From the NCBI GenBank assembly GCA_017625775.1, contig JAGAKE010000003.1, positions 62,001 to 126,000 on the forward strand: a DNA stretch of 64,000 nucleotides, read 5' to 3'. A program made the translations under genes and the position numbers. The notes below the pieces were generated by a model. That model was not told the DNA's origin and did no database searches. It was given only the letters and a program-made list of their open reading frames with translations. Position 1 is the first letter of the stretch, and each line of letters opens with the position of its first letter. Below are positions 1 through 64,000 of the stretch, one piece after another. The stretch comes from Fibrobacteraceae bacterium (GTDB taxonomy: Bacteria; Fibrobacterota; Fibrobacteria; Fibrobacterales; Fibrobacteraceae).

Positions 1-90
1 AATCGATATAGCAAGTATTTTTCTATAAAATAAAAGATAAAAAAATGGCCATTTAATTATATTTCAATTCGTTATATAAGGATTTTTTAT

Positions 91-2190
91 ATGGCCAAGA
101 ATAAGGTTATTGACGCCGCTTATGACGATTCCCCTGTAGATGTTTCCACCGAGGTAAACTTCATCTGGAGTATCGCAAATACCCTCCGTGGGCCGTATCA
201 GAGCGATAAGTACAAAGACGTGATTATCCCGATGGTGATTATTCGTAGATTCGAATGCGCTTTGGCAGCAACCAAGGAAAAGGTTGTCAAGCAGTTCAAG
301 CAGAACAAGAACTACCCCTACAAGGCGATGTGCAAGATTTCTGGTTTCCAGTTCTACAACACGAGCGAATTTGACCTGGCAGAGCTGTTGAATGATTCCG
401 AGAACATTGCCTCCAACTTCAAGAGTTATCTGAACGCATTCTCCCCGAATGTGCAAGAAATCATCATGAGTAATTCTGCTGGTCTTGACTTCGAGAAGCA
501 GATAGACAAGATGGACAAGCACAACCGTCTATTTGGAATCGTCAAGAAATTCTCCGAGCTGGATTTGAACCCCAAGACAATCGACAATATCAAGATGGGA
601 TATATTTTTGAAGACCTGATTCGTAGATTCTCGGAAAATGCTGAAGCTGGCGACCACTACACGGGTCGTGATATCATCAAGACCATGGTGAATATCCTTT
701 TGGCAGAAGGTTGTGACGATATTTTCGAGGAAGGCAAGGTCATTACCGCCTGTGACCAGGCCTGCGGTACGGGCGGTATGATGTCCACCACAGAGAATTT
801 TATCAAGCGTTTCAACCCGTCTGCAAACATTCGTCTCTTTGGCCAGGAAGTAAACCCTGAATCTTACGCAATTTGTCTTGCAGAAATGCTCATCAAGGGG
901 CAGAATGCGGAGAACATTCGTTTGCAGGACACCATGAAGGCAGATTGCTTTCCTGATACCAAGATGCGTTTTATGGTCGAGAATCCTCCCTTTGGTCAGC
1001 CATGGGGCGGTAAGGATGCCGCTGAAGGTGTGGAAGAGGCTGTAAACATAGAAAAGAATAGGACCAACAGCCGTTGGGGTTCTGGCTATTTGCCTGGTAC
1101 AGGAGATATGCAGTTATTGTTTATCCAGTCGGCGGTTGACAAGATGGACGACCTTTGTGGGCGCGCGGCCATTATCGAGAACGGTTCCCCGTTGTTTACG
1201 GGAGGAACATCCAGTGGTGAATCCCAGATTAGGCGTTGGTTGCTTGAAAAGGACTTGATTGAGGCCATCATCGCATTGCCAACAGACCTCTTCTATAACA
1301 CGGGCATTGCCACTTACATTTGGGTCCTTTCCAAAAACAAGAGCAAGAAGCGTATTGGTAAAGTCCAACTGATTGATGCCAGTGGAATTTGTCATCCTTT
1401 GCGTAAGAGCCTTGGCAAGAAGCGAAATGAGATTACCCCCGAAGACCGCAAGAAGATTACAGAACTTTACGCAAACTTCGAGGAAAATGAACTTTGCCAG
1501 ATTTATGACAACGAAGAGTTCATGTATAGGGAATATACTGTAAAACAACCATTGCAGCGTAGCTACGCCATCAATGATGAACGCATCGAGAACCTTGTTG
1601 TATCTGGCGCCTTGAGTTCCGTTTATGACGAAGCGAAGGTCAATGAACTGGAAAATGCCGAAGAGGAACTGTCTGCAAAGGACGAGAAGACCCTTGAAAA
1701 ACTGAAAGCTGGCAAACCTATTTATGACTCCATTTTCGAAACTCTGAAAGCAAACAAGAGCAAGAAAAAGTACATGGAACCAAAGTCCTTTACTGCCGTG
1801 ATTGAAGAATTGTTCCCGAATTTGGATAAGAAACTACAGGGTAAGATTGTGGATGGGCTTTCCATGATGGATAAGGATGCCGAAATCCAGAAGGACAAGA
1901 AGGGCAACGTCCTGTGGGATAATGATACCAAGGACACGGAAATAGTCAAGTATTCCGAGAAAATTGAAGACTACATGGCAAGGGAAGTCTTGCCCCATAT
2001 CCCTGATGCAGAGGCGTTCTTTGAAGAGGATTTAGGTGCCAAGAAGCCTGTTGTGAAGACTGGGGCCGAAATCCCGTTTACAAGGTACTTCTACAAATAT
2101 CAGCAGCCCAAGGCAAGCAATGAACTTGCGAAGGAATTTGTGGACCTTGACAAGTCTGTGAACAAACGTATTGCAAAGCTGTTTGGTTAA
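91..2190 (+). CDS. hsdM: Type I restriction-modification DNA methyltransferase subunit (HsdM)
   Basis: Adenine-N6 DNA methyltransferase subunit of a type I restriction system; with HsdS it methylates the target, and with HsdR it also restricts. The 699-aa protein has the helical N-terminal domain, an HYTGRD element (residues 189-194), the AdoMet-binding motif CDQACGTGGM (about 221-230) and the catalytic NPPF motif (298-301), so it looks active. An AAGGA Shine-Dalgarno lies just before the ATG. It is the first gene of the restriction locus. The 90 bases upstream are AT-rich and hold no gene. The family call is secure; target specificity cannot be read from this gene. Confidence 0.96.
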   Translation: MAKNKVIDAAYDDSPVDVSTEVNFIWSIANTLRGPYQSDKYKDVIIPMVIIRRFECALAATKEKVVKQFKQNKNYPYKAMCKISGFQFYNTSEFDLAELLNDSENIASNFKSYLNAFSPNVQEIIMSNSAGLDFEKQIDKMDKHNRLFGIVKKFSELDLNPKTIDNIKMGYIFEDLIRRFSENAEAGDHYTGRDIIKTMVNILLAEGCDDIFEEGKVITACDQACGTGGMMSTTENFIKRFNPSANIRLFGQEVNPESYAICLAEMLIKGQNAENIRLQDTMKADCFPDTKMRFMVENPPFGQPWGGKDAAEGVEEAVNIEKNRTNSRWGSGYLPGTGDMQLLFIQSAVDKMDDLCGRAAIIENGSPLFTGGTSSGESQIRRWLLEKDLIEAIIALPTDLFYNTGIATYIWVLSKNKSKKRIGKVQLIDASGICHPLRKSLGKKRNEITPEDRKKITELYANFEENELCQIYDNEEFMYREYTVKQPLQRSYAINDERIENLVVSGALSSVYDEAKVNELENAEEELSAKDEKTLEKLKAGKPIYDSIFETLKANKSKKKYMEPKSFTAVIEELFPNLDKKLQGKIVDGLSMMDKDAEIQKDKKGNVLWDNDTKDTEIVKYSEKIEDYMAREVLPHIPDAEAFFEEDLGAKKPVVKTGAEIPFTRYFYKYQQPKASNELAKEFVDLDKSVNKRIAKLFG

Positions 2191-2204
2191 GGTGAGGGGT
2201 GGAT

Positions 2205-2645
2205 ATGCGAAAAAAAAGTGACAACAAGGTAAAATTGAATGAGTCGAATATAAGTTCCTCATTTGTTTCCGAAGTGAAGCAAATAATTTATTTAGGACGT
2301 CAAAAAGCCTATGCTTCCATAAATTCGGCAATGATGGAAACTTATTGGAATATTGGCAAAAGAATTGTCATAGAGGAACAAAAGGGGGATAAAAGGGCTA
2401 AATACGGCAAAAGGCTCATTCAGGAATTATCCAAGGAATTGACTGGAACATTTGGAAAAGGGTTCAGTCCCCGGTACTTGGCCTATTTCCGCTTGTTCTA
2501 TACGGTAATCCCCGATATCAAGATTTTGCAAACGCGTTTGCAAAATTTGACTTGGTCGCATATTCTTAAGACATTGCGTGTAGAAAACCCCGTTGCCATG
2601 AGATGGTATCTGGATACAACACGCGAAAGCAAAAGATGGATTTGA
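2205..2645 (+). pseudogene. Truncated DUF1016 (YhcG-type) N-terminal domain protein
   Basis: The 146-aa product matches the N-terminal domain of DUF1016/YhcG proteins: an AYASINSAMMETYWNIGKRI helix region, then KYGKRLIQELSKEL and LTWSH...VENPVAMRWYL. Full family members are more than twice as long and end in a PD-(D/E)xK nuclease domain, which is missing: the frame stops soon after WYLD. ATG 2205 is preferred over GTG 2199 because GAGGGG lies just upstream. A 24-bp perfect palindrome lies inside the gene at 2523-2546. It overlaps no part of the preferred hsdS start. It may be a decayed insert or a short surviving protein; DUF1016 genes are often found inside type I restriction loci (family knowledge). 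Confidence 0.7.
2523..2546. repeat. 24-bp perfect palindrome inside the DUF1016 fragment
   Basis: The half site ATTTTGCAAACG is followed directly by its reverse complement. Because it is a perfect palindrome in this frame, both strands encode the same short peptide ILQTRLQNL. It lies where DUF1016 proteins vary in length. Confidence 0.85.
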
Positions 2646-2683
2646 GAAGTGAAGAGTTTGCAATATGTTTAAGGTTTTGGTTT

Positions 2684-4048
2684 ATGCGTAAGATGAAAAG
2701 GTTGCAAGACGAGAGTCGCAGCGGTATGCTTGCATATCGATATGACCGAGCCGAAGCACCGGACGCCAAGGGCGTCAAAGATAGTGGTATTGAGTGGATT
2801 GGGCAAATCCCAAGTGATTGGAAGTGCTGTAAGCAAAAATATTTAATTACGCTTTTAAATGGCAGAGCGTATAAAGATTCTGAATTTGAAGAGGACGGCA
2901 AGTATAAAATATTACGTGTTGGAAATCTGTTTACTAATCCGGTTTGGTATTCCTCTAGTTTAGAATTGGAACCAAATAAATATTGCCAAGATGGTGATTT
3001 GTTGTATTCTTGGTCAATGTCCTATGCTCCTGTAATATGGCATGGTGAAAAGGTGATATATCATTACCATATATGGAAAACCGTTTTATCAGAAAAGATT
3101 GGTAAGATGTTTGCTTACTACTATTTAATCAGTTTGACAAATGCTCTTCAAGCAGAAATCCATGAAACTACAATGGGGTTCATAACAATGGGTGTTATGA
3201 ATAATGCCTATATTGCGTTCCCTCCTCTTGCAGAGCAGCAGAAGATTGCAGATTTTCTTGATGCGAAGTGTGCTGATATTGACCAAATCAGGGCTGATAT
3301 TGAAAAGCAGATTGAAATCCTGACTGACTACAAGAAATCCGTCATTACCGAAGCTGTGACCAAGGGCCTTGACCCAAAAGTTAAGATGAAGGATTCGGGC
3401 ATAAAGTGGATTGGCAAGATTCCTGAACATTGGGGTGTAATTAGACTAAAGAATGCATCTTGGCTGAAGGGTAGAATTGGTTGGCAAGGATTACGAGCTG
3501 AAGAATTTACCGATGAAGGTCCTTTTCTAATTACAGGAACTGATTTTAAGAATGGATATGTTGATTGGAATACATGCGTTCATATTTCAGAACAACGTTT
3601 TAATCAAGATTTAGCCATTCAAATTAAAGAAAACGACTTGTTAATAACCAAAGACGGAACCATTGGTAAATTGGCTATTGCTAAAAACTGCCCAGAAAAG
3701 GTTTCGCTCAATAGTGGCGTGTTTATTATCCGTAATACGGGCAAGTATAAATATGATGATAAGTTCATGTACTATTTGCTTCAATCAAGAGAATTTACTT
3801 TATGGTTTGATTTATCCAATGCTGGGAATAGTACAATTTGTCATCTGAATCAAGAAAAATTTTACAATTTTAAATTTGCTTACCCACCTCTTCCAGAGCA
3901 GAAAAAGATTGCGGATTATCTCGACGAAAAGTGTTCCGAGATTGATGCAACCATCGCCGATAAGCAGCGTCAGCTCGAAACCCTCGACGAATACAAGAAA
4001 TCGCTCATTTTCGAATACGTGACCGGCAAAAAGGAAGTCCCCACCTAG
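2684..4048 (+). CDS. hsdS: Type I restriction-modification specificity subunit (HsdS)
   Basis: DNA-recognition subunit of the type I system. The 454-aa product has two target-recognition halves, each opening with DSGI(E/K)WIG(Q/K)IP (residues about 35 and 265) and each closing with a helical spacer, PPLAEQQKIADFLDAKC and PPLPEQKKIADYLDEKC. The two halves differ between these anchors, as expected for a bipartite target. The open frame extends up to 2603, but ATG 2684 (AAGG nine bases upstream) is preferred because the extra residues lack family similarity. The upstream stretch overlaps the end of the DUF1016 fragment in another frame. Confidence 0.94.
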   Translation: MRKMKRLQDESRSGMLAYRYDRAEAPDAKGVKDSGIEWIGQIPSDWKCCKQKYLITLLNGRAYKDSEFEEDGKYKILRVGNLFTNPVWYSSSLELEPNKYCQDGDLLYSWSMSYAPVIWHGEKVIYHYHIWKTVLSEKIGKMFAYYYLISLTNALQAEIHETTMGFITMGVMNNAYIAFPPLAEQQKIADFLDAKCADIDQIRADIEKQIEILTDYKKSVITEAVTKGLDPKVKMKDSGIKWIGKIPEHWGVIRLKNASWLKGRIGWQGLRAEEFTDEGPFLITGTDFKNGYVDWNTCVHISEQRFNQDLAIQIKENDLLITKDGTIGKLAIAKNCPEKVSLNSGVFIIRNTGKYKYDDKFMYYLLQSREFTLWFDLSNAGNSTICHLNQEKFYNFKFAYPPLPEQKKIADYLDEKCSEIDATIADKQRQLETLDEYKKSLIFEYVTGKKEVPT

Positions 4049-4212
4049 AAAAAGACCAAAAACGCCTAATAAAGTCCCATATCTCGCAAAAATGATGGTT
4101 AATGGGACAAAATATCTTCAATACGGTCTTTTTCTTGCCTTTTTATGTAGAAAAAGACCTATTTTGTGTTTAAGTTGGGTCTTTTTCTCACTTTTTTTTA
4201 TAGAAAAAGACC
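4047..4212. repeat. Five-copy alternating inverted repeat, AGAAAAAGACC, between hsdS and the ATPase gene
   Basis: AGAAAAAGACC occurs at 4047-4057, 4149-4159 and 4202-4212, and its exact reverse complement at 4125-4135 and 4178-4188. Copies 4125/4149 and 4178/4202 form two hairpins with identical 11-bp stems and 13-nt loops, exactly 53 bp apart, so the unit is a diverged 53-bp tandem duplication. The first copy overlaps the hsdS stop codon. Possible roles are termination or attenuation after hsdS, or protein binding in front of the ATPase gene. Confidence 0.9.
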
Positions 4213-4257
4213 TGTTTGGGCAAAAATATCGTATTTTTTAAAAAAAAGTAGGTTGTC

Positions 4258-5709
4258 ATGTCTCAAAAGAACATCATCGGTCGCAAATACGAAATAGCCC
4301 AGTTGCAGGGATGTCTTGATTCCGGAGAGTCGGAACTTGTCGTTGTTTACGGCAGGCGGCGCGTCGGAAAGACTTTCCTTGTCAACGAGTTTTTTGACAA
4401 TCATTTTGACTTTAAGTTAACAGGTGTATTCAACGAGCCGACAAAGGTCCAGCTTGGCCGTTTTGCTGCCTCGATGGACGAGTATAGCGGAACACATTCC
4501 GAAGCACCTGAAAATTGGTTCAAGGCGTTCGACGCACTAAAAATGTACTTAAAGAGCTTGCACAAGAAACGCAAGATTGTCTTTATCGATGAAATGCCTT
4601 GGCTCGACACCACGAATTCCGGTTTTGTGCCTGCTCTGGAAGCTTTCTGGAACGGTTGGGCCGCGGCGCAACGGGATATCGTGCTGATTGCCTGCGGCTC
4701 CGCAACTTCATGGATGACCGACAAATTGCTTGGCGACAAGGGCGGGCTTTTCAACAGGTCTTCTGTTCGGTTGTTCGTGCAGCCTTTTACTCTTCACGAA
4801 ACAGAGCTTTACTTAAAATCCAAAGGGATAGACTGGACTCGTTACGACATTGCGGAATGTTACATGATCATGGGAGGCATTCCGTTCTATTTAAAACAAC
4901 TTAACGCCAAGTGGAGCTTTTCTCAAAACATCGACAACATGTTCTTCCGCAAAAATGCAGTGCTTTGGGATGAATTTGACCATCTTTATCACTCGCTTTT
5001 TAAACAGGCGGACGCCCATATTGCCATTGTCGAGGCGTTGGCCAAAAAGAAAATGGGATTGACCAGACTGGAAATCGCCAAAGAAACGAAAGTGCCGATC
5101 AATGGAAAACTCAGCAAGTTCTTGCGGAATCTTGAAATTAATGGATTTGTACTCCCGTATCAGTTCTTTGGCAAGAAAAAACAGGAAACCATTTATCAAC
5201 TTTCCGATTTTTACTCAATGTTTTACTTTGCTTATATCAAGGAAAATTACGGGAAGGATGAGCATTTTTGGACAAATGGTTTAGATAATCCGTCGAGATC
5301 AGCGTGGGCGGGCTTCACATTCGAACAGCTTTGCAAAAATCACCTGGAACAAATAAAACGTAAATTGGGAATAGCGGGAGTCCTTACGGAAACATCTTCG
5401 TGGTTTAGCAAAATCAAGGACGATTCCGACAAAGGCGAAAAACAGAAAAGAGGAGCGCAAATTGATTTGCTCATCGATCGCAGGGATCGCGTAATCAACC
5501 TCTGCGAAATCAAGTTCTCAATTAATGATTATATGATTGATGCCGATTACGAAAAAGCGTTACGAAATAAAATTGACGCTTTCAAACGAGAAACAGCGAC
5601 AAAGAAATCAGTACAACTAACGATGATAACGACATACGGTGTCAAGAAAAACAAGTACAGCAATCGTGTTCAAAGCGAAGTTGTGCTAAACGACTTGTTT
5701 GAGGAATAA
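4258..5709 (+). CDS. AAA-type ATPase with C-terminal nuclease-like domain (DUF234-type)
   Basis: The 483-aa protein has Walker A GRRRVGKT (residues 26-33), Walker B VFIDEMPW (about 108-115), a winged-helix segment near 255-300 and a C-terminal PD-(D/E)xK-like pattern QIDLLIDRR...LCEIKFS. This layout is that of the archaeal-type ATPase/DUF234 family, whose function is poorly known. It sits between hsdS and hsdR on the same strand and ends 12 bp before hsdR, so it probably shares their transcript downstream of the inverted-repeat array. Whether it helps restriction or is a passenger cannot be told from sequence. Confidence 0.88.
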   Translation: MSQKNIIGRKYEIAQLQGCLDSGESELVVVYGRRRVGKTFLVNEFFDNHFDFKLTGVFNEPTKVQLGRFAASMDEYSGTHSEAPENWFKAFDALKMYLKSLHKKRKIVFIDEMPWLDTTNSGFVPALEAFWNGWAAAQRDIVLIACGSATSWMTDKLLGDKGGLFNRSSVRLFVQPFTLHETELYLKSKGIDWTRYDIAECYMIMGGIPFYLKQLNAKWSFSQNIDNMFFRKNAVLWDEFDHLYHSLFKQADAHIAIVEALAKKKMGLTRLEIAKETKVPINGKLSKFLRNLEINGFVLPYQFFGKKKQETIYQLSDFYSMFYFAYIKENYGKDEHFWTNGLDNPSRSAWAGFTFEQLCKNHLEQIKRKLGIAGVLTETSSWFSKIKDDSDKGEKQKRGAQIDLLIDRRDRVINLCEIKFSINDYMIDADYEKALRNKIDAFKRETATKKSVQLTMITTYGVKKNKYSNRVQSEVVLNDLFEE

Positions 5710-5721
5710 GGACGGGTCTCT

Positions 5722-8700
5722 ATGAAGTTTACCATTAACGAACGTTACGATTACCAGCGCGGAATCATCAACTACCTTAGGGATAGCAATGGTTATAGGG
5801 TTCGCACCAATGCCAATTTCGACCGTAGGTACGCCATCGATGGTGAACTGCTGGTTGAGTTTCTTACGGCAACCCAGCCCAAGAAGGTTGAGGCGCTTCG
5901 AAAGATGTACAAGGGTGACTTTGAGGAAACCCTGTTCAACTATCTCAATCAGGAACTTAACCGTAAAGACGGTAGCTTGATTTCTACTCTGAAGCATGGC
6001 TTTGACATCGCAAACCAGCATCTGGACTTGATGTACACCAAGCCAGCTACCAGTTTCAATAAGGAACTGCTGGAAAATTACGGCAAGAACATTTTTTCCG
6101 TGGCAGAAGAAGTTTGGGCAAGTGATGACGAACGCATTGACCTGGTGATATTCCTGAACGGGATTGCCATCATTTCCTTTGAACTGAAGTCCAATCCCCA
6201 AGGGCAGAATTATTCTGACGCAATCCACCAGTATCGCACCCAGAGAAACCCCAAGACAAGGCTATTCCAGTTCAAGTCTGGCACATTGGTAAACTTTGCC
6301 ATGGACCTGAATGAAGTCTATATGACTACACGTCTGCAGGGGGAGACAACATCCTTCTTGCCGTTTAACATGGGAGATGGCAAGGGCGTTGATGCTGGCA
6401 AGGGGAATCCTGCCTGTACTGATGATTATCCAGTCCATTATATGTGGGAAGATATTCTCACTAAGGACACTTTGATTGACCTTATTTCCAGGTATATCTT
6501 CATCGAGACCAAGGAAAAAGTTGATGAACTCACTGGAAAGAAGTCTAAGACCGAAACAATCATATTCCCGCGATACCATCAGTTGGATTGCCTGAGAAAG
6601 ATCCTTGCCGATGTGGGCGAAAACAGGTCTGCGTTCAATTACCTGATTCAGCATAGCGCGGGTAGTGGCAAGACAAATACCATCGCGTGGCTTTCGCACA
6701 GGTTCTCTTCGCTGCACGACAGTGACGACAAGCAGATTTTTGACAACGTGGTGGTGGTAACTGACCGCGTGGTGGTCGATAGACAGTTGCAGGCGGCTAT
6801 CAGCGGAATCGAGCACAAGTCCGGGCTTTTCAAGCCCATGAAGGACGACTGTACTTCGGACGATTTGCGCAAGGCGCTCGAAGGAAACACGAAGATTATT
6901 GCGACGACAATCCAGAAATTCCCCTACATTGTAGATTCGGTCGCATCGCTCAAGGGGAAGACTTTCGCCGTCATTATCGACGAGGCACATTCCTCTACTG
7001 CGGGCAAAAATATGGCTGCCATTACCAAGGCTCTCGGCAAGGGGGCTTCGGCGGGTTCTGCGGCCGACGGCGAAGATGAAATCGACGTAGAAGATTCCAT
7101 TGTCGATGAAATCAACAGGAACGGCAAACAGGATAACGTATCGTTCTTCGCGTTTACGGCGACTCCCAAGCCCACGACGTTGCAGCTGTTCGGGCGCATC
7201 AACAAAGATGGCCACAGCGAAGCGTTCCATACATACTCAATGAAGCAGGCGATTGAAGAAGGCTTTATTCTGGACGTATTGCAGAACTACATCACCTATA
7301 AGACGTTCTACCAGGTCAACAAGGCTATTCAGGATGACCCTGAACTAGAAACAAAGAAGGCGAAGCGACAGATTGCCCGTTCCGCTGAATTACATGATAC
7401 CAACATTGCCCAGCGTGTAGAAGTCATTGTGGAACATTTCCGCACCACGGTCATGTCTGAATTGGGTGGCACAGCCAAGGCCATGGTCATTACGGATTCC
7501 CGTCAGGGGGCGGTAAAGTACCGCAAGGCGATGGAAGACTATCTGAATAAGAAGGGATATACAGACATCAAGGCTCTGGTGGCATTCTCTGGCAAGGTCA
7601 AGGTGGACGATGAAGAGTTTACCGAACCAAAGATGAACGGCTTTGCCGAAGAAAAGCTGCCCCAGATGTTCGACAAGGATGATTACAAGGTCCTTTTGGT
7701 GGCCAATAAGTATCAGACAGGTTTCGACCAGAAGAAACTCTGTGCCATGTATGTCCTTAAGAAGTTGCGGGGTGTGAACGCTGTCCAAACATTGTCTAGA
7801 CTGAACCGTATTTGTACCCCTTATAACAAGAGAACCTTCATTCTTGATTTCAAAAACGAATATGACGATATGAAGGCCGCTTTTGCCCCGTACTTTACAT
7901 CAACATTCCTTGCCAACTCCGTCAATCCTAGAGGCATTTACGAGCTGGAAAAGAAGATTGATGCCTACTGCATTATCGACTTTGATGATGTGGCCAAGTA
8001 CAATGAATGGATGTATAAGGGCATGATGGACAAGAAGAAGACTGAAATCAATGCCTTGCTTGTACGTGCCCAGAAGTTTGTTGAGAAATACGAACCGGAT
8101 GAACAGCTGGAATTTGTGGGCTTGCTCCGTAGCTTTGTCAGATTCTATGAGTTCATGCTTCAGGTGACTAATTTCCAGGATGTGGAATTGCACAAGAAGT
8201 ATAACTTCATTGTAGCGTTGTTGTCTTACCTAGATATCAAACAGCCAGGAAACGGATTCTCCCTTAAGGACAAGATTAAGATTGATAATTTTGTCCAGAA
8301 GAAAGATGAAGTGCATGAAAAGCCGAACCTTGTTGCCAAGCCTTTCTTGAAGTTGCCTATTGCTGAAAAATTTGGCTTGACCGAGGATAAGAAACAGAGA
8401 TTGTCTGAAATCATTGCGGATATCAATAGCAGAAACGGAACCGCCTTTGATACGGATGTCGCTGTAAAGGCCGCACTCCAGATACGTGACATCATGATGA
8501 AGAACGAAAATCTGAAGAAGAGTGCCGCATCCAATACCGAAAAGGATTTTGCATTCCCGTTCTATGACAATATCGATGACGCCTTGATTGAAGGTTTAGA
8601 CCAAAACGAGTCCTTCTTCTCGCTCTTGCTCAACAATGCGGAAATCAAAAAGGAAGTCCTTGGCATTTTCATGAGTGAAATCTATAAGAGCCTGAGAAAG

Positions 8701-8775
8701 CCTAGTGTGAACGAATTTAGTGGAATGCCGATGGCTGCTGAGAATAAGCCGATGTATAACGAGGGGAAGAAGTAA
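5722..8775 (+). CDS. hsdR: Type I restriction endonuclease subunit (HsdR)
   Basis: Motor and nuclease subunit that translocates and cleaves unmodified DNA. The 1017-aa protein has an N-terminal PD-(D/E)xK nuclease (Asp140, then FELKS with Glu154 and Lys156), an SF2 translocase with Walker A HSAGSGKT (311-318), DEAH (420-423) and FTATP (478-482), a second RecA lobe with TGFDQKKL and QTLSRLNR, and the C-terminal helical domain that docks on HsdM. All key motifs are intact. An AAGGA lies over the stop of the preceding ATPase gene. The stretch around 6900-7200 is visibly richer in GC and in GCG/TCG codons than the rest, possibly a recombined patch. Confidence 0.96.
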   Translation: MKFTINERYDYQRGIINYLRDSNGYRVRTNANFDRRYAIDGELLVEFLTATQPKKVEALRKMYKGDFEETLFNYLNQELNRKDGSLISTLKHGFDIANQHLDLMYTKPATSFNKELLENYGKNIFSVAEEVWASDDERIDLVIFLNGIAIISFELKSNPQGQNYSDAIHQYRTQRNPKTRLFQFKSGTLVNFAMDLNEVYMTTRLQGETTSFLPFNMGDGKGVDAGKGNPACTDDYPVHYMWEDILTKDTLIDLISRYIFIETKEKVDELTGKKSKTETIIFPRYHQLDCLRKILADVGENRSAFNYLIQHSAGSGKTNTIAWLSHRFSSLHDSDDKQIFDNVVVVTDRVVVDRQLQAAISGIEHKSGLFKPMKDDCTSDDLRKALEGNTKIIATTIQKFPYIVDSVASLKGKTFAVIIDEAHSSTAGKNMAAITKALGKGASAGSAADGEDEIDVEDSIVDEINRNGKQDNVSFFAFTATPKPTTLQLFGRINKDGHSEAFHTYSMKQAIEEGFILDVLQNYITYKTFYQVNKAIQDDPELETKKAKRQIARSAELHDTNIAQRVEVIVEHFRTTVMSELGGTAKAMVITDSRQGAVKYRKAMEDYLNKKGYTDIKALVAFSGKVKVDDEEFTEPKMNGFAEEKLPQMFDKDDYKVLLVANKYQTGFDQKKLCAMYVLKKLRGVNAVQTLSRLNRICTPYNKRTFILDFKNEYDDMKAAFAPYFTSTFLANSVNPRGIYELEKKIDAYCIIDFDDVAKYNEWMYKGMMDKKKTEINALLVRAQKFVEKYEPDEQLEFVGLLRSFVRFYEFMLQVTNFQDVELHKKYNFIVALLSYLDIKQPGNGFSLKDKIKIDNFVQKKDEVHEKPNLVAKPFLKLPIAEKFGLTEDKKQRLSEIIADINSRNGTAFDTDVAVKAALQIRDIMMKNENLKKSAASNTEKDFAFPFYDNIDDALIEGLDQNESFFSLLLNNAEIKKEVLGIFMSEIYKSLRKPSVNEFSGMPMAAENKPMYNEGKK

Positions 8776-8776
8776 T

Positions 8777-8887
8777 ATGTCGGAAATAAAAAAAGATAAA
8801 GTTGTTTGGGGAATCCATACCCAGGATGACACGTTGTTTCTTCGGGATAATGTGATTGCGATTGGTTGGAACGCCAAAGGAAAATAG
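8777..8887 (+). pseudogene. N-terminal remnant of a nuclease-type restriction-associated protein
   Basis: A 36-codon frame starts just after the hsdR stop. Its product includes VVWGIHTQDDTLFLRDN and VIAIGW, a conserved-looking start that resembles the front of EVE/Mrr-like restriction-associated proteins (from memory, not searched). The similarity stops at IGW and the frame ends at TAG 8885-8887, so the rest of the gene is gone. The break coincides with an 18-bp sequence repeated at 10658. Confidence 0.5.
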
Positions 8888-8898
8888 ATTGATTAGAA
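8881..8898. repeat. Left copy of an imperfect 18-bp direct repeat flanking the DUF4143 ATPase gene
   Basis: AAAATAGATTGATTAGAA here and AAAATAGATTAATCAGAA at 10658-10675 match at 16 of 18 positions. The left copy overlaps the premature stop of the restriction-locus remnant. Low complexity makes chance possible. Confidence 0.45.
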
Positions 8899-9130
8899 TC
8901 CGGGGTTGAGAGAACGAAATATTTATTAAAAACTAGAGAAGTTGATTTTTTGTATCGTAATAGGCCTAAAATTCATGTTTTTATGGTAAAAATTGGCTCT
9001 TTTGATTGATTTGATGGATCTTATTGATTCAGAAAAAGATGAAAAAATGAAAAATTTACTTTTTGATAATCTTGAAAAGATGTATATTTTTGGTTGTGAT
9101 AATCTTGAAAAATGCGGAATTACTGATATT

Positions 9131-10477
9131 ATGAAACGCAAAATTTATAATCAGCTTTTGAAATGGAAACATCAAAACGGAAAATATGCTGTTTTGATAG
9201 AAGGGGCCAGACGCACAGGTAAAAGCTATATCGCAGAAGAATTTGCTCGTGGGGAATACGATTCTTACTTGCTTATTGATTTTAACAAAGCAGACAAAAT
9301 TATTTGGGACTGGTTTGATAACTATTTGAATGATTTGGATACTTTGTTTATGAACTTACAAATTCAGTATGGGGTTAAACTCATTCCACGAAAATCAGTT
9401 ATCATTTTTGATGAGGTTCAGTTATGTCCAAGAGCTCGTTCTGCAATCAAGTATTTAGTTGCTGATGGTCGGTATGATTATATAGAAACAGGTTCTCTTA
9501 TCAGTATTAAGAAAAATGTGAAGGGGATTGTAATTCCTTCTGAGGAAATGAGTCTGCAAATGCACCCTATGGATTTTGAAGAATTTCTTTGGGCTATGGG
9601 TGAAGACATGATGATGCCGTTTATTCGAGATTGTTTCGAAAAACGACGCCCTCTAGGTGGCCTTCATCGCAAGGCTATAGATTATTTTCGAACATACATG
9701 ATTGTTGGGGGAATGCCTCAGGCTGTTCAAACATTTAAAGAAACAAAAGATTTTGACCAAGTTGATTTGACTAAAAGAGCCATATTGAATTTGTACAAAA
9801 GTGATATTTCTAAGTATGCCGATGGTTTGGAATATAAAGTAAAGAGCATATTTGAACAAATTCCTTCTGAATTGCAAAAACACGAAAAGAAATTTCGGTT
9901 AGCTTCTCTCGAAGAACATGCTGCCTACAGAGATTATGATGATGCCTTTTTTTGGCTTTCCGACTCCAAAGTGGTGAATATTTGCTACGGTAGCACAGCA
10001 CCAAATATTGGACTTCGACTAAATATGGAGAGAAACACGCTAAAATGCTACATGGCTGACACTGGTCTTTTGATTAGTATGGCTTTTGATGAAAAGGGGC
10101 GTGTTCCTAACGAGATTTACCAAAAATTGCTACACAATAAGCTGGAAATTAATGAAGGTATGTTGGTCGAAAATATCGTGGCGCAGATGCTTACTGCTGC
10201 TGGGCATCGACTCTACTTCTATAGTAATTCTAGTCGTGAAAATGCGGGCGAACGGATGGAAATAGATTTTCTGGTTTCGAAAGGAAAAATCACTTCAAGA
10301 CACAATATTTTTCCGATTGAGGTAAAGTCATCTACACGCTATACATTAAGTTCTTTAAAAAAATGTATGGTTAAATTTGGTGATTTCCTTGCCACTCCGT
10401 ATGTTTTGCACGGAAAAGATTTGCAAGAAAAAGATGGCATCACCTATTTACCGCTGTATATGGCGGAACTTTTATAG
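9131..10477 (+). CDS. AAA ATPase with DUF4143/nuclease-like C-terminus
   Basis: The product (448 aa from ATG 9131) has Walker A GARRTGKS (25-32), Walker B VIIFDEVQ (about 90-97), a middle domain with FRTYMIVGGMPQAV and a C-terminal PD-(D/E)xK-like pattern EIDFLVS...FPIEVKSS, the layout of the large AAA plus DUF4143 family of uncertain function. The frame is open back to a TTG at 8993, but those residues are AT-rich, contain a repeated DNLEK unit and lack family similarity. ATG 9131 gives the usual start, although its Shine-Dalgarno is weak. It is a single gene flanked by the 18-bp direct repeats. Confidence 0.85.
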   Translation: MKRKIYNQLLKWKHQNGKYAVLIEGARRTGKSYIAEEFARGEYDSYLLIDFNKADKIIWDWFDNYLNDLDTLFMNLQIQYGVKLIPRKSVIIFDEVQLCPRARSAIKYLVADGRYDYIETGSLISIKKNVKGIVIPSEEMSLQMHPMDFEEFLWAMGEDMMMPFIRDCFEKRRPLGGLHRKAIDYFRTYMIVGGMPQAVQTFKETKDFDQVDLTKRAILNLYKSDISKYADGLEYKVKSIFEQIPSELQKHEKKFRLASLEEHAAYRDYDDAFFWLSDSKVVNICYGSTAPNIGLRLNMERNTLKCYMADTGLLISMAFDEKGRVPNEIYQKLLHNKLEINEGMLVENIVAQMLTAAGHRLYFYSNSSRENAGERMEIDFLVSKGKITSRHNIFPIEVKSSTRYTLSSLKKCMVKFGDFLATPYVLHGKDLQEKDGITYLPLYMAELL

Positions 10478-10675
10478 GGTATTTTTTTGCAAAGTTCAAT
10501 AGACCTTCGTCCGTGATATTTTCTAGCCTAGTGTGGCAAAAATTAGGTAGGGATTTGTGTTTGACTGAGTGAGAAAATTTCGTGTGATTTTGAGCGATGG
10601 GAGTCTATGTTTATGGCAGATAGAATAAAACAAGTGCTAGAAATGTATAAAGGCTGAAAAATAGATTAATCAGAA
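10478..10675. other. Intergenic stretch with a 14-codon remnant-like frame and the right direct repeat
   Basis: The stretch holds a short frame at 10613-10657 (MADRIKQVLEMYKG) with GGGAG upstream, which reads like the first codons of a lost gene, and then the right 18-bp repeat at 10658-10675. Nothing else is recognised. Confidence 0.35.
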
Positions 10676-11032
10676 CTAATCCATATCTTCTATTTTGTCA
10701 TAAATTTTCTTTGAGCATTTTTTCAATACACGCAGTACATTGTCAGGAATAGCAAAGGGAGATGTAATCGGAGCAATCTTTTCTTCGTTATTCAAAAAAT
10801 CATGAAAAAGAAGTAATTCTTTGTATGATTTCTTGTTTTTTGAGAGATCAACCTCCAATCGTTTATAATATTTTTTATAGCGTTCTAGAAATTTTTCAGC
10901 TCCTTTTTCAGAATCGTCATCACATTTCCCCTTGTCACACAGATAACCATGATATTCACGAATCTTTGTCGCGAATATTCGGTCTTCAACCATTTTTCTT
11001 ATTTCAGCTAATAGCTCTTTAGGTGTAAGCAT
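10676..11032 (-). CDS. Hypothetical 118-aa charged helical protein
   Basis: I do not recognise the family. The product is rich in Lys, Glu and Asp and is probably all helical, with no signal peptide or membrane segment. It begins MLTPKELLAEIRKMVEDRIF and has a short DKGKCDDD stretch near residue 35. It follows the 235-aa coiled-coil gene on the same strand with only 4 bp between them, so the two are probably co-transcribed and translated together. Base composition is AT-rich like the whole island. Confidence 0.6.
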   Translation of the reverse strand: MLTPKELLAEIRKMVEDRIFATKIREYHGYLCDKGKCDDDSEKGAEKFLERYKKYYKRLEVDLSKNKKSYKELLLFHDFLNNEEKIAPITSPFAIPDNVLRVLKKCSKKIYDKIEDMD

Positions 11033-11036
11033 AAAT

Positions 11037-11744
11037 TTAATAATTGCTGTGATAATAATTATCGTTCCAACTATCGCACAAATCTTTTATCTCAAAATTA
11101 TCTTGGATTTTTTTCAAATCATTATCTGTGGGAAATTTCTTTTGGATTTTCTGAATTTGTTTTACACAACATTTAGCCTGTCTTTCGTATTGATATTTAT
11201 TCATACTGTGGTTGTGTCCAAAAATACAGGTGGTAAGTAAAGCAAATTCGGTTTCCATAATATAACGATTTTGATGTTTCTCAAGCATTTCTTCTAGGCT
11301 ATCTAATTGATTATCACGAATTTCTACTTCTCTCTCTTCATTTTGAAGTTTAAACTTAGTTGAGTCTAGAATCAATGAAAGGTTAGTTTGTTCATCTTTG
11401 CAATTTTTAATGTCTTGTTCATTATCTTTTAAAACTTGTATTTTCTCACTTGCCCAATTTTTATAATCGTTAAGTGAATCACGTGTTCTAAAAAAAAGAT
11501 TTTCTAAAGAATCAAGATGATATTTGTACGTAAATATTTTGTTATGTAGAGAATCCCTTGTGGGTTGAAATCCATTCAGTGCATACCGATAGTTTGATTC
11601 TAGACTTCTAAAATGTCTGTGGGATTCTTCTTCTTCTTTATCATAGGTGTAAAGTCCACCACCTATGGCACCAGCCATTGCGCAGAAAGTTCCAGTCTTA
11701 ATTAAATTTCCAATAGAATAACCATTCTCTTTTTTGTTAGCCAT
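11037..11744 (-). CDS. Hypothetical coiled-coil protein with an N-terminal hydrophobic segment
   Basis: The 235-aa product has a Gly/Ala-rich hydrophobic stretch (about residues 14-35, TGTFCAMAGAIGGGLYTY) that could be one membrane anchor, followed by about 130 residues of heptad-like, charged sequence typical of coiled coil, and a Cys/His-containing tail. The family is not recognised. It is the first gene of a two-gene minus-strand unit and is divergent from the 11937 gene, with a 192-bp AT-rich spacer that must hold both promoters. Confidence 0.6.
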   Translation of the reverse strand: MANKKENGYSIGNLIKTGTFCAMAGAIGGGLYTYDKEEEESHRHFRSLESNYRYALNGFQPTRDSLHNKIFTYKYHLDSLENLFFRTRDSLNDYKNWASEKIQVLKDNEQDIKNCKDEQTNLSLILDSTKFKLQNEEREVEIRDNQLDSLEEMLEKHQNRYIMETEFALLTTCIFGHNHSMNKYQYERQAKCCVKQIQKIQKKFPTDNDLKKIQDNFEIKDLCDSWNDNYYHSNY

Positions 11745-11936
11745 AATTTTGAATTAAAAAAATAATTAGAACCTAGGAAAATCTAATAATAAAAGAGGGT
11801 TTTTAGTGTATCATAAATAATGTTAAGCAAATTTGTATGCAGTAAATTCCTCAATGTATCGTAAACTTAAATTTACAACCAGGGGGGGTAAATGATTTAT
11901 TTTCCGTAAAAAGTTTATTTGTAGGAAAGAGTTTCT
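11745..11936. other. Divergent intergenic region
   Basis: This AT-rich spacer lies between two divergently transcribed accessory operons. It contains a G7 run near 11883-11889. No promoter could be assigned with confidence. AGGAAAGAG lies just before the ATG at 11937. Confidence 0.4.
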
Positions 11937-12251
11937 ATGAAAAAAATTATGTATGCAGGTTTGTTTGTTACTTGTGCAACGACAACATCATTTTCGTTTT
12001 TTGATGGTTGTCTAGATAAACGTTTGCCAAGGGAATTAGAGTTTAAATTGATGTATGAATGTGTTCGAACAGATTATGTTTTGACAAGAGCACAAATGGA
12101 AGAAAAAATAAAAGCTTGTTCTTGTTTTATTGGAAGCGTGATTTGTGAAGAAGGTAAAGATGCTTTAATGAAATGTGAAAATTGGGAAAGATGTAATGTT
12201 AAGTATGATCGCAAAAAAATGGAAAAGTGTCTTGAAGAAGAAAAAGAATGA
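11937..12251 (+). CDS. Small secreted cysteine-rich protein, unknown function
   Basis: The 104-aa product begins with a plausible signal peptide (MKKIMYAGLFVTCATTTSFS). The mature part would hold eight cysteines (25, 42, 61, 63, 70, 80, 86, 98), an even number suited to disulfides in the periplasm or outside the cell. The family is not recognised. AGGAAAGAG precedes the ATG. The stop overlaps the start of the next gene by 4 bp (ATGA), so the three plus-strand genes 11937-13116 form one operon ending at the terminator at 13138. Confidence 0.65.
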   Translation: MKKIMYAGLFVTCATTTSFSFFDGCLDKRLPRELEFKLMYECVRTDYVLTRAQMEEKIKACSCFIGSVICEEGKDALMKCENWERCNVKYDRKKMEKCLEEEKE

Positions 12252-12613
12252 TAATGAAAAATATTGTAGAAGAAATAGATCTTTTGATAACGAAAATAAA
12301 GCTAGAAGAAGGTAAGCATACCCCTTCAGGACGATTTGGTTTTAATACTCTAGTTGAAGAAGTATATAATAAAAGATATGTAGAATCATATAAAAAAGCT
12401 AGACAACGTTATTTAAAAAATAAAAACGAAAACTCAAATGATTATTCGAGTTTAAAAAAACTTTATGAAGCTGCCCAGGAACATTATTTTGGTGGTGTGA
12501 AATTACAAAAATTGCCTCCAGACTATTTGGCTAATGTGGATTCTGTATCTTTAGATGCTGTTAGAGAATTTTCAAAACAATGGGATGAAAAAAAATTAAA
12601 AGGGAGAAAATAA
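12248..12613 (+). CDS. Hypothetical 121-aa cytosolic protein
   Basis: The product is charged and mostly helical, without signal peptide or membrane segment, and contains SGRFGFNTLVEEVYNKRYVE and a C-terminal SLDAVREFSKQWDEKK helix. I do not recognise it. It overlaps the upstream gene by 4 bp (ATGA) and the downstream gene by 1 bp (TAATG), so it is translationally coupled on both sides. It may work with the secreted and membrane proteins encoded beside it. Confidence 0.6.
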   Translation: MIMKNIVEEIDLLITKIKLEEGKHTPSGRFGFNTLVEEVYNKRYVESYKKARQRYLKNKNENSNDYSSLKKLYEAAQEHYFGGVKLQKLPPDYLANVDSVSLDAVREFSKQWDEKKLKGRK

Positions 12614-13116
12614 TGAATAATTTAGATTTCACAAAATTAGAAATTCTAGGAAAGAAATATTTGCAATATGCTATTGTAGGTCTTGTTTTCGCTCTAATTG
12701 CAGATAAATTAAACATTATGGATTTAGCTTCATCGAGTCTTTTAGATGTTTTAATGTTTCTTTTGTTAGGAGTTTTTGCGAATGGAGTTGGAAAAAAGTT
12801 AGCGTCACAATTCAATCTTTTCCATAAAGGTTTAGAGCAAGAAGAAAAGAATTTTGTCTCGGTGTCCATTATTGGCATGCTATCCATTTTGTTGTTTTTT
12901 TGGTTGTTTTTTGAAATGCCTTGGAATATAGAAAAAGTGAGTAAAATCAGTGAACTTAAGGAATTTCTTGATTGTTTTTATGCTCCAATTTTTTTATTAG
13001 TTGCATTTGCTCTTACATTTGCGTACTACATATTTCGAAACTATAAATGGTACATAATAGGAATACTTGGTATATTGTTGATTATCGGTAGTATCGTTTT
13101 ATATAACAATTTTTAA
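12613..13116 (+). CDS. Hypothetical membrane protein, about five transmembrane segments
   Basis: The 167-aa product has hydrophobic segments near residues 17-32, 41-57, 83-101, 117-136 and 141-163, with a short charged loop (FHKGLEQEEKN) after the second. No family is recognised. It is the last gene of the three-gene operon that also encodes the Cys-rich secreted protein; a terminator follows 22 bp downstream. Confidence 0.65.
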   Translation: MNNLDFTKLEILGKKYLQYAIVGLVFALIADKLNIMDLASSSLLDVLMFLLLGVFANGVGKKLASQFNLFHKGLEQEEKNFVSVSIIGMLSILLFFWLFFEMPWNIEKVSKISELKEFLDCFYAPIFLLVAFALTFAYYIFRNYKWYIIGILGILLIIGSIVLYNNF

Positions 13117-13137
13117 AGTTTTTTCATGTCTAAAAAT

Positions 13138-13165
13138 AGAGCCTTAAATGGGCTCTTTTTTTTTT
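13138..13165 (+). terminator. Rho-independent terminator of the 11937-13116 operon
   Basis: Stem AGAGCC/GGCTCT with a 7-nt loop, followed by a run of ten T. Confidence 0.85.
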
Positions 13166-13333
13166 GTCCCCTTTTGTCCCTTTTCCGGTTTCTATATCTG
13201 TAAATGAAGGCGGTTAAAAGCCTTCAAGTTAAGTCTTGCACTTGATTTGTTGATTGACAGTTCGGAAAAATCCTTTGCGTTAAAATTCATGAATAACCTC
13301 CGCATTTGCGGCTCAACAAACAAAAGGAATCTT
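13166..13333. promoter_or_regulatory. Leader region of the helicase unit
   Basis: The region contains a hairpin GAAGGC...GCCTTC (about 13206-13225) and a TTGACA at 13254-13259, but no -10 at normal spacing is clear (TAAAAT at 13281 is 21 bp away). Promoter assignment is tentative. Confidence 0.3.
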
Positions 13334-13552
13334 ATGATTTATAACATAAAAACTCAAGGCTATGTGCCAAAGAAAATAAAATGCAAGGCTTTTTTAAAGT
13401 TGGAATCAAAAATCCACTGGCGAAAGGTCAAACGCAAACCTTGGATGACATCATGTAAAGTAACAGATTGTTACCGATTATTAAAAATCGGCAACACATT
13501 GAATTTACTTCTGATGGATCACAAACATTACAACTATTACCTTAATCAATAA
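13334..13552 (+). CDS. Small basic protein (72 aa) upstream of the SF1 helicase
   Basis: ATG 13334 has AAGGA five bases upstream and is preferred to the earlier ATG-less frame start. The product is very basic and contains SKIHWRKVKRKPWMTSC and a C-terminal LLLMDHKHYNYY. No family is recognised with confidence; size and charge would suit a nucleic-acid binder or a toxin-like protein. It ends 13 bp before the helicase gene, which has its own AGGAG, so the two are probably one transcript. Confidence 0.5.
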   Translation: MIYNIKTQGYVPKKIKCKAFLKLESKIHWRKVKRKPWMTSCKVTDCYRLLKIGNTLNLLLMDHKHYNYYLNQ

Positions 13553-13565
13553 CAGGAGAATCATT

Positions 13566-16142
13566 ATGTGTACAGCAAAAAATTATTTAAGCGCATTAGA
13601 AAAAGAAATGGAACTTCGTCTCAATGGGTATCAAACTTCATTACTTGAAGCTGAATATATCGGAGAGAAAGATGGCTTTCATAAGTATAAACTATTGGAT
13701 TCAAAATTAACAAATTCAAAATATGAAGATATTTTGAATACATTTCGTAGAAATTTTAAGAAAGGATTTGGTTGCTATCAAGTTTCTGGATACGAAATTC
13801 CTAAGGCCAAATTAAAGCCGGAAAATTGGCTCGAAATTTATCGCCTTGATAAAGAAAAAGTTTGGAACGAGGAATTAGAACGTCAGGAGATTTGTGAATG
13901 TATTTGGTTAAAAAAACGTATTAAAGAATGTCGTTTTTTATGCGTTCCCCCATCAACCATTCAAATCGCTGCTGAAATTTCTGTGCTAGAACACATTAGT
14001 GGTGTATCAGCAACATTAAGTACTCAGGTTCGCCATGAAGTAGAAAATTTTGAAAAGAAATTTTCAATTCCTAAAAAAATTCCTACAACTCTTAGTAATC
14101 TCTTACAAACAGAAAATTTGGAACTACCAACTTTTCAGCTTAGTGATTTAGTAGAAAATGATTATGTTGTTTTAAAAGATAATGAACGCCCAGGAAATGA
14201 AGAACAACGACAGTTTGTAAAGAATGCTCTTTCTACACCAGACTTTACAATTAAAGTTGGCCCTCCGGGCTCAGGGAAAACAACTTCAATTGTTGAGTTG
14301 CTTATTCAATTGGTGAAAAAAGGCAAACGAGTGTTATTGGTAGCTTCAACAAATGTGGCGATTGATAACATCTTGGAAAAATTAAAAGATCATCTTGATC
14401 TTGTTTCTGTAAAACGACATGGAAATGATGATAATGTCAACGTAAGCATAGAAGCAAAAAAATTTATTGCAGGGAAAAATTTTGGCAAAACAGAAGCAGC
14501 TAATTTAAAATGTCGTTTGAAAAGTAATTTTGATGGTTCTAGTGAAGAAACAAATAAATTCTTTTCAGAAAATTTTGAGTACAAAGAAAATGAATTGCTT
14601 TATGAAATTTTAGAAGAAAATGCTCCGATTGTTGCCGGAACAACTTTTGGAGCAGCTCTTCCTGAAATGAGAAAACTTGCAAGTAAGGGTGAAAGTGAGC
14701 CACCGTTTGATTATTTGATTCTAGATGAGGCTTCTAAAACAACTATTCAGGAATTTTTAGTACCGGCTGTACTATGTAAACATTGGATTATTGTTGGAGA
14801 TACAAAGCAGCTTTCGCCTTATGTAAGTGATGCGGATTTGGCTGAGAACGCCCAAATCTGTTATCCTGAAGATGACAGTAAAATGCGTGAATATACTGTC
14901 GCTTCAGATGTATTGCTTGTGTCTTCAGGAAATGCTTCGCGTCAAACGGTATTGCTTGTGGAAAAAGAGTCAGATTATGATACTTATTTGTATCGTAAAT
15001 ATTCAAAAGAAAAAGAAATTCTTTTTGCAGATGCCGATAAATTAGAAGACCGTGAAATTCTCCCTTATGCTTCAATTATTGTTGGTTCTTTAGAATCATT
15101 TCAAGCAAATGATGACTTGATTTCACCACGTATTACAACGGTTCGTGTTGCGCGCGATAAGGAGTCTGGAATTGCTTATCATTCTGACGAAATGCAAAAA
15201 TGGGTGAGTATTGCTCGCTATAATCGCGAAAAACTTTTTAATCGTTTTGATGAAAATGAACCAAAGGAATGGCATGATGAAATTTCATGGCGTTTGATTC
15301 GTATGTTTGAACAACGCGATAATATTGTGAATGCAGATCATAGCGCTTTGGAACGTTTGAAAAGAGACATAGCCTCGTTAATCCCCAAAGAAGATAAGGA
15401 AGTTTGCGAAAAGAAATTAAAAATTTTCGAACAAATTTATTTGCCTTCTTGTATGGAACTTTTTTTGAAAGGGTATGGAGCTTTCAAAGATTTGGCTTTA
15501 TTTCGTGGTTTTCCAAAAGAACAATTAGATGAACGTTGTATTCAACTTTCATTCCAACACCGTTCGCATTCGGAAATTGCAGAGATGGCCTCGCAGGAAT
15601 TCTATGAGGGGAATGCGATGCGTTCTGAACACATACGTAACAAACGTGAATGGAAATATTCTCGCTTTAAAAAGCATGTTCATTGGGAAAATATAAATGG
15701 TTTTTGTGATAGCAAGAATCGCAATAAAAAAGAGTTGAAATGGATTGAACAAGAATTAATGAAATTCCGTGATTTTGCAAAGTCAAACCCCAAAGCATCC
15801 AACGAAGGAAAGTGGTCGGTTGCGGTGCTTTCTTTCTATAAGGAACAAGCAGAGGAACTCAAAAAATGTTGCCAACGGATTTTTAAAGATTCAGATAAAG
15901 TTATCACTTACAGTGCTGGCTCGGTCGATTCTTTCCAGGGGCATGAAGCAGATATTGTTTTTCTCAGTTATAGCAATCAAAATCCAACTTGTTTCATTGG
16001 AGCGCCAAATCGCTTGAATGTAGCTATTACTCGCGCTCGTTATATGATGGTTCATGTTGGAAACTGGAATGCTATGAGTAAAGCAGAAGGGGCTCTTGGG
16101 CGCCTCGCACAAAACATCAAAAATAAAACAACAAAAAACTAA
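13566..16142 (+). CDS. Superfamily 1 (UPF1-like) helicase, AAA_11/AAA_12 type
   Basis: The 858-aa product has SF1B helicase motifs in order: Walker A VGPPGSGKTT (231-240), motif Ia VASTNVAIDN, Walker B ILDEAS (385-390), motif III GDTKQLSP (411-418), motif IV LSFQHRSH (661-668), motif V SVDSFQGHEADIV (786-798) and motif VI NRLNVAITRAR (815-825). About 240 residues separate motifs III and IV, far more than in a minimal helicase, so a large insert or accessory domain is present. The first 200 residues are a separate unrecognised domain. UPF1-like helicases unwind DNA or RNA, and many bacterial ones occur in defence islands (family knowledge). It is flanked by two small genes and a winged-helix gene on the same strand. 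Confidence 0.92.
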   Translation: MCTAKNYLSALEKEMELRLNGYQTSLLEAEYIGEKDGFHKYKLLDSKLTNSKYEDILNTFRRNFKKGFGCYQVSGYEIPKAKLKPENWLEIYRLDKEKVWNEELERQEICECIWLKKRIKECRFLCVPPSTIQIAAEISVLEHISGVSATLSTQVRHEVENFEKKFSIPKKIPTTLSNLLQTENLELPTFQLSDLVENDYVVLKDNERPGNEEQRQFVKNALSTPDFTIKVGPPGSGKTTSIVELLIQLVKKGKRVLLVASTNVAIDNILEKLKDHLDLVSVKRHGNDDNVNVSIEAKKFIAGKNFGKTEAANLKCRLKSNFDGSSEETNKFFSENFEYKENELLYEILEENAPIVAGTTFGAALPEMRKLASKGESEPPFDYLILDEASKTTIQEFLVPAVLCKHWIIVGDTKQLSPYVSDADLAENAQICYPEDDSKMREYTVASDVLLVSSGNASRQTVLLVEKESDYDTYLYRKYSKEKEILFADADKLEDREILPYASIIVGSLESFQANDDLISPRITTVRVARDKESGIAYHSDEMQKWVSIARYNREKLFNRFDENEPKEWHDEISWRLIRMFEQRDNIVNADHSALERLKRDIASLIPKEDKEVCEKKLKIFEQIYLPSCMELFLKGYGAFKDLALFRGFPKEQLDERCIQLSFQHRSHSEIAEMASQEFYEGNAMRSEHIRNKREWKYSRFKKHVHWENINGFCDSKNRNKKELKWIEQELMKFRDFAKSNPKASNEGKWSVAVLSFYKEQAEELKKCCQRIFKDSDKVITYSAGSVDSFQGHEADIVFLSYSNQNPTCFIGAPNRLNVAITRARYMMVHVGNWNAMSKAEGALGRLAQNIKNKTTKN

Positions 16143-16162
16143 TTCAACACAAGGAGTTGATT

Positions 16163-16846
16163 ATGATTACCAATATTACCAACGTGGTAGAAATGGGTAT
16201 TGTTTACCATCTAGTAAAGGGAGAAATTCTAAAAAAACGAAAAAATCCCTGGATTCGTGGATTCTTGAAATATCTTCAAGAACATCCAAAAGCAAATGCA
16301 GAAGATATTTGCCGAGATGTCTTTTGTGATAATGGCATGGCTCGCAAGGCAGCTGTAAAAAACATTCTTTACTTCTTTAAGCAACAAGGGCTTATTGCTT
16401 ACTCTAATAGTTCTGGTTATGAACTTACGCAAGAAGGTTTGAATGCTTTTGAATCAGGTTCTGTTTGGCAGGGAATGAAAGGCTCCTTTGTAATGACTAT
16501 GTGGGCACCAGAAAATTCTAAGCCGTTCATTTTAGATATTCAGCCGGTTCACGATAGCTGGTATGATAATGGGCGTGGAGAACTTAGTGATTTTGAAGAA
16601 CAATACAATGCTTCTTTCGAAGAGCTGGAACTTTGTACTGATAAAGTAAAAATCGTTGAATTTGGGAAACTTACACGTCCAGCATATGTTCACTCAAATC
16701 TTTTAGCAAAAGTAAAAACTGACGGTCAGATTCTAATTAAGGGAACTCCGTTTGAGAAAACAGGATTTGACCCCTATGAAGTTCGTTTTAAAATTAGCAA
16801 GGAATTGCTTGAACAACTTTGTCCAGAAGATGACGAAGACTTTTAA
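16163..16846 (+). CDS. Winged-helix domain protein next to the SF1 helicase
   Basis: The 227-aa product has an N-terminal winged-helix-like region (about 25-95: WIRGFLKYLQEHPKANAEDI, then KNILYFFKQQGLIAYSNSSG and a YELTQEG wing), followed by an acidic unrecognised domain ending DDEDF. ATG 16163 is preferred over TTG 16157 because AAGGAG lies six bases before it. It starts 20 bp after the helicase gene. It could be a regulator of the unit or a DNA-binding subunit of the helicase. Confidence 0.7.
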   Translation: MITNITNVVEMGIVYHLVKGEILKKRKNPWIRGFLKYLQEHPKANAEDICRDVFCDNGMARKAAVKNILYFFKQQGLIAYSNSSGYELTQEGLNAFESGSVWQGMKGSFVMTMWAPENSKPFILDIQPVHDSWYDNGRGELSDFEEQYNASFEELELCTDKVKIVEFGKLTRPAYVHSNLLAKVKTDGQILIKGTPFEKTGFDPYEVRFKISKELLEQLCPEDDEDF

Positions 16847-16881
16847 TTCACCTTAACCCCCTAACCTTCAAGGAGGTATTT

Positions 16882-16992
16882 ATGTCAAAGCACAACGGAC
16901 AACCACCAATTAATCCACGTGGAGCGGGTTGGCCTTCTAGCACTGGAAATCCATCTGGTGGTGGGCGTGGCGGCAATCCGCCAAGAAAATAA
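16882..16992 (+). CDS. 36-aa Gly/Pro-rich microprotein with a near-perfect ribosome-binding site
   Basis: The frame is preceded by AAGGAGGT (16870-16877) at 4-nt spacing, the strongest Shine-Dalgarno in the island. The product begins MSKHNGQPPINPRGAGWPSS and ends GGGRGGNPPRK: low complexity, basic, probably unstructured, with no membrane segment. It lies 35 bp after the winged-helix gene. It is too short for automatic gene callers, but its start signal and its ordered NPRGAGWPS and NPSGGGRGG motifs look selected. Function is unknown. Confidence 0.6.
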   Translation: MSKHNGQPPINPRGAGWPSSTGNPSGGGRGGNPPRK

Positions 16993-17027
16993 GTTTTCGT
17001 TGCTTTCAGGGAGAAGTAATGAAAAGT

Positions 17028-17090
17028 GCTGTCCGGGCGAAGCAAACTGAAATCGGCAAATTTTAGTACGCTGCAAGCGCACCAGACAGC
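17028..17090 (+). ncRNA. Possible structured RNA downstream of the helicase unit
   Basis: GCTGTC (17028-17033) pairs with GACAGC (17085-17090), and inside it GGGCG pairs with CGCACC around one bulged A after a C/A mismatch. About 40 nt lie within the loop. No T run follows, so it is not a classical terminator. It is GC-richer than its surroundings. Strand is assumed from the neighbouring genes. Confidence 0.35.
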
Positions 17091-17195
17091 TTTAAATGTT
17101 TATTAGAATAAATATAACATAGTTAAATTTAAATTAAGAGATTCAAATTTTAAATAATATTATCAAAAAAAGAATCAATTCTTTGAGAACAAGAA

Positions 17196-17621
17196 TTATT
17201 TTCCTGTTTCTAGTTCTTCTGGGAAAAATGCTTTTAGAAATTTTTCAGGAGCTTTTCTGCAAGGAATGCCGTTTTTTGTAAACAAATGAAGCGAAGAACC
17301 CCTTGTGCATAATTTTCCATTAACAGAAAGTTCGTAGAAAAATCGACAGCGTAAACGATCCTCTCTAGCTATAGTAATATGAATATCTGCAATTTCTCCA
17401 TAATGGCAAGGGGCTAGAAATTCCGTTTCAATTTTTAATACAGGGCTTGCGTAGCCTTCTTGTTCTAAAATGTGAAAAGGGCAGCCATGAGTGCGAAGTA
17501 ATTCCGTTCTAGCTTGTTCAAACCAAACAGCATAAACGGAGTGGTGGACAATTCCCATGGCGTCGGTTTCGGCGTATCTAACTTCTACATGAGCGATATG
17601 ATCAGCATTACTAACTTTCAT
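17196..17621 (-). CDS. Acyl-CoA thioesterase, YbgC/FadM (4HBT hot-dog) family
   Basis: The 141-aa hot-dog protein has the family signature RYAETDAMGIVHHSVYAVWFE (residues about 10-30) with the catalytic Asp before MGIVHH, and an FLAPCHYGE strand. It hydrolyses acyl-CoA thioesters. It is a single minus-strand gene facing away from the tRNA-tuf operon. Base use is like the core genome, so the accessory island ends before it. The 276 bases between it and tRNA-Thr hold the promoters of both transcription units. Confidence 0.88.
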   Translation of the reverse strand: MKVSNADHIAHVEVRYAETDAMGIVHHSVYAVWFEQARTELLRTHGCPFHILEQEGYASPVLKIETEFLAPCHYGEIADIHITIAREDRLRCRFFYELSVNGKLCTRGSSLHLFTKNGIPCRKAPEKFLKAFFPEELETGK

Positions 17622-17858
17622 AAAAAGAAAAATAGAAAAAAAGGTGGGGGAGCTGGCTAGGCGTTCTTGGTAAAAATTTCAAAAAAAAAATTATAGAATA
17701 GGGTTTGCTCTCCATTTATTGCAGAATATTCTTTATAAAAAGAAGCTTTTTAAATGAATAAAAAAGGCAATTTTTGTGTTTTTACTAGATATTAACAATC
17801 TATCCCCATTATTTTATAGGGTAAAATCGGATTTTTTTGCAGTTTTTCAGTTTTTTGG

Positions 17859-17887
17859 TTGACAAAATGCCTGGGGGGTTCTACATT
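17859..17887 (+). promoter_or_regulatory. Sigma-70-type promoter of the tRNA-tuf-ribosomal protein operon
   Basis: -35 TTGACA at 17859-17864, 17-bp spacer, -10 TACATT at 17882-17887. Transcription would start only a few bases before tRNA-Thr. A G6 run lies in the spacer (17873-17878). Confidence 0.8.
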
Positions 17888-17897
17888 TGTTCCGCCT

Positions 17898-17970
17898 GCC
17901 AAAGTAGCTCAGCTGGTAGAGCAGCTGATTTGTAATCAGCCGGTCGTAGGTTCGATTCCTATCTTTGGCT
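17898..17970 (+). tRNA. tRNA-Thr (UGU)
   Basis: Cloverleaf with acceptor GCCAAAG/CTTTGGC, anticodon loop TTTGTAA (anticodon TGT) and T-loop TTCGATT. No CCA is encoded. First gene of the operon. Confidence 0.97.
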
Positions 17971-17978
17971 TTGCAAAA

Positions 17979-18061
17979 GGGTCGTTGCCCGAGTGGTTAA
18001 AGGGGACGGACTGTAAATCCGTTGGCTTATGCCTACCGTGGTTCGAAACCACGACGGCCCA
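17979..18061 (+). tRNA. tRNA-Tyr (GUA)
   Basis: Class II tRNA with a long variable arm, acceptor GGGTCGT/ACGGCCC (one G-U pair), anticodon GTA in CTGTAAA, and T-loop TTCGAAA. Eight bases separate it from tRNA-Thr. Confidence 0.97.
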
Positions 18062-18072
18062 TTGGTTCAACT

Positions 18073-18109
18073 ATAATCCCCACAGTAATAACTTTGCTGT
18101 GGGGATTAT
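18073..18109 (+). promoter_or_regulatory. Perfect 13-bp hairpin between tRNA-Tyr and tRNA-Thr
   Basis: ATAATCCCCACAG and its exact reverse complement enclose an 11-nt loop. The stem ends directly at the first base of tRNA-Thr(GGU). No T run follows, so a processing or attenuation element is more likely than a terminator. Confidence 0.8.
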
Positions 18110-18181
<72 letters not shown>

Positions 18182-18202
18182 TTCACAAACACGGAGGCTA
18201 AA

Positions 18203-19387
18203 ATGGCTAAAGAACATTTTGACAGAAGCAAGCCGCACTGCAACATCGGCACTATTGGTCACGTTGACCATGGTAAAACCACATTGACTGCAGCAATTTG
18301 TACAACACTCGCTGCAAATGGTCTCGCAGACGCAAAGAAGTTTGACGAAATCGATAACGCTCCTGAAGAAAAGGCGCGCGGTATCACGATTAACACCTCC
18401 CACGTAGAATACACCACAGCAAATCGTCACTATGCACACGTTGACTGCCCGGGTCACGCTGACTATGTTAAGAACATGGTGACTGGTGCAGCTCAGATGG
18501 ATGGTGCGATTCTCGTAGTTGCAGCAACTGATGGTCCTATGCCACAGACTCGCGAACACATTCTTCTTGCTCACCAGGTAGGTGTGCCAAGCATCGTAGT
18601 CTTCATGAACAAAGAAGACATGGTAGATGATGAAGAACTTCTCGAACTTGTAGAAATGGAAATTCGCGATCTTCTTTCTAAGTATGACTTTGATGGCGAC
18701 AACACTCCAATTATTCGTGGTTCAGCACTCAAGGCTTTGGAAGGTGATGCAGATTACCAAGCAAAGGTAATGAAGCTTATGGAAGCTTGCGATGAATACA
18801 TTCCACTTCCACAACGTGATGTTGATAAGCCTTTCCTCATGCCAGTTGAAGACGTATTCACGATTACAGGTCGTGGAACTGTAGCAACAGGTCGTATCGA
18901 AAGTGGTGTAGTAAAGTTGAACGACAAGGTAGAACGCGTAGGTCTCGGCGAAACCGTAGAATACGTGGTAACCGGTGTAGAAATGTTCCGTAAACTTCTT
19001 GATGACGCACAAGCAGGTGATAACGTAGGTCTTCTCCTCCGCGGTGCTGATAAGAAGGACATTTCCCGCGGTCAAGTACTTGCACAACCAAAGTCCATCA
19101 CTCCACACACAGAATTTAAGGCAGAAATCTACGTTCTTTCTAAGGACGAAGGTGGTCGTCACACACCATTTATGAATGGTTATCGTCCACAATTCTACTT
19201 CCGCACCACTGACGTGACCGGCACGATTCAGCTTCCGGAAGGAGTAGAAATGGTAACTCCAGGCGATACAGTGACCATCCACGTGAACTTGATTGCGCCA
19301 ATCGCAATGGACAAGCAACTCCGTTTCGCCATCCGCGAAGGTGGTCGTACCGTTGGTGCTGGTTCCGTAACTGAAATCATCAAGTAA
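18203..19387 (+). CDS. tuf: Translation elongation factor Tu
   Basis: GTPase that carries aminoacyl-tRNA to the ribosome. The 394-aa product has G1 GHVDHGKT, G2 RGITIN, G3 DCPGHADY, G4 NKED (most bacteria have NKCD) and G5 SALKAL, followed by the two beta-barrel domains ending [20 protein letters not shown] 18203 follows CGGAGG and gives the normal N-terminus, although the frame runs back through the tRNA. Being cotranscribed with Thr/Tyr tRNAs recalls the tufB operon of enterobacteria, but here rpsJ follows directly. rpsL, rpsG and fusA are not beside it. Confidence 0.98.
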
Positions 19388-19396
19388 GGAATAATC

Positions 19397-19708
19397 ATGG
19401 CTGGTGAACAACGCATTCGTATTCGCTTGAAGTCTTTCGATCATCGTATGATTGATCGTTCTACTCAAGATATTGTGAATACTGCAAAGAACACCGGGGC
19501 TCGCATCTCGGGCCCCATCCCTCTCCCGACCAAGATTCAAAAGTATACCGTACTTCGTTCTCCGCACATTAATAAAACGTCGCGTGAACAATTTGAATCT
19601 CGTACACACAAACGCTTGATTGACATTCTGGATGCTACACCGCAAACAGTTGATTCTCTCATGAAACTCGACTTGCCGGCTGGTGTCGAAGTAGATATTA
19701 AGGTCTAA
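19397..19708 (+). CDS. rpsJ: 30S ribosomal protein S10
   Basis: S10 of the 30S head, which also acts in transcription antitermination with NusB. The 103-aa product has [20 protein letters not shown] and the loop sequence [19 protein letters not shown]. It starts 9 bp after tuf with AAGGA upstream. It opens the S10 block, which here follows tuf in one transcription unit. Confidence 0.98.
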
Positions 19709-19712
19709 TATA

Positions 19713-20333
19713 ATGAACGGAATTCTTGCTAAAAAGTTGGGAATGACCCAAATATTCACGGATGCAGGCGAATGTGTGCCTGTAACGGTGCTTGAAGCCG
19801 GTCCGTGTGTGGTCGTTTGCCACAGAACAGAAGAAAAAGAAGGCTATACGGCTGTTCAGATTGGCTTTGGTGCTAAGAAAGAACAACGCGCAAATAAGGC
19901 TGAACTTGGACATTTCAAAAAATCCAATGTGTCTCCTTGCCAAGAACTAGTTGAATTTGACGTTGCTGATTTGGCTGAATGGCCAGTTGGTAAGGAATTC
20001 GGTGCTGCTGATTTTGCTGCTGATGCAAAGTTGGTGAATGTGTCTGGAATTTCAAAAGGTCACGGATTCTCCGGTGGCATCAAGCGTCATGGTTTCCATA
20101 GTGGTCCACGTTCTCATGGTACTCATAACATGCGTGAACCAGGTGGTATTTCTGCGAACTCCTATCCAGGACGTGTTTTCCGTGGAAAGAAAATGCCTGG
20201 CCAATATGGTAACAAGAAAGTAACAGTTAAGCATCTTCAGGTCGTTAAGGTTGATGGAGATCGCAATCTGATTTATGTCCGTGGCGCAGTTCCTGGTCCG
20301 AAAAACGGCATTATCGTGGTGAGGAAAGACTAA
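19713..20333 (+). CDS. rplC: 50S ribosomal protein L3
   Basis: Early-assembly 50S protein whose loop reaches towards the peptidyl-transferase centre. The 206-aa product has the signature KGHGFSGGIKRHGF and PGRVFRGKKMPGQYGN. It begins 4 bp after rpsJ and its TAA overlaps the rplD ATG by one base, a coupling pattern repeated through this operon. Confidence 0.98.
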   Translation: MNGILAKKLGMTQIFTDAGECVPVTVLEAGPCVVVCHRTEEKEGYTAVQIGFGAKKEQRANKAELGHFKKSNVSPCQELVEFDVADLAEWPVGKEFGAADFAADAKLVNVSGISKGHGFSGGIKRHGFHSGPRSHGTHNMREPGGISANSYPGRVFRGKKMPGQYGNKKVTVKHLQVVKVDGDRNLIYVRGAVPGPKNGIIVVRKD

Positions 20334-20953
20334 TGGCACAGGCAAAACTTTACGCTGCAACTGGCGATTTCAAAAATGAAATAGCACTGCCTGCAATGTT
20401 TGACGAAACCGTCAACAAGGTATGCATTTATCTCCATGTCAAGGCTATCTTGAACAATCTCCGTCAAGGAACCGCTCAGACTAAGACTCGTTCTCAAGTT
20501 AGCGGTGGTACAACAAAGCCTTGGAAACAAAAAGGTACTGGTCGTGCTCGCTCCGGTCAAAATACTTCTCCGGTTTGGGTTCGCGGTAACAAGGCTCATG
20601 GTCCGAAATCGCATGACTATTTTGAAAAAGTAAACAAGAAAGTGAAACGCGTTGCGTTCCATTCCGCTCTCTCTGCTAAGGCTCTTGAAGGTAAAGTTCT
20701 CGTTTTTGAAGCTCTTTCATTTGAAGCTCCAAAAACTAAGGATTTCCTTTCTGTGATGCTTAAATCTGGCATTGAACAGCGTAATGCACTTTTGATTGTT
20801 GGTGAACAAGATAAGAATCTTCAGCTTTCCTCTGCAAACGTGCCTTGGTGCCGTTGCGCTCGCGTTGCTGATGTTAATACTTATGATCTCGTTCGCGCCA
20901 ACAACATTGTTATCTCCCAAGCTGCTTTGGCAGAACTCGAAGGGGGGCGCTAA
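20333..20953 (+). CDS. rplD: 50S ribosomal protein L4
   Basis: Exit-tunnel protein of the 50S subunit; in many bacteria L4 also represses its own operon. The 206-aa product has the tunnel-loop signature SGGTTKPWKQKGTGRARSG (residues about 61-79). The frame is coupled to rplC and rplW by one-base TAATG overlaps. No distinct S10-leader hairpin was identified upstream of rpsJ. Confidence 0.98.
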   Translation: MAQAKLYAATGDFKNEIALPAMFDETVNKVCIYLHVKAILNNLRQGTAQTKTRSQVSGGTTKPWKQKGTGRARSGQNTSPVWVRGNKAHGPKSHDYFEKVNKKVKRVAFHSALSAKALEGKVLVFEALSFEAPKTKDFLSVMLKSGIEQRNALLIVGEQDKNLQLSSANVPWCRCARVADVNTYDLVRANNIVISQAALAELEGGR

Positions 20954-21255
20954 TGAAAGAAATTCATGAAATTTTAGTAGCTCCGCACATTACAGAAGAT
21001 TCTACTAAGAAAATGGTAGATGCTCGTACTGGTGTGCGTCAGTATGTATTTAAAGTGGCCATGGATGCCAGCAAGTCAGATATCAAGGAAGCTATTGAAA
21101 AGCGTTTCGACGTGAAAGTTGATTCTGTGAATACGCTTATCAATCGTGGAAAGATGAAACGTGTTCGTTTGATTGCTGGAAAGAAATCCAACTGGAAGAA
21201 GGCCTACATCACATTGAAAGCCGGCCAGAAGATTGCCGAACTTGAAGGAGTCTAA
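20953..21255 (+). CDS. rplW: 50S ribosomal protein L23
   Basis: Tunnel-exit protein that docks trigger factor and SRP. The 100-aa product has [14 protein letters not shown] and [15 protein letters not shown], of normal length. It overlaps rplD by one base and rplB follows after 2 bp. The trigger factor gene itself begins at the end of this window. Confidence 0.97.
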
Positions 21256-21257
21256 TC

Positions 21258-22091
21258 ATGGGTCTGAAAAGTTATCGCCCGCTAACCCCGACTTTGCGCT
21301 ATAAGCAAATCAGCGATAAGACTGAAATTACCGCTGAAAAGCCTTATAAGCCGCTAACCGAAGGTATTAAGCGTAGCTCTGGCCGTAACAATGTCGGTGA
21401 AATTACTTCTCGCCGTCGTGGTGGTGGCCACAAGAAACTTTATCGTATTATTGATTTCAAACGTAAAGAAACAGAAGTTTCTTGCGTAGTAGAAACAATT
21501 GAATACGATCCGAATCGTACGGCTCGCATCGCTCTTGTAAAGTATGCTAATGGAAAGCGTGCTTACATCATTGCTCCTGCTGGAGTGAAGGTTGGCGATG
21601 TTCTTAATGCTGGCGACAAGGCTGAATTTAAAATTGGAAACGCAATGCCTTTGCGCAACATTCCGCTCAACTCGATTATTCACAATATCGAAATGAAGCC
21701 AGGAAAAGGTGCTCAGCTCGCTCGCTCTGCTGGTGCTGGTGCTGAACTTGTTGCTAAGGATGGAAAACTTTGCCAGGTTCGTTTACCAAGCGGTGAAGTT
21801 CGCTACATTCCAGACAATTGCCTCGCTGTTATTGGCCAGGTCTCTAATATTGACCACATGAATGAAACATCCGGCTCTGCTGGTCGTTCCCGTTGGCTCG
21901 GTGTTCGTCCATCCGTTCGTGGTGTTGTCATGAACCCAGTTGACCACCCACTTGGTGGTGGTGAAGGCCGGACTTCCGGTGGTCGTCATCCTTGTTCTCC
22001 ATGGGGTAAAAACTCCAAGGGTGCAAAAACTCGTAACAATAAGCGTACTGATAAGTTTATCGTACGTCGTCGTCAGAAGAAGAGGGCCTAA
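21258..22091 (+). CDS. rplB: 50S ribosomal protein L2
   Basis: Conserved protein needed for subunit joining and peptidyl transfer. The 277-aa product has [20 protein letters not shown] near the N-terminus and the diagnostic [20 protein letters not shown] followed by a very basic tail. It has GGAG just before the ATG. Confidence 0.98.
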
Positions 22092-22094
22092 TTC

Positions 22095-22376
22095 ATGTCC
22101 AGATCCCTTAAGAAAGGTGCTTTCGTGGATTCCCACGTTCTCAAAAAAGCCCAGGAAATGGCTAGCTCTGACAAGAAGCAGGCCATCAAAACCTGGTCTC
22201 GTCGATCCACTATTATTCCCGATATGGTCGGACTTACTTTCTCCGTGTACAACGGTAAGCAGTTCGTTCCAGTTTATGTAACCGAAAATATGGTTGGTCA
22301 TAAACTTGGCGAATTTTCTCCTACTCGCTTGTTCCGCGGTCACCGTAAGGATGAAAAGGCTGGAGGAAAGAGATAA
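22095..22376 (+). CDS. rpsS: 30S ribosomal protein S19
   Basis: 30S head protein that binds 16S rRNA with S13. The 93-aa product has [17 protein letters not shown] and [16 protein letters not shown]. It follows rplB after 3 bp and overlaps rplV by one base (TAATG). Confidence 0.98.
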
Positions 22377-22732
22377 TGCAAGCTGTTGCAAAAGTGAAAA
22401 ACGTCCGTTATGGCGTTCGTAAGCTTCGCCAAGTTGTTGATTTGATGCGTGGTAAGTCTGTTGCTGAAGCATTTGCCATGTTGTCAATTCTTCGTACGCA
22501 AAAGAAAGGTGCGGTAATCGTAGAAAACGCTTTGAAGTCCGCAGTAGCTAACTTCAAGCAGAAATCTCCAGCTGCAGTGACTGCTGAAGAATTGAAGATT
22601 GTCACCATTTTTGCAGATGGCGCTATGATCATGAAACGCATTCGTCCGCGTTCTCAAGGTCGTGCCTATCGTATTGAAAAGCCAATGTCTCATTTGACCG
22701 TCGTTGTTTCTAACGACACCGATAAGGAGTAA
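22376..22732 (+). CDS. rplV: 50S ribosomal protein L22
   Basis: Tunnel-wall protein of the 50S subunit. The 118-aa product has YGVRKLRQVVDLMRGKSVAE and the beta-hairpin end MKRIRPRSQGRAYRIEKPMS that forms the tunnel constriction. It overlaps rpsS by one base. Confidence 0.97.
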   Translation: MQAVAKVKNVRYGVRKLRQVVDLMRGKSVAEAFAMLSILRTQKKGAVIVENALKSAVANFKQKSPAAVTAEELKIVTIFADGAMIMKRIRPRSQGRAYRIEKPMSHLTVVVSNDTDKE

Positions 22733-22735
22733 ACC

Positions 22736-23395
22736 ATGGGTCAAAAAACTCATCCGAACGGTCTTCGCCTTGGTGTTATCAGAGGATGGCAGTCCAAATG
22801 GTACGCTGAAGGCAAGTTTGCCGAATTGCTTAATGAAGATATCGTTCTTCGCCGCTATTTGATGAAGCGTTTTGAACATGCTTCTTTGTCTCGAGTTGGC
22901 ATTGAACGTACCACCAAGAAAGTGAACGTGAACCTTTATACGGCACGTCCTGGTATTGTGATTGGAAAAAAAGGTGAAGAATTGGAAAAACTTAAGGGTG
23001 AACTTCAATTCTTAACTGGAAAAGATATCTATATTAGCGTTCACGAAATCAAGCGTCCGGAAACGGATGCAAAGTTGACAGCAGAAAACATTGCTCGTCA
23101 GCTTGAAAAGCGTATTTCTTTCCGCCGTGCTATGAAGCGTGCAATCCAAAGCGCAATGCGTATGGGCGTTGAAGGTATCAAGGTGCAAGTTGGCGGCCGT
23201 CTCGGCGGTGCTGAAATTGCCCGTGTGGAAAAATATGCTGAAGGTCGCGTTCCTTTGCACACGCTTCGTGCTGACATTGATTACGCGACAGCGATTGCAA
23301 AGACTGTTTATGGTTCCATCGGTATTAAGGTGTGGATCATGCACGGTGAAAAGATCGGTAAAGACGTTATGTCTGACACCAAGAGAGAGAAATAA
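22736..23395 (+). CDS. rpsC: 30S ribosomal protein S3
   Basis: mRNA-entry protein with helicase activity together with S4 and S5. The 219-aa product begins [20 protein letters not shown], has the KH signature [15 protein letters not shown] (about residues 73-87) and the basic [20 protein letters not shown]. It has normal length; 3 bp separate it from each neighbour. Confidence 0.98.
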
Positions 23396-23398
23396 GCT

Positions 23399-23812
23399 AT
23401 GCTGAGTCCTAAAAGAACTAAGTTCCGTAAGATGATGAAAGGCCGCATGAAGGGCGTTGCCACTCGTGGTAATTACATGGCCTTCGGCGATTTCGGCGTT
23501 CAGGCTTTGGAAAAGTGCTGGCTCACTGCTCGTCAGATTGAAGCAGCACGTATTGCGATGACTCGTAAAATCAAGCGCGGTGGCCGCGTTTGGATTCGCG
23601 TGTTCCCTGATAAGCCAGTAACTAAGCACCCTGCTGAAGCCCGTATGGGTAAAGGTAAAGGCGGTGTGGAATTCTGGGCAGCAGTAATCCTTCCAGGACG
23701 TATTATTTTCGAAATGGGTGGGGTAGAAAGAGAATTGGCACTAGAAGCACTTCATGTTGCCGCTCAGAAACTTCCGCTTAAGGTTAAGATTATTGAGGCT
23801 TCGGAGATCTAA
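23399..23812 (+). CDS. rplP: 50S ribosomal protein L16
   Basis: A-site-region protein of the 50S subunit. The 137-aa product has [19 protein letters not shown] and the motif [20 protein letters not shown]. It ends in a one-base TAATG overlap with rpmC. Confidence 0.98.
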
Positions 23813-24003
23813 TGAAAGCTCGTGAATTGAAAGAAATGGGCACTGACCAGCTTCAGGAAAAGCTCGCCCAGCTGAATCTCGATCTATTTAACTTCCGTCT
23901 TACCGCCAAAACCGGTAATTTGGAAAAACCTTCCGCGATTCGTGCAGCTCGTAAAGATATTGCTCGTATCAAGACAATCCTTACCGAAAGGGCAAAGGCT
24001 TAA
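23812..24003 (+). CDS. rpmC: 50S ribosomal protein L29
   Basis: Two-helix protein near the tunnel exit that contributes to the trigger factor/SRP docking site with L23. The 63-aa product has [20 protein letters not shown] and FNFRLTAKTGNLEKPSAIR, typical of L29. It overlaps rplP by one base. Confidence 0.96.
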   Translation: MKARELKEMGTDQLQEKLAQLNLDLFNFRLTAKTGNLEKPSAIRAARKDIARIKTILTERAKA

Positions 24004-24018
24004 GCCGAGAGGAATAAA

Positions 24019-24273
24019 ATGGATAGAAATTTACGCAAGGTAAGACAGGGAATCGTATTTTCCAGTGCTATGGATAAAACGATTACGGTTGTGGTTGAAA
24101 ACCGCAAGCGTCACCCGATGTATAACAAAATCATGACTACAACCAAGAAACTTAAAGCTCATGACGAAAACAATGAAGCTGGCGAAGGTGACTTGGTAGA
24201 AATCATGGAAACCCGTCCCCTTTCTGCAACAAAGCGTTGGCGCCTTGTTCGGATTGTGGAAAAGAAGAAATAA
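24019..24273 (+). CDS. rpsQ: 30S ribosomal protein S17
   Basis: Primary 16S rRNA-binding protein. The 84-aa OB-fold product has [26 protein letters not shown] and a C-terminal [23 protein letters not shown] lies just before the ATG. Confidence 0.97.
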
Positions 24274-24294
24274 TTTCTTTGGAGTAAGGCGAAT

Positions 24295-24663
24295 ATGATT
24301 CAAGAAGAAACCAGACTCGTCGTGGCAGATAACAGTGGAGCCAAGGAAGTCGCCTGCATCCGAGTTTTGGGCGGTACAAATCGTCGTTACGCAAGTATCG
24401 GTGATGTAATCAAGGTAGCTGTAAAAGATGCTATCCCCCAGAGCAAGGTGAAGAAGGGCGCAGTTGCTGAAGCTGTTGTAGTCCGTACACGCAAGGAAAT
24501 CGGTCGTAAGGACGGTTCCTTAATCCGCTTCTCAGATAACGCTGTTGTTTTGGTAAACAAAGACGGCGAACCACGTGGTACTCGTATTTTTGGACCTGTA
24601 GCTCGTGAGTTGCGTGAGAAGAAATTTATGAAGATCATCTCCCTTGCCCCTGAGGTTCTCTAA
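24295..24663 (+). CDS. rplN: 50S ribosomal protein L14
   Basis: Inter-subunit bridge protein. The 122-aa product begins [19 protein letters not shown] and has [17 protein letters not shown] and [20 protein letters not shown]. It overlaps rplX by one base. In classical maps this is the first gene of the spc operon, but no promoter is evident in the 21-bp gap before it. Confidence 0.98.
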
Positions 24664-24968
24664 TGGCAAAGATCAAGAAGAATGATAACGTAAAGGTGAT
24701 TGCAGGCGCCTCTAAAGGCAAAACCGGCACAGTAATCAGCGTTGATCCTAAGAAGAATCGCGTGATTGTTAGTGGCGTTAATGTTTGCAAGCGCCATGAA
24801 AAGCCTAGCCAGGCCAATCAGGCGGGTGGCATCGTTGATAAAGAGATGCCTATCCATGTCTCCAATGTGATGCTTTTAGAAGGTTCTACTCCTGTTCGCA
24901 CACGTCGTGTTCGTGAAGCAGGAAAGAAGAGCGTTCGCGTAAGTGTCAAAACCGGTAAGGCTCTTTGA
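24663..24968 (+). CDS. rplX: 50S ribosomal protein L24
   Basis: Assembly initiator of the 50S subunit. The 101-aa KOW-domain product has [20 protein letters not shown] and [19 protein letters not shown]. Its TGA lies within the Shine-Dalgarno of rplE. Confidence 0.97.
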
Positions 24969-24976
24969 GGTTAAAC

Positions 24977-25516
24977 ATGAATTGCATGCAACAACATTAT
25001 AGAGAAAAAGTAGTTCCGGCTTTGCAGGAACGCTTCGGCTACAAGAATGTAATGCAGATTCCACGCTTAGAAAAGATTGTTTTGAATATGGGCGTTGGTG
25101 ACGCAGCAGGAAATCGTAAGATTCTTGACGAGGCTGTGGATACATTATCTGCCATTACTGGTCAGAAAGCTATGGTTACAACCGCTAAGAAGGCTATCTC
25201 TAACTTTAAACTCCGCGAAGGCATGGGCATTGGTGCTAAGGTGACCCTTCATGGAGATAACATGTGGGATTTCTTCTATCGTTTCGTAAATATTGCTTTG
25301 CCTCGTGTTCGTGACTTCCGTGGTTTGGCTCGTCGTGGTTTTGATGGCCGTGGCAACTTTACCTTGGGAATCAAGGAACAAACGATTTTCGTAGAAATCG
25401 ACATTGACAAAGTTTCTCACACATTCGGCATGGACATTTCCTTCGTGACATCTGCAAAGACTGATGAAGAAGGTCGTGCTTTGCTCGAAGCTCTTGGACT
25501 CCCGTATAGGAAGTAA
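24977..25516 (+). CDS. rplE: 50S ribosomal protein L5
   Basis: 5S rRNA-binding protein. The 179-aa product has [40 protein letters not shown] and a C-terminal [23 protein letters not shown] 24977 is chosen because TGAGG (24966-24970) lies six bases before it; the in-frame TTG at 24965 lies within rplX and is not needed. A second ATG at 24986 is also possible. Confidence 0.97.
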
Positions 25517-25525
25517 GGTAATACC

Positions 25526-25711
25526 ATGGCAAGCAGAAGAATGATTGAAAAATGCAAACGTACTCCGAAATTCACAGTTCGTGGGTATAATCGTTGCAAG
25601 CGTTGCGGTAGGCCGCACGCCTTTATGCGCCGCTTTGGCCTTTGCCGTATTTGCTTCCGCGAAATGGCTCTTGCTGGCGAAATCCCCGGTATCACCAAGT
25701 CGTCCTGGTAA
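25526..25711 (+). CDS. rpsN: 30S ribosomal protein S14, zinc-binding short type
   Basis: The 61-aa product has the zinc-ribbon pattern CKRCGRPH...CRICFRE (CxxC plus CxxC), the short C+ type of S14. The zinc-free long paralogue used under zinc starvation in some bacteria is not in this window. It follows rplE after 9 bp. Confidence 0.97.
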
Positions 25712-25723
25712 GGAGAACTCACA

Positions 25724-26119
25724 ATGTCTATGACAGATCCTATTGCTGATATGCTCACACGCATTCGCAACGCATCGCTTGCGAAATTGCCTGTGGTCGA
25801 TATTCCTGCCAGCAACTTGAAGCGTGAAATTGCACGCGTATTGCAGGAAAAAGGTTTCATCAAGAAGTTCGTCGTCGTGGAAGATGGCAAGCAGGGTATT
25901 TTAAAAGTTCTGCTCCGTTACACGAAGGGCGAATCCGCAATCCTTGGCATCGAACGTGTTAGTACGCCAGGTCTTCGTCACTATGTTGACGTAGCTAACT
26001 TACCTCGCGTTCGCAATGGTCTTGGCTATGCGATAATCTCCACTTCCAAAGGGGTGATGACTGATCACGAAGCTCGTCAACAGAAAGTTGGCGGTGAAGT
26101 CATCGCTAAGGTCTGGTGA
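25724..26119 (+). CDS. rpsH: 30S ribosomal protein S8
   Basis: Primary 16S rRNA-binding protein, and in enterobacteria the repressor of the spc operon. The 131-aa product begins [20 protein letters not shown] and ends with the signature [26 protein letters not shown] lies 10 bases before the ATG. Confidence 0.98.
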
Positions 26120-26126
26120 GGTTAAG

Positions 26127-26666
26127 ATGTCCCGTATAGGTAAAGCTATTATTAATATTCCAGCCGGAGTCAAAGTGGCCGTTAATGGTCAAAACATTCA
26201 AGTGGAAGGTCCACTCGGAAAGTTGGCTACGGATGTTCATGAGTTGATTGCAATCAAACTCGAAGGCAATGAACTTTCTTTCTCTCGCCCGAACGATCAG
26301 AAGTTCTCTCGCGCAATTCACGGTACTACTCGTGCGATTGTAGCGAACATGGTAGAAGGCGTTACTAAGGGTTTCCAGAAGAACTTGGAAATTGTTGGTG
26401 TTGGTTACCGTGTTGAACAGAAGGGAAAAGACCTGAATCTGGTTCTCGGTTTCTCCCATCCGGTAATTTATAAAGCTCCGGAAGGAATCACATTAACTGC
26501 CGTGGATCCGCTCAAGATTTCCATTAAGGGAATTGATAAGCAAAAAGTGGGTCAGGCTGCTGCGGAAATTCGTAAGTATCGTCGCCCAGAACCTTATAAG
26601 GGTAAGGGTATTAAGTACGAAGGTGAAATTATCCGTCGTAAGCAAGGCAAGAAGACAGGTAAATAA
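26127..26666 (+). CDS. rplF: 50S ribosomal protein L6
   Basis: Two-domain protein near the factor-binding site. The 179-aa product begins MSRIGKAIINIPAGVKVAV and has the C-terminal RRPEPYKGKGIKYEGEIIRR. ATG 26127 gives the family N-terminus; the longer frame lies inside rpsH. GAGG overlaps the rpsH stop. Confidence 0.97.
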   Translation: MSRIGKAIINIPAGVKVAVNGQNIQVEGPLGKLATDVHELIAIKLEGNELSFSRPNDQKFSRAIHGTTRAIVANMVEGVTKGFQKNLEIVGVGYRVEQKGKDLNLVLGFSHPVIYKAPEGITLTAVDPLKISIKGIDKQKVGQAAAEIRKYRRPEPYKGKGIKYEGEIIRRKQGKKTGK

Positions 26667-26675
26667 GGGTAAGTT

Positions 26676-27047
26676 ATGACTGTTATTGCTAAGAAAAGAT
26701 TCTTATCACGTATTGCGCGCCATGAACGCGTTCGCAAGTCTGTGGTTGGCACTGCTGAACGTCCTCGTTTGGCAGTACGTCGCTCCCTTGCCCACATGGT
26801 TGCTCAGATTATTGATGATCAGAACAACAAGTCTCTCGCTCAGCTGACAACTGCTTCCAAGGATTTCCAATCTAAGTTCTCGGAATTGACTAAGAGCGAA
26901 CAAAGCAAGAAGCTCGGTCTTCTCATTGCGGAAATTGCTAAATCAAAAGGCATTAATTCCGTAGTATTTGATCGTGGTGGTTTCATTTATCATGGCCGCG
27001 TCCAGGCACTTGCAGAAGGTGCCCGTGAAGGCGGACTTGAATTCTAA
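26676..27047 (+). CDS. rplR: 50S ribosomal protein L18
   Basis: 5S rRNA-binding protein. The 123-aa product has [36 protein letters not shown] and the C-terminal [20 protein letters not shown]. It is in normal order between rplF and rpsE. Confidence 0.97.
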
Positions 27048-27057
27048 GAGGTGCACT

Positions 27058-27537
27058 TTGGAACGCGAAGCTCAAGTTTCAGAATTTGAAGATAAGGTTG
27101 TTCATATCAACCGTTGTGCCAAGGTGGTGAAGGGCGGTCGTCGCTTTTCTTTCAGTGCCTTGGTTGTTGTTGGCAATAAAAATGGCAAGATTGGTGTTGG
27201 TCTTGGAAAGGCTAAAGAAGTTTCCGAAGCTATTCGCAAGGGAACAGAAGCTGCCCAACGTAATCTTGTTGAAGTTCATGTTCAAGATGGTACCATCGCT
27301 CACGATATTGAAGTGAAGTTTGGTGCAACACGCATTCTTTTGATGCCTGCCGCTCCTGGTACTGGTGTTATCGCTGGTGCTGCTGCTCGTGCAGTTCTTG
27401 AACTTGCTGGTGTCCGCAACATCTTGACTAAAATTCATGGTTCTTCTAATCCAAGTACCGTAGTATATGCTTGTATTGAAGGGCTTAAAGCTCAGAAAAA
27501 TAAACAGGCTTGCGCCATCTTGCGCGGTAACGCCTAA
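27058..27537 (+). CDS. rpsE: 30S ribosomal protein S5, TTG start
   Basis: mRNA-entry and fidelity protein. From TTG 27058 the product has 159 residues and contains the S5 signature [20 protein letters not shown] and [20 protein letters not shown]. No ATG or GTG occurs in frame between the rplR stop and the conserved domain. GAGG (27048-27051) precedes the TTG at 6-nt spacing. The upstream open frame to 26968 is inside rplR and not used. Confidence 0.95.
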
Positions 27538-27548
27538 GGAGTAATACA

Positions 27549-27728
27549 ATGAAGAAAGTTCGTATTACCCAAATCAAGGGAACTGTCCGTACCCTGCCAG
27601 AGCACAGAGCTAATATGCAAGCTCTTGGTTTGCGTGGCATTGGTAAAACCGTGGAACACGTATTGTCTCCAAGCATTGCTGGTATGATAGCACGTGTCCG
27701 TCACCTGATTAAGGTGGAGGAAATTTAA
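27549..27728 (+). CDS. rpmD: 50S ribosomal protein L30
   Basis: A 59-aa product, MKKVRITQIKGTVRTLPEHR onwards, with the L30 signature ALGLRGIGKTVEH. AAGGAG lies 8 bases before the ATG. It is short but fits exactly between rpsE and rplO; some bacteria lack this gene. Confidence 0.96.
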   Translation: MKKVRITQIKGTVRTLPEHRANMQALGLRGIGKTVEHVLSPSIAGMIARVRHLIKVEEI

Positions 27729-27729
27729 G

Positions 27730-28173
27730 ATGGAATTAAATACTCTTAATCCTGGAAAGGCTGCTAAGGGCAAAAGCCGCAAGCGTATTGGTCGTGGTCC
27801 TGGTTCTGGCTGGGGAACGACTGGTGGTCGTGGTCAAAAAGGTGCCGGCGCTCGTAAGAGTGCAAAAGGCGGTCGTGTTGCTTTTGAAGGCGGTCAAATG
27901 CCGATTCATCGTCGCACACCAAAGCGTGGTTTCAATAACCCATTTGCTAAGGAAATTCAAGTTGTTAACTTGAACCGCTTGGCTAAAGTTAGTGCGACAG
28001 AATTTGATGCCAAGGTTATGTTTGATCTTGGTTTGATTAGCAACATCAAGGTTCCTGTAAAGGTTCTTGCCTTTGGTACTTTGGATAAAGCTATTTCCGT
28101 AAAAGTTAATGCTATCAGCGCAAAAGCAAAAGCTGCTATTGAAGCTGCTGGCGGAAAGGTTGAGATTGTCTAA
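27730..28173 (+). CDS. rplO: 50S ribosomal protein L15
   Basis: Late-assembly 50S protein. The 147-aa product has the Gly/Arg-rich RIGRGPGSGWGTTGGRGQKG and FEGGQMPIHRRTPKRGFNN. GGAGG lies just before the ATG within the end of rpmD. It overlaps secY by one base (TAATG). Confidence 0.97.
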   Translation: MELNTLNPGKAAKGKSRKRIGRGPGSGWGTTGGRGQKGAGARKSAKGGRVAFEGGQMPIHRRTPKRGFNNPFAKEIQVVNLNRLAKVSATEFDAKVMFDLGLISNIKVPVKVLAFGTLDKAISVKVNAISAKAKAAIEAAGGKVEIV

Positions 28174-29534
28174 TGGAATCTCTCAAGAAAGCAATAGATG
28201 CGTTCGTCAATGCGTTTAAGATAGCAGATCTTCGTAAAAAGCTTCTTTTTACGTTGGGTGTATTAATCATTTATCGCATTGGTGCGCATATCACCATTCC
28301 TGGAGTGAATTCTGCCGTTTTAGGAGAATACTTCCGTAACAGTAACAACTTGTTCGGTTTGTATGACTCCTTTACTGGCGGTGCTTTTGCTAAGGCTACA
28401 GTTTTCGCTTTGGGAATTATGCCCTACATTAGCGCAAGCATTATCATCCAATTGATGGGTGCCGTAATTCCGGCTATCCAGATGCTTCAGAAAGAAGGTC
28501 AAGAAGGCCGAGCAAAGTTAAATCAATACACTCGTTATTTTACGGTGGTTTTGGCTGCTTTGCAGGGCTGGGGCGTTTCGGTGTGGCTTTCTAACTTAAA
28601 AGTTACTACTGCAGCAGGAACTGGTATTTCTGTATTGTTAGATGATTTTGCTTCTGGCATGGGAAATATTGGGTTCCGTTTGCTTGCAACCCTAACCTTC
28701 ACTACTGGTACGATTTTTGTGATGTACCTCGGAGAACAAATTACTTCTCGTGGTGTAGGGAATGGAATTTCTCTTATTATCTTCGCCGGTATCGTTGGCG
28801 GTCTTCCGCGGGCCGTTTTCGCCGAACTAGAAATGCTGGTTAACGATATTCAACCATTAGCGATTGAAATCTTCATTTTGGTGCTTGTGGTAGCTATTGT
28901 TGGCTTTATCGTGTTTGTCGAACAAGCGAACCGTCGCATTCCACTCCAAAGTCCTCGTCGGACGGTCGGAACAAAAACTATAGGTGGTCAAGCAAGTTAT
29001 TTGCCGTTTAAGGTAAACACTGCTGGTGTGATTCCTGTAATTTTTGCATCCTCGATTATGTTCATCCCTGCGATGATTGCTTCGTGGATGCCGAACGTCA
29101 GCTTGGCACAGTCGTTTGCGGCTGCATTTGTTCCTGGGCATATTTCTTATAGTGTGATTTTTGCCCTATTAATTGTGTTCTTTACTTTCTTCTATACAGC
29201 AATTCAATATAACCCAAATGATATTGCTGAAAATTTGAAGAAGTCAGGAGCATTTATCATGGGATATCGTCCAGGAAGAAACACTGCAGAGTACATCGAT
29301 TACATTTTAACTCGAATTTCTCTCCCAGGAGCTATTTTCCTCGCTTTTATCAGTGTTGGACCGCTCCATTTGAAAGACGCTTTGAATATGTCTTTCTATA
29401 TTGGGGGTACCTCGGTGTTAATCGTGGTTGGTGTTGCATTGGATACGCTTCGTCAATTAGAAGCCCAGCTGCATACCAAGAATTATGATGGTTTCCTTAA
29501 ACATGGCCGTATTCGCGGCAGGATGGCGTCCTAG
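28173..29534 (+). CDS. secY: Protein translocase channel subunit SecY
   Basis: Central pore of the Sec translocon in the inner membrane. The 453-aa product has about ten membrane segments, the [17 protein letters not shown] region of helix 2, the cytosolic loop [18 protein letters not shown] and the C-terminal loop [20 protein letters not shown]. In the usual order adk and map follow, but here infA follows with a one-base overlap. Confidence 0.97.
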
Positions 29535-29752
29535 TGGCTAAAGAAGAAGGTATTCAGGTAGAAGGCGTTGTGCTAGAAGCTTTGCCTAGTGCGTTCTTTC
29601 GCGTCCAACTCGGCAATGGTCATGAGATCCTTGCTCATGTTTCTGGAAAAATGCGAAAGCATTTCATTCGAATTCTTCCGGACGATAAAGTATTGGTTGA
29701 AATTTCCCCTTATGATTTGAATAGGGGGAGAATCACTTTCCGTTACAAGTAA
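29534..29752 (+). CDS. infA: Translation initiation factor IF-1, GTG start
   Basis: OB-fold factor that blocks the A site during initiation. The 72-aa product has [20 protein letters not shown] and [20 protein letters not shown] followed by [13 protein letters not shown]. The GTG start shares its G with the secY TAG stop. Adk and Map genes, usual in this position, are missing. Confidence 0.97.
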
Positions 29753-29780
29753 TAGGTCTAAAAACAGAAGGTAATAACCT

Positions 29781-29897
29781 ATGAAAATCAAAGCCTCCAT
29801 TAAACCCAGATGTGAAAACTGCAAGATTATCCGTAGAAAGGGCGTCTTGCGCATCATCTGTTCGAAAAACCCCCGTCACAAGCAGAAACAGGGATAG
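29781..29897 (+). CDS. rpmJ: 50S ribosomal protein L36, zinc-binding
   Basis: A 38-aa product with [20 protein letters not shown] and a Cys-Cys...Cys...His zinc site (Cys11, Cys14, Cys27, His33). GAAGGT precedes the ATG. It lies in the normal position between infA and rpsM. Confidence 0.96.
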
Positions 29898-29905
29898 GAG
29901 TTCAC

Positions 29906-30274
29906 ATGGCACGTATCGCTGGTGTCGATTTACCAAGAAATAAAACGGTCGAATATGGTCTGACTGCCATTTATGGTGTTGGCCTTTTCACCTCCAGACA
30001 AGTTTGTGCTCGTTTGGATATCGACAAAAATAAGAAGTGTGATGATCTCACTGAAGAAGAACAAGGTAAGATTCGTCGTCTTCTTGAAGATGAATATTCC
30101 GTGGAAGGTCAGCTTCGCGCGGAAGTAACGCTGAACATTAAGCGTTTGCTTGATATTGGTTGCTATCGCGGCTTGCGCCACCGTAAGGGGTTGCCTGTTC
30201 GTGGTCAGCGTTCTCGTACAAATGCCCGTACTCGTAAGGGCCCTAAGAAAACCGTTGCTAATAAGAAGAAGTAA
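29906..30274 (+). CDS. rpsM: 30S ribosomal protein S13
   Basis: Head protein forming bridges to the 50S subunit. The 122-aa product begins [20 protein letters not shown], contains [20 protein letters not shown] and ends in a lysine-rich tail. GGAG precedes the ATG. Confidence 0.98.
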
Positions 30275-30285
30275 GGAGATTGCAC

Positions 30286-30723
30286 GTGGCTGACGAAGAA
30301 ATTAAGGAAACGCCGGTTGCAGAATCTGCAGCCGCTTCTGAAGAAGTTAAGGTTAAGAAGGGTAAAAAACGTGCTGATGTGCAAGGTATTGCTTGCATCA
30401 ATGCGACCTTCAATAATACGATTATCTCTATCACGGATTCTCGTGGCAATGTGATTGCCTGGGGTTCTCCTGGTGTTGGAAACGCTTTCAAAGGTTCTCG
30501 TAAGAGTACTCCATTTGCTGCCCAGCTTGCTGCTGAAACTGCTGCTCGCAAGGCTTTTGATCTTGGCATGCGCAAGGTTGATGTTAAGGTTAAGGGTGCA
30601 GGCGGTGGTCGTGAATCTGCGGTTCGCGCATTGAAAAACGCTGGTTTGGAAGTTTTGTCCATTCGCGATGTGACGGGTATGCCTCACAACGGTTGCCGTC
30701 CTAAAAAGAAGAGACACATTTAA
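30286..30723 (+). CDS. rpsK: 30S ribosomal protein S11, GTG start
   Basis: Platform protein of the 30S subunit. The 145-aa product has an acidic N-terminal extension (about 16 residues more than typical S11), then the family core [18 protein letters not shown] and the C-terminal [21 protein letters not shown] 30286 is chosen because AAGGAG lies seven bases upstream. rpoA follows after 19 bp with no rpsD between them. Confidence 0.96.
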
Positions 30724-30742
30724 TTTACGAGAGGTATCGTTC

Positions 30743-31726
30743 ATGATGTGGAAATCACTTCAGATGCCGCGCTCTTTCCAAAAAGTGGAAACTGCCGAAG
30801 ATGGTCGCTATGCAAAGTTTGTCATAGAGGCTTTAGAACGTGGTTGGGGTATTACTCTTGGTAATGCTTTACGCCGTACGCTTCTTTCTTCGCTACAGGG
30901 CGCTGCTATTGTTTCTGTCCGGATTGCCGGTGTGGATAAAGAATTTGCCACTATTCCTGGCGTGAAGGAAGATGTTACAGACATTATTCTGAACTTGAAA
31001 AATATTCGAGTGAAGCTTCTTTCTGACCATGATGAAACGCTTCGTTTAGATATGTCAGGACAAGGACGCGTAACTGCGGCTGATATTGAAGATAATCCTA
31101 ATGTGGTTATCTTGACTCCGGATGTTCATATTGCGACGCTTTCTGGTAATGCTTCTTTAAGTATGGAATTGAAGATTTCTTCTGGTCGTGGTTATGTCAC
31201 GGCTGATGATTTGAAAAATCAATCCGATGAACAGCTTCCAATTGGCGAAATTATGATGGACGCCAATTTCAACCCAGTTCAGAAGTGTGCAATTCATATC
31301 AGCGATACCCGTGTCGGCCAAAGAACCGATTACAATCGTTTGGAATTGGAATTGACTACTGATGGTTCTATTGATCCTGAAGATGCTCTTGCTTATGCAG
31401 CAAAGTTATTGGTGGATCATCTTGAAATCTTCATCAATTTTGAAGGTGAATTAGAACCTTCTGGTGAAGTAGAACAAGACGAAGAACGTCAACGTATTGC
31501 TCAACTTTTGCGCATGCGTGTAGATGAATTGGAATTGTCTGTCCGTTCTTCTAACTGTTTACGCATGGCCAATATCCATACGCTCGGTGAACTTGTTCAT
31601 AACAAGGAAACTGACATGCTGAAATACAAGAATTTCGGCCGTAAATCTTTGGTCGAATTGAACGAACTCTTAACGTCGATGGGCCTAAACTTTGGCATGG
31701 ACGTTGATGAATACCTGAAGGATTAA
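30743..31726 (+). CDS. rpoA: RNA polymerase alpha subunit
   Basis: Assembly platform and promoter-UP-element binding subunit. The 327-aa product has the N-terminal dimerisation domain with ALERGWGITLGNALRRTLLS, a linker, and the C-terminal domain with ELSVRSSNCLRMANIHTLGE and KNFGRKSLVELNELL. The usual upstream neighbour rpsD is missing. rplQ follows after 2 bp. Confidence 0.98.
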   Translation: MMWKSLQMPRSFQKVETAEDGRYAKFVIEALERGWGITLGNALRRTLLSSLQGAAIVSVRIAGVDKEFATIPGVKEDVTDIILNLKNIRVKLLSDHDETLRLDMSGQGRVTAADIEDNPNVVILTPDVHIATLSGNASLSMELKISSGRGYVTADDLKNQSDEQLPIGEIMMDANFNPVQKCAIHISDTRVGQRTDYNRLELELTTDGSIDPEDALAYAAKLLVDHLEIFINFEGELEPSGEVEQDEERQRIAQLLRMRVDELELSVRSSNCLRMANIHTLGELVHNKETDMLKYKNFGRKSLVELNELLTSMGLNFGMDVDEYLKD

Positions 31727-31728
31727 AA

Positions 31729-32202
31729 ATGAGACACGGTGTTAAGAATAAAAAACTAGGTGTTAACGCTCAACACAAGCGTGCCATTCTCCGTAGTTTA
31801 GCTACTTCCATTCTCGGTAAGGGTTTGGAATCTGAACAGAGCGATCGTTATGTTCGTACAACATTGCACAAAGCAAAGCTTGCTCGTAGCGTTGTTGATC
31901 GTTTGGTAACTTTTGCTAAGAAGGGCGACCTTTCTGCTCGCCGCGAAGCTGCTCGTTTCGTTCGCGATCCGAAAGTTTTGCAGGGATTGTTCGATGTAAT
32001 TGGTCCTCGTTATGCTGCCCGTAATGGTGGTTATACTCGCGTGCTAAAACTCGGTCCAAATCGTCCTGGCGATGCTGCAGAAATGGCTTTAATTGGTTTA
32101 GTTGAAGACGAAATTGCTCCAAAGGCAAAAAAGTCTGATGCTCAAGCAACTGCTGACAAGCCAATTGATATGGTTGAAGGCGAAGGCAAGTCTGCTGAAT
32201 AA
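31729..32202 (+). CDS. rplQ: 50S ribosomal protein L17
   Basis: The 157-aa product begins MRHGVKNKKLGVNAQHKRAI and has GGYTRVLKLGPNRPGDAAEM, with an acidic/Lys tail of about 30 residues beyond the core. It is the last gene of the operon, followed by a terminator. Confidence 0.97.
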   Translation: MRHGVKNKKLGVNAQHKRAILRSLATSILGKGLESEQSDRYVRTTLHKAKLARSVVDRLVTFAKKGDLSARREAARFVRDPKVLQGLFDVIGPRYAARNGGYTRVLKLGPNRPGDAAEMALIGLVEDEIAPKAKKSDAQATADKPIDMVEGEGKSAE

Positions 32203-32227
32203 TTTAATTGCCATAAAGGCATTTAGC

Positions 32228-32264
32228 AAAAAAGGTTTCAATTTTTATTGAAGCCTTTTTTGTA
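32228..32264 (+). terminator. Rho-independent terminator of the tuf-ribosomal operon
   Basis: Stem AAAAAAGGTTTCAA/TTGAAGCCTTTTTT (one G-U pair) around a short T-rich loop, ending in a T run. It is the first clear terminator after the promoter at 17859. Confidence 0.9.
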
Positions 32265-32297
32265 TATTTACTAACAAATCCTTTTTATGATTTTAGT

Positions 32298-33476
32298 ATG
32301 ATTTTTCCAAAAATATCAAGACATATATTTTTCTTTTTGGCTTTGATGACATCTTTTCTTTTTGCGAAAGATTTGTCTATGTATGCCGAAAATACAAGTG
32401 CAAAATCAAGAGGCAATATCTCTTTACAGCCTAATATTGCTGAGTCTGCCATAGATTCTACATATAAACTTGGGCCAGGAGATTTTCTTGATTTATTTAT
32501 TGAAAACGCCTATTTTTCTGTTCAAGTAAATCCGGATCAAACAATTATTATTGATGAGGTGGGTGCTATAGACGTTGGTGGCTTACCTTTTTATGAAGCA
32601 AAAAAAATTATTCTCGAAAAATTAAGTTCTCGTTATAATACCCGTTATTGTTACGTGCAGTTGTCTAAATTAAAAAGTTTTAAAATCAATGTAATGGGTG
32701 CAGTAAAAAACGCTGGTCAGTTTATTGTAGAACCACAAACTAGAGTTAGTACATTTTTCCGAAATATTAGTGGTTTTTTACCAGTTTCTGATATGGAAAA
32801 TATTTTGTTAGTACGAGAAGGTGATTCTCTAAAAGTAAATTTGGATAAAATTTCTAGAGAAGGGTTGCTTCAAGAAGATTTGTTATTAGAACAGGGCGAT
32901 TTTTTATTTGTTCCATACCAAGAAATTCAAGATGTGGTGACTTTGGTTTTACCTGATGCAAGAATTGCTTTAGCTTATAAAGAAGGTTTAACCATTCGAG
33001 ATTATTATGTAAAGGGTTTTGGTAATACGATAGAAAATGGTGGTTATGTTTCTATAGTGGTGAAAGATTCCTCTGGGGCTGAAAAGCGAGTGCCAGTAAG
33101 TTCGGCTGATGTTATAAAACCTACTTCAGGAATGGAAATTCAATTTGTTGATCAAAGAGGGACCGACGAATTTGTTTATGTTGGTGGCGCAGTAGCGGCT
33201 ATGGGAAAAGTTCCTTATAATCCAGATTTTAAAGCATTAGATTACATAGCTGCATCTGGTGTAACTCCAATTACTGGATCGTGGGATCAGGTTCGTGTGG
33301 TTCGTGGAAATAGGAAAACGCTTGATGTAAATGCGACAGAGGATGTTATTTTGCCCGGCGATTTCATTGAAATTCCAAAGAGTACATACGAATCTTTTAA
33401 AGATTTTACAATGTTTTTAGCTTCGCTTTTAACAGTGGTCTCTTCGTCATTTATTCTTTATATGAATTATAAATAG
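32298..33476 (+). CDS. Polysaccharide export outer-membrane protein (Wza/BexD-like)
   Basis: The 392-aa product has an N-terminal hydrophobic signal (MIFPKISRHIFFFLALMTSF), a Poly_export domain opening with YKLGPGDFLDLFI (about residue 56), SLBB-type domains (INVMGAVKNAGQF near 130 and FVYVGGAVAAMGKVPYN near 295) and a C-terminal membrane segment. It would form the channel that passes polysaccharide across the envelope. It lacks a clear lipobox. It begins a four-function polysaccharide set with the chain-length regulator 1 bp downstream. Confidence 0.88.
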   Translation: MIFPKISRHIFFFLALMTSFLFAKDLSMYAENTSAKSRGNISLQPNIAESAIDSTYKLGPGDFLDLFIENAYFSVQVNPDQTIIIDEVGAIDVGGLPFYEAKKIILEKLSSRYNTRYCYVQLSKLKSFKINVMGAVKNAGQFIVEPQTRVSTFFRNISGFLPVSDMENILLVREGDSLKVNLDKISREGLLQEDLLLEQGDFLFVPYQEIQDVVTLVLPDARIALAYKEGLTIRDYYVKGFGNTIENGGYVSIVVKDSSGAEKRVPVSSADVIKPTSGMEIQFVDQRGTDEFVYVGGAVAAMGKVPYNPDFKALDYIAASGVTPITGSWDQVRVVRGNRKTLDVNATEDVILPGDFIEIPKSTYESFKDFTMFLASLLTVVSSSFILYMNYK

Positions 33477-33477
33477 T

Positions 33478-34674
33478 ATGGAACAGAAAGAAAATATTTC
33501 ACTTCTGGAATTGGTGCTTCGCGTATTCAATAATTGCTTAGCCCATTGGAAAATATTTGGGTTAATTGTCTTTTTGCCTACACTAGCTATGTTTTGTGTA
33601 GTGATGTGGGTAATGAAACCTGTATTTGCAGCAGAGGCCATTGTAACTCCGCCTTCAGGAAAATCGTCAATAGGAAGTTCTTTAGGAAAAATGTTAGAAA
33701 ATGTGTCGGGTCTTTCTTCTGTATCTTCTTTATTAGGAAGCGAAGATCAAGCGACGAATATTGTTTGGACATTTTTTAATTCTTGGCAACTTCATCAAAA
33801 GGCTATCGATAAATTTAATATTCGAGATCATTATGAATTTGATGGAAAGTATCAAGCGGATCTTTTAAAGATTTTTCGAAAAAATTTAACTCTCGAATAC
33901 AATGATGAAAATATGTTTTATTTGCGTTTTGAAGACGAGGATTATAAACTAGCGGCGCAAATTCTACAATTTATTTTGGCTCAAGCTGATTCCATGTACA
34001 ATGCCTATAACACAAATCAAGCAAGGCAGTCTAGAGAATATATGGATGAAAGACTTTTAGAAGTCAGGAATAATATAGATTCACTAGAAAAAGTATTTAC
34101 AGAATTTCAATCAAAGAATAATTTATATGATCCAGAAATTCAGTTAGAATCAACTGTGAAATATTTGGGGACGTTACAATCGGAAAGAGATGCGTTAGTT
34201 CAAGAAATTTCTTATGAAAAAATGCAACGTGGTGAAGATACCAAGCGTTATGAAGAATTGAATCGTCGCTTACAATCTTTAGATGCATCTATTGCTGCAG
34301 CAATTAATGGCAAACGAAATAAAATGGGTGTGCTTGCTTTAAATAAGACGCCAGAGCTTACTGCAGAGTATTTAAAACTTGAAGGTGAATTAAAAATTCA
34401 GCAAACAATTTATAAGTTTTTACGGCAACAAAGTGAACAACTCCGACTTGACGAAGTGAATAAGCCTACTAATTTGGTAGTGCTTCAACCACCTTGGGAA
34501 AATGATAAAAAAGTGCGTCCTGGTCGTAGCGTTATTTTGGTCTTTACGGTTATGCTTTCAGCATTATTTGCAATGTTGTTCTGTAATTTTATCGAGTATT
34601 GGAAGAATTTGAAGCCAGAATCTTTGGCCGCAAAAGAAATTCGTAAAGTACGAATGTTTTTTAAACGAAATTAA
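33478..34674 (+). CDS. Chain-length determinant protein (Wzz/GNVR family)
   Basis: The 398-aa inner-membrane protein has a membrane segment near residues 24-46, a periplasmic region with coiled-coil heptads (about 190-300) and a second segment near 350-373, with the Pro-rich PPWENDKKVRPGRS before it, typical of Wzz polysaccharide co-polymerases. No C-terminal tyrosine kinase domain is present. It follows the exporter gene after one base and precedes the polymerase gene, so these three form an operon. Confidence 0.85.
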   Translation: MEQKENISLLELVLRVFNNCLAHWKIFGLIVFLPTLAMFCVVMWVMKPVFAAEAIVTPPSGKSSIGSSLGKMLENVSGLSSVSSLLGSEDQATNIVWTFFNSWQLHQKAIDKFNIRDHYEFDGKYQADLLKIFRKNLTLEYNDENMFYLRFEDEDYKLAAQILQFILAQADSMYNAYNTNQARQSREYMDERLLEVRNNIDSLEKVFTEFQSKNNLYDPEIQLESTVKYLGTLQSERDALVQEISYEKMQRGEDTKRYEELNRRLQSLDASIAAAINGKRNKMGVLALNKTPELTAEYLKLEGELKIQQTIYKFLRQQSEQLRLDEVNKPTNLVVLQPPWENDKKVRPGRSVILVFTVMLSALFAMLFCNFIEYWKNLKPESLAAKEIRKVRMFFKRN

Positions 34675-34706
34675 ATTTATTCGTGCAGGCTTTTTAGAGA
34701 GAACCT

Positions 34707-36041
34707 ATGTTTGATGTCTTGCAAGAATATGGCGTAAGTATCGTATGTTTTTTGCTCGCTATCATTTGTTTGTTTCAAACTTGGATTTTAAAAAAAGATT
34801 TTTTTCGCCCCGCTAATATTTATGCTTTTACTCAAGCACTTACTTTAGGTGTTGCTTATTTAAAGTTAAATTCTGCCATGTCTGATTTTCGCCCATTAAC
34901 ATGGATTGTGTGGATTGGGGCAATGGTTTCTTTTTTGTTAGGAGCGTTAGTTTTTTCATTAGTTTTCCCAAAAGAAAAAGCTTTTCAAGATTCTGCGCCA
35001 GAAAATTGGTTGCCAAATTCAATGGAGAAACATTATCATTGGAATCGTCATTTTTATTTAATGCTGTTCTTTTTTGCTGTGTTTTTAGTGGGCGTTTTAG
35101 GAATGGTTTCTAAAGTAGGCACGCTTATTGTTTTTACAGATAATGTAAGTAAATGGGTGTCTTCAGAAGCTAATTATGGCGTTTTTTCAATTTTTGTAAT
35201 GTCTTCGCCACTTGTGGTTTTGTTAGCAGGAGTTAGTTCATTTAAATCCATTAATCCTAATCGTTTTATTCGTATATCTAGTGTATTTATTTGTGTAGTA
35301 ACAATTGTACTTGCTGTACTTGCTTATCCAAGCAGAACCTCGCTTTTTTTAAGTGTAGGCATTCTTTTTATTTTATTTAATTATTTAAAAAAGAAAGTTT
35401 CCGTGTCGTTTATTGTCGTTACCTTATTTTTAGCAGTTGCTTTATTTGTAAGTGTAGCGCTTATTCGAGCACAATATGGAACACGTTCTTTGGAAGGTAT
35501 GGCTATTGATCGAGTGGCTTCCATTCCTTATGATTATATTGCCAATAATTATTGGAATTTAGATTTTATGTTGAATCCTATGTCTGATAGAGAGCGACAC
35601 CCTTCTACATACGGAATAGATGCTTTTCACGGAATTTTTGAGTTTACTATGCTTCCAGGGTTAATCCGTAATTATTATGGCTGGGATAATGCTTTTAATA
35701 AGAGTGTTCAAAAAATACCTGGCTACAATACAACGGGATATCTTTGGGAGGTGTATAAAGATTGGGGTATTCTAGGTGTTGTTTTATTTCCGTTTGTTAT
35801 CGCATTCTTAATTTCATATTTATATGAAAAGGTTCACAAAACAAAAACGCCTTTGCTTTGGATGCTATATGCTTTATTCCTTTATCATTTAGGTTGGTGG
35901 TTTTTCACAGCAGGTTATAAGTCGGGTTTGTTTTGGTTGTGGATTTATGTGATATTTTTTATTGGCAAAGTTTGCGAGAAACGAAATTCATTTAAAACTC
36001 AAGAGATGAATCAAGAAAAAATTATGGTAGAAAAGTTTTAA
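34707..36041 (+). CDS. Oligosaccharide repeat-unit polymerase-like membrane protein (Wzy-type)
   Basis: The 444-aa product has about eleven hydrophobic segments and a large periplasmic loop (about 255-335, from ERHPSTYGIDAFHG to YNTTGYLWEVYKDWG), the layout of O-antigen polymerases. Sequence identity in this family is always low, so the call rests on topology, on the arginine-containing loop and on the neighbours (Wza-like and Wzz-like). It converges with the SGNH gene on the minus strand, only 6 bp away. Confidence 0.7.
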   Translation: MFDVLQEYGVSIVCFLLAIICLFQTWILKKDFFRPANIYAFTQALTLGVAYLKLNSAMSDFRPLTWIVWIGAMVSFLLGALVFSLVFPKEKAFQDSAPENWLPNSMEKHYHWNRHFYLMLFFFAVFLVGVLGMVSKVGTLIVFTDNVSKWVSSEANYGVFSIFVMSSPLVVLLAGVSSFKSINPNRFIRISSVFICVVTIVLAVLAYPSRTSLFLSVGILFILFNYLKKKVSVSFIVVTLFLAVALFVSVALIRAQYGTRSLEGMAIDRVASIPYDYIANNYWNLDFMLNPMSDRERHPSTYGIDAFHGIFEFTMLPGLIRNYYGWDNAFNKSVQKIPGYNTTGYLWEVYKDWGILGVVLFPFVIAFLISYLYEKVHKTKTPLLWMLYALFLYHLGWWFFTAGYKSGLFWLWIYVIFFIGKVCEKRNSFKTQEMNQEKIMVEKF

Positions 36042-36047
36042 TAGGAA

Positions 36048-37016
36048 TTATTTGGTTAAGAATTTTAAGATTTTTTCTGTATAAATTTTTCGACCTTTAG
36101 AGGATAAATGAATTCGATCTTGAAATGATTCGGGATCACTTGAATTAAAAGAAACTGCTTGTTCAAGATAATTAAAGTTAGAATCTAATTGTTGCATAAA
36201 TTGTGCTGTAGTTTCTGACAAGGAGAATGTAATGTTTTCTGCTTTAGCTAACTCTACATATTCTTGCATTATTTTTAAATAATTAGAGTCTAAAGCGATT
36301 TCAATATATTTCGGGGTTTCTATTAAAACCAATTCAATACGATTGTTTATGCATAATTCTTTGATTTTTAAAAGAGCTTCTTTTTGTTCTTGCCGGAAGT
36401 TATAGTTTTCCATTATTACAGGAGGTAAACTTCTAATAATACTATCGGTGTTGCCTGGATTAAAAGCTGTGTTACCGCCTCTTAAATAACGGGAATCTGT
36501 TAGTTTTTGGTTCAGAGGCCATGTCCATAAAATTTCATTGTTAGAAGTAACAAACATTTGAAAAAAATCATTAAAAGAGGCTAGATTATTTTCTTTAAGA
36601 ATTTTCCAAAAATTCAACTTGGTAGAAAAATTAGTGTGCAGAAATAAACGTTCATCGCTTACTTTTGGGGGAGCGATAACTGAATAGGCATACATATCAA
36701 GGTATAAAGTTTTAAATTGGACGTTGTTGTCTAAGAGTTCTTTTAGAATAATGTATTCAAAAACAGGCTGATTGCCATTATAAGCAAGAATCCACGAGGA
36801 ATTTGGAATTTTATTTTCTAAAACATGAATATCAATACCTTGCCTAAACATAGATGAACCTAAAAAAATATTTTCTGCTGAGGCTGTTTTAGAGATAAGA
36901 GTTTGAATTCCGTATGGAGATTTTTTTGTGAGAAAACGAGCAAATTCATTTTTTGCTAAGATCAAAAGCAGACAAGTAATGAGAACTAGAAAAAAAATTT
37001 TAATTAGTTTTGCCAT
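36048..37016 (-). CDS. Membrane-anchored SGNH-like protein, partner of the MBOAT acyltransferase
   Basis: The 322-aa product has an N-terminal membrane anchor (residues 4-22), a Ser-containing block I IFLGSSMFRQGID (about 50-62), and a C-terminal DRIHLSSKGRKIYTE that supplies the Asp-His pair, so it resembles SGNH/DltD/AlgX-type proteins that hand on acyl groups outside the membrane. It is encoded 9 bp after the MBOAT gene on the same strand. Likely role (inference): acetylation of an exported polysaccharide. Confidence 0.7.
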   Translation of the reverse strand: MAKLIKIFFLVLITCLLLILAKNEFARFLTKKSPYGIQTLISKTASAENIFLGSSMFRQGIDIHVLENKIPNSSWILAYNGNQPVFEYIILKELLDNNVQFKTLYLDMYAYSVIAPPKVSDERLFLHTNFSTKLNFWKILKENNLASFNDFFQMFVTSNNEILWTWPLNQKLTDSRYLRGGNTAFNPGNTDSIIRSLPPVIMENYNFRQEQKEALLKIKELCINNRIELVLIETPKYIEIALDSNYLKIMQEYVELAKAENITFSLSETTAQFMQQLDSNFNYLEQAVSFNSSDPESFQDRIHLSSKGRKIYTEKILKFLTK

Positions 37017-37025
37017 TTTTAGATC

Positions 37026-38402
37026 CTAGAAATTAGCGTATAAGAACGGAGAATTTCCTGTTTGACAAAATAGGAAAATACAGAACAAATGAATTCCGAA
37101 AAATAAATACTCTTTATCTTTTTGTTTTTCTTGCAAATATTCTTGAATGAATAGAATAAAAGTAAATATGAGAGTTGTTAAAAAATGAGCCATGCAAGTG
37201 TTTGCATAGGTAAAGGGTAATAACGAATTTGTGATAGCCGAAATATTTAATGAAAAATCAAAAATTAAATGAGATAAGAATAAACGTAGAGCATCAAAGG
37301 ATTCTATTCTAAACAATAACCACCCAAAAAGAACAATAGAGAATGTTAGAAAAAAAGCTAGAATTTTTGTAGGTAATGAGAATTTGGTAACATCCTGTTT
37401 GGGAGTTAGGCTATTAAAAACGCCATGCCAAAGCCCCCATAAAATAAAGTGTAGAGCGTTTCCGTGCCAAATACCACATACGCCAAAAGTAGCGAGAGTA
37501 TTAAAAAATTTCCTTGCGTTTCCTTTGCGGTTTCCTCCAAGTGGAATGTAGATGTAATCACGAAGCCAAGAAGAAAGAGAAATATGCCAACGTCTCCAGA
37601 AGTCTCTAATGTTTAAAGCAAAATAAGGTCTTTTGAAATTATCTTCACAAGAAATTCCAAACATTTTTGTGATTCCAACGGCAATTTCAGAATACCCTCC
37701 AAAATCGCAGTAGAGTTGTAGAGCAAATAAAAGAAGCGCTAGAAGAAGAGCAAAAGATGGGAATGATTCAGGAGAGTTAAAAATTGTGTTGGTATAGGCA
37801 GCGATTCTGTCGGCGATAACTATTTTTTTGAATAAGCCAGAAGTGAGTAAAAGAACGCCTTGCCTAAACAAATTGGGGTTATAAGAAAGGCCTTTTTTTA
37901 TTGGTTCTGTGATGGTGTTAGAGCGTAAGATAGGTCCGCAAATAAGATGCGGAAAAAAGGATATGTAAGTGGCGTAAGAAACAAAGGATGTTTCAACCAT
38001 GCGAGTTTTCTTAAATACATCAATGAGATAACTAATAGCCTTAAAACTATAGTAGGAAATGCCGAGAGGAAGAAGAACTGATTTGAAGGATAGTGAAAAG
38101 TGTTCTATAAAAAAGTCAAAGTATTTGAATCCTGCAAGAATTCCTAAAACAGACAAAATTCCGAGAACGAGATAGCATTTTGATTTTTTTGAATTGTCGG
38201 AATGTTTTGAAATTTCGTTTGCTATAAAAAAAGTAAGAAGAATTTCTAAAATCAGAAGTCCAAGAAATCGAAAATCACATAATCCATAAAACAAAAAACT
38301 AGAAGTAAAAAGAATGAAAGGCCTAGCTTTTTTGGGAAAAAGATAAAAAATAGCTAAGGTAGTGAAACAGAAAAGTAGAAATAGATAAATGCTGAATTGC
38401 AT
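37026..38402 (-). CDS. MBOAT-family O-acyltransferase (AlgI/DltB-like)
   Basis: The 458-aa membrane protein has the MBOAT signature DFWRRWHISLSSWLRDYIYI and the conserved histidine in GIWHGNALHFILWGLWHG (about residues 312-329), with about ten membrane segments. MBOAT proteins move acyl groups across the inner membrane onto polysaccharides. It is co-encoded with the SGNH-like gene downstream. Confidence 0.92.
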   Translation of the reverse strand: MQFSIYLFLLFCFTTLAIFYLFPKKARPFILFTSSFLFYGLCDFRFLGLLILEILLTFFIANEISKHSDNSKKSKCYLVLGILSVLGILAGFKYFDFFIEHFSLSFKSVLLPLGISYYSFKAISYLIDVFKKTRMVETSFVSYATYISFFPHLICGPILRSNTITEPIKKGLSYNPNLFRQGVLLLTSGLFKKIVIADRIAAYTNTIFNSPESFPSFALLLALLLFALQLYCDFGGYSEIAVGITKMFGISCEDNFKRPYFALNIRDFWRRWHISLSSWLRDYIYIPLGGNRKGNARKFFNTLATFGVCGIWHGNALHFILWGLWHGVFNSLTPKQDVTKFSLPTKILAFFLTFSIVLFGWLLFRIESFDALRLFLSHLIFDFSLNISAITNSLLPFTYANTCMAHFLTTLIFTFILFIQEYLQEKQKDKEYLFFGIHLFCIFLFCQTGNSPFLYANF

Positions 38403-38525
38403 AGGTGTTAAATATAAATATTACAAGCATTCACTTTTTGATTAGCTACAAAAATTATCTTAATTTTGCCTAAGAATCGGAATAAATTTTCATCAAATTA
38501 TTTATGGTTTGCTATTTTGAGTGTT

Positions 38526-39137
38526 ATGAGTTTGTGGCGACGGTTACAGTTTTTTTTATTTGCCCTTTGTTTGAATTTTTTTGGCTGTGGACTTCAAGAG
38601 GAAACCTCAGAAATTTGCTTTGTTGGCGATTCAATTACAAGACTTTGGGATTTAGAATATTATTTTGCGGGGCGAAATATTCATAAGCATGCTGTTAGCG
38701 GCGCAATTCTTGAAGATGTTGCCGAATGGAATACAAGTGATTGTAAAGATATTCCAACGGTAATGCTTATAGGAACAAATAATTTGATTTTGGGTATGCA
38801 AGCGGATACCTTAACGGATGATTTTATTCTTGATTTTGTGAATAAATATGTGGAACAAGCGAAAAAATTTCAAGCGAGTTCTTTTTATGCCGTTTCAATT
38901 TTGCCTCGAAATTATTTGTGGAAACAGAATCCGAAAATTAATGAAGAAATTCGAAATTTAAATCAAGAAATAGAAAAATCATTAAAGCTATCGGGGATCG
39001 ATTTTTATTTTGTGAATTTGTATTCGGAATTCCTATCTCGAGAAAATGAAATTGAGAAGGATTATTATTTCGATGGTTTACATTTAACGCAAGAAGGTTA
39101 TGAATTATTGAGTTGGTATGTGGAGGAGGCTTTATGA
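38526..39137 (+). CDS. SGNH/GDSL hydrolase, probable lipoprotein
   Basis: The 203-aa product from ATG 38526 has a signal region ending FFGC (imperfect lipobox, Cys21), then block I FVGDSITRLWD, block III VMLIGTNNL and the catalytic pair in DGLHLTQEGY. It is probably an esterase or deacetylase at the outer membrane. An in-frame TTG at 38466 would add 20 residues and is less likely. Its stop overlaps the next gene by 4 bp (ATGA), so the two are coupled. It is divergent from the MBOAT gene. Confidence 0.78.
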   Translation: MSLWRRLQFFLFALCLNFFGCGLQEETSEICFVGDSITRLWDLEYYFAGRNIHKHAVSGAILEDVAEWNTSDCKDIPTVMLIGTNNLILGMQADTLTDDFILDFVNKYVEQAKKFQASSFYAVSILPRNYLWKQNPKINEEIRNLNQEIEKSLKLSGIDFYFVNLYSEFLSRENEIEKDYYFDGLHLTQEGYELLSWYVEEAL

Positions 39138-39742
39138 AAAAAAGTGCAGTATTTGTTCTGTTAATTTGCTTGCTTTTTGGAAATTCGTTTGCAAAAGAAA
39201 ACGAACTTTTCGCTGGAATGCGAAATGAACGTTATGCGTTTATTGGAGTTCAAACAAAGTATCGATTTGGTTTGGCTTTAGAAAATTCTGTTTTAGTTCA
39301 AAAGCCTAAAATTCAGTATATTCGATTAGCTCCTTATTATTTTCAGGAAATTCCATTTGGATTAAACCTTTCGTATGTGTTGTACGCAGGTATGCGATAC
39401 GATTTTGATTTTTATGATTTAGGCACAAGAATTTCTGCGGACTATTCCATACTTTCTGAACGCTTGCAAGTGTTTGGAAGTTTTCAAGTCTTTTATGATA
39501 GTGATTTAGGAACAGAACTTACATATTTAGCAGGAACAAGGTTATTCTTTTTGCCAGAAGTAGGTTTTCAACTTTGTATTAAGAACATGCCAGAATACCG
39601 GAAACCAGAGCATCGCGTGGCTGGTGGATTGATTTTTAGAACAGATAGAATTTCTGTGTTGCCTGAAATTTCCACTCCTCTTGATGGTCAAAGCCCATTG
39701 ACGAGAGTTTCGGTTTCTTTCATATATCATTTACCGTTTTAA
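39134..39742 (+). CDS. Small outer-membrane-barrel-like protein, unknown function
   Basis: The 202-aa product from ATG 39134 has a signal peptide (MKKSAVFVLLICLLFGNSFA) and alternating aromatic/polar strands throughout, ending in VSVSFIYHLPF, a terminal aromatic as in outer-membrane barrels. The family is not recognised. It is coupled (ATGA) to the SGNH lipoprotein gene, which suggests that the two act together at the outer membrane. Confidence 0.6.
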   Translation: MKKSAVFVLLICLLFGNSFAKENELFAGMRNERYAFIGVQTKYRFGLALENSVLVQKPKIQYIRLAPYYFQEIPFGLNLSYVLYAGMRYDFDFYDLGTRISADYSILSERLQVFGSFQVFYDSDLGTELTYLAGTRLFFLPEVGFQLCIKNMPEYRKPEHRVAGGLIFRTDRISVLPEISTPLDGQSPLTRVSVSFIYHLPF

Positions 39743-39746
39743 AAAT

Positions 39747-40982
39747 TTAGAAAGCATATTTTTTTTGGCGAAAAGCATCGTAAGCAAGAATTGCTGTGAA
39801 AACAATTTCTCCAGAAAGAACAAATAATGCTGTTTTTTCAACACCGTAAAAAGATATTCCTAAAAAGCAACCTATAATATTGCAAAGGCCTCCAATTGCA
39901 ATAAAACTAACGTATTTCCAAACTTGTTTTTCTTTAAGAAGCATAGATATATAAGGCAATCGTATGGCTTGGAATAATAAAGAAAGCGTAAGAAGTTGAA
40001 GAATTTCGGAGGAGGCTTTTAGAACTTCATTTGTCCATGGAGCTGCAAAGAATAAAACTTGTAAAATTTTGTGGGGAAAAAGAAAAATGGGTAGGCAAAC
40101 GACTGCAATAAATAGGAAAAAGAGGAGCTGGTCTTTTATATGAATTTTTCCGTCATTTGTTTTATGAAGAGATATTAAAGAAGATGAAATGAAATGAACC
40201 ATTAAGCCTGAGGCCAAGACGATTAATTTATTAGCAAAGTTATAAGCGCTTAAATAAGTAGAAGAAGCAAAGGAATCTACAAAGTAAAGCCCTGCTGGTA
40301 AATAAGCGAAACTAGCTAAACTAGCAAGAGCATACGGAAGAGCGGCTTTGTACATTAATGCAATAAATTTGATTGTTCGTTTTGTGAATTTAAAAAGCTT
40401 TCGATTAAAAGCATTTGAAACTCCAAAAGCCCAAGCCGGTAATGCAGAAAGAACCATGCAAAGGGCAATACCCTCTATACTTTCGATTCGGAAATAAATC
40501 AAGGCAATAGCCATAATAGAGGCATAAGAACAAGTATGAAGAATTTTTGAAATCAGTAATTTTTTCCAAAAAGAGGCGCAAGTAAAATACCAATCAAAGA
40601 AAGCGTGCTGTAAAATCAATCCCGGAATCATAATCAGTTCTGCAAAAAAAATTGGATGGTGACGCCGCACTAAAAATACAAAGGCGAACATAAGTCCTGC
40701 CGTAAAAAGGGAAGCAAAGAAACGAAGTTGTAGAATATTTACGAAAAGTTTTCCCTGCGTGGCTCGTTTGGCAAAAAAAGCCAAAATTAAAGTAGCCATT
40801 CCAAAATCAGCAACGGCAGAAAAAATCATAAAATCGTTTTGCAGAATACCAAAAAATCCATAACGTTCATTTCCTAAGTTTTTGGCAATAAAATTCTGTA
40901 CCAAAAAACCTGTTCCTTGAATTAACAGATTTACAAATGAAAGGAAAACGCCAATTTTGATATTTTTCAAAACGGAAAGCAT
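39747..40982 (-). CDS. Polysaccharide flippase-like membrane protein (Wzx/MATE-like)
   Basis: The 411-aa product has about twelve membrane segments, begins with KIGVFLSFVNLLIQGTGFLV and has the QNFIAKNLGNERYGFFGILQ stretch typical of Wzx flippases that move lipid-linked repeat units to the periplasmic face. It stands alone on the minus strand, convergent with the outer-membrane protein gene. With the Wza-, Wzz- and Wzy-like proteins it completes the export half of a Wzx/Wzy pathway. Confidence 0.82.
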   Translation of the reverse strand: MLSVLKNIKIGVFLSFVNLLIQGTGFLVQNFIAKNLGNERYGFFGILQNDFMIFSAVADFGMATLILAFFAKRATQGKLFVNILQLRFFASLFTAGLMFAFVFLVRRHHPIFFAELIMIPGLILQHAFFDWYFTCASFWKKLLISKILHTCSYASIMAIALIYFRIESIEGIALCMVLSALPAWAFGVSNAFNRKLFKFTKRTIKFIALMYKAALPYALASLASFAYLPAGLYFVDSFASSTYLSAYNFANKLIVLASGLMVHFISSSLISLHKTNDGKIHIKDQLLFFLFIAVVCLPIFLFPHKILQVLFFAAPWTNEVLKASSEILQLLTLSLLFQAIRLPYISMLLKEKQVWKYVSFIAIGGLCNIIGCFLGISFYGVEKTALFVLSGEIVFTAILAYDAFRQKKYAF

Positions 40983-41171
40983 GTCAAAAAAAAGTAAAAA
41001 TTCAATTTAAAGGGTAATATAAAAATTTGAACAGCAGAAAAATAATTTGTGTTTAATTAGAATCATTCATTCAATAGAACTAAACTTTACGCAAAAAAAA
41101 GCCTTGTCAAAAAATGTGACATACAGTATAATTTTGCAAGGTAAATATAATGAGTGTTTTTGAAGAGTTGT
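40983..41171. other. Gene-free stretch between the flippase and the lipoprotein operon terminator
   Basis: AT-rich sequence. It should hold the minus-strand promoter of the flippase gene; no site is clear enough to assign. Confidence 0.4.
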
Positions 41172-41198
41172 AAAAAAAGGCCTCGGCTTGCGCCGAGG
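41172..41198 (-). terminator. Terminator after the lamin-tail lipoprotein operon
   Basis: On the minus strand, CCTCGGC/GCCGAGG with loop GCAA is followed by a run of T. Confidence 0.85.
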
Positions 41199-41213
41199 TC
41201 TAAGTAATAGAAA

Positions 41214-42773
41214 TTATTTTTCGCCAGGAGTTGGTAAATTTGCCGTCCATGCTCCAGGATCACTTCCTGGCATAGAATAATCGGCTCGATGTAAACTCAT
41301 TCCCATGCCATCGGCTTCTTCAGACCAAAGGCCATCATCAGAATAGAGCACCACATCTGACCAACGATAGCACCAATCAATCGCATTTGGCTTTGTTAAG
41401 TCTTCTACAAAAGCGTAAGGTTCCTTTACGAGAATTTGTTCGCCTCGGTTAGAAATTTTTCCTGAATATTTTTGAAGAACAACATCTTTTGAAAGTGTTG
41501 CTGCATAGGCCTCTAAATCTAAAATATTTGTGTCTGGAAGCATTAACAAAAGACCACCCGCAGGAATGCTAAGTGTTTCTAAATCAGAATCTCCTAGACC
41601 GCTAATTTCCCAAACGCCTGTTTTGCTTCCAATAGGTAATGAAAGTGTTACTGCGGAATCTGCAGTGTTTATGATTTCAATAAATTCTAATTGGCCTTCT
41701 GGAGGATTGTAAAAAATTTCATTGACATAAAGTGGCCCAGATAATAATTCAGAAACGTTCTTCTTTTCAGGAGTAGCTTTTTTCAAACTTCCCTGCATAA
41801 GAGAGCCGTCAGAAAGTTCTAAAATGCCTGCTGTTCCCGAAGGAGTCGCTGGGTATTCTAGACCAGTTTCCGAAAGAGTCCAGGTACCATTTACATATTC
41901 GCGTAAATAGAGATTTTCGCCGCGTTTTAGCAAAAGAAGATCGTCTTCAAATTGTTCTTGTTTGAGAACAAAGTAACTTTCGGCAGGCACGATACTTCCT
42001 TCAGGAATGCTTAATGTATCGCCTCGGCGGCTAGCAATTAGAAGCCAACCAGAAATATCAACATCGTTTTTTCCTGAATTATAGAATTCAATCCAATCTT
42101 CAGAGCCATCTGTTGGGGCAACCTCGTTTATGCGAACAGTTAAAGGAGCATAAACTTCATCTTCGCTAGAGCCTGGATTGCCTCCATTCTTTTTGCTTGC
42201 AGCCCAGTTATTTGGCATAGAAGCATTTCCGCCTAAGAATACAAGTGAAGAACCGGCTCCATCAGCAAGACTTGGCCAAGGGGGAGAGTTATCAAAGGAA
42301 CAATCAATGTCGCCAGCTCCGCGTAATTTTACAGAAATGACATCGCCACCATTGGATAATTTTTCGACTTCGCCTTTATTGTCATTATTCCAAGGTCCAA
42401 ATAAACGACCATTAAAATCAGGGTATGCCTTTTTGAATGCATCAAGGTCTCCAGTTACAACAAGGCGTTCACCTTTTTTCATGGGTTCTTCTGGGAAGTT
42501 GTATTCTACAGCACCATCTAAACGAAGTTCAGAAAGAGCCATGTTTTCAAGATCCTCGCCAGATTCAATATAAATTTCAACCCATTCTACAAGCGAATCT
42601 GGGTGATGGTACATGATTTCAGAACATGCCATTTGAGTGAGTGGTTTTGAATCGCTAGGAGAATTTCCATCGCCGTTTCCTGAGGAACTAGAAGATGAAT
42701 CGTCGCTACAAGCAATCAATGCAGAGGATGCTAAACATAGAAGCATCGAGTATTTTAAAGGATTTAGATTCAT
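41214..42773 (-). CDS. Lipoprotein with repeated lamin-tail (LTD) domains
   Basis: The 519-aa product has a lipobox LIAC (Cys22), a SDDSSSSSSGNGDG linker like those of Fibrobacter lipoproteins, and three LTD-like beta domains. These start near residues 47 (CSEIMYHHPDSLVEWVEIYI), 213 (INEVAPTDGSEDWIEFYNSG) and 350 (VNEIFYNPPEGQLEFIEIIN). Such domains occur on bacterial surface proteins, often beside CotH kinase domains; no CotH domain is present here. It is the last gene of the operon running from 46764. Confidence 0.85.
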   Translation of the reverse strand: MNLNPLKYSMLLCLASSALIACSDDSSSSSSGNGDGNSPSDSKPLTQMACSEIMYHHPDSLVEWVEIYIESGEDLENMALSELRLDGAVEYNFPEEPMKKGERLVVTGDLDAFKKAYPDFNGRLFGPWNNDNKGEVEKLSNGGDVISVKLRGAGDIDCSFDNSPPWPSLADGAGSSLVFLGGNASMPNNWAASKKNGGNPGSSEDEVYAPLTVRINEVAPTDGSEDWIEFYNSGKNDVDISGWLLIASRRGDTLSIPEGSIVPAESYFVLKQEQFEDDLLLLKRGENLYLREYVNGTWTLSETGLEYPATPSGTAGILELSDGSLMQGSLKKATPEKKNVSELLSGPLYVNEIFYNPPEGQLEFIEIINTADSAVTLSLPIGSKTGVWEISGLGDSDLETLSIPAGGLLLMLPDTNILDLEAYAATLSKDVVLQKYSGKISNRGEQILVKEPYAFVEDLTKPNAIDWCYRWSDVVLYSDDGLWSEEADGMGMSLHRADYSMPGSDPGAWTANLPTPGEK

Positions 42774-42816
42774 AAGACTCCTTCTGTTTATATAGGGAAT
42801 ATACTTTTTTCTAGTT

Positions 42817-43641
42817 CTAATCAGAAAAATTTCCCGCTAAGTGAGTGTAATTTGGAGTACGAAAACCCCTAGGGTTTTCATAAACTCTTTGCCATTCTGC
42901 GGCGGCATTCCCAAATTTTGAAAATCCGGCTAATTTTAAATTGAGCATGTGAATTAAATCCATCATCCAAAATGGAACTTGAGAACAAGGGCATTTTAAT
43001 TCGAGAACAGCGTCACAACCAGGCGCAAAAAAACGAGGTAATCCAGTAGAATGCATGTAACGAGGATCTACAGTATAATCAAAACCATTTTCTTCGCGGA
43101 ATCGCATACAAGTATCAATGGTTACTCTTGAGTATTCTTCTGTGGTGCTGAACCAAGCTCGCCTTTTATATTGAGTTAATAATCTTGGATTAGCGTTAAA
43201 CGTTTTTACTTTATATAAGTATTCTTCTAAATATTTTCGGTCGCGTTCTGTTTTTACAGGCCATTCTTCAGGGGAATGATTAAATACAAATGAAGGATTT
43301 TCTCCTTTAATAGTAGCTCTGCTTTTAAAACAAACATTTCGGATTTTTCTTTTTACTTCAAAGTGGAAAGTTCCTTTTGGGTCGGGATGTTCTCCATAGG
43401 TTCTGATTCGCATATTAAATCTATCAAGCAACCTTGATTTTTTCCATCTTAAAAAAGTCCAATTAGGAGAATCAAGATAAAGATTGGTTATCCAATAAAA
43501 ACCACCTGGCGTGATTTTTGAATAATAATCTTCTTCGCAATATGGTGAAATAATTTGACCAATAAGATCAGCCCACTCCACAGGAATGTGGTATTTTAAT
43601 TCAAAACGTTCTAGTAGGCTAAATCCACGGGCTCCCGCCAT
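42817..43641 (-). CDS. VTC-domain (polyphosphate polymerase-like) protein
   Basis: The 274-aa product has the VTC tunnel-fold pattern: ERFELKYHIP, RLLDRFNMRIRTYG, FHFEVKRKIRN, TQYKRRAWFS and a late AVLELKCPC, with conserved basic residues for phosphate chains and Glu for metal. Members are proposed to make or bind polyphosphate. ATG 43641 is chosen because GGGAG lies 9 bases before it; an earlier ATG at 43656 lacks a binding site. The start overlaps the stop of the TolC-like gene by one base (TAATG). Confidence 0.85.
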   Translation of the reverse strand: MAGARGFSLLERFELKYHIPVEWADLIGQIISPYCEEDYYSKITPGGFYWITNLYLDSPNWTFLRWKKSRLLDRFNMRIRTYGEHPDPKGTFHFEVKRKIRNVCFKSRATIKGENPSFVFNHSPEEWPVKTERDRKYLEEYLYKVKTFNANPRLLTQYKRRAWFSTTEEYSRVTIDTCMRFREENGFDYTVDPRYMHSTGLPRFFAPGCDAVLELKCPCSQVPFWMMDLIHMLNLKLAGFSKFGNAAAEWQRVYENPRGFRTPNYTHLAGNFSD

Positions 43642-44963
43642 TAACGATTCTCCCATTCAAAATGTTTGGAAATATCTTTTGCGGCTAGCTTCCCAGCGTA
43701 ATCCAAGATAATTAAATAGCGAGAATAAATTTCGTATTCTAATTCAAGCGCTTTCATTTCACTTTCAAGAGACACATCTTTAGCTCGCAATAATAATAAT
43801 GGGTCTGAACCAGAACGAGCAGCAAACTCTTCAAATACATCGCCAGCATCAACACGTTCTACAAAGTTTTTTTGAACGTTACGTTGAGCGATTAAAGCAA
43901 GAGTTTCTTCACGAATACGTGCTACTTTTTGAGTGATGTCTCGTTTCTCATCTAAATAATCACTTTCGGCTTCAAGGACGTCTAATTGCCTTTTTGTTTC
44001 ATCTCCACCATCAGTGCCAAAGAATGGTAAACGTAGTGAAAGGGTGGCGTAAAATTTATCTCGCGTGCGTCGGTCGTCATCTTTTTTAGTGATTTTCCAT
44101 TCTTTATCTGCGACAGCAACTTTATTTTCGTAATCATAGGAATATGTTCCTGTTTTTACAGAATCGTATTCATAAGAGCCGAAGGAATGTTTGTACCCAA
44201 TTCCAATGGAAGAAATGATTTTGTTCGCTCCTGTTTTTTCTTGTTCGTATTGTTTTGATTCTACATTCCATTTTTGTTTTGCCATAGCGACTGCTGGGTA
44301 AGTATCATCAACAATGAGATTCCCTTTTAATATAGATTCAATTTCTGAAATGCTTGGAAGAAATCCTGAATCTAATGCAACAGAATCAAACTCCACCCAA
44401 GAACGAAATTTCATTTCAATATCGCGCAAAGCATTACTGTCTGCGATGAGTTTTGCTTGCAATTCAGATTCTCGTTCAAGAGCGCTAATTAAGTTGTCTG
44501 GACTAAATGTTTCGCTTCCACTTTTTAAATGCAAAACTTCAAGTCTATCTTTATTTACGGTTTCCATATCCCAATGCAATTGTTGTTTGCGCTTTTGGGT
44601 TAAATAACGGAGCGCCCTTTCGTATCTTTCATAAACAAAGTAAGATCTATAAAAGTCGGCACGACTTTGTTGGTAAGAACTTTGAGCTTCCCAATAAGAT
44701 TTTGTGCTGTTGCCTTCTCCAAATACTTTTGGTTTAAAACGGAGTTCAAAATCGTGTTCCATAAAGCCAAAGCCATCAAGTTTATATTGGAGTTCAAGGC
44801 TATTCCATAATTTTACAGAAGTGCCTGTTTGAATGGCGTTCTTTTTCTTTTCTCCTGCTAAAACGGCAGGCTCTGTTTCAACAGAACTTATTAACCGCTC
44901 AAAAGTTAATGGCTCGGCAGCAATCGGTAAAGCGAAAAATAATCCTAGAAGTAGTTGTTTCAT
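43641..44963 (-). CDS. TolC-like outer-membrane efflux protein
   Basis: The 440-aa product has a signal peptide (MKQLLLGLFFALPIAAEP) followed by long coiled-coil-like helices and short aromatic strands, as in outer-membrane factors (for example the SSYQQSRADFYRSYFVYERY and VARIREETLALIAQRN helices). It would provide the outer-membrane duct for the HlyD-like adaptor encoded just upstream (21 bp). No inner-membrane transporter of RND, ABC or MFS type is in the operon. Confidence 0.78.
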   Translation of the reverse strand: MKQLLLGLFFALPIAAEPLTFERLISSVETEPAVLAGEKKKNAIQTGTSVKLWNSLELQYKLDGFGFMEHDFELRFKPKVFGEGNSTKSYWEAQSSYQQSRADFYRSYFVYERYERALRYLTQKRKQQLHWDMETVNKDRLEVLHLKSGSETFSPDNLISALERESELQAKLIADSNALRDIEMKFRSWVEFDSVALDSGFLPSISEIESILKGNLIVDDTYPAVAMAKQKWNVESKQYEQEKTGANKIISSIGIGYKHSFGSYEYDSVKTGTYSYDYENKVAVADKEWKITKKDDDRRTRDKFYATLSLRLPFFGTDGGDETKRQLDVLEAESDYLDEKRDITQKVARIREETLALIAQRNVQKNFVERVDAGDVFEEFAARSGSDPLLLLRAKDVSLESEMKALELEYEIYSRYLIILDYAGKLAAKDISKHFEWENR

Positions 44964-44984
44964 TTGTTCCTCATCTAGTGAATT

Positions 44985-46079
44985 TTAAGGTGCTGTTACC
45001 GAAAGAGAGTCATTATTTGCCGATGTATTTAAAAGGTTTTTCCAATCAGGAAGTTCTGTGATGGAAACTTTTTCTCCAAGAAGAAATCCACTATTTTCTG
45101 GAATAGCTACATTCACTTCTCTTCCATACATTGGAAAATCAGGAGACTTTAAAAGGCGTAGAGGGAATGGAACAATTTGGCTACTCATTCCAACGATTTT
45201 ACCGCGTACTTTAGATTGAGTTCCAAGAGTTGATACTTCTACTTCATCACCGACTTCAATTTTACTATGTAGATTTTCGTGAAGATAGCCACGAACAAGA
45301 GAAGGCTCTTTTCTAGTGAGAGTCATTAAAGGATTAAAGGAAGAAACTTTTTCTCCGTCTCGAGCGAGAATGGAGCCAACGACCCATTCGCCTTTAGCCA
45401 AAATCGTTTGTTCTTTCATTTCTTGTTGCAAACGTTCTAATTCTTTTTGCAAAAGCTTTGCTTCCGAAGCGTTAGATTCTGCTTGTTTTCCTTTGCTTCC
45501 TCGTAACAAGCGAATTTGAGTAGCTGCATTGGCTTCTAAAACAGAAAGTTCCTTTTTCATACTTTGAATTCGTGCTGCCATAGCATCATTTTCGCTAGAT
45601 GGTCCTGTTCCAGAAAGAGATTTTAAACGAGCGGCTATCGCGAGATTTTGCTTGTATTCTGATTCTAATTTTTGAATTTCAAACTTGAGTGTATTTCGAC
45701 GCGTATCTAAATCAGCTTTGATTTCTGCCACTTTTTGATCTACAGAAGCCATTGAAACATTTCCTCTGCCTTCAAGTGCGTCTAATTCCCTTTTAAGTTC
45801 GTTCATACGAAGCGCTAAATCTGGACGACTAAGTTCTATTAGGGTATCACCGTCTTTTACTTCTTCACCGACTTCTACATGCAATTTGATGACTTCAACC
45901 GCAGAAGGAACACTTACTGTAATCGCTGTAGCTTCAGCAATTCCGCTAAAGACTACATCACTTCCTTTGGTGACATAAGAAACAGAAATAATCGCTGCAA
46001 GAGAAAGAGTCCATGCAATGCCCATTTTTTTGGAGACGATTGTTTTTCTATCAAAGAAGGCGTGGATTTTTTCAAACAT
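44985..46079 (-). CDS. HlyD-like periplasmic adaptor (membrane fusion protein)
   Basis: The 364-aa product has an N-terminal membrane anchor (about 20-36), a biotinyl-lipoyl-like first half (VSVPSAVEVIKLHVEVGEEV, then KDGDTLIEL), a coiled-coil hairpin (about 90-225) and a C-terminal barrel. It would bridge inner and outer membranes. It starts one base after the DUF4956 stop, so the two are translated together, which suggests the DUF4956 protein is its inner-membrane partner (inference). Confidence 0.85.
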   Translation of the reverse strand: MFEKIHAFFDRKTIVSKKMGIAWTLSLAAIISVSYVTKGSDVVFSGIAEATAITVSVPSAVEVIKLHVEVGEEVKDGDTLIELSRPDLALRMNELKRELDALEGRGNVSMASVDQKVAEIKADLDTRRNTLKFEIQKLESEYKQNLAIAARLKSLSGTGPSSENDAMAARIQSMKKELSVLEANAATQIRLLRGSKGKQAESNASEAKLLQKELERLQQEMKEQTILAKGEWVVGSILARDGEKVSSFNPLMTLTRKEPSLVRGYLHENLHSKIEVGDEVEVSTLGTQSKVRGKIVGMSSQIVPFPLRLLKSPDFPMYGREVNVAIPENSGFLLGEKVSITELPDWKNLLNTSANNDSLSVTAP

Positions 46080-46080
46080 A

Positions 46081-46764
46081 TTACATCTCCGTTACAGCAT
46101 CTTGCATCATGAAATTTACATCGGAAACGCCTTCTATAGAAGATAAAGCGGAAAGAACTTCTGCCGCGGGATGCTTTCTTGATAAGCGGACTTGGTAAGC
46201 TACATCCATTCTTTCTCCTCCATCAACTTCTCGCATAGTAATTAGAACAAACGTTCGAATGTTTGCTTTCATCACTTTTTCTACAGCAAGCCTAGCCTCG
46301 CTTTCGTTGGGCATGGCAAATCGTAACATGCCGTCATAAAAATGCCTTGTGCCAAGCCCTGTTCCGCTTAATATAAAGGCGACAATACAAAAAGCGAGAG
46401 TTCCACCTGCAGCAACGCCCCAAGCAAAAACACCGCAGCCAATTCCTGCGCCGAGGGCTGCAAAAAGGAACATGATGTCTCTAGGGTCTTTAAAACTAGT
46501 TCGGAAGCGGACAATAGAAAGAGCTCCAAGCATTCCGAGACCGCGCCCAACGTTGTCGCCAATAGCTTGCATTACGGTAGCAGAAACTACAGTAGAGAGT
46601 ACGAGCGCCTGGACGAAATTTCTAGAATAAGATAATCCTTTAAATGTCTTTTCGTATGTCCAACCAATAAGAGACGAAAGAACAAACGCTAAAAGAAGTG
46701 TGTAAACCATGGTCACCAAAGTAGGATGAGCCGTGCTAGATTGGACTGCCATGAGGTCAAGCAT
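46081..46764 (-). CDS. DUF4956 family membrane protein
   Basis: The 227-aa product has about four membrane segments (near 17-35, 51-64, 92-103 and 109-130), the conserved GRGLGMLGALSIVRFRTSFK and PRDIMFLFAALGAGIGCG motifs, and a C-terminal soluble domain of about 85 residues. Function is unknown; in other bacteria the family is encoded near CotH and VTC proteins (family knowledge). It is the first gene of the operon, with GGAG five bases upstream of its ATG. Confidence 0.85.
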   Translation of the reverse strand: MLDLMAVQSSTAHPTLVTMVYTLLLAFVLSSLIGWTYEKTFKGLSYSRNFVQALVLSTVVSATVMQAIGDNVGRGLGMLGALSIVRFRTSFKDPRDIMFLFAALGAGIGCGVFAWGVAAGGTLAFCIVAFILSGTGLGTRHFYDGMLRFAMPNESEARLAVEKVMKANIRTFVLITMREVDGGERMDVAYQVRLSRKHPAAEVLSALSSIEGVSDVNFMMQDAVTEM

Positions 46765-46955
46765 AAATGCTCCAATATGAAAAGAATAAAGTTACCATAA
46801 AAGTTATTTTCTTCTAAGGAAAAACAGAGTGAAATTTTTGTAAAAAACATCAGAAAATGGGTAAAAATAGAAGTGTTATGAGAGAAAAAGTCCCTTTTTA
46901 ACATAAAAGAAGTAAAAAGAAAGAAAAATTCATTTTATAACGAGGTTTTTAGCGG

Positions 46956-46984
46956 TTGTTTTTTTGGGAATTTTTATTTATATA
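46956..46984 (+). promoter_or_regulatory. Candidate rubrerythrin promoter
   Basis: TTGTTT at 46956-46961, 17-bp spacer, TATATA at 46979-46984. An AAGGAG binding site follows before the ATG at 47011. The rest of the 246-bp divergent spacer shows nothing else assignable. Confidence 0.4.
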
Positions 46985-47010
46985 TTCGAGAAAATCACCA
47001 AGGAGTATAT

Positions 47011-47589
47011 ATGTCAAAGTCCATTAAGGGAACTCAAACAGAAAAGAATCTTCTCAAGGCTTTTGCCGGCGAATCTCAAGCTCGCAATCGTTACACATAT
47101 TTTGCTGGCGTTGCAAAAAAAGAAGGGCTTGTACAAATTTCTTCAATTTTTGAAGAAACGGCTAATCAGGAAAAAGAACACGCTAAACGTTTTTGGAAGT
47201 TTCTGGAAGGTGGTTGCGTTGAAATTACAGCTTCTTACCCAGCAGGAGTTTCTTCTAATACTTTAGATAACTTGAAGGCAGCAGCAGACGGCGAAAATGA
47301 AGAATGGCATGATTTGTATCCAGAATTTGCCAAAGTTGCTCGTGAAGAAGGTTTTGAAGCAGTCGCTCTTGCTTTTGAAAATATCAGCGTTGCAGAAAAA
47401 CAACACGAAAAACGTTATCGTGATTTATACAACAATCTCGCTGAAGGCAAAGTCTTTAAACGTGATGGTGTAGTTACATGGCGTTGCCGTAATTGTGGAT
47501 TCTTGCATGAAGGCTTAGAAGCTCCAGAAGTTTGCCCAGCTTGTTTGCATCCTCAGGCTCATTTTGAATTACTTGGAGAAAACTGGTAA
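47011..47589 (+). CDS. rbr: Rubrerythrin
   Basis: Non-haem di-iron peroxidase that removes hydrogen peroxide in anaerobes. The 192-aa product has the ferritin-like core with metal ligands in FAGESQARNRY, FEETANQEKEH and FENISVAEKQHEKRY, and a C-terminal rubredoxin site CRNCGFLHEG...CPACLHPQ. AAGGAG precedes the ATG. It is a single gene bounded by a terminator that it shares with nhaA. Confidence 0.96.
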   Translation: MSKSIKGTQTEKNLLKAFAGESQARNRYTYFAGVAKKEGLVQISSIFEETANQEKEHAKRFWKFLEGGCVEITASYPAGVSSNTLDNLKAAADGENEEWHDLYPEFAKVAREEGFEAVALAFENISVAEKQHEKRYRDLYNNLAEGKVFKRDGVVTWRCRNCGFLHEGLEAPEVCPACLHPQAHFELLGENW

Positions 47590-47603
47590 TTTTTTCTTTA
47601 TAC

Positions 47604-47640
47604 AAAAAAGGCGGAAGAATAAACTCTTCCGCTTTTTTTT
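47604..47640. terminator. Bidirectional terminator between rbr and nhaA
   Basis: Stem GCGGAAGA (47611-47618) with TCTTCCGC (47625-47632), A run before and T run after, so it can serve both convergent genes. Confidence 0.9.
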
Positions 47641-47650
47641 ATTCTATAAG

Positions 47651-48985
47651 TTATTTTTTTGAGCTTTTACCAATAATGGAAAGATAAACTGTTCCTATAA
47701 TCGCCGCACTAACACTTCCTAAAAGAATCCCTAGTTTTGCTGAATCCTGGCGAAGACCTGGGTCAAAAGCGAGACCTGCTACAAAGAGCGCCATGGTAAA
47801 TCCGATACCTGCAAGCATACCACCGCCGAGAAGTGTGGTCCAAGAATACCCTGAAGGTCTTTTTGAAATACCGATTTTTACAGCAAGGAAAGAGAAAATG
47901 AAAATGCCGATAGGTTTTCCTACAATCAAAGCAACAGCAACAGCAATCAACACAGGAACTTCAATACCGCCACCAAGCTTGATTTCAACACCTGCATTGG
48001 CAAGAGCAAAAACTGGCATAATCAGATAATTTACCCAAGGATTCAATGTTTTATAAAGACGTTCTTGTAAAGGAAGACTTTCACGAGCCCCTTTTTTCAG
48101 AGTATTAAAAATTTCAAATTTCTGGTGGCTATCAATGGCCGGGCCTCCTTGTAAGAAGTTACCGATTCGTGCTGTGTAATTAGCAAGTGTTTCACTCCCA
48201 ACAATAGATTTTGCCGGGATTGAAAGGCCAAGGAGAACACCTGCAATTGTTGGGTGAACGCCACTTTTTACAAATGCTGCCCAGACAACAATTCCTAAAA
48301 CAAGGTGAATCATAAAGGAACGAACACCTAAACGGAAAAGAACGTTGATTAAAACAAGACAAGCAAATGCAACACCAAGAGCCGTAAATACAACACCTTC
48401 ACCAGAAGGGTAACCTATTGCGATCACGAGAATGGCTCCAATGTCATCAGCAATGGCGAGAGTCAAAATCATAACGCGTAAAGCATGCGGTACTTTTTTG
48501 CCAAGAATCGCCATACACCCAACAACAAAGGCTATGTCTGTAGCTGTAGGAATTCCCCAGCCACGAGTGGCATCGGGAGGGCAAAGAGCTAAGAATATGA
48601 GCGCCGGAGCAAGCATCCCGCCAGCGGCAGCAATTATTGGAAGACTAGCTGCTTTGGGATCTCTTAACTCACCATATGTGATTTCACCCTTAACTTCTAG
48701 ACCAACCACAAAGAAGAAGAGCGTCATTAACGCATCGTTAATAATCCAATGCAAATCAGCTGAACCAGTCCAAGAACCAATGGTTAAAGATACTGCTTGA
48801 TGGAAGAAATGTTTGTAGGAATCTGGAGAGAGATTCGCCCACAAAAGTGCCGCGATGGTCATAATGATAAGAACAATACCGCCCGTCATTTCCATTCGGA
48901 GCAGGCGTTCTATCGGGGTAGTGATTTTCTGGATTGGGGAATCCGGAAGAAGCTTGTCTATGCTGTCGCTACTCGTGACTTTCAT
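47651..48985 (-). CDS. nhaA: Na+/H+ antiporter NhaA
   Basis: Inner-membrane antiporter for sodium export and pH control. The 444-aa product has about twelve membrane segments and the paired aspartates in LAIADDIGAILVIA. ATG 48985 is chosen because AAGGA lies just before it; the longer frame to 49027 lacks a binding site. A hairpin lies between it and prs. Confidence 0.95.
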   Translation of the reverse strand: MKVTSSDSIDKLLPDSPIQKITTPIERLLRMEMTGGIVLIIMTIAALLWANLSPDSYKHFFHQAVSLTIGSWTGSADLHWIINDALMTLFFFVVGLEVKGEITYGELRDPKAASLPIIAAAGGMLAPALIFLALCPPDATRGWGIPTATDIAFVVGCMAILGKKVPHALRVMILTLAIADDIGAILVIAIGYPSGEGVVFTALGVAFACLVLINVLFRLGVRSFMIHLVLGIVVWAAFVKSGVHPTIAGVLLGLSIPAKSIVGSETLANYTARIGNFLQGGPAIDSHQKFEIFNTLKKGARESLPLQERLYKTLNPWVNYLIMPVFALANAGVEIKLGGGIEVPVLIAVAVALIVGKPIGIFIFSFLAVKIGISKRPSGYSWTTLLGGGMLAGIGFTMALFVAGLAFDPGLRQDSAKLGILLGSVSAAIIGTVYLSIIGKSSKK

Positions 48986-49018
48986 AGGGTTCCTTTTTGT
49001 TATGAAAAGTGAATCCAA

Positions 49019-49039
49019 CCCCGCCAAGAATTGGCGGGG
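49019..49039 (-). terminator. Hairpin between prs and nhaA
   Basis: CCCCGCC/GGCGGGG with a 7-nt loop lies after the prs stop. The following T-rich tract is weak, so it may be a terminator or an attenuator. Confidence 0.5.
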
Positions 49040-49047
49040 AAATGAAA

Positions 49048-50217
49048 TTAATAGAAATTAGGTGGCGGCCAACGAGGGTTTTTAGAACTCATGTCAACCT
49101 TGTAGAAATCCTTTTGGAAACGACCGTCATTTAAACCATACATTTGCATAATGTGACGAGCAAGCCATTTTCCAAGTTTCATTACAGTAAGTTTGCGACG
49201 AAGGCGACCCTGGCAGTCGCGGTTCATAATATCTGGAAGAGTAGAAGTCGTGAGAATTTCATCAATAGCCGGGCTATTTAATTTTTCGCGAGCTTCTGGA
49301 CTTGTGTGGAAGTGAGTAACGCCAAAACAAACTCGGTTCGGATTGCCTTTCTTAATGTGTTCGCAACATTGAACGATTGTAGTGCCTGTGCGAACCATGT
49401 CGTCAAATACGATGACATCTTTTCCTTCCACTTCTTCAATGCTTATGTCGGAAAGTTCTGGATTAAAGGTCATGCTAATTTCGCGTTCGCCTGTACGCAC
49501 CTTGTCCATTACTACACGTTTACAACCAGATAATTGTAAAGAATCGAAGACGGCGTTCATAAATGGCCTTGCCCCTTTGTCTGGAGCGACAATAACCAAG
49601 TTATCTCCATCCTTACCTGTTTGTACAAAATTTGAAGTCTTGATATAGTGAGCGTAAACTTCAGTTGGAATCAAGTTATGGAAGTGACCATCGAAAATTT
49701 CAGCAAATAAATTTTGAACTTTAATGCTATGGTTGTGAACGGTGACCACAGAATCTACGCCAGCTTTTTTCAAAAGTTCTGCATAAAGAAGACTTGTAAA
49801 AGCTTGTCCATCAAATTTTTTGAGATCTACTTCAGGGCGATCTTTTTCTAATTCTCCAATGCGATGTGGACCACGGTCTTGAGCGCTGTAGAATAAATCT
49901 GGTTCTACAAGAACGACTTGTTCGGCGCCGTTATCTTTGGCAGCACGGGCCAAAATACAATTACGCATTGCATAATCATTGCGACTGCGTTCGTGGTTTG
50001 AAACAGAACAAATAAGGACAATTTTTCCTTCTAGGCGGTTGCCTATATGTTCCATATCGTCCACATCTAGCATATAACGTGGGCAGAATTCTGAATTTGC
50101 GAAGGTTTTAAGAGAAACCATATCGGAAATATCTTCACGGAGTCCGATATATTGCGCCATGTCAATGGCGAACGGATCGTCGGTGAAGTTGCCAGTCACG
50201 ATAAAACGATCAGACAT
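49048..50217 (-). CDS. prs: Ribose-phosphate pyrophosphokinase (PRPP synthetase), long form
   Basis: Makes PRPP from ribose 5-phosphate and ATP. The 389-aa product has the PRPP-binding loop DVIVFDDMVRTGTTI (about 270-284) and the QDRGPHR site that corresponds to RQDRR of classical enzymes. It is about 75 residues longer than the usual bacterial form and has VHNHS where most have DLHA, so it belongs to a divergent branch. AAGGA lies before the ATG. Confidence 0.88.
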   Translation of the reverse strand: MSDRFIVTGNFTDDPFAIDMAQYIGLREDISDMVSLKTFANSEFCPRYMLDVDDMEHIGNRLEGKIVLICSVSNHERSRNDYAMRNCILARAAKDNGAEQVVLVEPDLFYSAQDRGPHRIGELEKDRPEVDLKKFDGQAFTSLLYAELLKKAGVDSVVTVHNHSIKVQNLFAEIFDGHFHNLIPTEVYAHYIKTSNFVQTGKDGDNLVIVAPDKGARPFMNAVFDSLQLSGCKRVVMDKVRTGEREISMTFNPELSDISIEEVEGKDVIVFDDMVRTGTTIVQCCEHIKKGNPNRVCFGVTHFHTSPEAREKLNSPAIDEILTTSTLPDIMNRDCQGRLRRKLTVMKLGKWLARHIMQMYGLNDGRFQKDFYKVDMSSKNPRWPPPNFY

Positions 50218-50324
50218 AAAGGTCCTTTTTTGAAAGGGAGAATTTGAGTGTCACAAATATAAAAAATTTATTATTGGCTTTTTTTCTCATTTCTAAAAAG
50301 GCGATAAATTGCAGGATAAATGCG

Positions 50325-50362
50325 AAAAAAAGGATTTCTCCGATAGCGCAGCTATCGGAGAA
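50325..50362 (-). terminator. Terminator of lysA
   Basis: On the minus strand, the 12-bp perfect stem TTCTCCGATAGC/GCTATCGGAGAA with a 3-nt loop (GCA on the plus strand) is followed by a T run. Confidence 0.85.
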
Positions 50363-50397
50363 AAGGTTAAAACATTATGAATAATGAGAATTTAGAG

Positions 50398-51657
50398 TTA
50401 AAAATCAATCACTTTATCGTTTTGAAGCATCTGTTCAAAAGATTGCCTTTCCCGAATAAGTTTGAGTTCACCTTTTGAATACATGGCTTCTGCAGCATAA
50501 CGACGACTATTATAATTACTGCTCATAGAAGCACCGTAAGCACCGGCATCGTGAAGAATTAGCAAATCACCGACTTGTGCTTTGGGCAAATTACGGGTAA
50601 CAACAAAACCGCCTTCTTCTTGAGTGAAAACATCGCCGCTTTCACAAAGAGGTCCTGCCACAATGACATTTTCGGATTCATTTAATTCGCGGTCGTCGCT
50701 AGCGATAATAGAAATCCCATGATAACTACCATAGAAACTCGGGCGAACCAAATCGGTAAAGCCTGCATTCACTAAGTAGAATGTATTATCGGCTTGCTTT
50801 TTAATGGCTCTGATTTCTGATACGAGATAACCGCTTTCTGCTACAAGATAGCGCCCTGGCTCAACTTCTAAAGAAACAGAATGTCCAATGCTTTGTTCAA
50901 TACGTTTTCTCGCTTTATCCCAAAGTTCAAAATAAAGTTGCATATCAATCCGGTTCCCTTTTTCTTCTTCTTTATAAGAAATAGGGAGACCTCCGCCGGC
51001 AGAAATAGTTTTAAGATGGCTACCAAGAGCGCGGGCTGCATCGCACATAGAATCGCAAACTTTGGCTAAGTGTTCAAAGTCTGAACCAGAACCAATATGC
51101 ATGTGTAAGCCAGAAATCCACATTCCATGTTTTTGAGCTAACTTAACACATTCTTTGATTTGCTCATGCCAAACGCCATGCTTTGATAAATCACCTCCAG
51201 TATTTACCTTGCTTGAGTGACCATGTCCAAAACCAGGATTCACGCGAAGAGTAAGGTCTGTACGAATACCTGCCGCAGCCAGTTGTTCAATCATATCTGG
51301 AGAGCCAATATTCACCGGAATTTTGTGTTGCTTTACAAGTTCTAAAGCGTCTGCGTCAAAAATGTCAGCAGTATAAACAATTTCTGGAGCTTTCCCTTTT
51401 TCTATTCCACCTTTGTAACCGGCTTTTAAAGCACGAACAATTTCGCCCGCCGAAACGGCATCTACTACAACGCCGAGGCGTTTCATTAATGCCAAAACAG
51501 AAAGGTTTGAACAAGCTTTTTGTGCATAGCGCACCACATCAAAAACTTTTGTTTCTTTGACGCGTTCTTCTATAGTTTCGCGGTTATATATCCAAAGAGG
51601 CGTTCCATACTCTTTGGCAGCCTTTACAAAAATATCTTTAGGAATAGAATAATTCAT
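50398..51657 (-). CDS. lysA: Diaminopimelate decarboxylase
   Basis: PLP enzyme making lysine from meso-diaminopimelate. The 419-aa product has the PLP lysine in YAQKA (Lys47, in place of the common YAxKAN), HMHIGSGS, SAGGGLPISY, EVEPGRYLV and the substrate-binding GPLCESGDVF. Length is normal. A carboxynorspermidine-type decarboxylase is less likely given these motifs. Confidence 0.9.
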   Translation of the reverse strand: MNYSIPKDIFVKAAKEYGTPLWIYNRETIEERVKETKVFDVVRYAQKACSNLSVLALMKRLGVVVDAVSAGEIVRALKAGYKGGIEKGKAPEIVYTADIFDADALELVKQHKIPVNIGSPDMIEQLAAAGIRTDLTLRVNPGFGHGHSSKVNTGGDLSKHGVWHEQIKECVKLAQKHGMWISGLHMHIGSGSDFEHLAKVCDSMCDAARALGSHLKTISAGGGLPISYKEEEKGNRIDMQLYFELWDKARKRIEQSIGHSVSLEVEPGRYLVAESGYLVSEIRAIKKQADNTFYLVNAGFTDLVRPSFYGSYHGISIIASDDRELNESENVIVAGPLCESGDVFTQEEGGFVVTRNLPKAQVGDLLILHDAGAYGASMSSNYNSRRYAAEAMYSKGELKLIRERQSFEQMLQNDKVIDF

Positions 51658-51686
51658 AAAGAAAATTTAGTAAAATGTTGTAGGGC

Positions 51687-52100
51687 TTACAAAATAAGTT
51701 CAATTAAACGTAAAGAATTCACCTTTTTGCGATACCACCCTTTAGAGCGAACGTTTCCAAATAAATTGGCATTCTTATTAAATGGAATTTGATTGGGGTG
51801 GGTTGCAATTTTCCATGAAGTTTCATCGTCAGTTCCATTCCTGTAATAGCGCTTAACTTTACAGGAACCCTTTTGTATGAAACGATTTTTAAAAGAATCA
51901 GAGGAAACTTCTACATTTTGATTATAACAATGAATTGGTATTGATTTTGTTTGCGTAAAAATAGGTGTTTGTTTTGTAAAAAGAGTTAAATTTTTTAAGT
52001 AATCATCAACTTCTTGACTATCTTCCTTGGCTACGTAAATGAAGTGAATTTTGAGTAAGTCCTTGATTAATTTTTCAAGTTCGCTCTTAGTAATATGCAT
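51687..52100 (-). CDS. Hypothetical 137-aa protein
   Basis: I do not recognise this protein. It has a helical N-terminus (ITKSELEKLIKDLLKIHFIY) and a basic, aromatic second half (CKVKRYYRNGTDDETSWKIA and VRSKGWYRKK), with no signal peptide. AAGGA lies before the ATG. It stands alone, 108 bp from the paralogue cluster. Confidence 0.6.
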   Translation of the reverse strand: MHITKSELEKLIKDLLKIHFIYVAKEDSQEVDDYLKNLTLFTKQTPIFTQTKSIPIHCYNQNVEVSSDSFKNRFIQKGSCKVKRYYRNGTDDETSWKIATHPNQIPFNKNANLFGNVRSKGWYRKKVNSLRLIELIL

Positions 52101-52208
52101 TTTTATAAATCCTTGTTTCTAAATCAAAATTATTGCTTTAATCTTGAATGTAAACAAAAAAAAACAAAAGCAAGTAAATTTTAGAAAACATGGATTTTTT
52201 ACAAGAAC

Positions 52209-53288
52209 TCAATCTTTTCGTAAATACCGCACGGCACGTTCTTTGCCATACAAGATATTACTGGATTTGTTGTTTTTAGAATTTGTGCCATTGATTCTGT
52301 AGATTGCCTGGGAATAGGGTTTAATAATATTTTTGTTTTTAAAAATAAGCTGGGGTTCTTCCTCGTTATAATGAATTTTTGTATACGTAGTATCTATGCT
52401 ATCTGCCATATAATTATTTGCTATGTGATAAGACAATTCACTTACATTAATATTTTTACAAGTAAAAATACGTTCTGGAGAGAATCCATAGTGTTCTATG
52501 TAAACAAACTCTCCTTCTATACACTCAGAAGGGGTTATCATACTGTATTTATGACATATTTTATTTAGTGTCTTTTTAATTTCATATTTAATGAACTTAA
52601 AATCATAATAACATGTCGCATAAGAAGTATCTTTTTTGTACACTAAAAAAAGAGAGTCATCAAATCGCATATTTAATAAAAAATTCCCCATAGAATCGTT
52701 GTAAAATGAATGTGAAATGTGAAAGTATTTTTCTTGTTTTAAGGAATCTGTAAATTGTCTTGATTCTAAAAAATCGTTTCGAAAATCAAAAGCTTTAGTA
52801 GAATCAGGAATGTAGCCTATAGGAGCAATCCATAAAGAATCAGAGTAATTTTCTTTTTCTATTGTCAAAATACCAATGTGATGTAATTGAACATACGGAA
52901 GAGGTTTAGGGCGCGAATATTCTTCATTTATTTGGATTATGAGTGGAGGGATTACAGGATTTGATTTATCTAAACCACCAATTTCTAAAGCATAATAACT
53001 TATAGTGTCAAACATATATTTATAAGAGGTACAATTATCTGCTGGGTCTAAAAAAACACCATTAGAATCATAATTTATAACATTCGCGATATGATAATAG
53101 GGGTCATTTATGCTAAAAAATTTTGAGGATTCATCTATAACATTTGGGGAGAAAAATTGAACAGGCCAATAAAATCTATAATTACAATTAAATTTTAAAC
53201 CCTTATTCACATCATCTAAATGCAAATATCTGGTTTGTGTATATCCTATTAAAGAAAAGAAAACGATTATGAAAGCAAGCTTTTTCAT
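52209..53288 (-). CDS. Secreted paralogue A of a lineage-specific family
   Basis: The 359-aa product has a signal peptide (MKKLAFIIVFFSLIGYTQ) and shares with two neighbours (53309, 58078) a central block GILTIEKENYSDSLWIAPIG, FRNDFLESRQFTDSLKQEKY and a nearly invariant C-terminus NGTNSKNNKSSNILYGKERA ending in VRYLRKD. No known family or catalytic motif was recognised. ATG 53288 is homologous to the other paralogues' starts; an ATG at 53300 would add four residues. It probably arose by tandem duplication of paralogue B. Confidence 0.75.
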   Translation of the reverse strand: MKKLAFIIVFFSLIGYTQTRYLHLDDVNKGLKFNCNYRFYWPVQFFSPNVIDESSKFFSINDPYYHIANVINYDSNGVFLDPADNCTSYKYMFDTISYYALEIGGLDKSNPVIPPLIIQINEEYSRPKPLPYVQLHHIGILTIEKENYSDSLWIAPIGYIPDSTKAFDFRNDFLESRQFTDSLKQEKYFHISHSFYNDSMGNFLLNMRFDDSLFLVYKKDTSYATCYYDFKFIKYEIKKTLNKICHKYSMITPSECIEGEFVYIEHYGFSPERIFTCKNINVSELSYHIANNYMADSIDTTYTKIHYNEEEPQLIFKNKNIIKPYSQAIYRINGTNSKNNKSSNILYGKERAVRYLRKD

Positions 53289-53308
53289 ATTCAATTTCAT
53301 CCAATTAT

Positions 53309-54400
53309 TTATTCTTTTCGTAAATACCGCACGGCACGTTCTTTGCCATACAAAACATTACTGGATTTATTGTTTTTAGAATTTGTTCCGTTTATTCTGT
53401 AAATTGCTGGGTAGTAGGTTTTAACAGAGTTCTTATTTTTTAATATAGGTTGAGGTGGATTGTTGTAATCAAAAGTCCAATATATAGTATCCAATTCAAA
53501 AGGCAATATGATTTGTTTTATAATTTTATAAGCCAATTCATTTTCATTAACTTGTTTACAAGTAAAATAACGTTTTGAAAGATATTCGTATTTATTTGTA
53601 TGAAATTTTTTTTCTTTTAAGCAAGTATCCTTTTTATCGTTATATACTTCACAGATAACACCTTCTGAATATGAGTATTGAGTGAGAGTTTTGACAGATG
53701 CATATTCATAATCATAGTAACATACTGCATAAGAAGTATCCTTTTTATATACGAAAAAGAGCGAGTCGTCATTTTTTCGAAAGTTTAGAGACATGTTTCC
53801 CATAGAATCGTTAAAAAAAGCATGTGAAATGTGAAAGTATTTTTCTTGTTTTAGGGAATCTGTAAATTGTCTTGATTCTAAAAAATCATTTCTGAAATCA
53901 AAAGCCTTAGTCGAATCATGAATGTAACCCATAGGAGCAATCCATAATGAATCAGAATAATTTTCTTTTTCAATTGTCAAAATACCAATGTGATCTGATG
54001 ATATATTTGATGATGTTGAATTTGATGATGTTGATGCAAGTACTCCTACACCCCCTTGAAGCATTTGCACAATTAATGGAGGAAAAACAGAATCCTTTAA
54101 ATCATAAAATGCTAATGCATAATGTTCCCTTGGGTTTGATATGTACTTATAGTTTGAACACGTATCTCCATAATCAAATAAAACACCACTGGAATCAAAA
54201 TTTATAATGCTAATCGCGCGAGTGTCGTAATTGTAAAGAGGGTAGTATGAGTCAAAATATTCTGCAGGCCAAAATATATCGTAATAAATATCTAAACAGT
54301 ATTCAAAAAACTCATACTTATCATCGTAAAAATGCAAATATCTAGTTTGTGCATACCCTAGTAAAGAAAAGAAAACGATTATGAAAGCAAGCTTTTTCAT
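53309..54400 (-). CDS. Secreted paralogue B of the same family
   Basis: The 363-aa product has a signal peptide and the same blocks as paralogues A and C; the N-terminal third is divergent and contains a Ser-rich stretch (STSSNSTSSNISSDH). AGGAGG lies before the ATG and overlaps the last codons of the subtilase gene, so the two are coupled in one operon. Function is unknown; a secreted substrate or partner of the protease is possible (inference). Confidence 0.75.
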   Translation of the reverse strand: MKKLAFIIVFFSLLGYAQTRYLHFYDDKYEFFEYCLDIYYDIFWPAEYFDSYYPLYNYDTRAISIINFDSSGVLFDYGDTCSNYKYISNPREHYALAFYDLKDSVFPPLIVQMLQGGVGVLASTSSNSTSSNISSDHIGILTIEKENYSDSLWIAPMGYIHDSTKAFDFRNDFLESRQFTDSLKQEKYFHISHAFFNDSMGNMSLNFRKNDDSLFFVYKKDTSYAVCYYDYEYASVKTLTQYSYSEGVICEVYNDKKDTCLKEKKFHTNKYEYLSKRYFTCKQVNENELAYKIIKQIILPFELDTIYWTFDYNNPPQPILKNKNSVKTYYPAIYRINGTNSKNNKSSNVLYGKERAVRYLRKE

Positions 54401-54409
54401 ATTCCCTCC

Positions 54410-57400
54410 TTATTCTGTGGCTGCCTTAAAAAGTATAGGCAAAATGGTGTAAGGTAAACTTTCAATCTTTTTAATTTTATAACCATAATCTTTGGTATCT
54501 TTGTTATCACTATCTAAAACAATCTTTAATTTGTTTGTACGGAGCGTCATGCGTTTACCAGATAGTGAAGAACCGGCGTATTTGCCAAGCAATTTATCTT
54601 TTGCATCATAAATATAAATGGTGTCTCCAGAACCGAGAGCAGCTTCTGCACCAAAAGTAACGTAATTTTCAAGATTATCCCCTAAATCATATTCACATTG
54701 CAAAGTTGACATTGGCGGGTATGGAGAAATTACGCCACAAATTGAATCATTTAAAGGAACATCACTTGCTAAAGATACAACTTGGGCGCTTGTATCTAAA
54801 ATACCATTCCCTTGGGTAACACTTGTTCCCATTACAACCACTTGCCATATTCCTGATTCAGGATTATCTACATCAACAACTTCTACATTATTTAAATGGT
54901 CAAAACATTCAGAATCTAATTTATAAGGTTTGTTACAATCTCTTACGGCGTCTTGAATGTCACTTAATTTTATTTTTTCCGTACCCTTATGATGCCATCC
55001 AAAGGTTGTTTTTTCTAATTCATCTGTTGGTAATGGGTTTAATCTCCATGGATAATAATATTTCCCTGAAGGTGAAATTAAATATATATCCAAATCATTG
55101 ATCAATTTAGAATCCGTATAGAAAAGTTTTGGGGGGATTATCGAATCTATCTCTCCATAAGCATCGTCCCAAACCATGGTTACACGGAAGGCGTCTTTGT
55201 TTGGTGCAATATACAGATTCCAACGTTTTTCTACACCATTTGCAACTTCTGTTTCCATATAGCGATTTTCTTCTAATAGCTGAAGAGCTTTTTTTGCATT
55301 GACTTTACCCCAACCTGTAGCAAAATCAGGACCTTTTCCATAAGGTGTATAATAATTATTCCCATCATTTTCAGAATGTGTAATATCAGGGTTGGGTCTC
55401 ATGTATTTTTTTGTTTCTTCTGTAATGGACACTTCCATATCTTCTGCGGTGTGAATGAGCATGGCTTTAATAGTTGAATTCCGTAAGGATTTTTTTTCTA
55501 AAGGTATTCCAGTGATTTCTCGGTAGCGTTGATAGATTAAAGCGGCAATGCCTGAAACAAATGGGGCAGACATAGAAGTTCCACCATCTGGCATATCAAA
55601 ATAACAACTTTCCATATTTTTTTCATTACATGGGTAGGGAGAATGAATAGGGATTACTTTTTCATTAACTATTTCTAATTCTGCTCCGGGAGCCATTACA
55701 TCAGGTTTAATACGACCATCCCAAGTTGGTCCCATACTAGATTTAGAAAAGCGAATTCCTGTTAAAGCAGAGTAATTCCCAACTGTAATTGCGTTTTTTG
55801 AATTAGAAAGAATGGAATGATAACCAATTTGGTAACCGTATTTTTCTCCTGGACTAGCAAACCCATTATTGCCAGCTCCTACAACGACTGCTTTTGTTAA
55901 CGTATCACCATCATCAGTAAAAGTTTTCCAATTGTTAAAAATATTTTTGTCGACATTATAATTCGTTATTTCATACCAGCCACACTTATTAACGTCTGTA
56001 TGAGAATGATTAACCACATGCCCTATTTGTTTGTAGTACTCCATACTACTTGAATAAAAATGTACTTTAGGAGCAACACCACGATATTTGTATTCAGGTG
56101 AAAAAGAACCATTACCTCCCAAAATACCCGCAACTGTTGTTGCGTGCCAAGGCTCATCTTCCTCGGGATCTGATGGATTATATTCTTTCATTTCTTTCAA
56201 TACGTTATCCTTATTCTCTTCTTTAACAAATAACTCCTCTTTTCGAACTTTTCTAGGAACCATATTTCCATTTTCATCTATTTCATTAAAATCGGGGTGA
56301 CTCCAATCAATTCCAGAATCATATACTCCTACAACAATTCCTTCTCCAGTATAACCGGCATTAGATAGCCATTCTAAATCAGCATTTTTTTGTTTTAAAT
56401 ACTTTTGCCATTCTTCTGAATTTTGCAATTCGGTCACACGAATCGCTTCTCTACCAACGTCGTTTAAAGGAGCTCCTAAACGCACAACACCTACATACTC
56501 AATGTCATTATGTTCTAGCAAACAGTCTTTTTGATTTTTGGGCAATAATCCTAAAATCTCATGGTGGTCGATTTTAACATTTTTTACGCCACAATTTTGC
56601 GCAATGCTTTTACATACTTCCATAGAAACATCAGCAAAACAAGAAATTGTTATAGAAAATGAATCTAAATTTTCCTCTTCAGGCAAAAGTTCTAATGTTA
56701 ATTTTGTAGTATCATCAACAGGAAACGCATTATAAAACCCATACATATTTTCATTTAGAATTTTCTTAATTTGTTTGGGATTGACTTTTAATAAGTACAA
56801 CGAAAAGCCCTGATATTTACTTCCTTCTAAATCGTCTATCCCATTTTGTTTTAATAGTTTTCTTTCTTTGCTTGACAAAGGAGTTTCTTTTAATAACCAA
56901 AAACGACCTGGATTTAAAATTTCTGTTGAATCTGAATATGGATAAATTACAGATTTTCCGCCTCTATCATACCACAAAACAACATCAGATTTTCTTTTGC
57001 CAGAAATGGGATCAACTCCCCACAGCAATTCTTTTGAAGCGTCATAAACAGCTACCCAATAATGCGGTTCTTGTGTAGCTGATTTTTGTTGGTAAGAAAA
57101 ATCTTTTGAGCAATCCCATGCACTCCAATTATTTTTATGTATTCTAAAATGAATATCTAGTGATTGGGAGGGTTGTAAAACACCCGTTAATTTTATTTGA
57201 AAAATATTATATGCTCCAGTAATAAATGATTCTACCTTTGTTGAATAAAAATAAGTGACGTAATCCACATCTAAAACAAGACTAGAATCTTCTGTATTTT
57301 CTGCAAAGTAATAAACTTCTGGATTGATAATTGATGTGGTTGATGTATTGGTAATTTTTAATCTGTATTCAACCCAATTCCATTCAGTGCGATGTCTTTC

Positions 57401-57487
57401 TGAAAGTAACTGAATTGTCAAGGGGACTTGTTCCTTGGCCAATAACTGTATTGCAAACAGCAGCAAAAGACAAAGACCTCTCAACAT
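54410..57487 (-). CDS. Secreted subtilisin-family (S8) serine protease with CBM3-like N-terminal domain
   Basis: The product is 1025 aa from ATG 57487 (an in-frame TTG at 57502 is less likely). It has a signal peptide, then an N-terminal beta domain (about 20-135) whose YRLKITNTSTTSIINPEVYY and LQPSQSLDIHFRIHKNNWSA resemble family 3 cellulose-binding modules. The S8 catalytic domain follows, with Asp390 (VYDSGID), His448 (WHATTVAG, where most have HGT), oxyanion Asn540 (GAGNNG) and Ser638 (GGTSMSAP). The C-terminal region holds beta domains, one CUB-like (CEYDLGDNLENYVTFGA). All triad residues are present. It is in an operon with the 140-aa secreted protein and paralogues B and A. Confidence 0.88.
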   Translation of the reverse strand: MLRGLCLLLLFAIQLLAKEQVPLTIQLLSERHRTEWNWVEYRLKITNTSTTSIINPEVYYFAENTEDSSLVLDVDYVTYFYSTKVESFITGAYNIFQIKLTGVLQPSQSLDIHFRIHKNNWSAWDCSKDFSYQQKSATQEPHYWVAVYDASKELLWGVDPISGKRKSDVVLWYDRGGKSVIYPYSDSTEILNPGRFWLLKETPLSSKERKLLKQNGIDDLEGSKYQGFSLYLLKVNPKQIKKILNENMYGFYNAFPVDDTTKLTLELLPEEENLDSFSITISCFADVSMEVCKSIAQNCGVKNVKIDHHEILGLLPKNQKDCLLEHNDIEYVGVVRLGAPLNDVGREAIRVTELQNSEEWQKYLKQKNADLEWLSNAGYTGEGIVVGVYDSGIDWSHPDFNEIDENGNMVPRKVRKEELFVKEENKDNVLKEMKEYNPSDPEEDEPWHATTVAGILGGNGSFSPEYKYRGVAPKVHFYSSSMEYYKQIGHVVNHSHTDVNKCGWYEITNYNVDKNIFNNWKTFTDDGDTLTKAVVVGAGNNGFASPGEKYGYQIGYHSILSNSKNAITVGNYSALTGIRFSKSSMGPTWDGRIKPDVMAPGAELEIVNEKVIPIHSPYPCNEKNMESCYFDMPDGGTSMSAPFVSGIAALIYQRYREITGIPLEKKSLRNSTIKAMLIHTAEDMEVSITEETKKYMRPNPDITHSENDGNNYYTPYGKGPDFATGWGKVNAKKALQLLEENRYMETEVANGVEKRWNLYIAPNKDAFRVTMVWDDAYGEIDSIIPPKLFYTDSKLINDLDIYLISPSGKYYYPWRLNPLPTDELEKTTFGWHHKGTEKIKLSDIQDAVRDCNKPYKLDSECFDHLNNVEVVDVDNPESGIWQVVVMGTSVTQGNGILDTSAQVVSLASDVPLNDSICGVISPYPPMSTLQCEYDLGDNLENYVTFGAEAALGSGDTIYIYDAKDKLLGKYAGSSLSGKRMTLRTNKLKIVLDSDNKDTKDYGYKIKKIESLPYTILPILFKAATE

Positions 57488-57505
57488 TTGAAAACCTATC
57501 AATTG

Positions 57506-57928
57506 TTAAAATTCTTTTTGTTGAATAGCCACTAGAAATACAGCGTTAGAAACACCTGTAATTTTTTTATAAACAACATTCACAGGATAGCGGTGATTTG
57601 CTGCTGACATTGCTATTGAACCTGTCATAACCATGTTCAATGCATCAGCATTTTCGTTTTCGTCAAGGTAATAGAATATGCGTAATGGAACAGAAGTTCC
57701 TGAAATATTGGTCGTTTCGTATTCTAAGCAATTAGCTGTTTTACCGATATGAAAATTGAGTATTCTTTTGGCAGGCGTAGATTCTTTTGAGTTCATATCA
57801 TAGGCAAGGCCACAAACATAACCTGTTGCATGACAAGTACCTGTAGGAAAATTTGAATCATTGCAAATTTCTGCTGTAAAGGCGTTTGTTGCAAAAAGTA
57901 TGCAAAAAAGCATAAAGAACTTTTTCAT
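57506..57928 (-). CDS. Small secreted protein, unknown function
   Basis: The 140-aa product has a signal peptide (MKKFFMLFCILFATNAFT) and a mature domain with four cysteines early on (CNDSNFPTGTCHATGYVCG and Cys near 67) and beta-rich sequence. It is the first gene of the operon with the subtilase 18 bp downstream. A protease inhibitor or chaperone role is possible but not supported by any motif. Confidence 0.65.
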   Translation of the reverse strand: MKKFFMLFCILFATNAFTAEICNDSNFPTGTCHATGYVCGLAYDMNSKESTPAKRILNFHIGKTANCLEYETTNISGTSVPLRIFYYLDENENADALNMVMTGSIAMSAANHRYPVNVVYKKITGVSNAVFLVAIQQKEF

Positions 57929-57959
57929 TTTAAACTCCTTGCCTTAAAGGTGTGTAAGA

Positions 57960-57988
57960 AAAATATATTTTTCTTGAGTTGGTGTCAA
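57960..57988 (-). promoter_or_regulatory. Promoter of the subtilase operon
   Basis: On the minus strand, -35 TTGACA (57983-57988), 17-bp spacer, -10 TATTTT (57960-57965; TATATT two bases upstream is an alternative). A 20-bp palindrome overlaps the -10 (57956-57975). Confidence 0.65.
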
Positions 57989-58077
57989 GAAATTTTTGTT
58001 ACTCTAAAAAGAGCAATGCGATTGATAGAGCCCAGGGTGATATCGTGATTTTACTTTCTAAGATAACATAAAATCAT

Positions 58078-59136
58078 TCAATCTTTTCGTAAATACCGCA
58101 CGGCACGTTCTTTGCCATACAAGATGTTACTGGATTTATTGTTTTTAGAATTTGTGCCGTTTACTCTGTAAATCGCTGGGGAGTAGGTTTTTCTAGTGTG
58201 ATTTTGATGAATAAATCCAGTTAGAATTTTATAACTACTATCAATATATGATGGGGGAGGAGTGGGTTTTATAATGGAATAAATAATTTCATCTTCATTA
58301 ACCTGATTGCAAATAATATATGGATTATGCCTGTAATTGTAATATCTTTCGACTAAAAATGTTTTTTCAATACATTGAGAACCATCATCAGTATATCGTG
58401 TGCATTTTACATCACTAGATTCAGAAAGTAAATCCTTAGCTTTTAATACATCTTCAGTTGGATAATAATTAAAGTCATAACGACAAACCGCAAAAGAAGT
58501 ATCCCTTTTATAAATAAAAAATAAAGAATCATCCGAGCGCAAATTTACAGAAAAATTTCCTATTGAATCATTATAAAATTTACCTGGTGAGTCAAACCAG
58601 TAATAAGACATATCATCAAAATACTTTTCTCTCTCAAGAACAGAAAAAAAGTCCCGAGACTCTAAAAAATCATTTCTAAAATCTAAAACTTTACTAGAAT
58701 CAGGAATATACCCTATTGGAGCAACCCATAATGAATCAGAGTAATTTTCTTTTTCTATTACAAGAAAACCAAATGCAAAATGACCACAAGACGCCCCCCA
58801 CGATCCCCAAAGAGGACATCCTACATTTTCTTGTGCATGTAAAATTAATGGCGATATGGGCATAGAATCTGGTAAAACTGTAGAATCTAATATCATTGCA
58901 TTTGGAATAGAATCATGAAAGTAATCATAATCAATGTCTTCAAGAATGACCTCTGCAGAGTCAAAAACAAGAAGTCTCGTAGAAATCACACTCCACTGAC
59001 CAAAATATAAAAACCAATCAGAAACGACTATTTCGCTTTGCGTTCCATCCTCATGTTCAGAATTTAAATATAAATATCTAGTTTGTGCATACCCTAGTAA
59101 AGCAAAGAAGGCTATTATATAAGCAAGCTTTTTCAT
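58078..59136 (-). CDS. Secreted paralogue C of the same family
   Basis: The 352-aa product has a signal peptide (MKKLAYIIAFFALLGYAQ), the central FLVIEKENYSDSLWVAPIGY block and the invariant NGTNSKNNKSSNILYGKERA C-terminus. It lies outside the subtilase operon with its own promoter-like sequence, and its upstream bases still carry the last codons of a lost protease copy. Function is unknown. Confidence 0.75.
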   Translation of the reverse strand: MKKLAYIIAFFALLGYAQTRYLYLNSEHEDGTQSEIVVSDWFLYFGQWSVISTRLLVFDSAEVILEDIDYDYFHDSIPNAMILDSTVLPDSMPISPLILHAQENVGCPLWGSWGASCGHFAFGFLVIEKENYSDSLWVAPIGYIPDSSKVLDFRNDFLESRDFFSVLEREKYFDDMSYYWFDSPGKFYNDSIGNFSVNLRSDDSLFFIYKRDTSFAVCRYDFNYYPTEDVLKAKDLLSESSDVKCTRYTDDGSQCIEKTFLVERYYNYRHNPYIICNQVNEDEIIYSIIKPTPPPSYIDSSYKILTGFIHQNHTRKTYSPAIYRVNGTNSKNNKSSNILYGKERAVRYLRKD

Positions 59137-59145
59137 ATCCCCTCC

Positions 59146-59163
59146 TTATTCTGTGGCGGTCTT
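59146..59163 (-). pseudogene. Fossil 3-prime end of a second subtilase gene
   Basis: The minus strand reads AAG ACC GCC ACA GAA TAA (KTATE, stop), matching the KAATE stop at the end of the subtilase gene (54410-54427), and both are followed by the same AAGGAGG and paralogue start. Confidence 0.7.
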
Positions 59164-59187
59164 ATGGGGAAACTAACATGTACCCAA

Positions 59188-59215
59188 AATATATCTTTTT
59201 TCTATTTGGAGTCAG
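59188..59215 (-). promoter_or_regulatory. Promoter-like element upstream of paralogue C, related to that of the subtilase operon
   Basis: On the minus strand, CTGACT (59210-59215), 16-bp spacer, TATATT (59188-59193). The flanking AAAATTTCCTGACTCC resembles AAATTTCTTGACACC at the subtilase operon promoter. Confidence 0.5.
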
Positions 59216-59239
59216 GAAATTTTTCTGAATAAAAAAATT

Positions 59240-59276
59240 CGAAAAGAAACATACCGCCGAGCGCAGCTCGGCGGTA
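59240..59276 (-). terminator. Terminator of the CBM48 gene
   Basis: 11-bp perfect stem TACCGCCGAGC/GCTCGGCGGTA with loop GCA, followed on the minus strand by a T-rich tract. Its apex matches that of the lysA terminator. Confidence 0.75.
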
Positions 59277-59377
59277 GATTCTTATGACAAAATTTAAGAG
59301 CAAAACTAGCAGAATGTCAAGATTTCTAAAAACTGAAACTCACTCAACGCCAGTCTTAGCCAAATTCAACAACAAAA

Positions 59378-59755
59378 TTAAACGTGTTTAATCTTGTTAT
59401 CGCCTTCGTCCCAGTTTTTGCCATCGCATACGAACTTGTATTCGTAATCGCCAGGAAGAAGAGAAAGTTTTGCCTTCCAAAGGCCGGTTTTCTTTTCTTT
59501 CTTGAGCATGTCTGCATCAACAGCCCAATTGTTGAAAGCGCCAGCGACAGAAACTGTAGTAGCAAGCGGACAATCAGCAACAAATTCAACAGAAACCTTT
59601 TTTGGGGCAGCTTTCTTAGCAGCAGGTTTTTCGGCTTTTGCTTCGCAAGCTTTTTTAGTAGCGCAAGCTTTTTTTGCCGGAGCCTTAGTAGCGCAAGTTT
59701 TCTTGGCAGCAGCCTTTGGTGCTTTTTCTGCAGCTGTTTTCTTTGTGGTTGCCAT
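59378..59755 (-). CDS. Lys/Ala-rich protein with C-terminal glycogen-binding (CBM48) domain
   Basis: The 125-aa product has an N-terminal half (1-50) of histone-H1-like KK/AAK/PA repeats with four regularly placed Cys, then a CBM48/isoamylase-N domain (VSVAGAFNNWAVDADMLKKE, GLWKAKLSLLPGDYEYKFVC). CBM48 domains bind glycogen-type glucans; the basic tail could bind nucleic acid or a polyanion. No signal peptide is present, so it is probably cytosolic. AGGAG precedes the ATG. It is a single gene with its own terminator. Confidence 0.82.
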   Translation of the reverse strand: MATTKKTAAEKAPKAAAKKTCATKAPAKKACATKKACEAKAEKPAAKKAAPKKVSVEFVADCPLATTVSVAGAFNNWAVDADMLKKEKKTGLWKAKLSLLPGDYEYKFVCDGKNWDEGDNKIKHV

Positions 59756-59922
59756 ATTTCATTTCTCCTATTAGTAAAGTGGAAAATCGAGAAAAAACTC
59801 AAATTTCCAAATGTTGTCGCAATATTAACAAAATTTTACGAATTTGACTAGATGTCTTTTGACGAGCGTTCTTAAAAGAGGGATAGAACCACAATGGAAG
59901 GGAATCTTTTTATATTTGGGTT

Positions 59923-60576
59923 ATGAGTTTACAGCAAATTATCGCTCCAAGTGTGTTAAATGCCGATTTTCTTGAATTAGGCAAAGGTTTAAAAGCTATT
60001 GAAAATGGTGGTGCAGGTCTTGTTCACTTAGATATTATGGATGGGCATTTTGTTCCAAATGTGAGCTTTGGTCCTGGCGTTTCTAAATGTATCGGCAAAG
60101 GAACCTCTCTTCCGCTTGATTGCCATTTAATGATTTCAAACCCAGAACAATATGTGGAAGAATTTGCTAAAGCAGGTGCTGCTTATATTTCTGTTCATGC
60201 TGAAACTACAAATCATTTAGACCGTTTATTACACCAAATTCGTGAACTTGGTTGTAAGCCAGCAGTGGCGTTAAACCCGGCAACTCCGTTAGAAAGTATT
60301 CTACACGTATTAGACATTGTGGATATGGTGCTTATTATGTCGGTAAATCCAGGGTTTGGTGGTCAAAAATTGATACCTTACACGCTTGAAAAAATAAGAA
60401 GACTTAGAGCGCTATGTCCCGAAAAAGATATTCAAATTGATGGTGGTGTAAATCTTGAAACGATTCGAATGGCTAAAGATGCCGGTGCAAATATTTTTGT
60501 GGTTGGTAGCGCAATTTTCTGCACTTCAAACCCAGAAGAAACTTGCAAGCAATTTGTTATGAAAGTTTCTGGTTAA
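59923..60576 (+). CDS. rpe: Ribulose-phosphate 3-epimerase
   Basis: Pentose phosphate pathway enzyme interconverting ribulose 5-phosphate and xylulose 5-phosphate. The 217-aa TIM barrel has His35/Asp37 in HLDIMDGHFVPN, DCHLMISNP, MSVNPGFGGQ and IQIDGGVN, which together supply the metal and acid-base residues. It stands alone. Confidence 0.96.
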   Translation: MSLQQIIAPSVLNADFLELGKGLKAIENGGAGLVHLDIMDGHFVPNVSFGPGVSKCIGKGTSLPLDCHLMISNPEQYVEEFAKAGAAYISVHAETTNHLDRLLHQIRELGCKPAVALNPATPLESILHVLDIVDMVLIMSVNPGFGGQKLIPYTLEKIRRLRALCPEKDIQIDGGVNLETIRMAKDAGANIFVVGSAIFCTSNPEETCKQFVMKVSG

Positions 60577-60718
60577 AAATTAATGGCTCTAGTTTACTGA
60601 TTTGTAGGGGAAAATGCAGGAAATATTAAACGTAGCCTTGCAGTGAAATTACGAAAATATTACATTTCGCACTGAATTAACGATTTTTTTAATCAATTCT
60701 GTCTTAGGGAGAAACACA

Positions 60719-63001
60719 GTGAAAAAAATATTGGCTTGTTCTTTGGTGGCTGCAGGCCTTACATTTGCTCAAACAGGGCTAATGGGAGGAACTTCAGGTA
60801 TTCATCAACAAAACGCTTATACACTTGGTCAATGGGGAATTGAAGTAGGAACCGGCGGCGATGTTGCCTTTGATTCTTGGTCTCTTTCTCGTGGTGGACT
60901 CATTTATAAAAATGGTCAGCCTTCAGTTTTCCACGATTATTCAGGAACGTTTGCTGGTAATATCCATGCAGCAATTGGCTTGGCTGATTTCTTAGATGTT
61001 GGTTTGGCACTTCCTCTTTACTATGACCATGCAAACGCAAAAGCTCTTTCTCTTGGAGAAGGAGATCTTTGGAAGGCTAGCCGTGGTGATGTAAATATGT
61101 GGTTAAAGGTTCGCGCTTTAGGCGATCAAAATACATTATTTGCGCTAGCTGCCTTGGTTGATTTGTATTTGCCAACAGGCGATGTTGCTGTAGGAGTTCG
61201 TCCTCGTCATGCTTGGTATTTAAGTGATGAAGGTTTAAGCACTAATCCATTTACTTCAGACGATTTAAATATTGGAGCAACTGTTGCCATGACGTTCAAT
61301 TTCCTTACAGTGGGCGCCCCATTAGTATGGAACTTGCATGCTGGTGTAGTATATGCAGACAAGGGTTCTAGCACATTAGTTTACGGAACTGGTTTGAATT
61401 ACATTCCTCTTTCTTGGATGGAAGCCTTTGTTGAATTTTCCGGAGAATTCCGTTTAGAAAGCGATGCTTACGACATGGATATTATGGAAGATCCGATGAT
61501 TTTAACGCCGGGCTTACGTTTCCATTTGCCATGGAATCTTGATTTTGCTCTAGGTTTAGATATGTCTATCCGTGCCTTAAGAAATATTGGTTATGATTAT
61601 GAAGATGAAATGAAGAATGTTGAAAAATACACGCTTCATTACTATGACAAAAATGGAACTCGTGTAGAATATGGTTATGTACCAACTCCAAATTTCGCAG
61701 GAACAGCGACTTTGACTTGGCATTTCGGTGGCAAGAATCGTAATGACTCTGATGGAGATGGTGTAGAAAATGAAACCGATAAATGCCCGCATACTCCAAA
61801 AGTGGCTACAGTAGATTCAGTTGGTTGTCCAATTGATTCCGATGCCGACGGAATGGTAGATGGCTTTGATAAATGCCCAAATACTCCAAAGGGTGCGGAA
61901 ATCGATACTACTGGTTGCCCAAAAGATTCGGACAAAGACGGAGTATTTAATGGTTTAGATAAATGCCCGAATTCTGTCGCAGGAGCTTCTGTTGATTCCA
62001 CTGGTTGTGAAGCAGATGGCGATAAAGATGGTGTTATTGATTTGAACGACAAATGCCCAAATACGAAGGAAGGCGTTTCTGTAGATTCTGTTGGTTGTTC
62101 GCTTGATGCTGATAAAGATGGCGTTGCCGACGAATTAGATAAGTGTCCAAACACGAAGGAAGGCGTTTCTGTAGATTCCGTTGGTTGTTCACTTGATGCT
62201 GATAAAGATGGCGTTGCCGACGAATTAGATAAGTGCCCAAATACGAAGGAAGGTGTTTCTGTAGATTCTGTTGGTTGCCCTCTTGATTCCGATAAAGATG
62301 GCGTGGCTGATAATTTAGACAAATGCCCAAATACAGTTGCTGGAACTGCTATTGATGCTGCTGGTTGTCCACTTGATTTTGATAAAGATGGCGTTCCTGA
62401 TGGAATGGATCAATGTCCAAATACAAAAGAAGGGCTTGCTGTTGATTCAATCGGTTGCAGCAGCGATTTAGATAAAGATGGTGTGGCTGATGGTTTAGAC
62501 AAATGTCCAAATACAAAAGAAAATATTCCGGTAGATACCACTGGTTGTCCACTAGATTCTGACAAAGATGGCGTGGCTGATTTTGAGGACAAATGCCCAA
62601 ATACTTTGCCTGGAGTTAAAATTGATAAAAAAGGTTGCCCTGTAAATAGAAAAGAAGATTTAGAACGTCTTAAGAAGGGAATCGCATTTGAAACCGGTTC
62701 TACAAAGCTAACTAAAGCAAGTTATGCAACGCTAGATGATATTATCAAATTGATGAAAAAGATTGAAGCTGCAAACTTGGAAGTTCAAGGTCATACTGAC
62801 AACACTGGTTCTGAAAAAACGAATGAAAAATTGTCTCAAGGTCGTGCTCAAGCGGTGGTTGATTATTTTGTAGAAAAAGGTATTGCTCCGAATCGCGTTC
62901 GTGCTGTTGGCTTTGGTTCTCGCATGCCAATTGCAGACAACAAGACGAAGGCGGGGCGTGCTAAGAATCGCCGTGTTGAATTGGTGCCTTTTCAGCAATA
63001 A
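60719..63001 (+). CDS. OmpA-family porin with ten thrombospondin type 3 repeats
   Basis: The 760-aa outer-membrane protein starts at GTG (GGGA upstream) with a signal peptide (MKKILACSLVAAGLTFAQ). A beta-barrel half (about 20-340) is followed by ten TSP3-type units with the pattern D(S/A)DKDGVxDxxDKCPNT (about 343-640), and a C-terminal OmpA domain (GIAFETGSTKLTKASYATLD, GHTDNTGSEKTNEKLSQGRA, KNRRVE) that anchors to peptidoglycan. Each TSP3 unit would bind calcium. Units 4-6 are nearly identical in DNA. Confidence 0.93.
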   Translation: MKKILACSLVAAGLTFAQTGLMGGTSGIHQQNAYTLGQWGIEVGTGGDVAFDSWSLSRGGLIYKNGQPSVFHDYSGTFAGNIHAAIGLADFLDVGLALPLYYDHANAKALSLGEGDLWKASRGDVNMWLKVRALGDQNTLFALAALVDLYLPTGDVAVGVRPRHAWYLSDEGLSTNPFTSDDLNIGATVAMTFNFLTVGAPLVWNLHAGVVYADKGSSTLVYGTGLNYIPLSWMEAFVEFSGEFRLESDAYDMDIMEDPMILTPGLRFHLPWNLDFALGLDMSIRALRNIGYDYEDEMKNVEKYTLHYYDKNGTRVEYGYVPTPNFAGTATLTWHFGGKNRNDSDGDGVENETDKCPHTPKVATVDSVGCPIDSDADGMVDGFDKCPNTPKGAEIDTTGCPKDSDKDGVFNGLDKCPNSVAGASVDSTGCEADGDKDGVIDLNDKCPNTKEGVSVDSVGCSLDADKDGVADELDKCPNTKEGVSVDSVGCSLDADKDGVADELDKCPNTKEGVSVDSVGCPLDSDKDGVADNLDKCPNTVAGTAIDAAGCPLDFDKDGVPDGMDQCPNTKEGLAVDSIGCSSDLDKDGVADGLDKCPNTKENIPVDTTGCPLDSDKDGVADFEDKCPNTLPGVKIDKKGCPVNRKEDLERLKKGIAFETGSTKLTKASYATLDDIIKLMKKIEAANLEVQGHTDNTGSEKTNEKLSQGRAQAVVDYFVEKGIAPNRVRAVGFGSRMPIADNKTKAGRAKNRRVELVPFQQ
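62051..62320 (+). repeat. 90-bp tandem repeats within the OmpA-family gene
   Basis: Near-identical 90-bp units start at 62051, 62141 and 62231. Each encodes one 30-residue TSP3 unit. Exact in-frame spacing would allow length change by slippage or recombination. Confidence 0.85.
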
Positions 63002-63033
63002 TTAAAAGCAATTTCAATATATAAGAAAAAGTT

Positions 63034-63073
63034 AAATCTCTTGTCTGGTTCATTTCAGATAAGAGATTTTTTT
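63034..63073 (+). terminator. Terminator of the OmpA-family gene
   Basis: A 14-bp stem AAATCTCTTGTCTG/CAGATAAGAGATTT (one G-U) with loop GTTCATTT and a run of T. Confidence 0.9.
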
Positions 63074-63326
63074 GTAGAGTGGAGTTGGCTCAAAAGAAGA
63101 ATCGATGTTGTTGAGTTGGAAGAGGGATTGATGCCCGAATGGGGACGGACGCTATGTAGCGGCTGGACGGACGCGTTTTACGCGATACCGCGAAAGCCCG
63201 TTCCTAGGCATTTGCATAGGACTTCCCAAAACACTAATTTTTTTTTATATTTGCACTCGTTGCTCTGAATTGCAATTTTTTGGGCGTTATTTTTATCATT
63301 TTTCGCCAAGAATAGAATTTGAAAGG
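63074..63326. other. Gene-free stretch with short GC-rich hairpins
   Basis: The stretch contains GGACGGACGC twice (63143 and 63165), the hairpin CGCGT-TTT-ACGCG (63172-63184) and neighbouring GC-rich short repeats to about 63200. A 75-codon frame crosses it but has no binding site and overlaps the terminator. A small RNA is possible but unproven. Confidence 0.35.
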
Positions 63327-63355
63327 CTGACAAGCGAGTTAAGTTTTTCTATTTT
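63327..63355 (+). promoter_or_regulatory. Promoter of tRNA-Leu (and probably tig)
   Basis: CTGACA at 63327-63332, 17-bp spacer, TATTTT at 63350-63355; transcription would start a few bases before the tRNA, as in the tRNA-tuf operon. Confidence 0.6.
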
Positions 63356-63367
63356 TGGACCGAAAAC

Positions 63368-63447
63368 GCGAGAGTGGCGGAATTGGCAGACGCACCAGAC
63401 TTAGGATCTGGCACCTCGGTGTGAGGGTTCGACTCCCTCCTCTCGCA
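63368..63447 (+). tRNA. tRNA-Leu (UAG)
   Basis: Acceptor GCGAGAG/CTCTCGC, anticodon loop CTTAGGA (anticodon TAG), short class II variable arm and T-arm GAGGG-TTCGACT-CCCTC. At 80 nt it is a compact tRNA-Leu. No CCA is encoded. Confidence 0.95.
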
Positions 63448-63482
63448 CGCTTTTGAAAATCAATACAAGGTTCGGAGTAATT

Positions 63483-64000
63483 ATGACCGTAGATATTCAA
63501 GAAACAAGTGCTGTTGAACGCACATTGAACGTTTCCATTCCACAAGAAGATTTGAAAGCTCCTTTTGAAAAGAAAGTGCAGCATTATCGTAAAGAAGTAC
63601 AGTTGAAGGGGTTTCGTCAGGGAAGTGTTCCAAAACAGATGATTATCGCTCGCTTTGGTGATGCTATTCGCCAAGAAGTTGTTGATGAAACTGTGAACGC
63701 TCTTTTGACTGAAGAATTGAAAAAAGCAAAGATTATTCCTGTTGGTCGCCTTCAAGTAGTTGATTTTAAAGATGATAAGGAAAATCCTATTTCTATCGTT
63801 GCTAAGGTAGAAGTAGATCCAGAAATTGATATCAAGGGTTATGATTCTTTGGGAATTACTGTTCCTGATACAATGATTCTTGAAGACGAAGTGATGGCTG
63901 AATACAATCGTCTTCTCCAAATGTGGTCTCGTGATGAACATGTAGATCGTGCTGCCGAAAAGGGCGACGTTGTAGTCGGTAATTACATTGAAGTGGTTAT
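63483..64000 (+). CDS. tig: Trigger factor, N-terminal part (runs off the window)
   Basis: Ribosome-bound chaperone for nascent chains. The visible 172 residues start MTVDIQETSAVERTLNVSIP and contain the ribosome-docking signature GFRQGSVPKQMIIARFG (family GFRxGKxP), followed by the start of the PPIase region (KGDVVVGNYIEV). CGGAG lies before the ATG. The frame is open to the window end, so the gene is incomplete here. It lies 35 bp after tRNA-Leu. Confidence 0.93.
   Translation, partial: MTVDIQETSAVERTLNVSIPQEDLKAPFEKKVQHYRKEVQLKGFRQGSVPKQMIIARFGDAIRQEVVDETVNALLTEELKKAKIIPVGRLQVVDFKDDKENPISIVAKVEVDPEIDIKGYDSLGITVPDTMILEDEVMAEYNRLLQMWSRDEHVDRAAEKGDVVVGNYIEVV

Follow-up and report, generated by a model that had tools for sequence, protein, structure and literature searches.

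A five-gene DUF4956 operon of the Fibrobacteraceae with a suggested role in surface phosphorylation or polymer assembly

The yeast VTC complex makes and translocates polyphosphate, and relatives of MgtC have known regulatory roles, in the control of ATP synthase and in phosphate sensing; we know of none that acts as a pump. Systems in which an adaptor is joined to an outer-membrane duct have been described as requiring an ABC, RND or MFS transporter (PMC8277102). In streptococci, clostridia and bifidobacteria (the last with a changed fourth gene), pel genes are accompanied by DUF4956, CotH and polyphosphate-polymerase genes (PMC7112168, PMC12345266). In Streptococcus intermedius, deleting either of two genes of the matching module, that for the MgtC/ACT protein or that for the secreted CotH, altered Pel level and aggregation, loss of the former raising Pel and lowering aggregation, and no change in either was reported for deletion of the polymerase gene SIR_1593 (PMC12345266). 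The authors of this 2025 paper reported that they did not find the three genes so arranged beyond the Pel locus. In the literature searched we found no published description of a DUF4956-adaptor-duct arrangement, including in the papers that mention DUF4956, nor any that links DUF4956 or VTC to the remaining components of the operon described here, which agrees with a first-pass annotation that had suggested it may be an undescribed machine.

The operon lies in a window of 64,000 nucleotides (the whole stretch of DNA that was analysed) from a member of the Fibrobacteraceae. It consists of five tightly packed open reading frames, all on the minus strand, and the ORF map confirms the coordinates, and Pfam the identities, of the first-pass annotation.

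46081..46764, minus strand: DUF4956 membrane protein, 227 aa; proposed inner-membrane partner
44985..46079, minus strand: HlyD-type periplasmic adaptor (membrane fusion protein), 364 aa; HlyD_3
43641..44963, minus strand: TolC-type outer-membrane duct, 440 aa; signal-peptide-like N-terminus; OEP
42817..43656, minus strand: VTC (polyphosphate polymerase) domain protein, 279 aa; PF09359
41214..42773, minus strand: LTD lipoprotein, 519 aa; lipobox followed by lamin-tail-type domains
42708..42710, minus strand: codon of lipobox Cys22 of the LTD protein; invariant alignment column
41181..41198, minus strand: intrinsic-terminator-like hairpin after the LTD stop; 7-pair stem with 6 G-C pairs, then CCTTTTTTTA
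46765..47010, no strand assigned: intergenic region, presumed operon promoter, common to the divergent rubrerythrin gene (ORF map)

The DUF4956 stop codon is separated from the adaptor gene by 1 base, as first annotated, and the adaptor gene from the duct gene by 21 bases; the duct and VTC genes overlap by 16 bases, and 43 bases lie between the VTC and LTD genes. The hairpin (41198-41181) and its T-run lie directly 3' of the LTD gene, at the operon end, and are a candidate terminator by consensus match. No sigma-70-type promoter match was found in 46765..47010, where the scan scored no better than shuffled sequence. The Pfam matches of all five proteins exceed the curated cut-offs, and an NCBIfam search named no family above cut-off. 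An anti-phage defence role was rejected, as PADLOC matched none of the five proteins. In line with the original statement that the operon has no RND, ABC or MFS transporter, no such gene was present among the flanking genes tested on both sides (flippase-like Polysacc_synt, MBOAT, NhaA-type antiporter, rubrerythrin, PRPP-synthetase-like and decarboxylase genes). Large ORFs elsewhere in the window (2603-8775, including one of 1017 aa) were considered as an RND set and proved to be type I restriction genes instead.

The duct protein matches OEP (Pfam, E 9.3e-06), a domain also matched in 20 of 35 relatives. Its AF2 model (pLDDT 86.7) gave 44 significant Foldseek matches, every one a TolC/OprM-type duct (best E 2.4e-13), and on this modelling the protein is predicted to have the TolC fold, as expected of the outer-membrane duct that had been annotated. 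The adaptor matches HlyD_3 (Pfam, E 3.3e-07), is EmrA/MdtN-like in NCBIfam, and its profile aligns with EmrA (8zar, E 3.9e-07). Its hairpin tip, RLKSLSGTGPSS (residues 151-162), reads R-x3-L-x6-S and is only partly conserved among relatives. The RLS motif for TolC docking, as defined in PMC3391258, is present in exact form in 2/17 members of the window adaptor subfamily (shuffled mean 2.7) and in 13/14 of the HlyD2 adaptors, which are membrane-fusion proteins (hhalign 97%; MacA/AcrA matches).

The DUF4956 protein matches PF16316 (Pfam, E 2.2e-13, 50.7 bits against a curated cut-off of 30.6) and has four hydrophobic transmembrane cores and one more predicted helix, followed at the C-terminus by an ACT/ferredoxin-like domain. 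It is small, which, like the regulatory roles of MgtC relatives, counts against a place for it in the conduit proposed below. No sequence relative with a known structure was found. The AF2 model (pLDDT 72.8) has membrane helices and an ACT-like domain, and its Foldseek matches, mainly spanning the latter, are ACT domains that include the MgtC C-terminus (2lqj), all with E > 0.001. A weak similarity to MgtC (PF02308) recurs in 20 of 33 DUF4956 relatives (best 4.1e-05), and the window protein scores 11.6 bits, under the curated cut-off of 31.4. This recurrent similarity and the ACT-like C-terminus would suit an MgtC-like regulator of surface polymer synthesis or phosphate metabolism, in which the membrane part binds a partner enzyme, the ACT-like domain senses a small molecule, and the adaptor and duct serve a co-regulated pump elsewhere. 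The effect of losing the matching gene in S. intermedius looks regulatory (PMC12345266), and DUF4956-VTC-CotH without an adaptor occurs in spirochaetes. We nevertheless consider such a regulator rather unlikely on the evidence of inheritance. Adaptor types HlyD1+TolC, HlyD2 and HlyD3 each map to one well-supported DUF4956 clade, a one-to-one match tighter than would be expected of a regulator. The window adaptor subfamily (membership threshold E<=1e-12) was found in 20/21 genomes with the matching DUF4956 and in 0/19 without it (Fisher 3e-10), and in 19 Bacteroidota nothing beyond DUF4956, adaptor and duct is recognisable as part of the unit. The same computed co-inheritance favours the suggestion that DUF4956 is a candidate inner-membrane component.

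The gene order DUF4956-HlyD-TolC-VTC-LTD is kept in nearly all Fibrobacteraceae contigs long enough to show it, and because it recurs in nearly all loci of this family it is more than a chance arrangement; it is also found in other Fibrobacterota families and, in part, in Bacteroidota and one spirochaete. A survey of DUF4956 neighbourhoods for HlyD/TolC partners, proposed at first pass, found that DUF4956-HlyD-TolC-VTC is present at 16 of 20 Fibrobacterota loci chosen for diversity, and an adaptor adjoins DUF4956 at 61/64 Bacteroidota loci, where the pairing is near-universal and not the less usual one it had been called. Pairwise divergences of DUF4956, HlyD1, TolC and VTC over 18 loci correlate at 0.90-0.94, values that shared descent alone would also raise. 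In one case a second copy (L255) has HlyD-TolC-LTD without DUF4956. There is no adaptor or duct at 16/17 spirochaete and 4/20 Fibrobacterota DUF4956 loci, so DUF4956 also works without the conduit.

A conventional system for tripartite efflux or type I secretion, with an ABC, MFS or RND pump in trans and with genes for DUF4956 and VTC that are co-transcribed but unrelated to it, would account for a duct and an adaptor of common families, and in the genus Fibrobacter an ABC-2 efflux cassette lies directly downstream of the operon. However, that cassette comes with an adaptor and a duct of its own, and it was not seen at loci of the window genus (L031, L032) or at several others. Across loci of three phyla, no recurrent pump gene was seen next to the operon. 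The adaptor and duct were not found to cluster with a known pump apart from DUF4956, the outcome named beforehand as contrary to the first reading; given also that DUF4956 and the adaptor are co-inherited, a pump in trans appears very unlikely.

The VTC protein matches PF09359 (Pfam, E 9.6e-32), and 15 residues are invariant over 27 diverse members, among them R83, R85, E100, K102, R165, R177, E219, K221 and K247. A PDB search with the single protein returned chance matches only and a family profile was needed; the broad profile matched yeast Vtc4 (3g3q, 3.7e-21) with the catalytic residues aligned. No SPX domain was found by Pfam, which leaves a bare VTC domain. As the Vtc4 catalytic residues are kept, the enzyme is apparently competent, judged from its sequence. 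A strict polyphosphate secretion system, in which VTC synthesises the polymer, DUF4956 is the channel, and adaptor and duct carry polyphosphate outside, would be consistent with these residues and with VTC belonging to the operon in nearly every example from the Fibrobacterota, and such a synthase-driven route would require no pump. Set against it are the S. intermedius polymerase deletion (PMC12345266) and the absence of the VTC gene from 19/20 Bacteroidota genomes with DUF4956-HlyD-TolC. We regard it as distinctly unlikely. Because of this absence polyphosphate is not an obligatory substrate; the annotated VTC enzyme stands, and polyphosphate as a general substrate is not supported.

The LTD domain is matched in two stretches (Pfam, E 1.1e-21), and lipobox Cys22 is invariant across 16 relatives, as befits the lipoprotein that was first proposed. 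Some loci that are complete in other respects lack the gene (L136, L146), and its role as a necessary surface end point is not upheld.

The link to CotH kinases is the strongest functional clue. In the window no CotH gene is adjacent to the operon, and the incomplete genome has three elsewhere, read by eye as lipoproteins; in many relatives a CotH gene directly adjoins the operon. CotH was detected in 34/35 Bacteroidota with DUF4956 and 14/60 without (raw counts, uncorrected for phylogeny or genome size), and one genome with the system (G165) has no detectable CotH. A strict lipobox pattern fits 16/55 long CotH ORFs, a low count due partly to uncertain start codons, and for this reason CotH proteins are not claimed as lipoproteins in general. 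The earlier reading had mentioned DUF4956-VTC-CotH neighbourhoods as known and had left CotH untied to the adaptor-duct variant.

PelB is the port for Pel-type polysaccharides, and we know of no TolC-type duct in that role. An operon that builds or regulates a Pel-like surface exopolysaccharide, with adaptor and duct as its exporter and CotH and DUF4956 acting as in the Gram-positive pel locus, would fit the company of DUF4956, CotH and polyphosphate-polymerase genes with pel genes there (PMC7112168, PMC12345266) and a Cthe_2159 carbohydrate-binding protein that adjoins one Bacteroidota locus. At the loci where neighbours were scanned, none of the genes next to the operon was recognised as pel-type, and we hold this explanation to be highly improbable.

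Our preferred reading, possible but held tentatively, is that the five genes specify a dedicated trans-envelope conduit with DUF4956 in the pump's place, serving CotH-linked surface phosphorylation. For this conduit we infer a physical complex, a transport direction, a substrate and an energy source as follows. DUF4956, MgtC-like and with its ACT-like domain, would take the inner-membrane position usual for an ABC, RND or MFS pump, the HlyD-type adaptor would bridge the periplasm, and the TolC-type duct would cross the outer membrane. The conduit would serve extracytoplasmic CotH-family kinases with a phosphate-rich product carried to the cell surface, where CotH and LTD lipoproteins would act; this would be polyphosphate from VTC on the cytoplasmic side where that enzyme is present, and otherwise another phosphate donor or a CotH-linked product. 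Where VTC is present, its elongation of the chain at the membrane could itself drive the polymer outward, by analogy with the yeast VTC complex and with polysaccharide secretion that depends on a synthase, and this would account for the absence of a pump. To our knowledge, ATP is not expected outside the cytoplasm, where CotH kinases act. A more speculative and unlikely proposal is that DUF4956 constitutes a new class of partner at the inner membrane for adaptor-duct conduits, distinct from ABC, RND and MFS transporters, in a machine delivering the phosphate donor or polymer that powers these kinases. If DUF4956 does hold the pump's place, the widespread co-inherited DUF4956 set of Fibrobacterota and Bacteroidota would be a new route across two membranes, and its tie to CotH makes the source of phosphate donor for kinases outside the cytoplasm testable in diderm bacteria.

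The operon resembles AcrAB-TolC, MacAB-TolC, EmrAB-TolC and HlyBD-TolC (PMC8277102) in having a membrane-fusion adaptor and a TolC-fold duct in one operon, and differs in the proposed inner-membrane partner, which would be DUF4956 instead of an ABC, RND or MFS transporter, and in that the canonical RLS motif is not conserved at the adaptor tip of the window subfamily. With the yeast VTC complex (Vtc1/Vtc4) it shares a VTC catalytic domain, whose catalytic residues are identical, beside a small membrane protein, whereas here the membrane part is a separate MgtC-like protein and a periplasmic and outer-membrane conduit is added. The likeness to the MgtC family (PF02308) lies in weak profile similarity and an ACT-like C-terminal domain resembling that of MgtC (2lqj), but the window protein is under the family cut-off and the context of DUF4956 is CotH, VTC and adaptor rather than Mg2+ transport. 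The Gram-positive pel accessory module (SIR_1592-1594) likewise comprises a DUF4956-type protein with an MgtC-like membrane part and ACT domain, a VTC-domain enzyme and a secreted CotH; VTC and DUF4956 share one operon in the window, and CotH lies directly beside it in many Fibrobacterota relatives. The window operon is without pel genes and adds the adaptor, the TolC duct and the LTD lipoprotein, and, whereas the authors of PMC12345266 reported no such three genes together beyond the Pel locus, CotH, VTC and DUF4956 occur together in three other phyla.

The five open reading frames that the first-pass annotation had placed in one operon were recovered at the same positions in the ORF map, where each scored above its curated Pfam cut-off, and they are spaced by 1, 21, -16 and 43 bases.

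41214-46764, minus strand: DUF4956, HlyD-type adaptor, TolC-type duct, VTC protein and LTD (lamin-tail) lipoprotein, in that order
About 16 bases past the LTD stop: terminator-like hairpin, ending the operon

By Pfam, the flanking genes encode a divergent rubrerythrin, an NhaA-type antiporter, a flippase-like protein and an MBOAT, and no ABC, RND or MFS pump was found among them in the window, whose assembly is 71% complete. Elsewhere the window carries type I restriction genes (specificity subunit, an ATPase and HsdR; 2603-8775), an MBOAT O-acyltransferase adjoining a 322-aa protein with no Pfam family (36048-38402), resembling surface-polymer acetylation pairs, and a 1030-aa subtilase-type protein (54410-57502).

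By its nearest named contigs the window belongs to Fibrobacteraceae, and the locus is conserved well beyond it. In Fibrobacteraceae, 94 of 101 genomes have one DUF4956 each, and the DUF4956-HlyD-TolC-VTC-LTD order is constant in every sufficiently long named contig. Two genera (g5 and g8) have a different DUF4956 type and no HlyD1, the window's adaptor type; at L154, the one g5 locus where neighbours were read, this DUF4956 adjoins VTC and CotH. The distribution proved wider than first supposed, as a profile of the window-type DUF4956 matched 128/168 Fibrobacterota, 59/395 Bacteroidota and 36/296 Spirochaetota genomes. An adaptor lies next to DUF4956 in 61 of 64 Bacteroidota loci; three adaptor types are distinguished here (HlyD1 to HlyD3).

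Arrangements of DUF4956 and its neighbours
(a) DUF4956-HlyD1-TolC-VTC(-LTD), often with CotH: Fibrobacterota, one Bacteroidota (L215) and one spirochaete (L094; LTD not found there)
(b) DUF4956-HlyD1-TolC alone: Bacteroidota other than L215
(c) HlyD2-VTC-DUF4956
(d) VTC-DUF4956-HlyD3
(e) VTC-DUF4956-CotH, no adaptor: most spirochaetes, some Fibrobacterota

The proposal of a possible export machine built around DUF4956 was to be dropped if the adaptor and duct accompanied a known pump at another site rather than DUF4956. A comparison of 40 genomes spoke against this: HlyD1 (counted at E<=1e-12) was present in 20/21 genomes with window-type DUF4956 versus 0/19 without. In the single miss (G277), an adaptor nonetheless adjoins DUF4956. 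The only extra copy, HlyD-TolC-LTD without DUF4956 or VTC (L255), is in a genome (G120) that also has the full set; its LTD protein is 709 aa long and the genes sit behind an apparent response regulator and sensor kinase. A tree built from 78 DUF4956 proteins recovered each of the three adaptor-linked types as one strongly supported clade, and adaptor type required the minimum possible number of changes. Divergence was correlated among DUF4956, HlyD1, TolC and VTC (0.90-0.94), as common descent alone could also produce.

In many loci of the genus Fibrobacter (~40) the next genes after LTD, in the same orientation, form a TolC-HlyD-ABC-2 permease efflux cassette (e.g. L257:1-4701; TolC 606 aa, HlyD 332 aa), and a pump working in trans with the HlyD-type adaptor and duct is possible. 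Since the cassette has an adaptor and duct of its own, and was not seen at L031 and L032 (the window's genus), L034, L035, L048, L089 or L092, we regard it as a clade-specific neighbour. Co-inheritance, adaptor matching and the absent pump together make DUF4956 a candidate inner-membrane partner of the conduit, which is well supported by genomics and the simplest account.

The duct model is of high confidence (pLDDT 86.7) and all 44 of its significant structural matches are TolC/OprM ducts. HlyD2 members tested scored for no HlyD family in Pfam. Profile comparison (97%, E 1.8e-11), MacA/AcrA/EmrA matches and an exact RLS motif in 13/14 members versus 1.5 in shuffled sequences indicate a membrane-fusion protein expected to dock with a TolC-type duct whose gene lies at another site. 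A DUF3616/SdiA-regulated/phytase-like beta-propeller is fused to the adaptor, or follows it, in one Fibrobacterota family; HlyD C-termini carrying such a propeller are seen at L138, L143 and L255, and an SdiA-regulated lipoprotein directly follows DUF4956 in some HlyD2 loci (L226, L239). At L228:5579-7375 a Cthe_2159 carbohydrate-binding protein adjoins the HlyD2-VTC-DUF4956 set.

DUF4956 was modelled with moderate confidence (pLDDT 72.8) as five helices followed by a C-terminal alpha-beta domain; its structural matches are ACT-like and similar domains, MgtC's included, none below E 0.001. Pfam MgtC was the only other widely recurring family in DUF4956 members (20/33, best 4.1e-05), and the window protein scores under its cut-off. 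The VTC alignment has 15 invariant columns over 27 very diverse proteins, and its profile best matches the yeast catalytic subunit Vtc4 (3.7e-21). Invariant R83, R85 and E219 align to the arginine pair and glutamate changed in 7ytj and 5iig, which are catalytic mutants. The lipobox cysteine of the LTD protein is invariant.

CotH genes directly adjoin the operon in many Fibrobacterota, L215 and L094. CotH occurred anywhere in the genome in 34/35 DUF4956-positive versus 14/60 DUF4956-negative genomes among the Bacteroidota tested (Fisher 2.5e-13, a statistic that ignores phylogeny), whereas VTC was absent from 19/20 Bacteroidota of the HlyD1-TolC type, so CotH is the more constant partner. CotH was not detectable in G165, a 96% complete genome with the system. 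The gene directly upstream of the operon at L092:8101-9891 encodes a PPDK_N domain (PEP-synthase-type, ATP-binding) in a protein that resembles a lipoprotein, and it may be a further extracytoplasmic phosphotransfer enzyme. Because CotH kinases are secreted and so act beyond the cytoplasm, and VTC belongs to a phosphate-polymer-making kind, the most likely role of the conduit is in phosphorylation at the cell surface or in assembling a phosphate polymer there. In the VTC-bearing form growth of the polymer could power export; the form without VTC would have to carry some other substrate.

No description of the adaptor-duct form was found in the literature searched. A DUF4956-DUF2490 pair of Bacteroides thetaiotaomicron (BT3498-99) is listed in an iron-dependent stimulon table (PMC10434189). 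In Gram-positive pel loci an accessory group comprises DUF4956, CotH and a polyphosphate polymerase (PMC7112168), three genes not found together outside the Pel locus by the authors of PMC12345266. Taking the two papers together, we infer that the MgtC/ACT protein SIR_1592 of Streptococcus intermedius is the DUF4956 protein. Its deletion raised Pel and lowered aggregation by >50% in one medium, deletion of the CotH protein lowered Pel, and no such change in Pel or aggregation was reported for the polymerase SIR_1593 (PMC12345266). This phenotype suits a regulatory DUF4956, the main rival explanation, about as well as it suits a role in the conduit.
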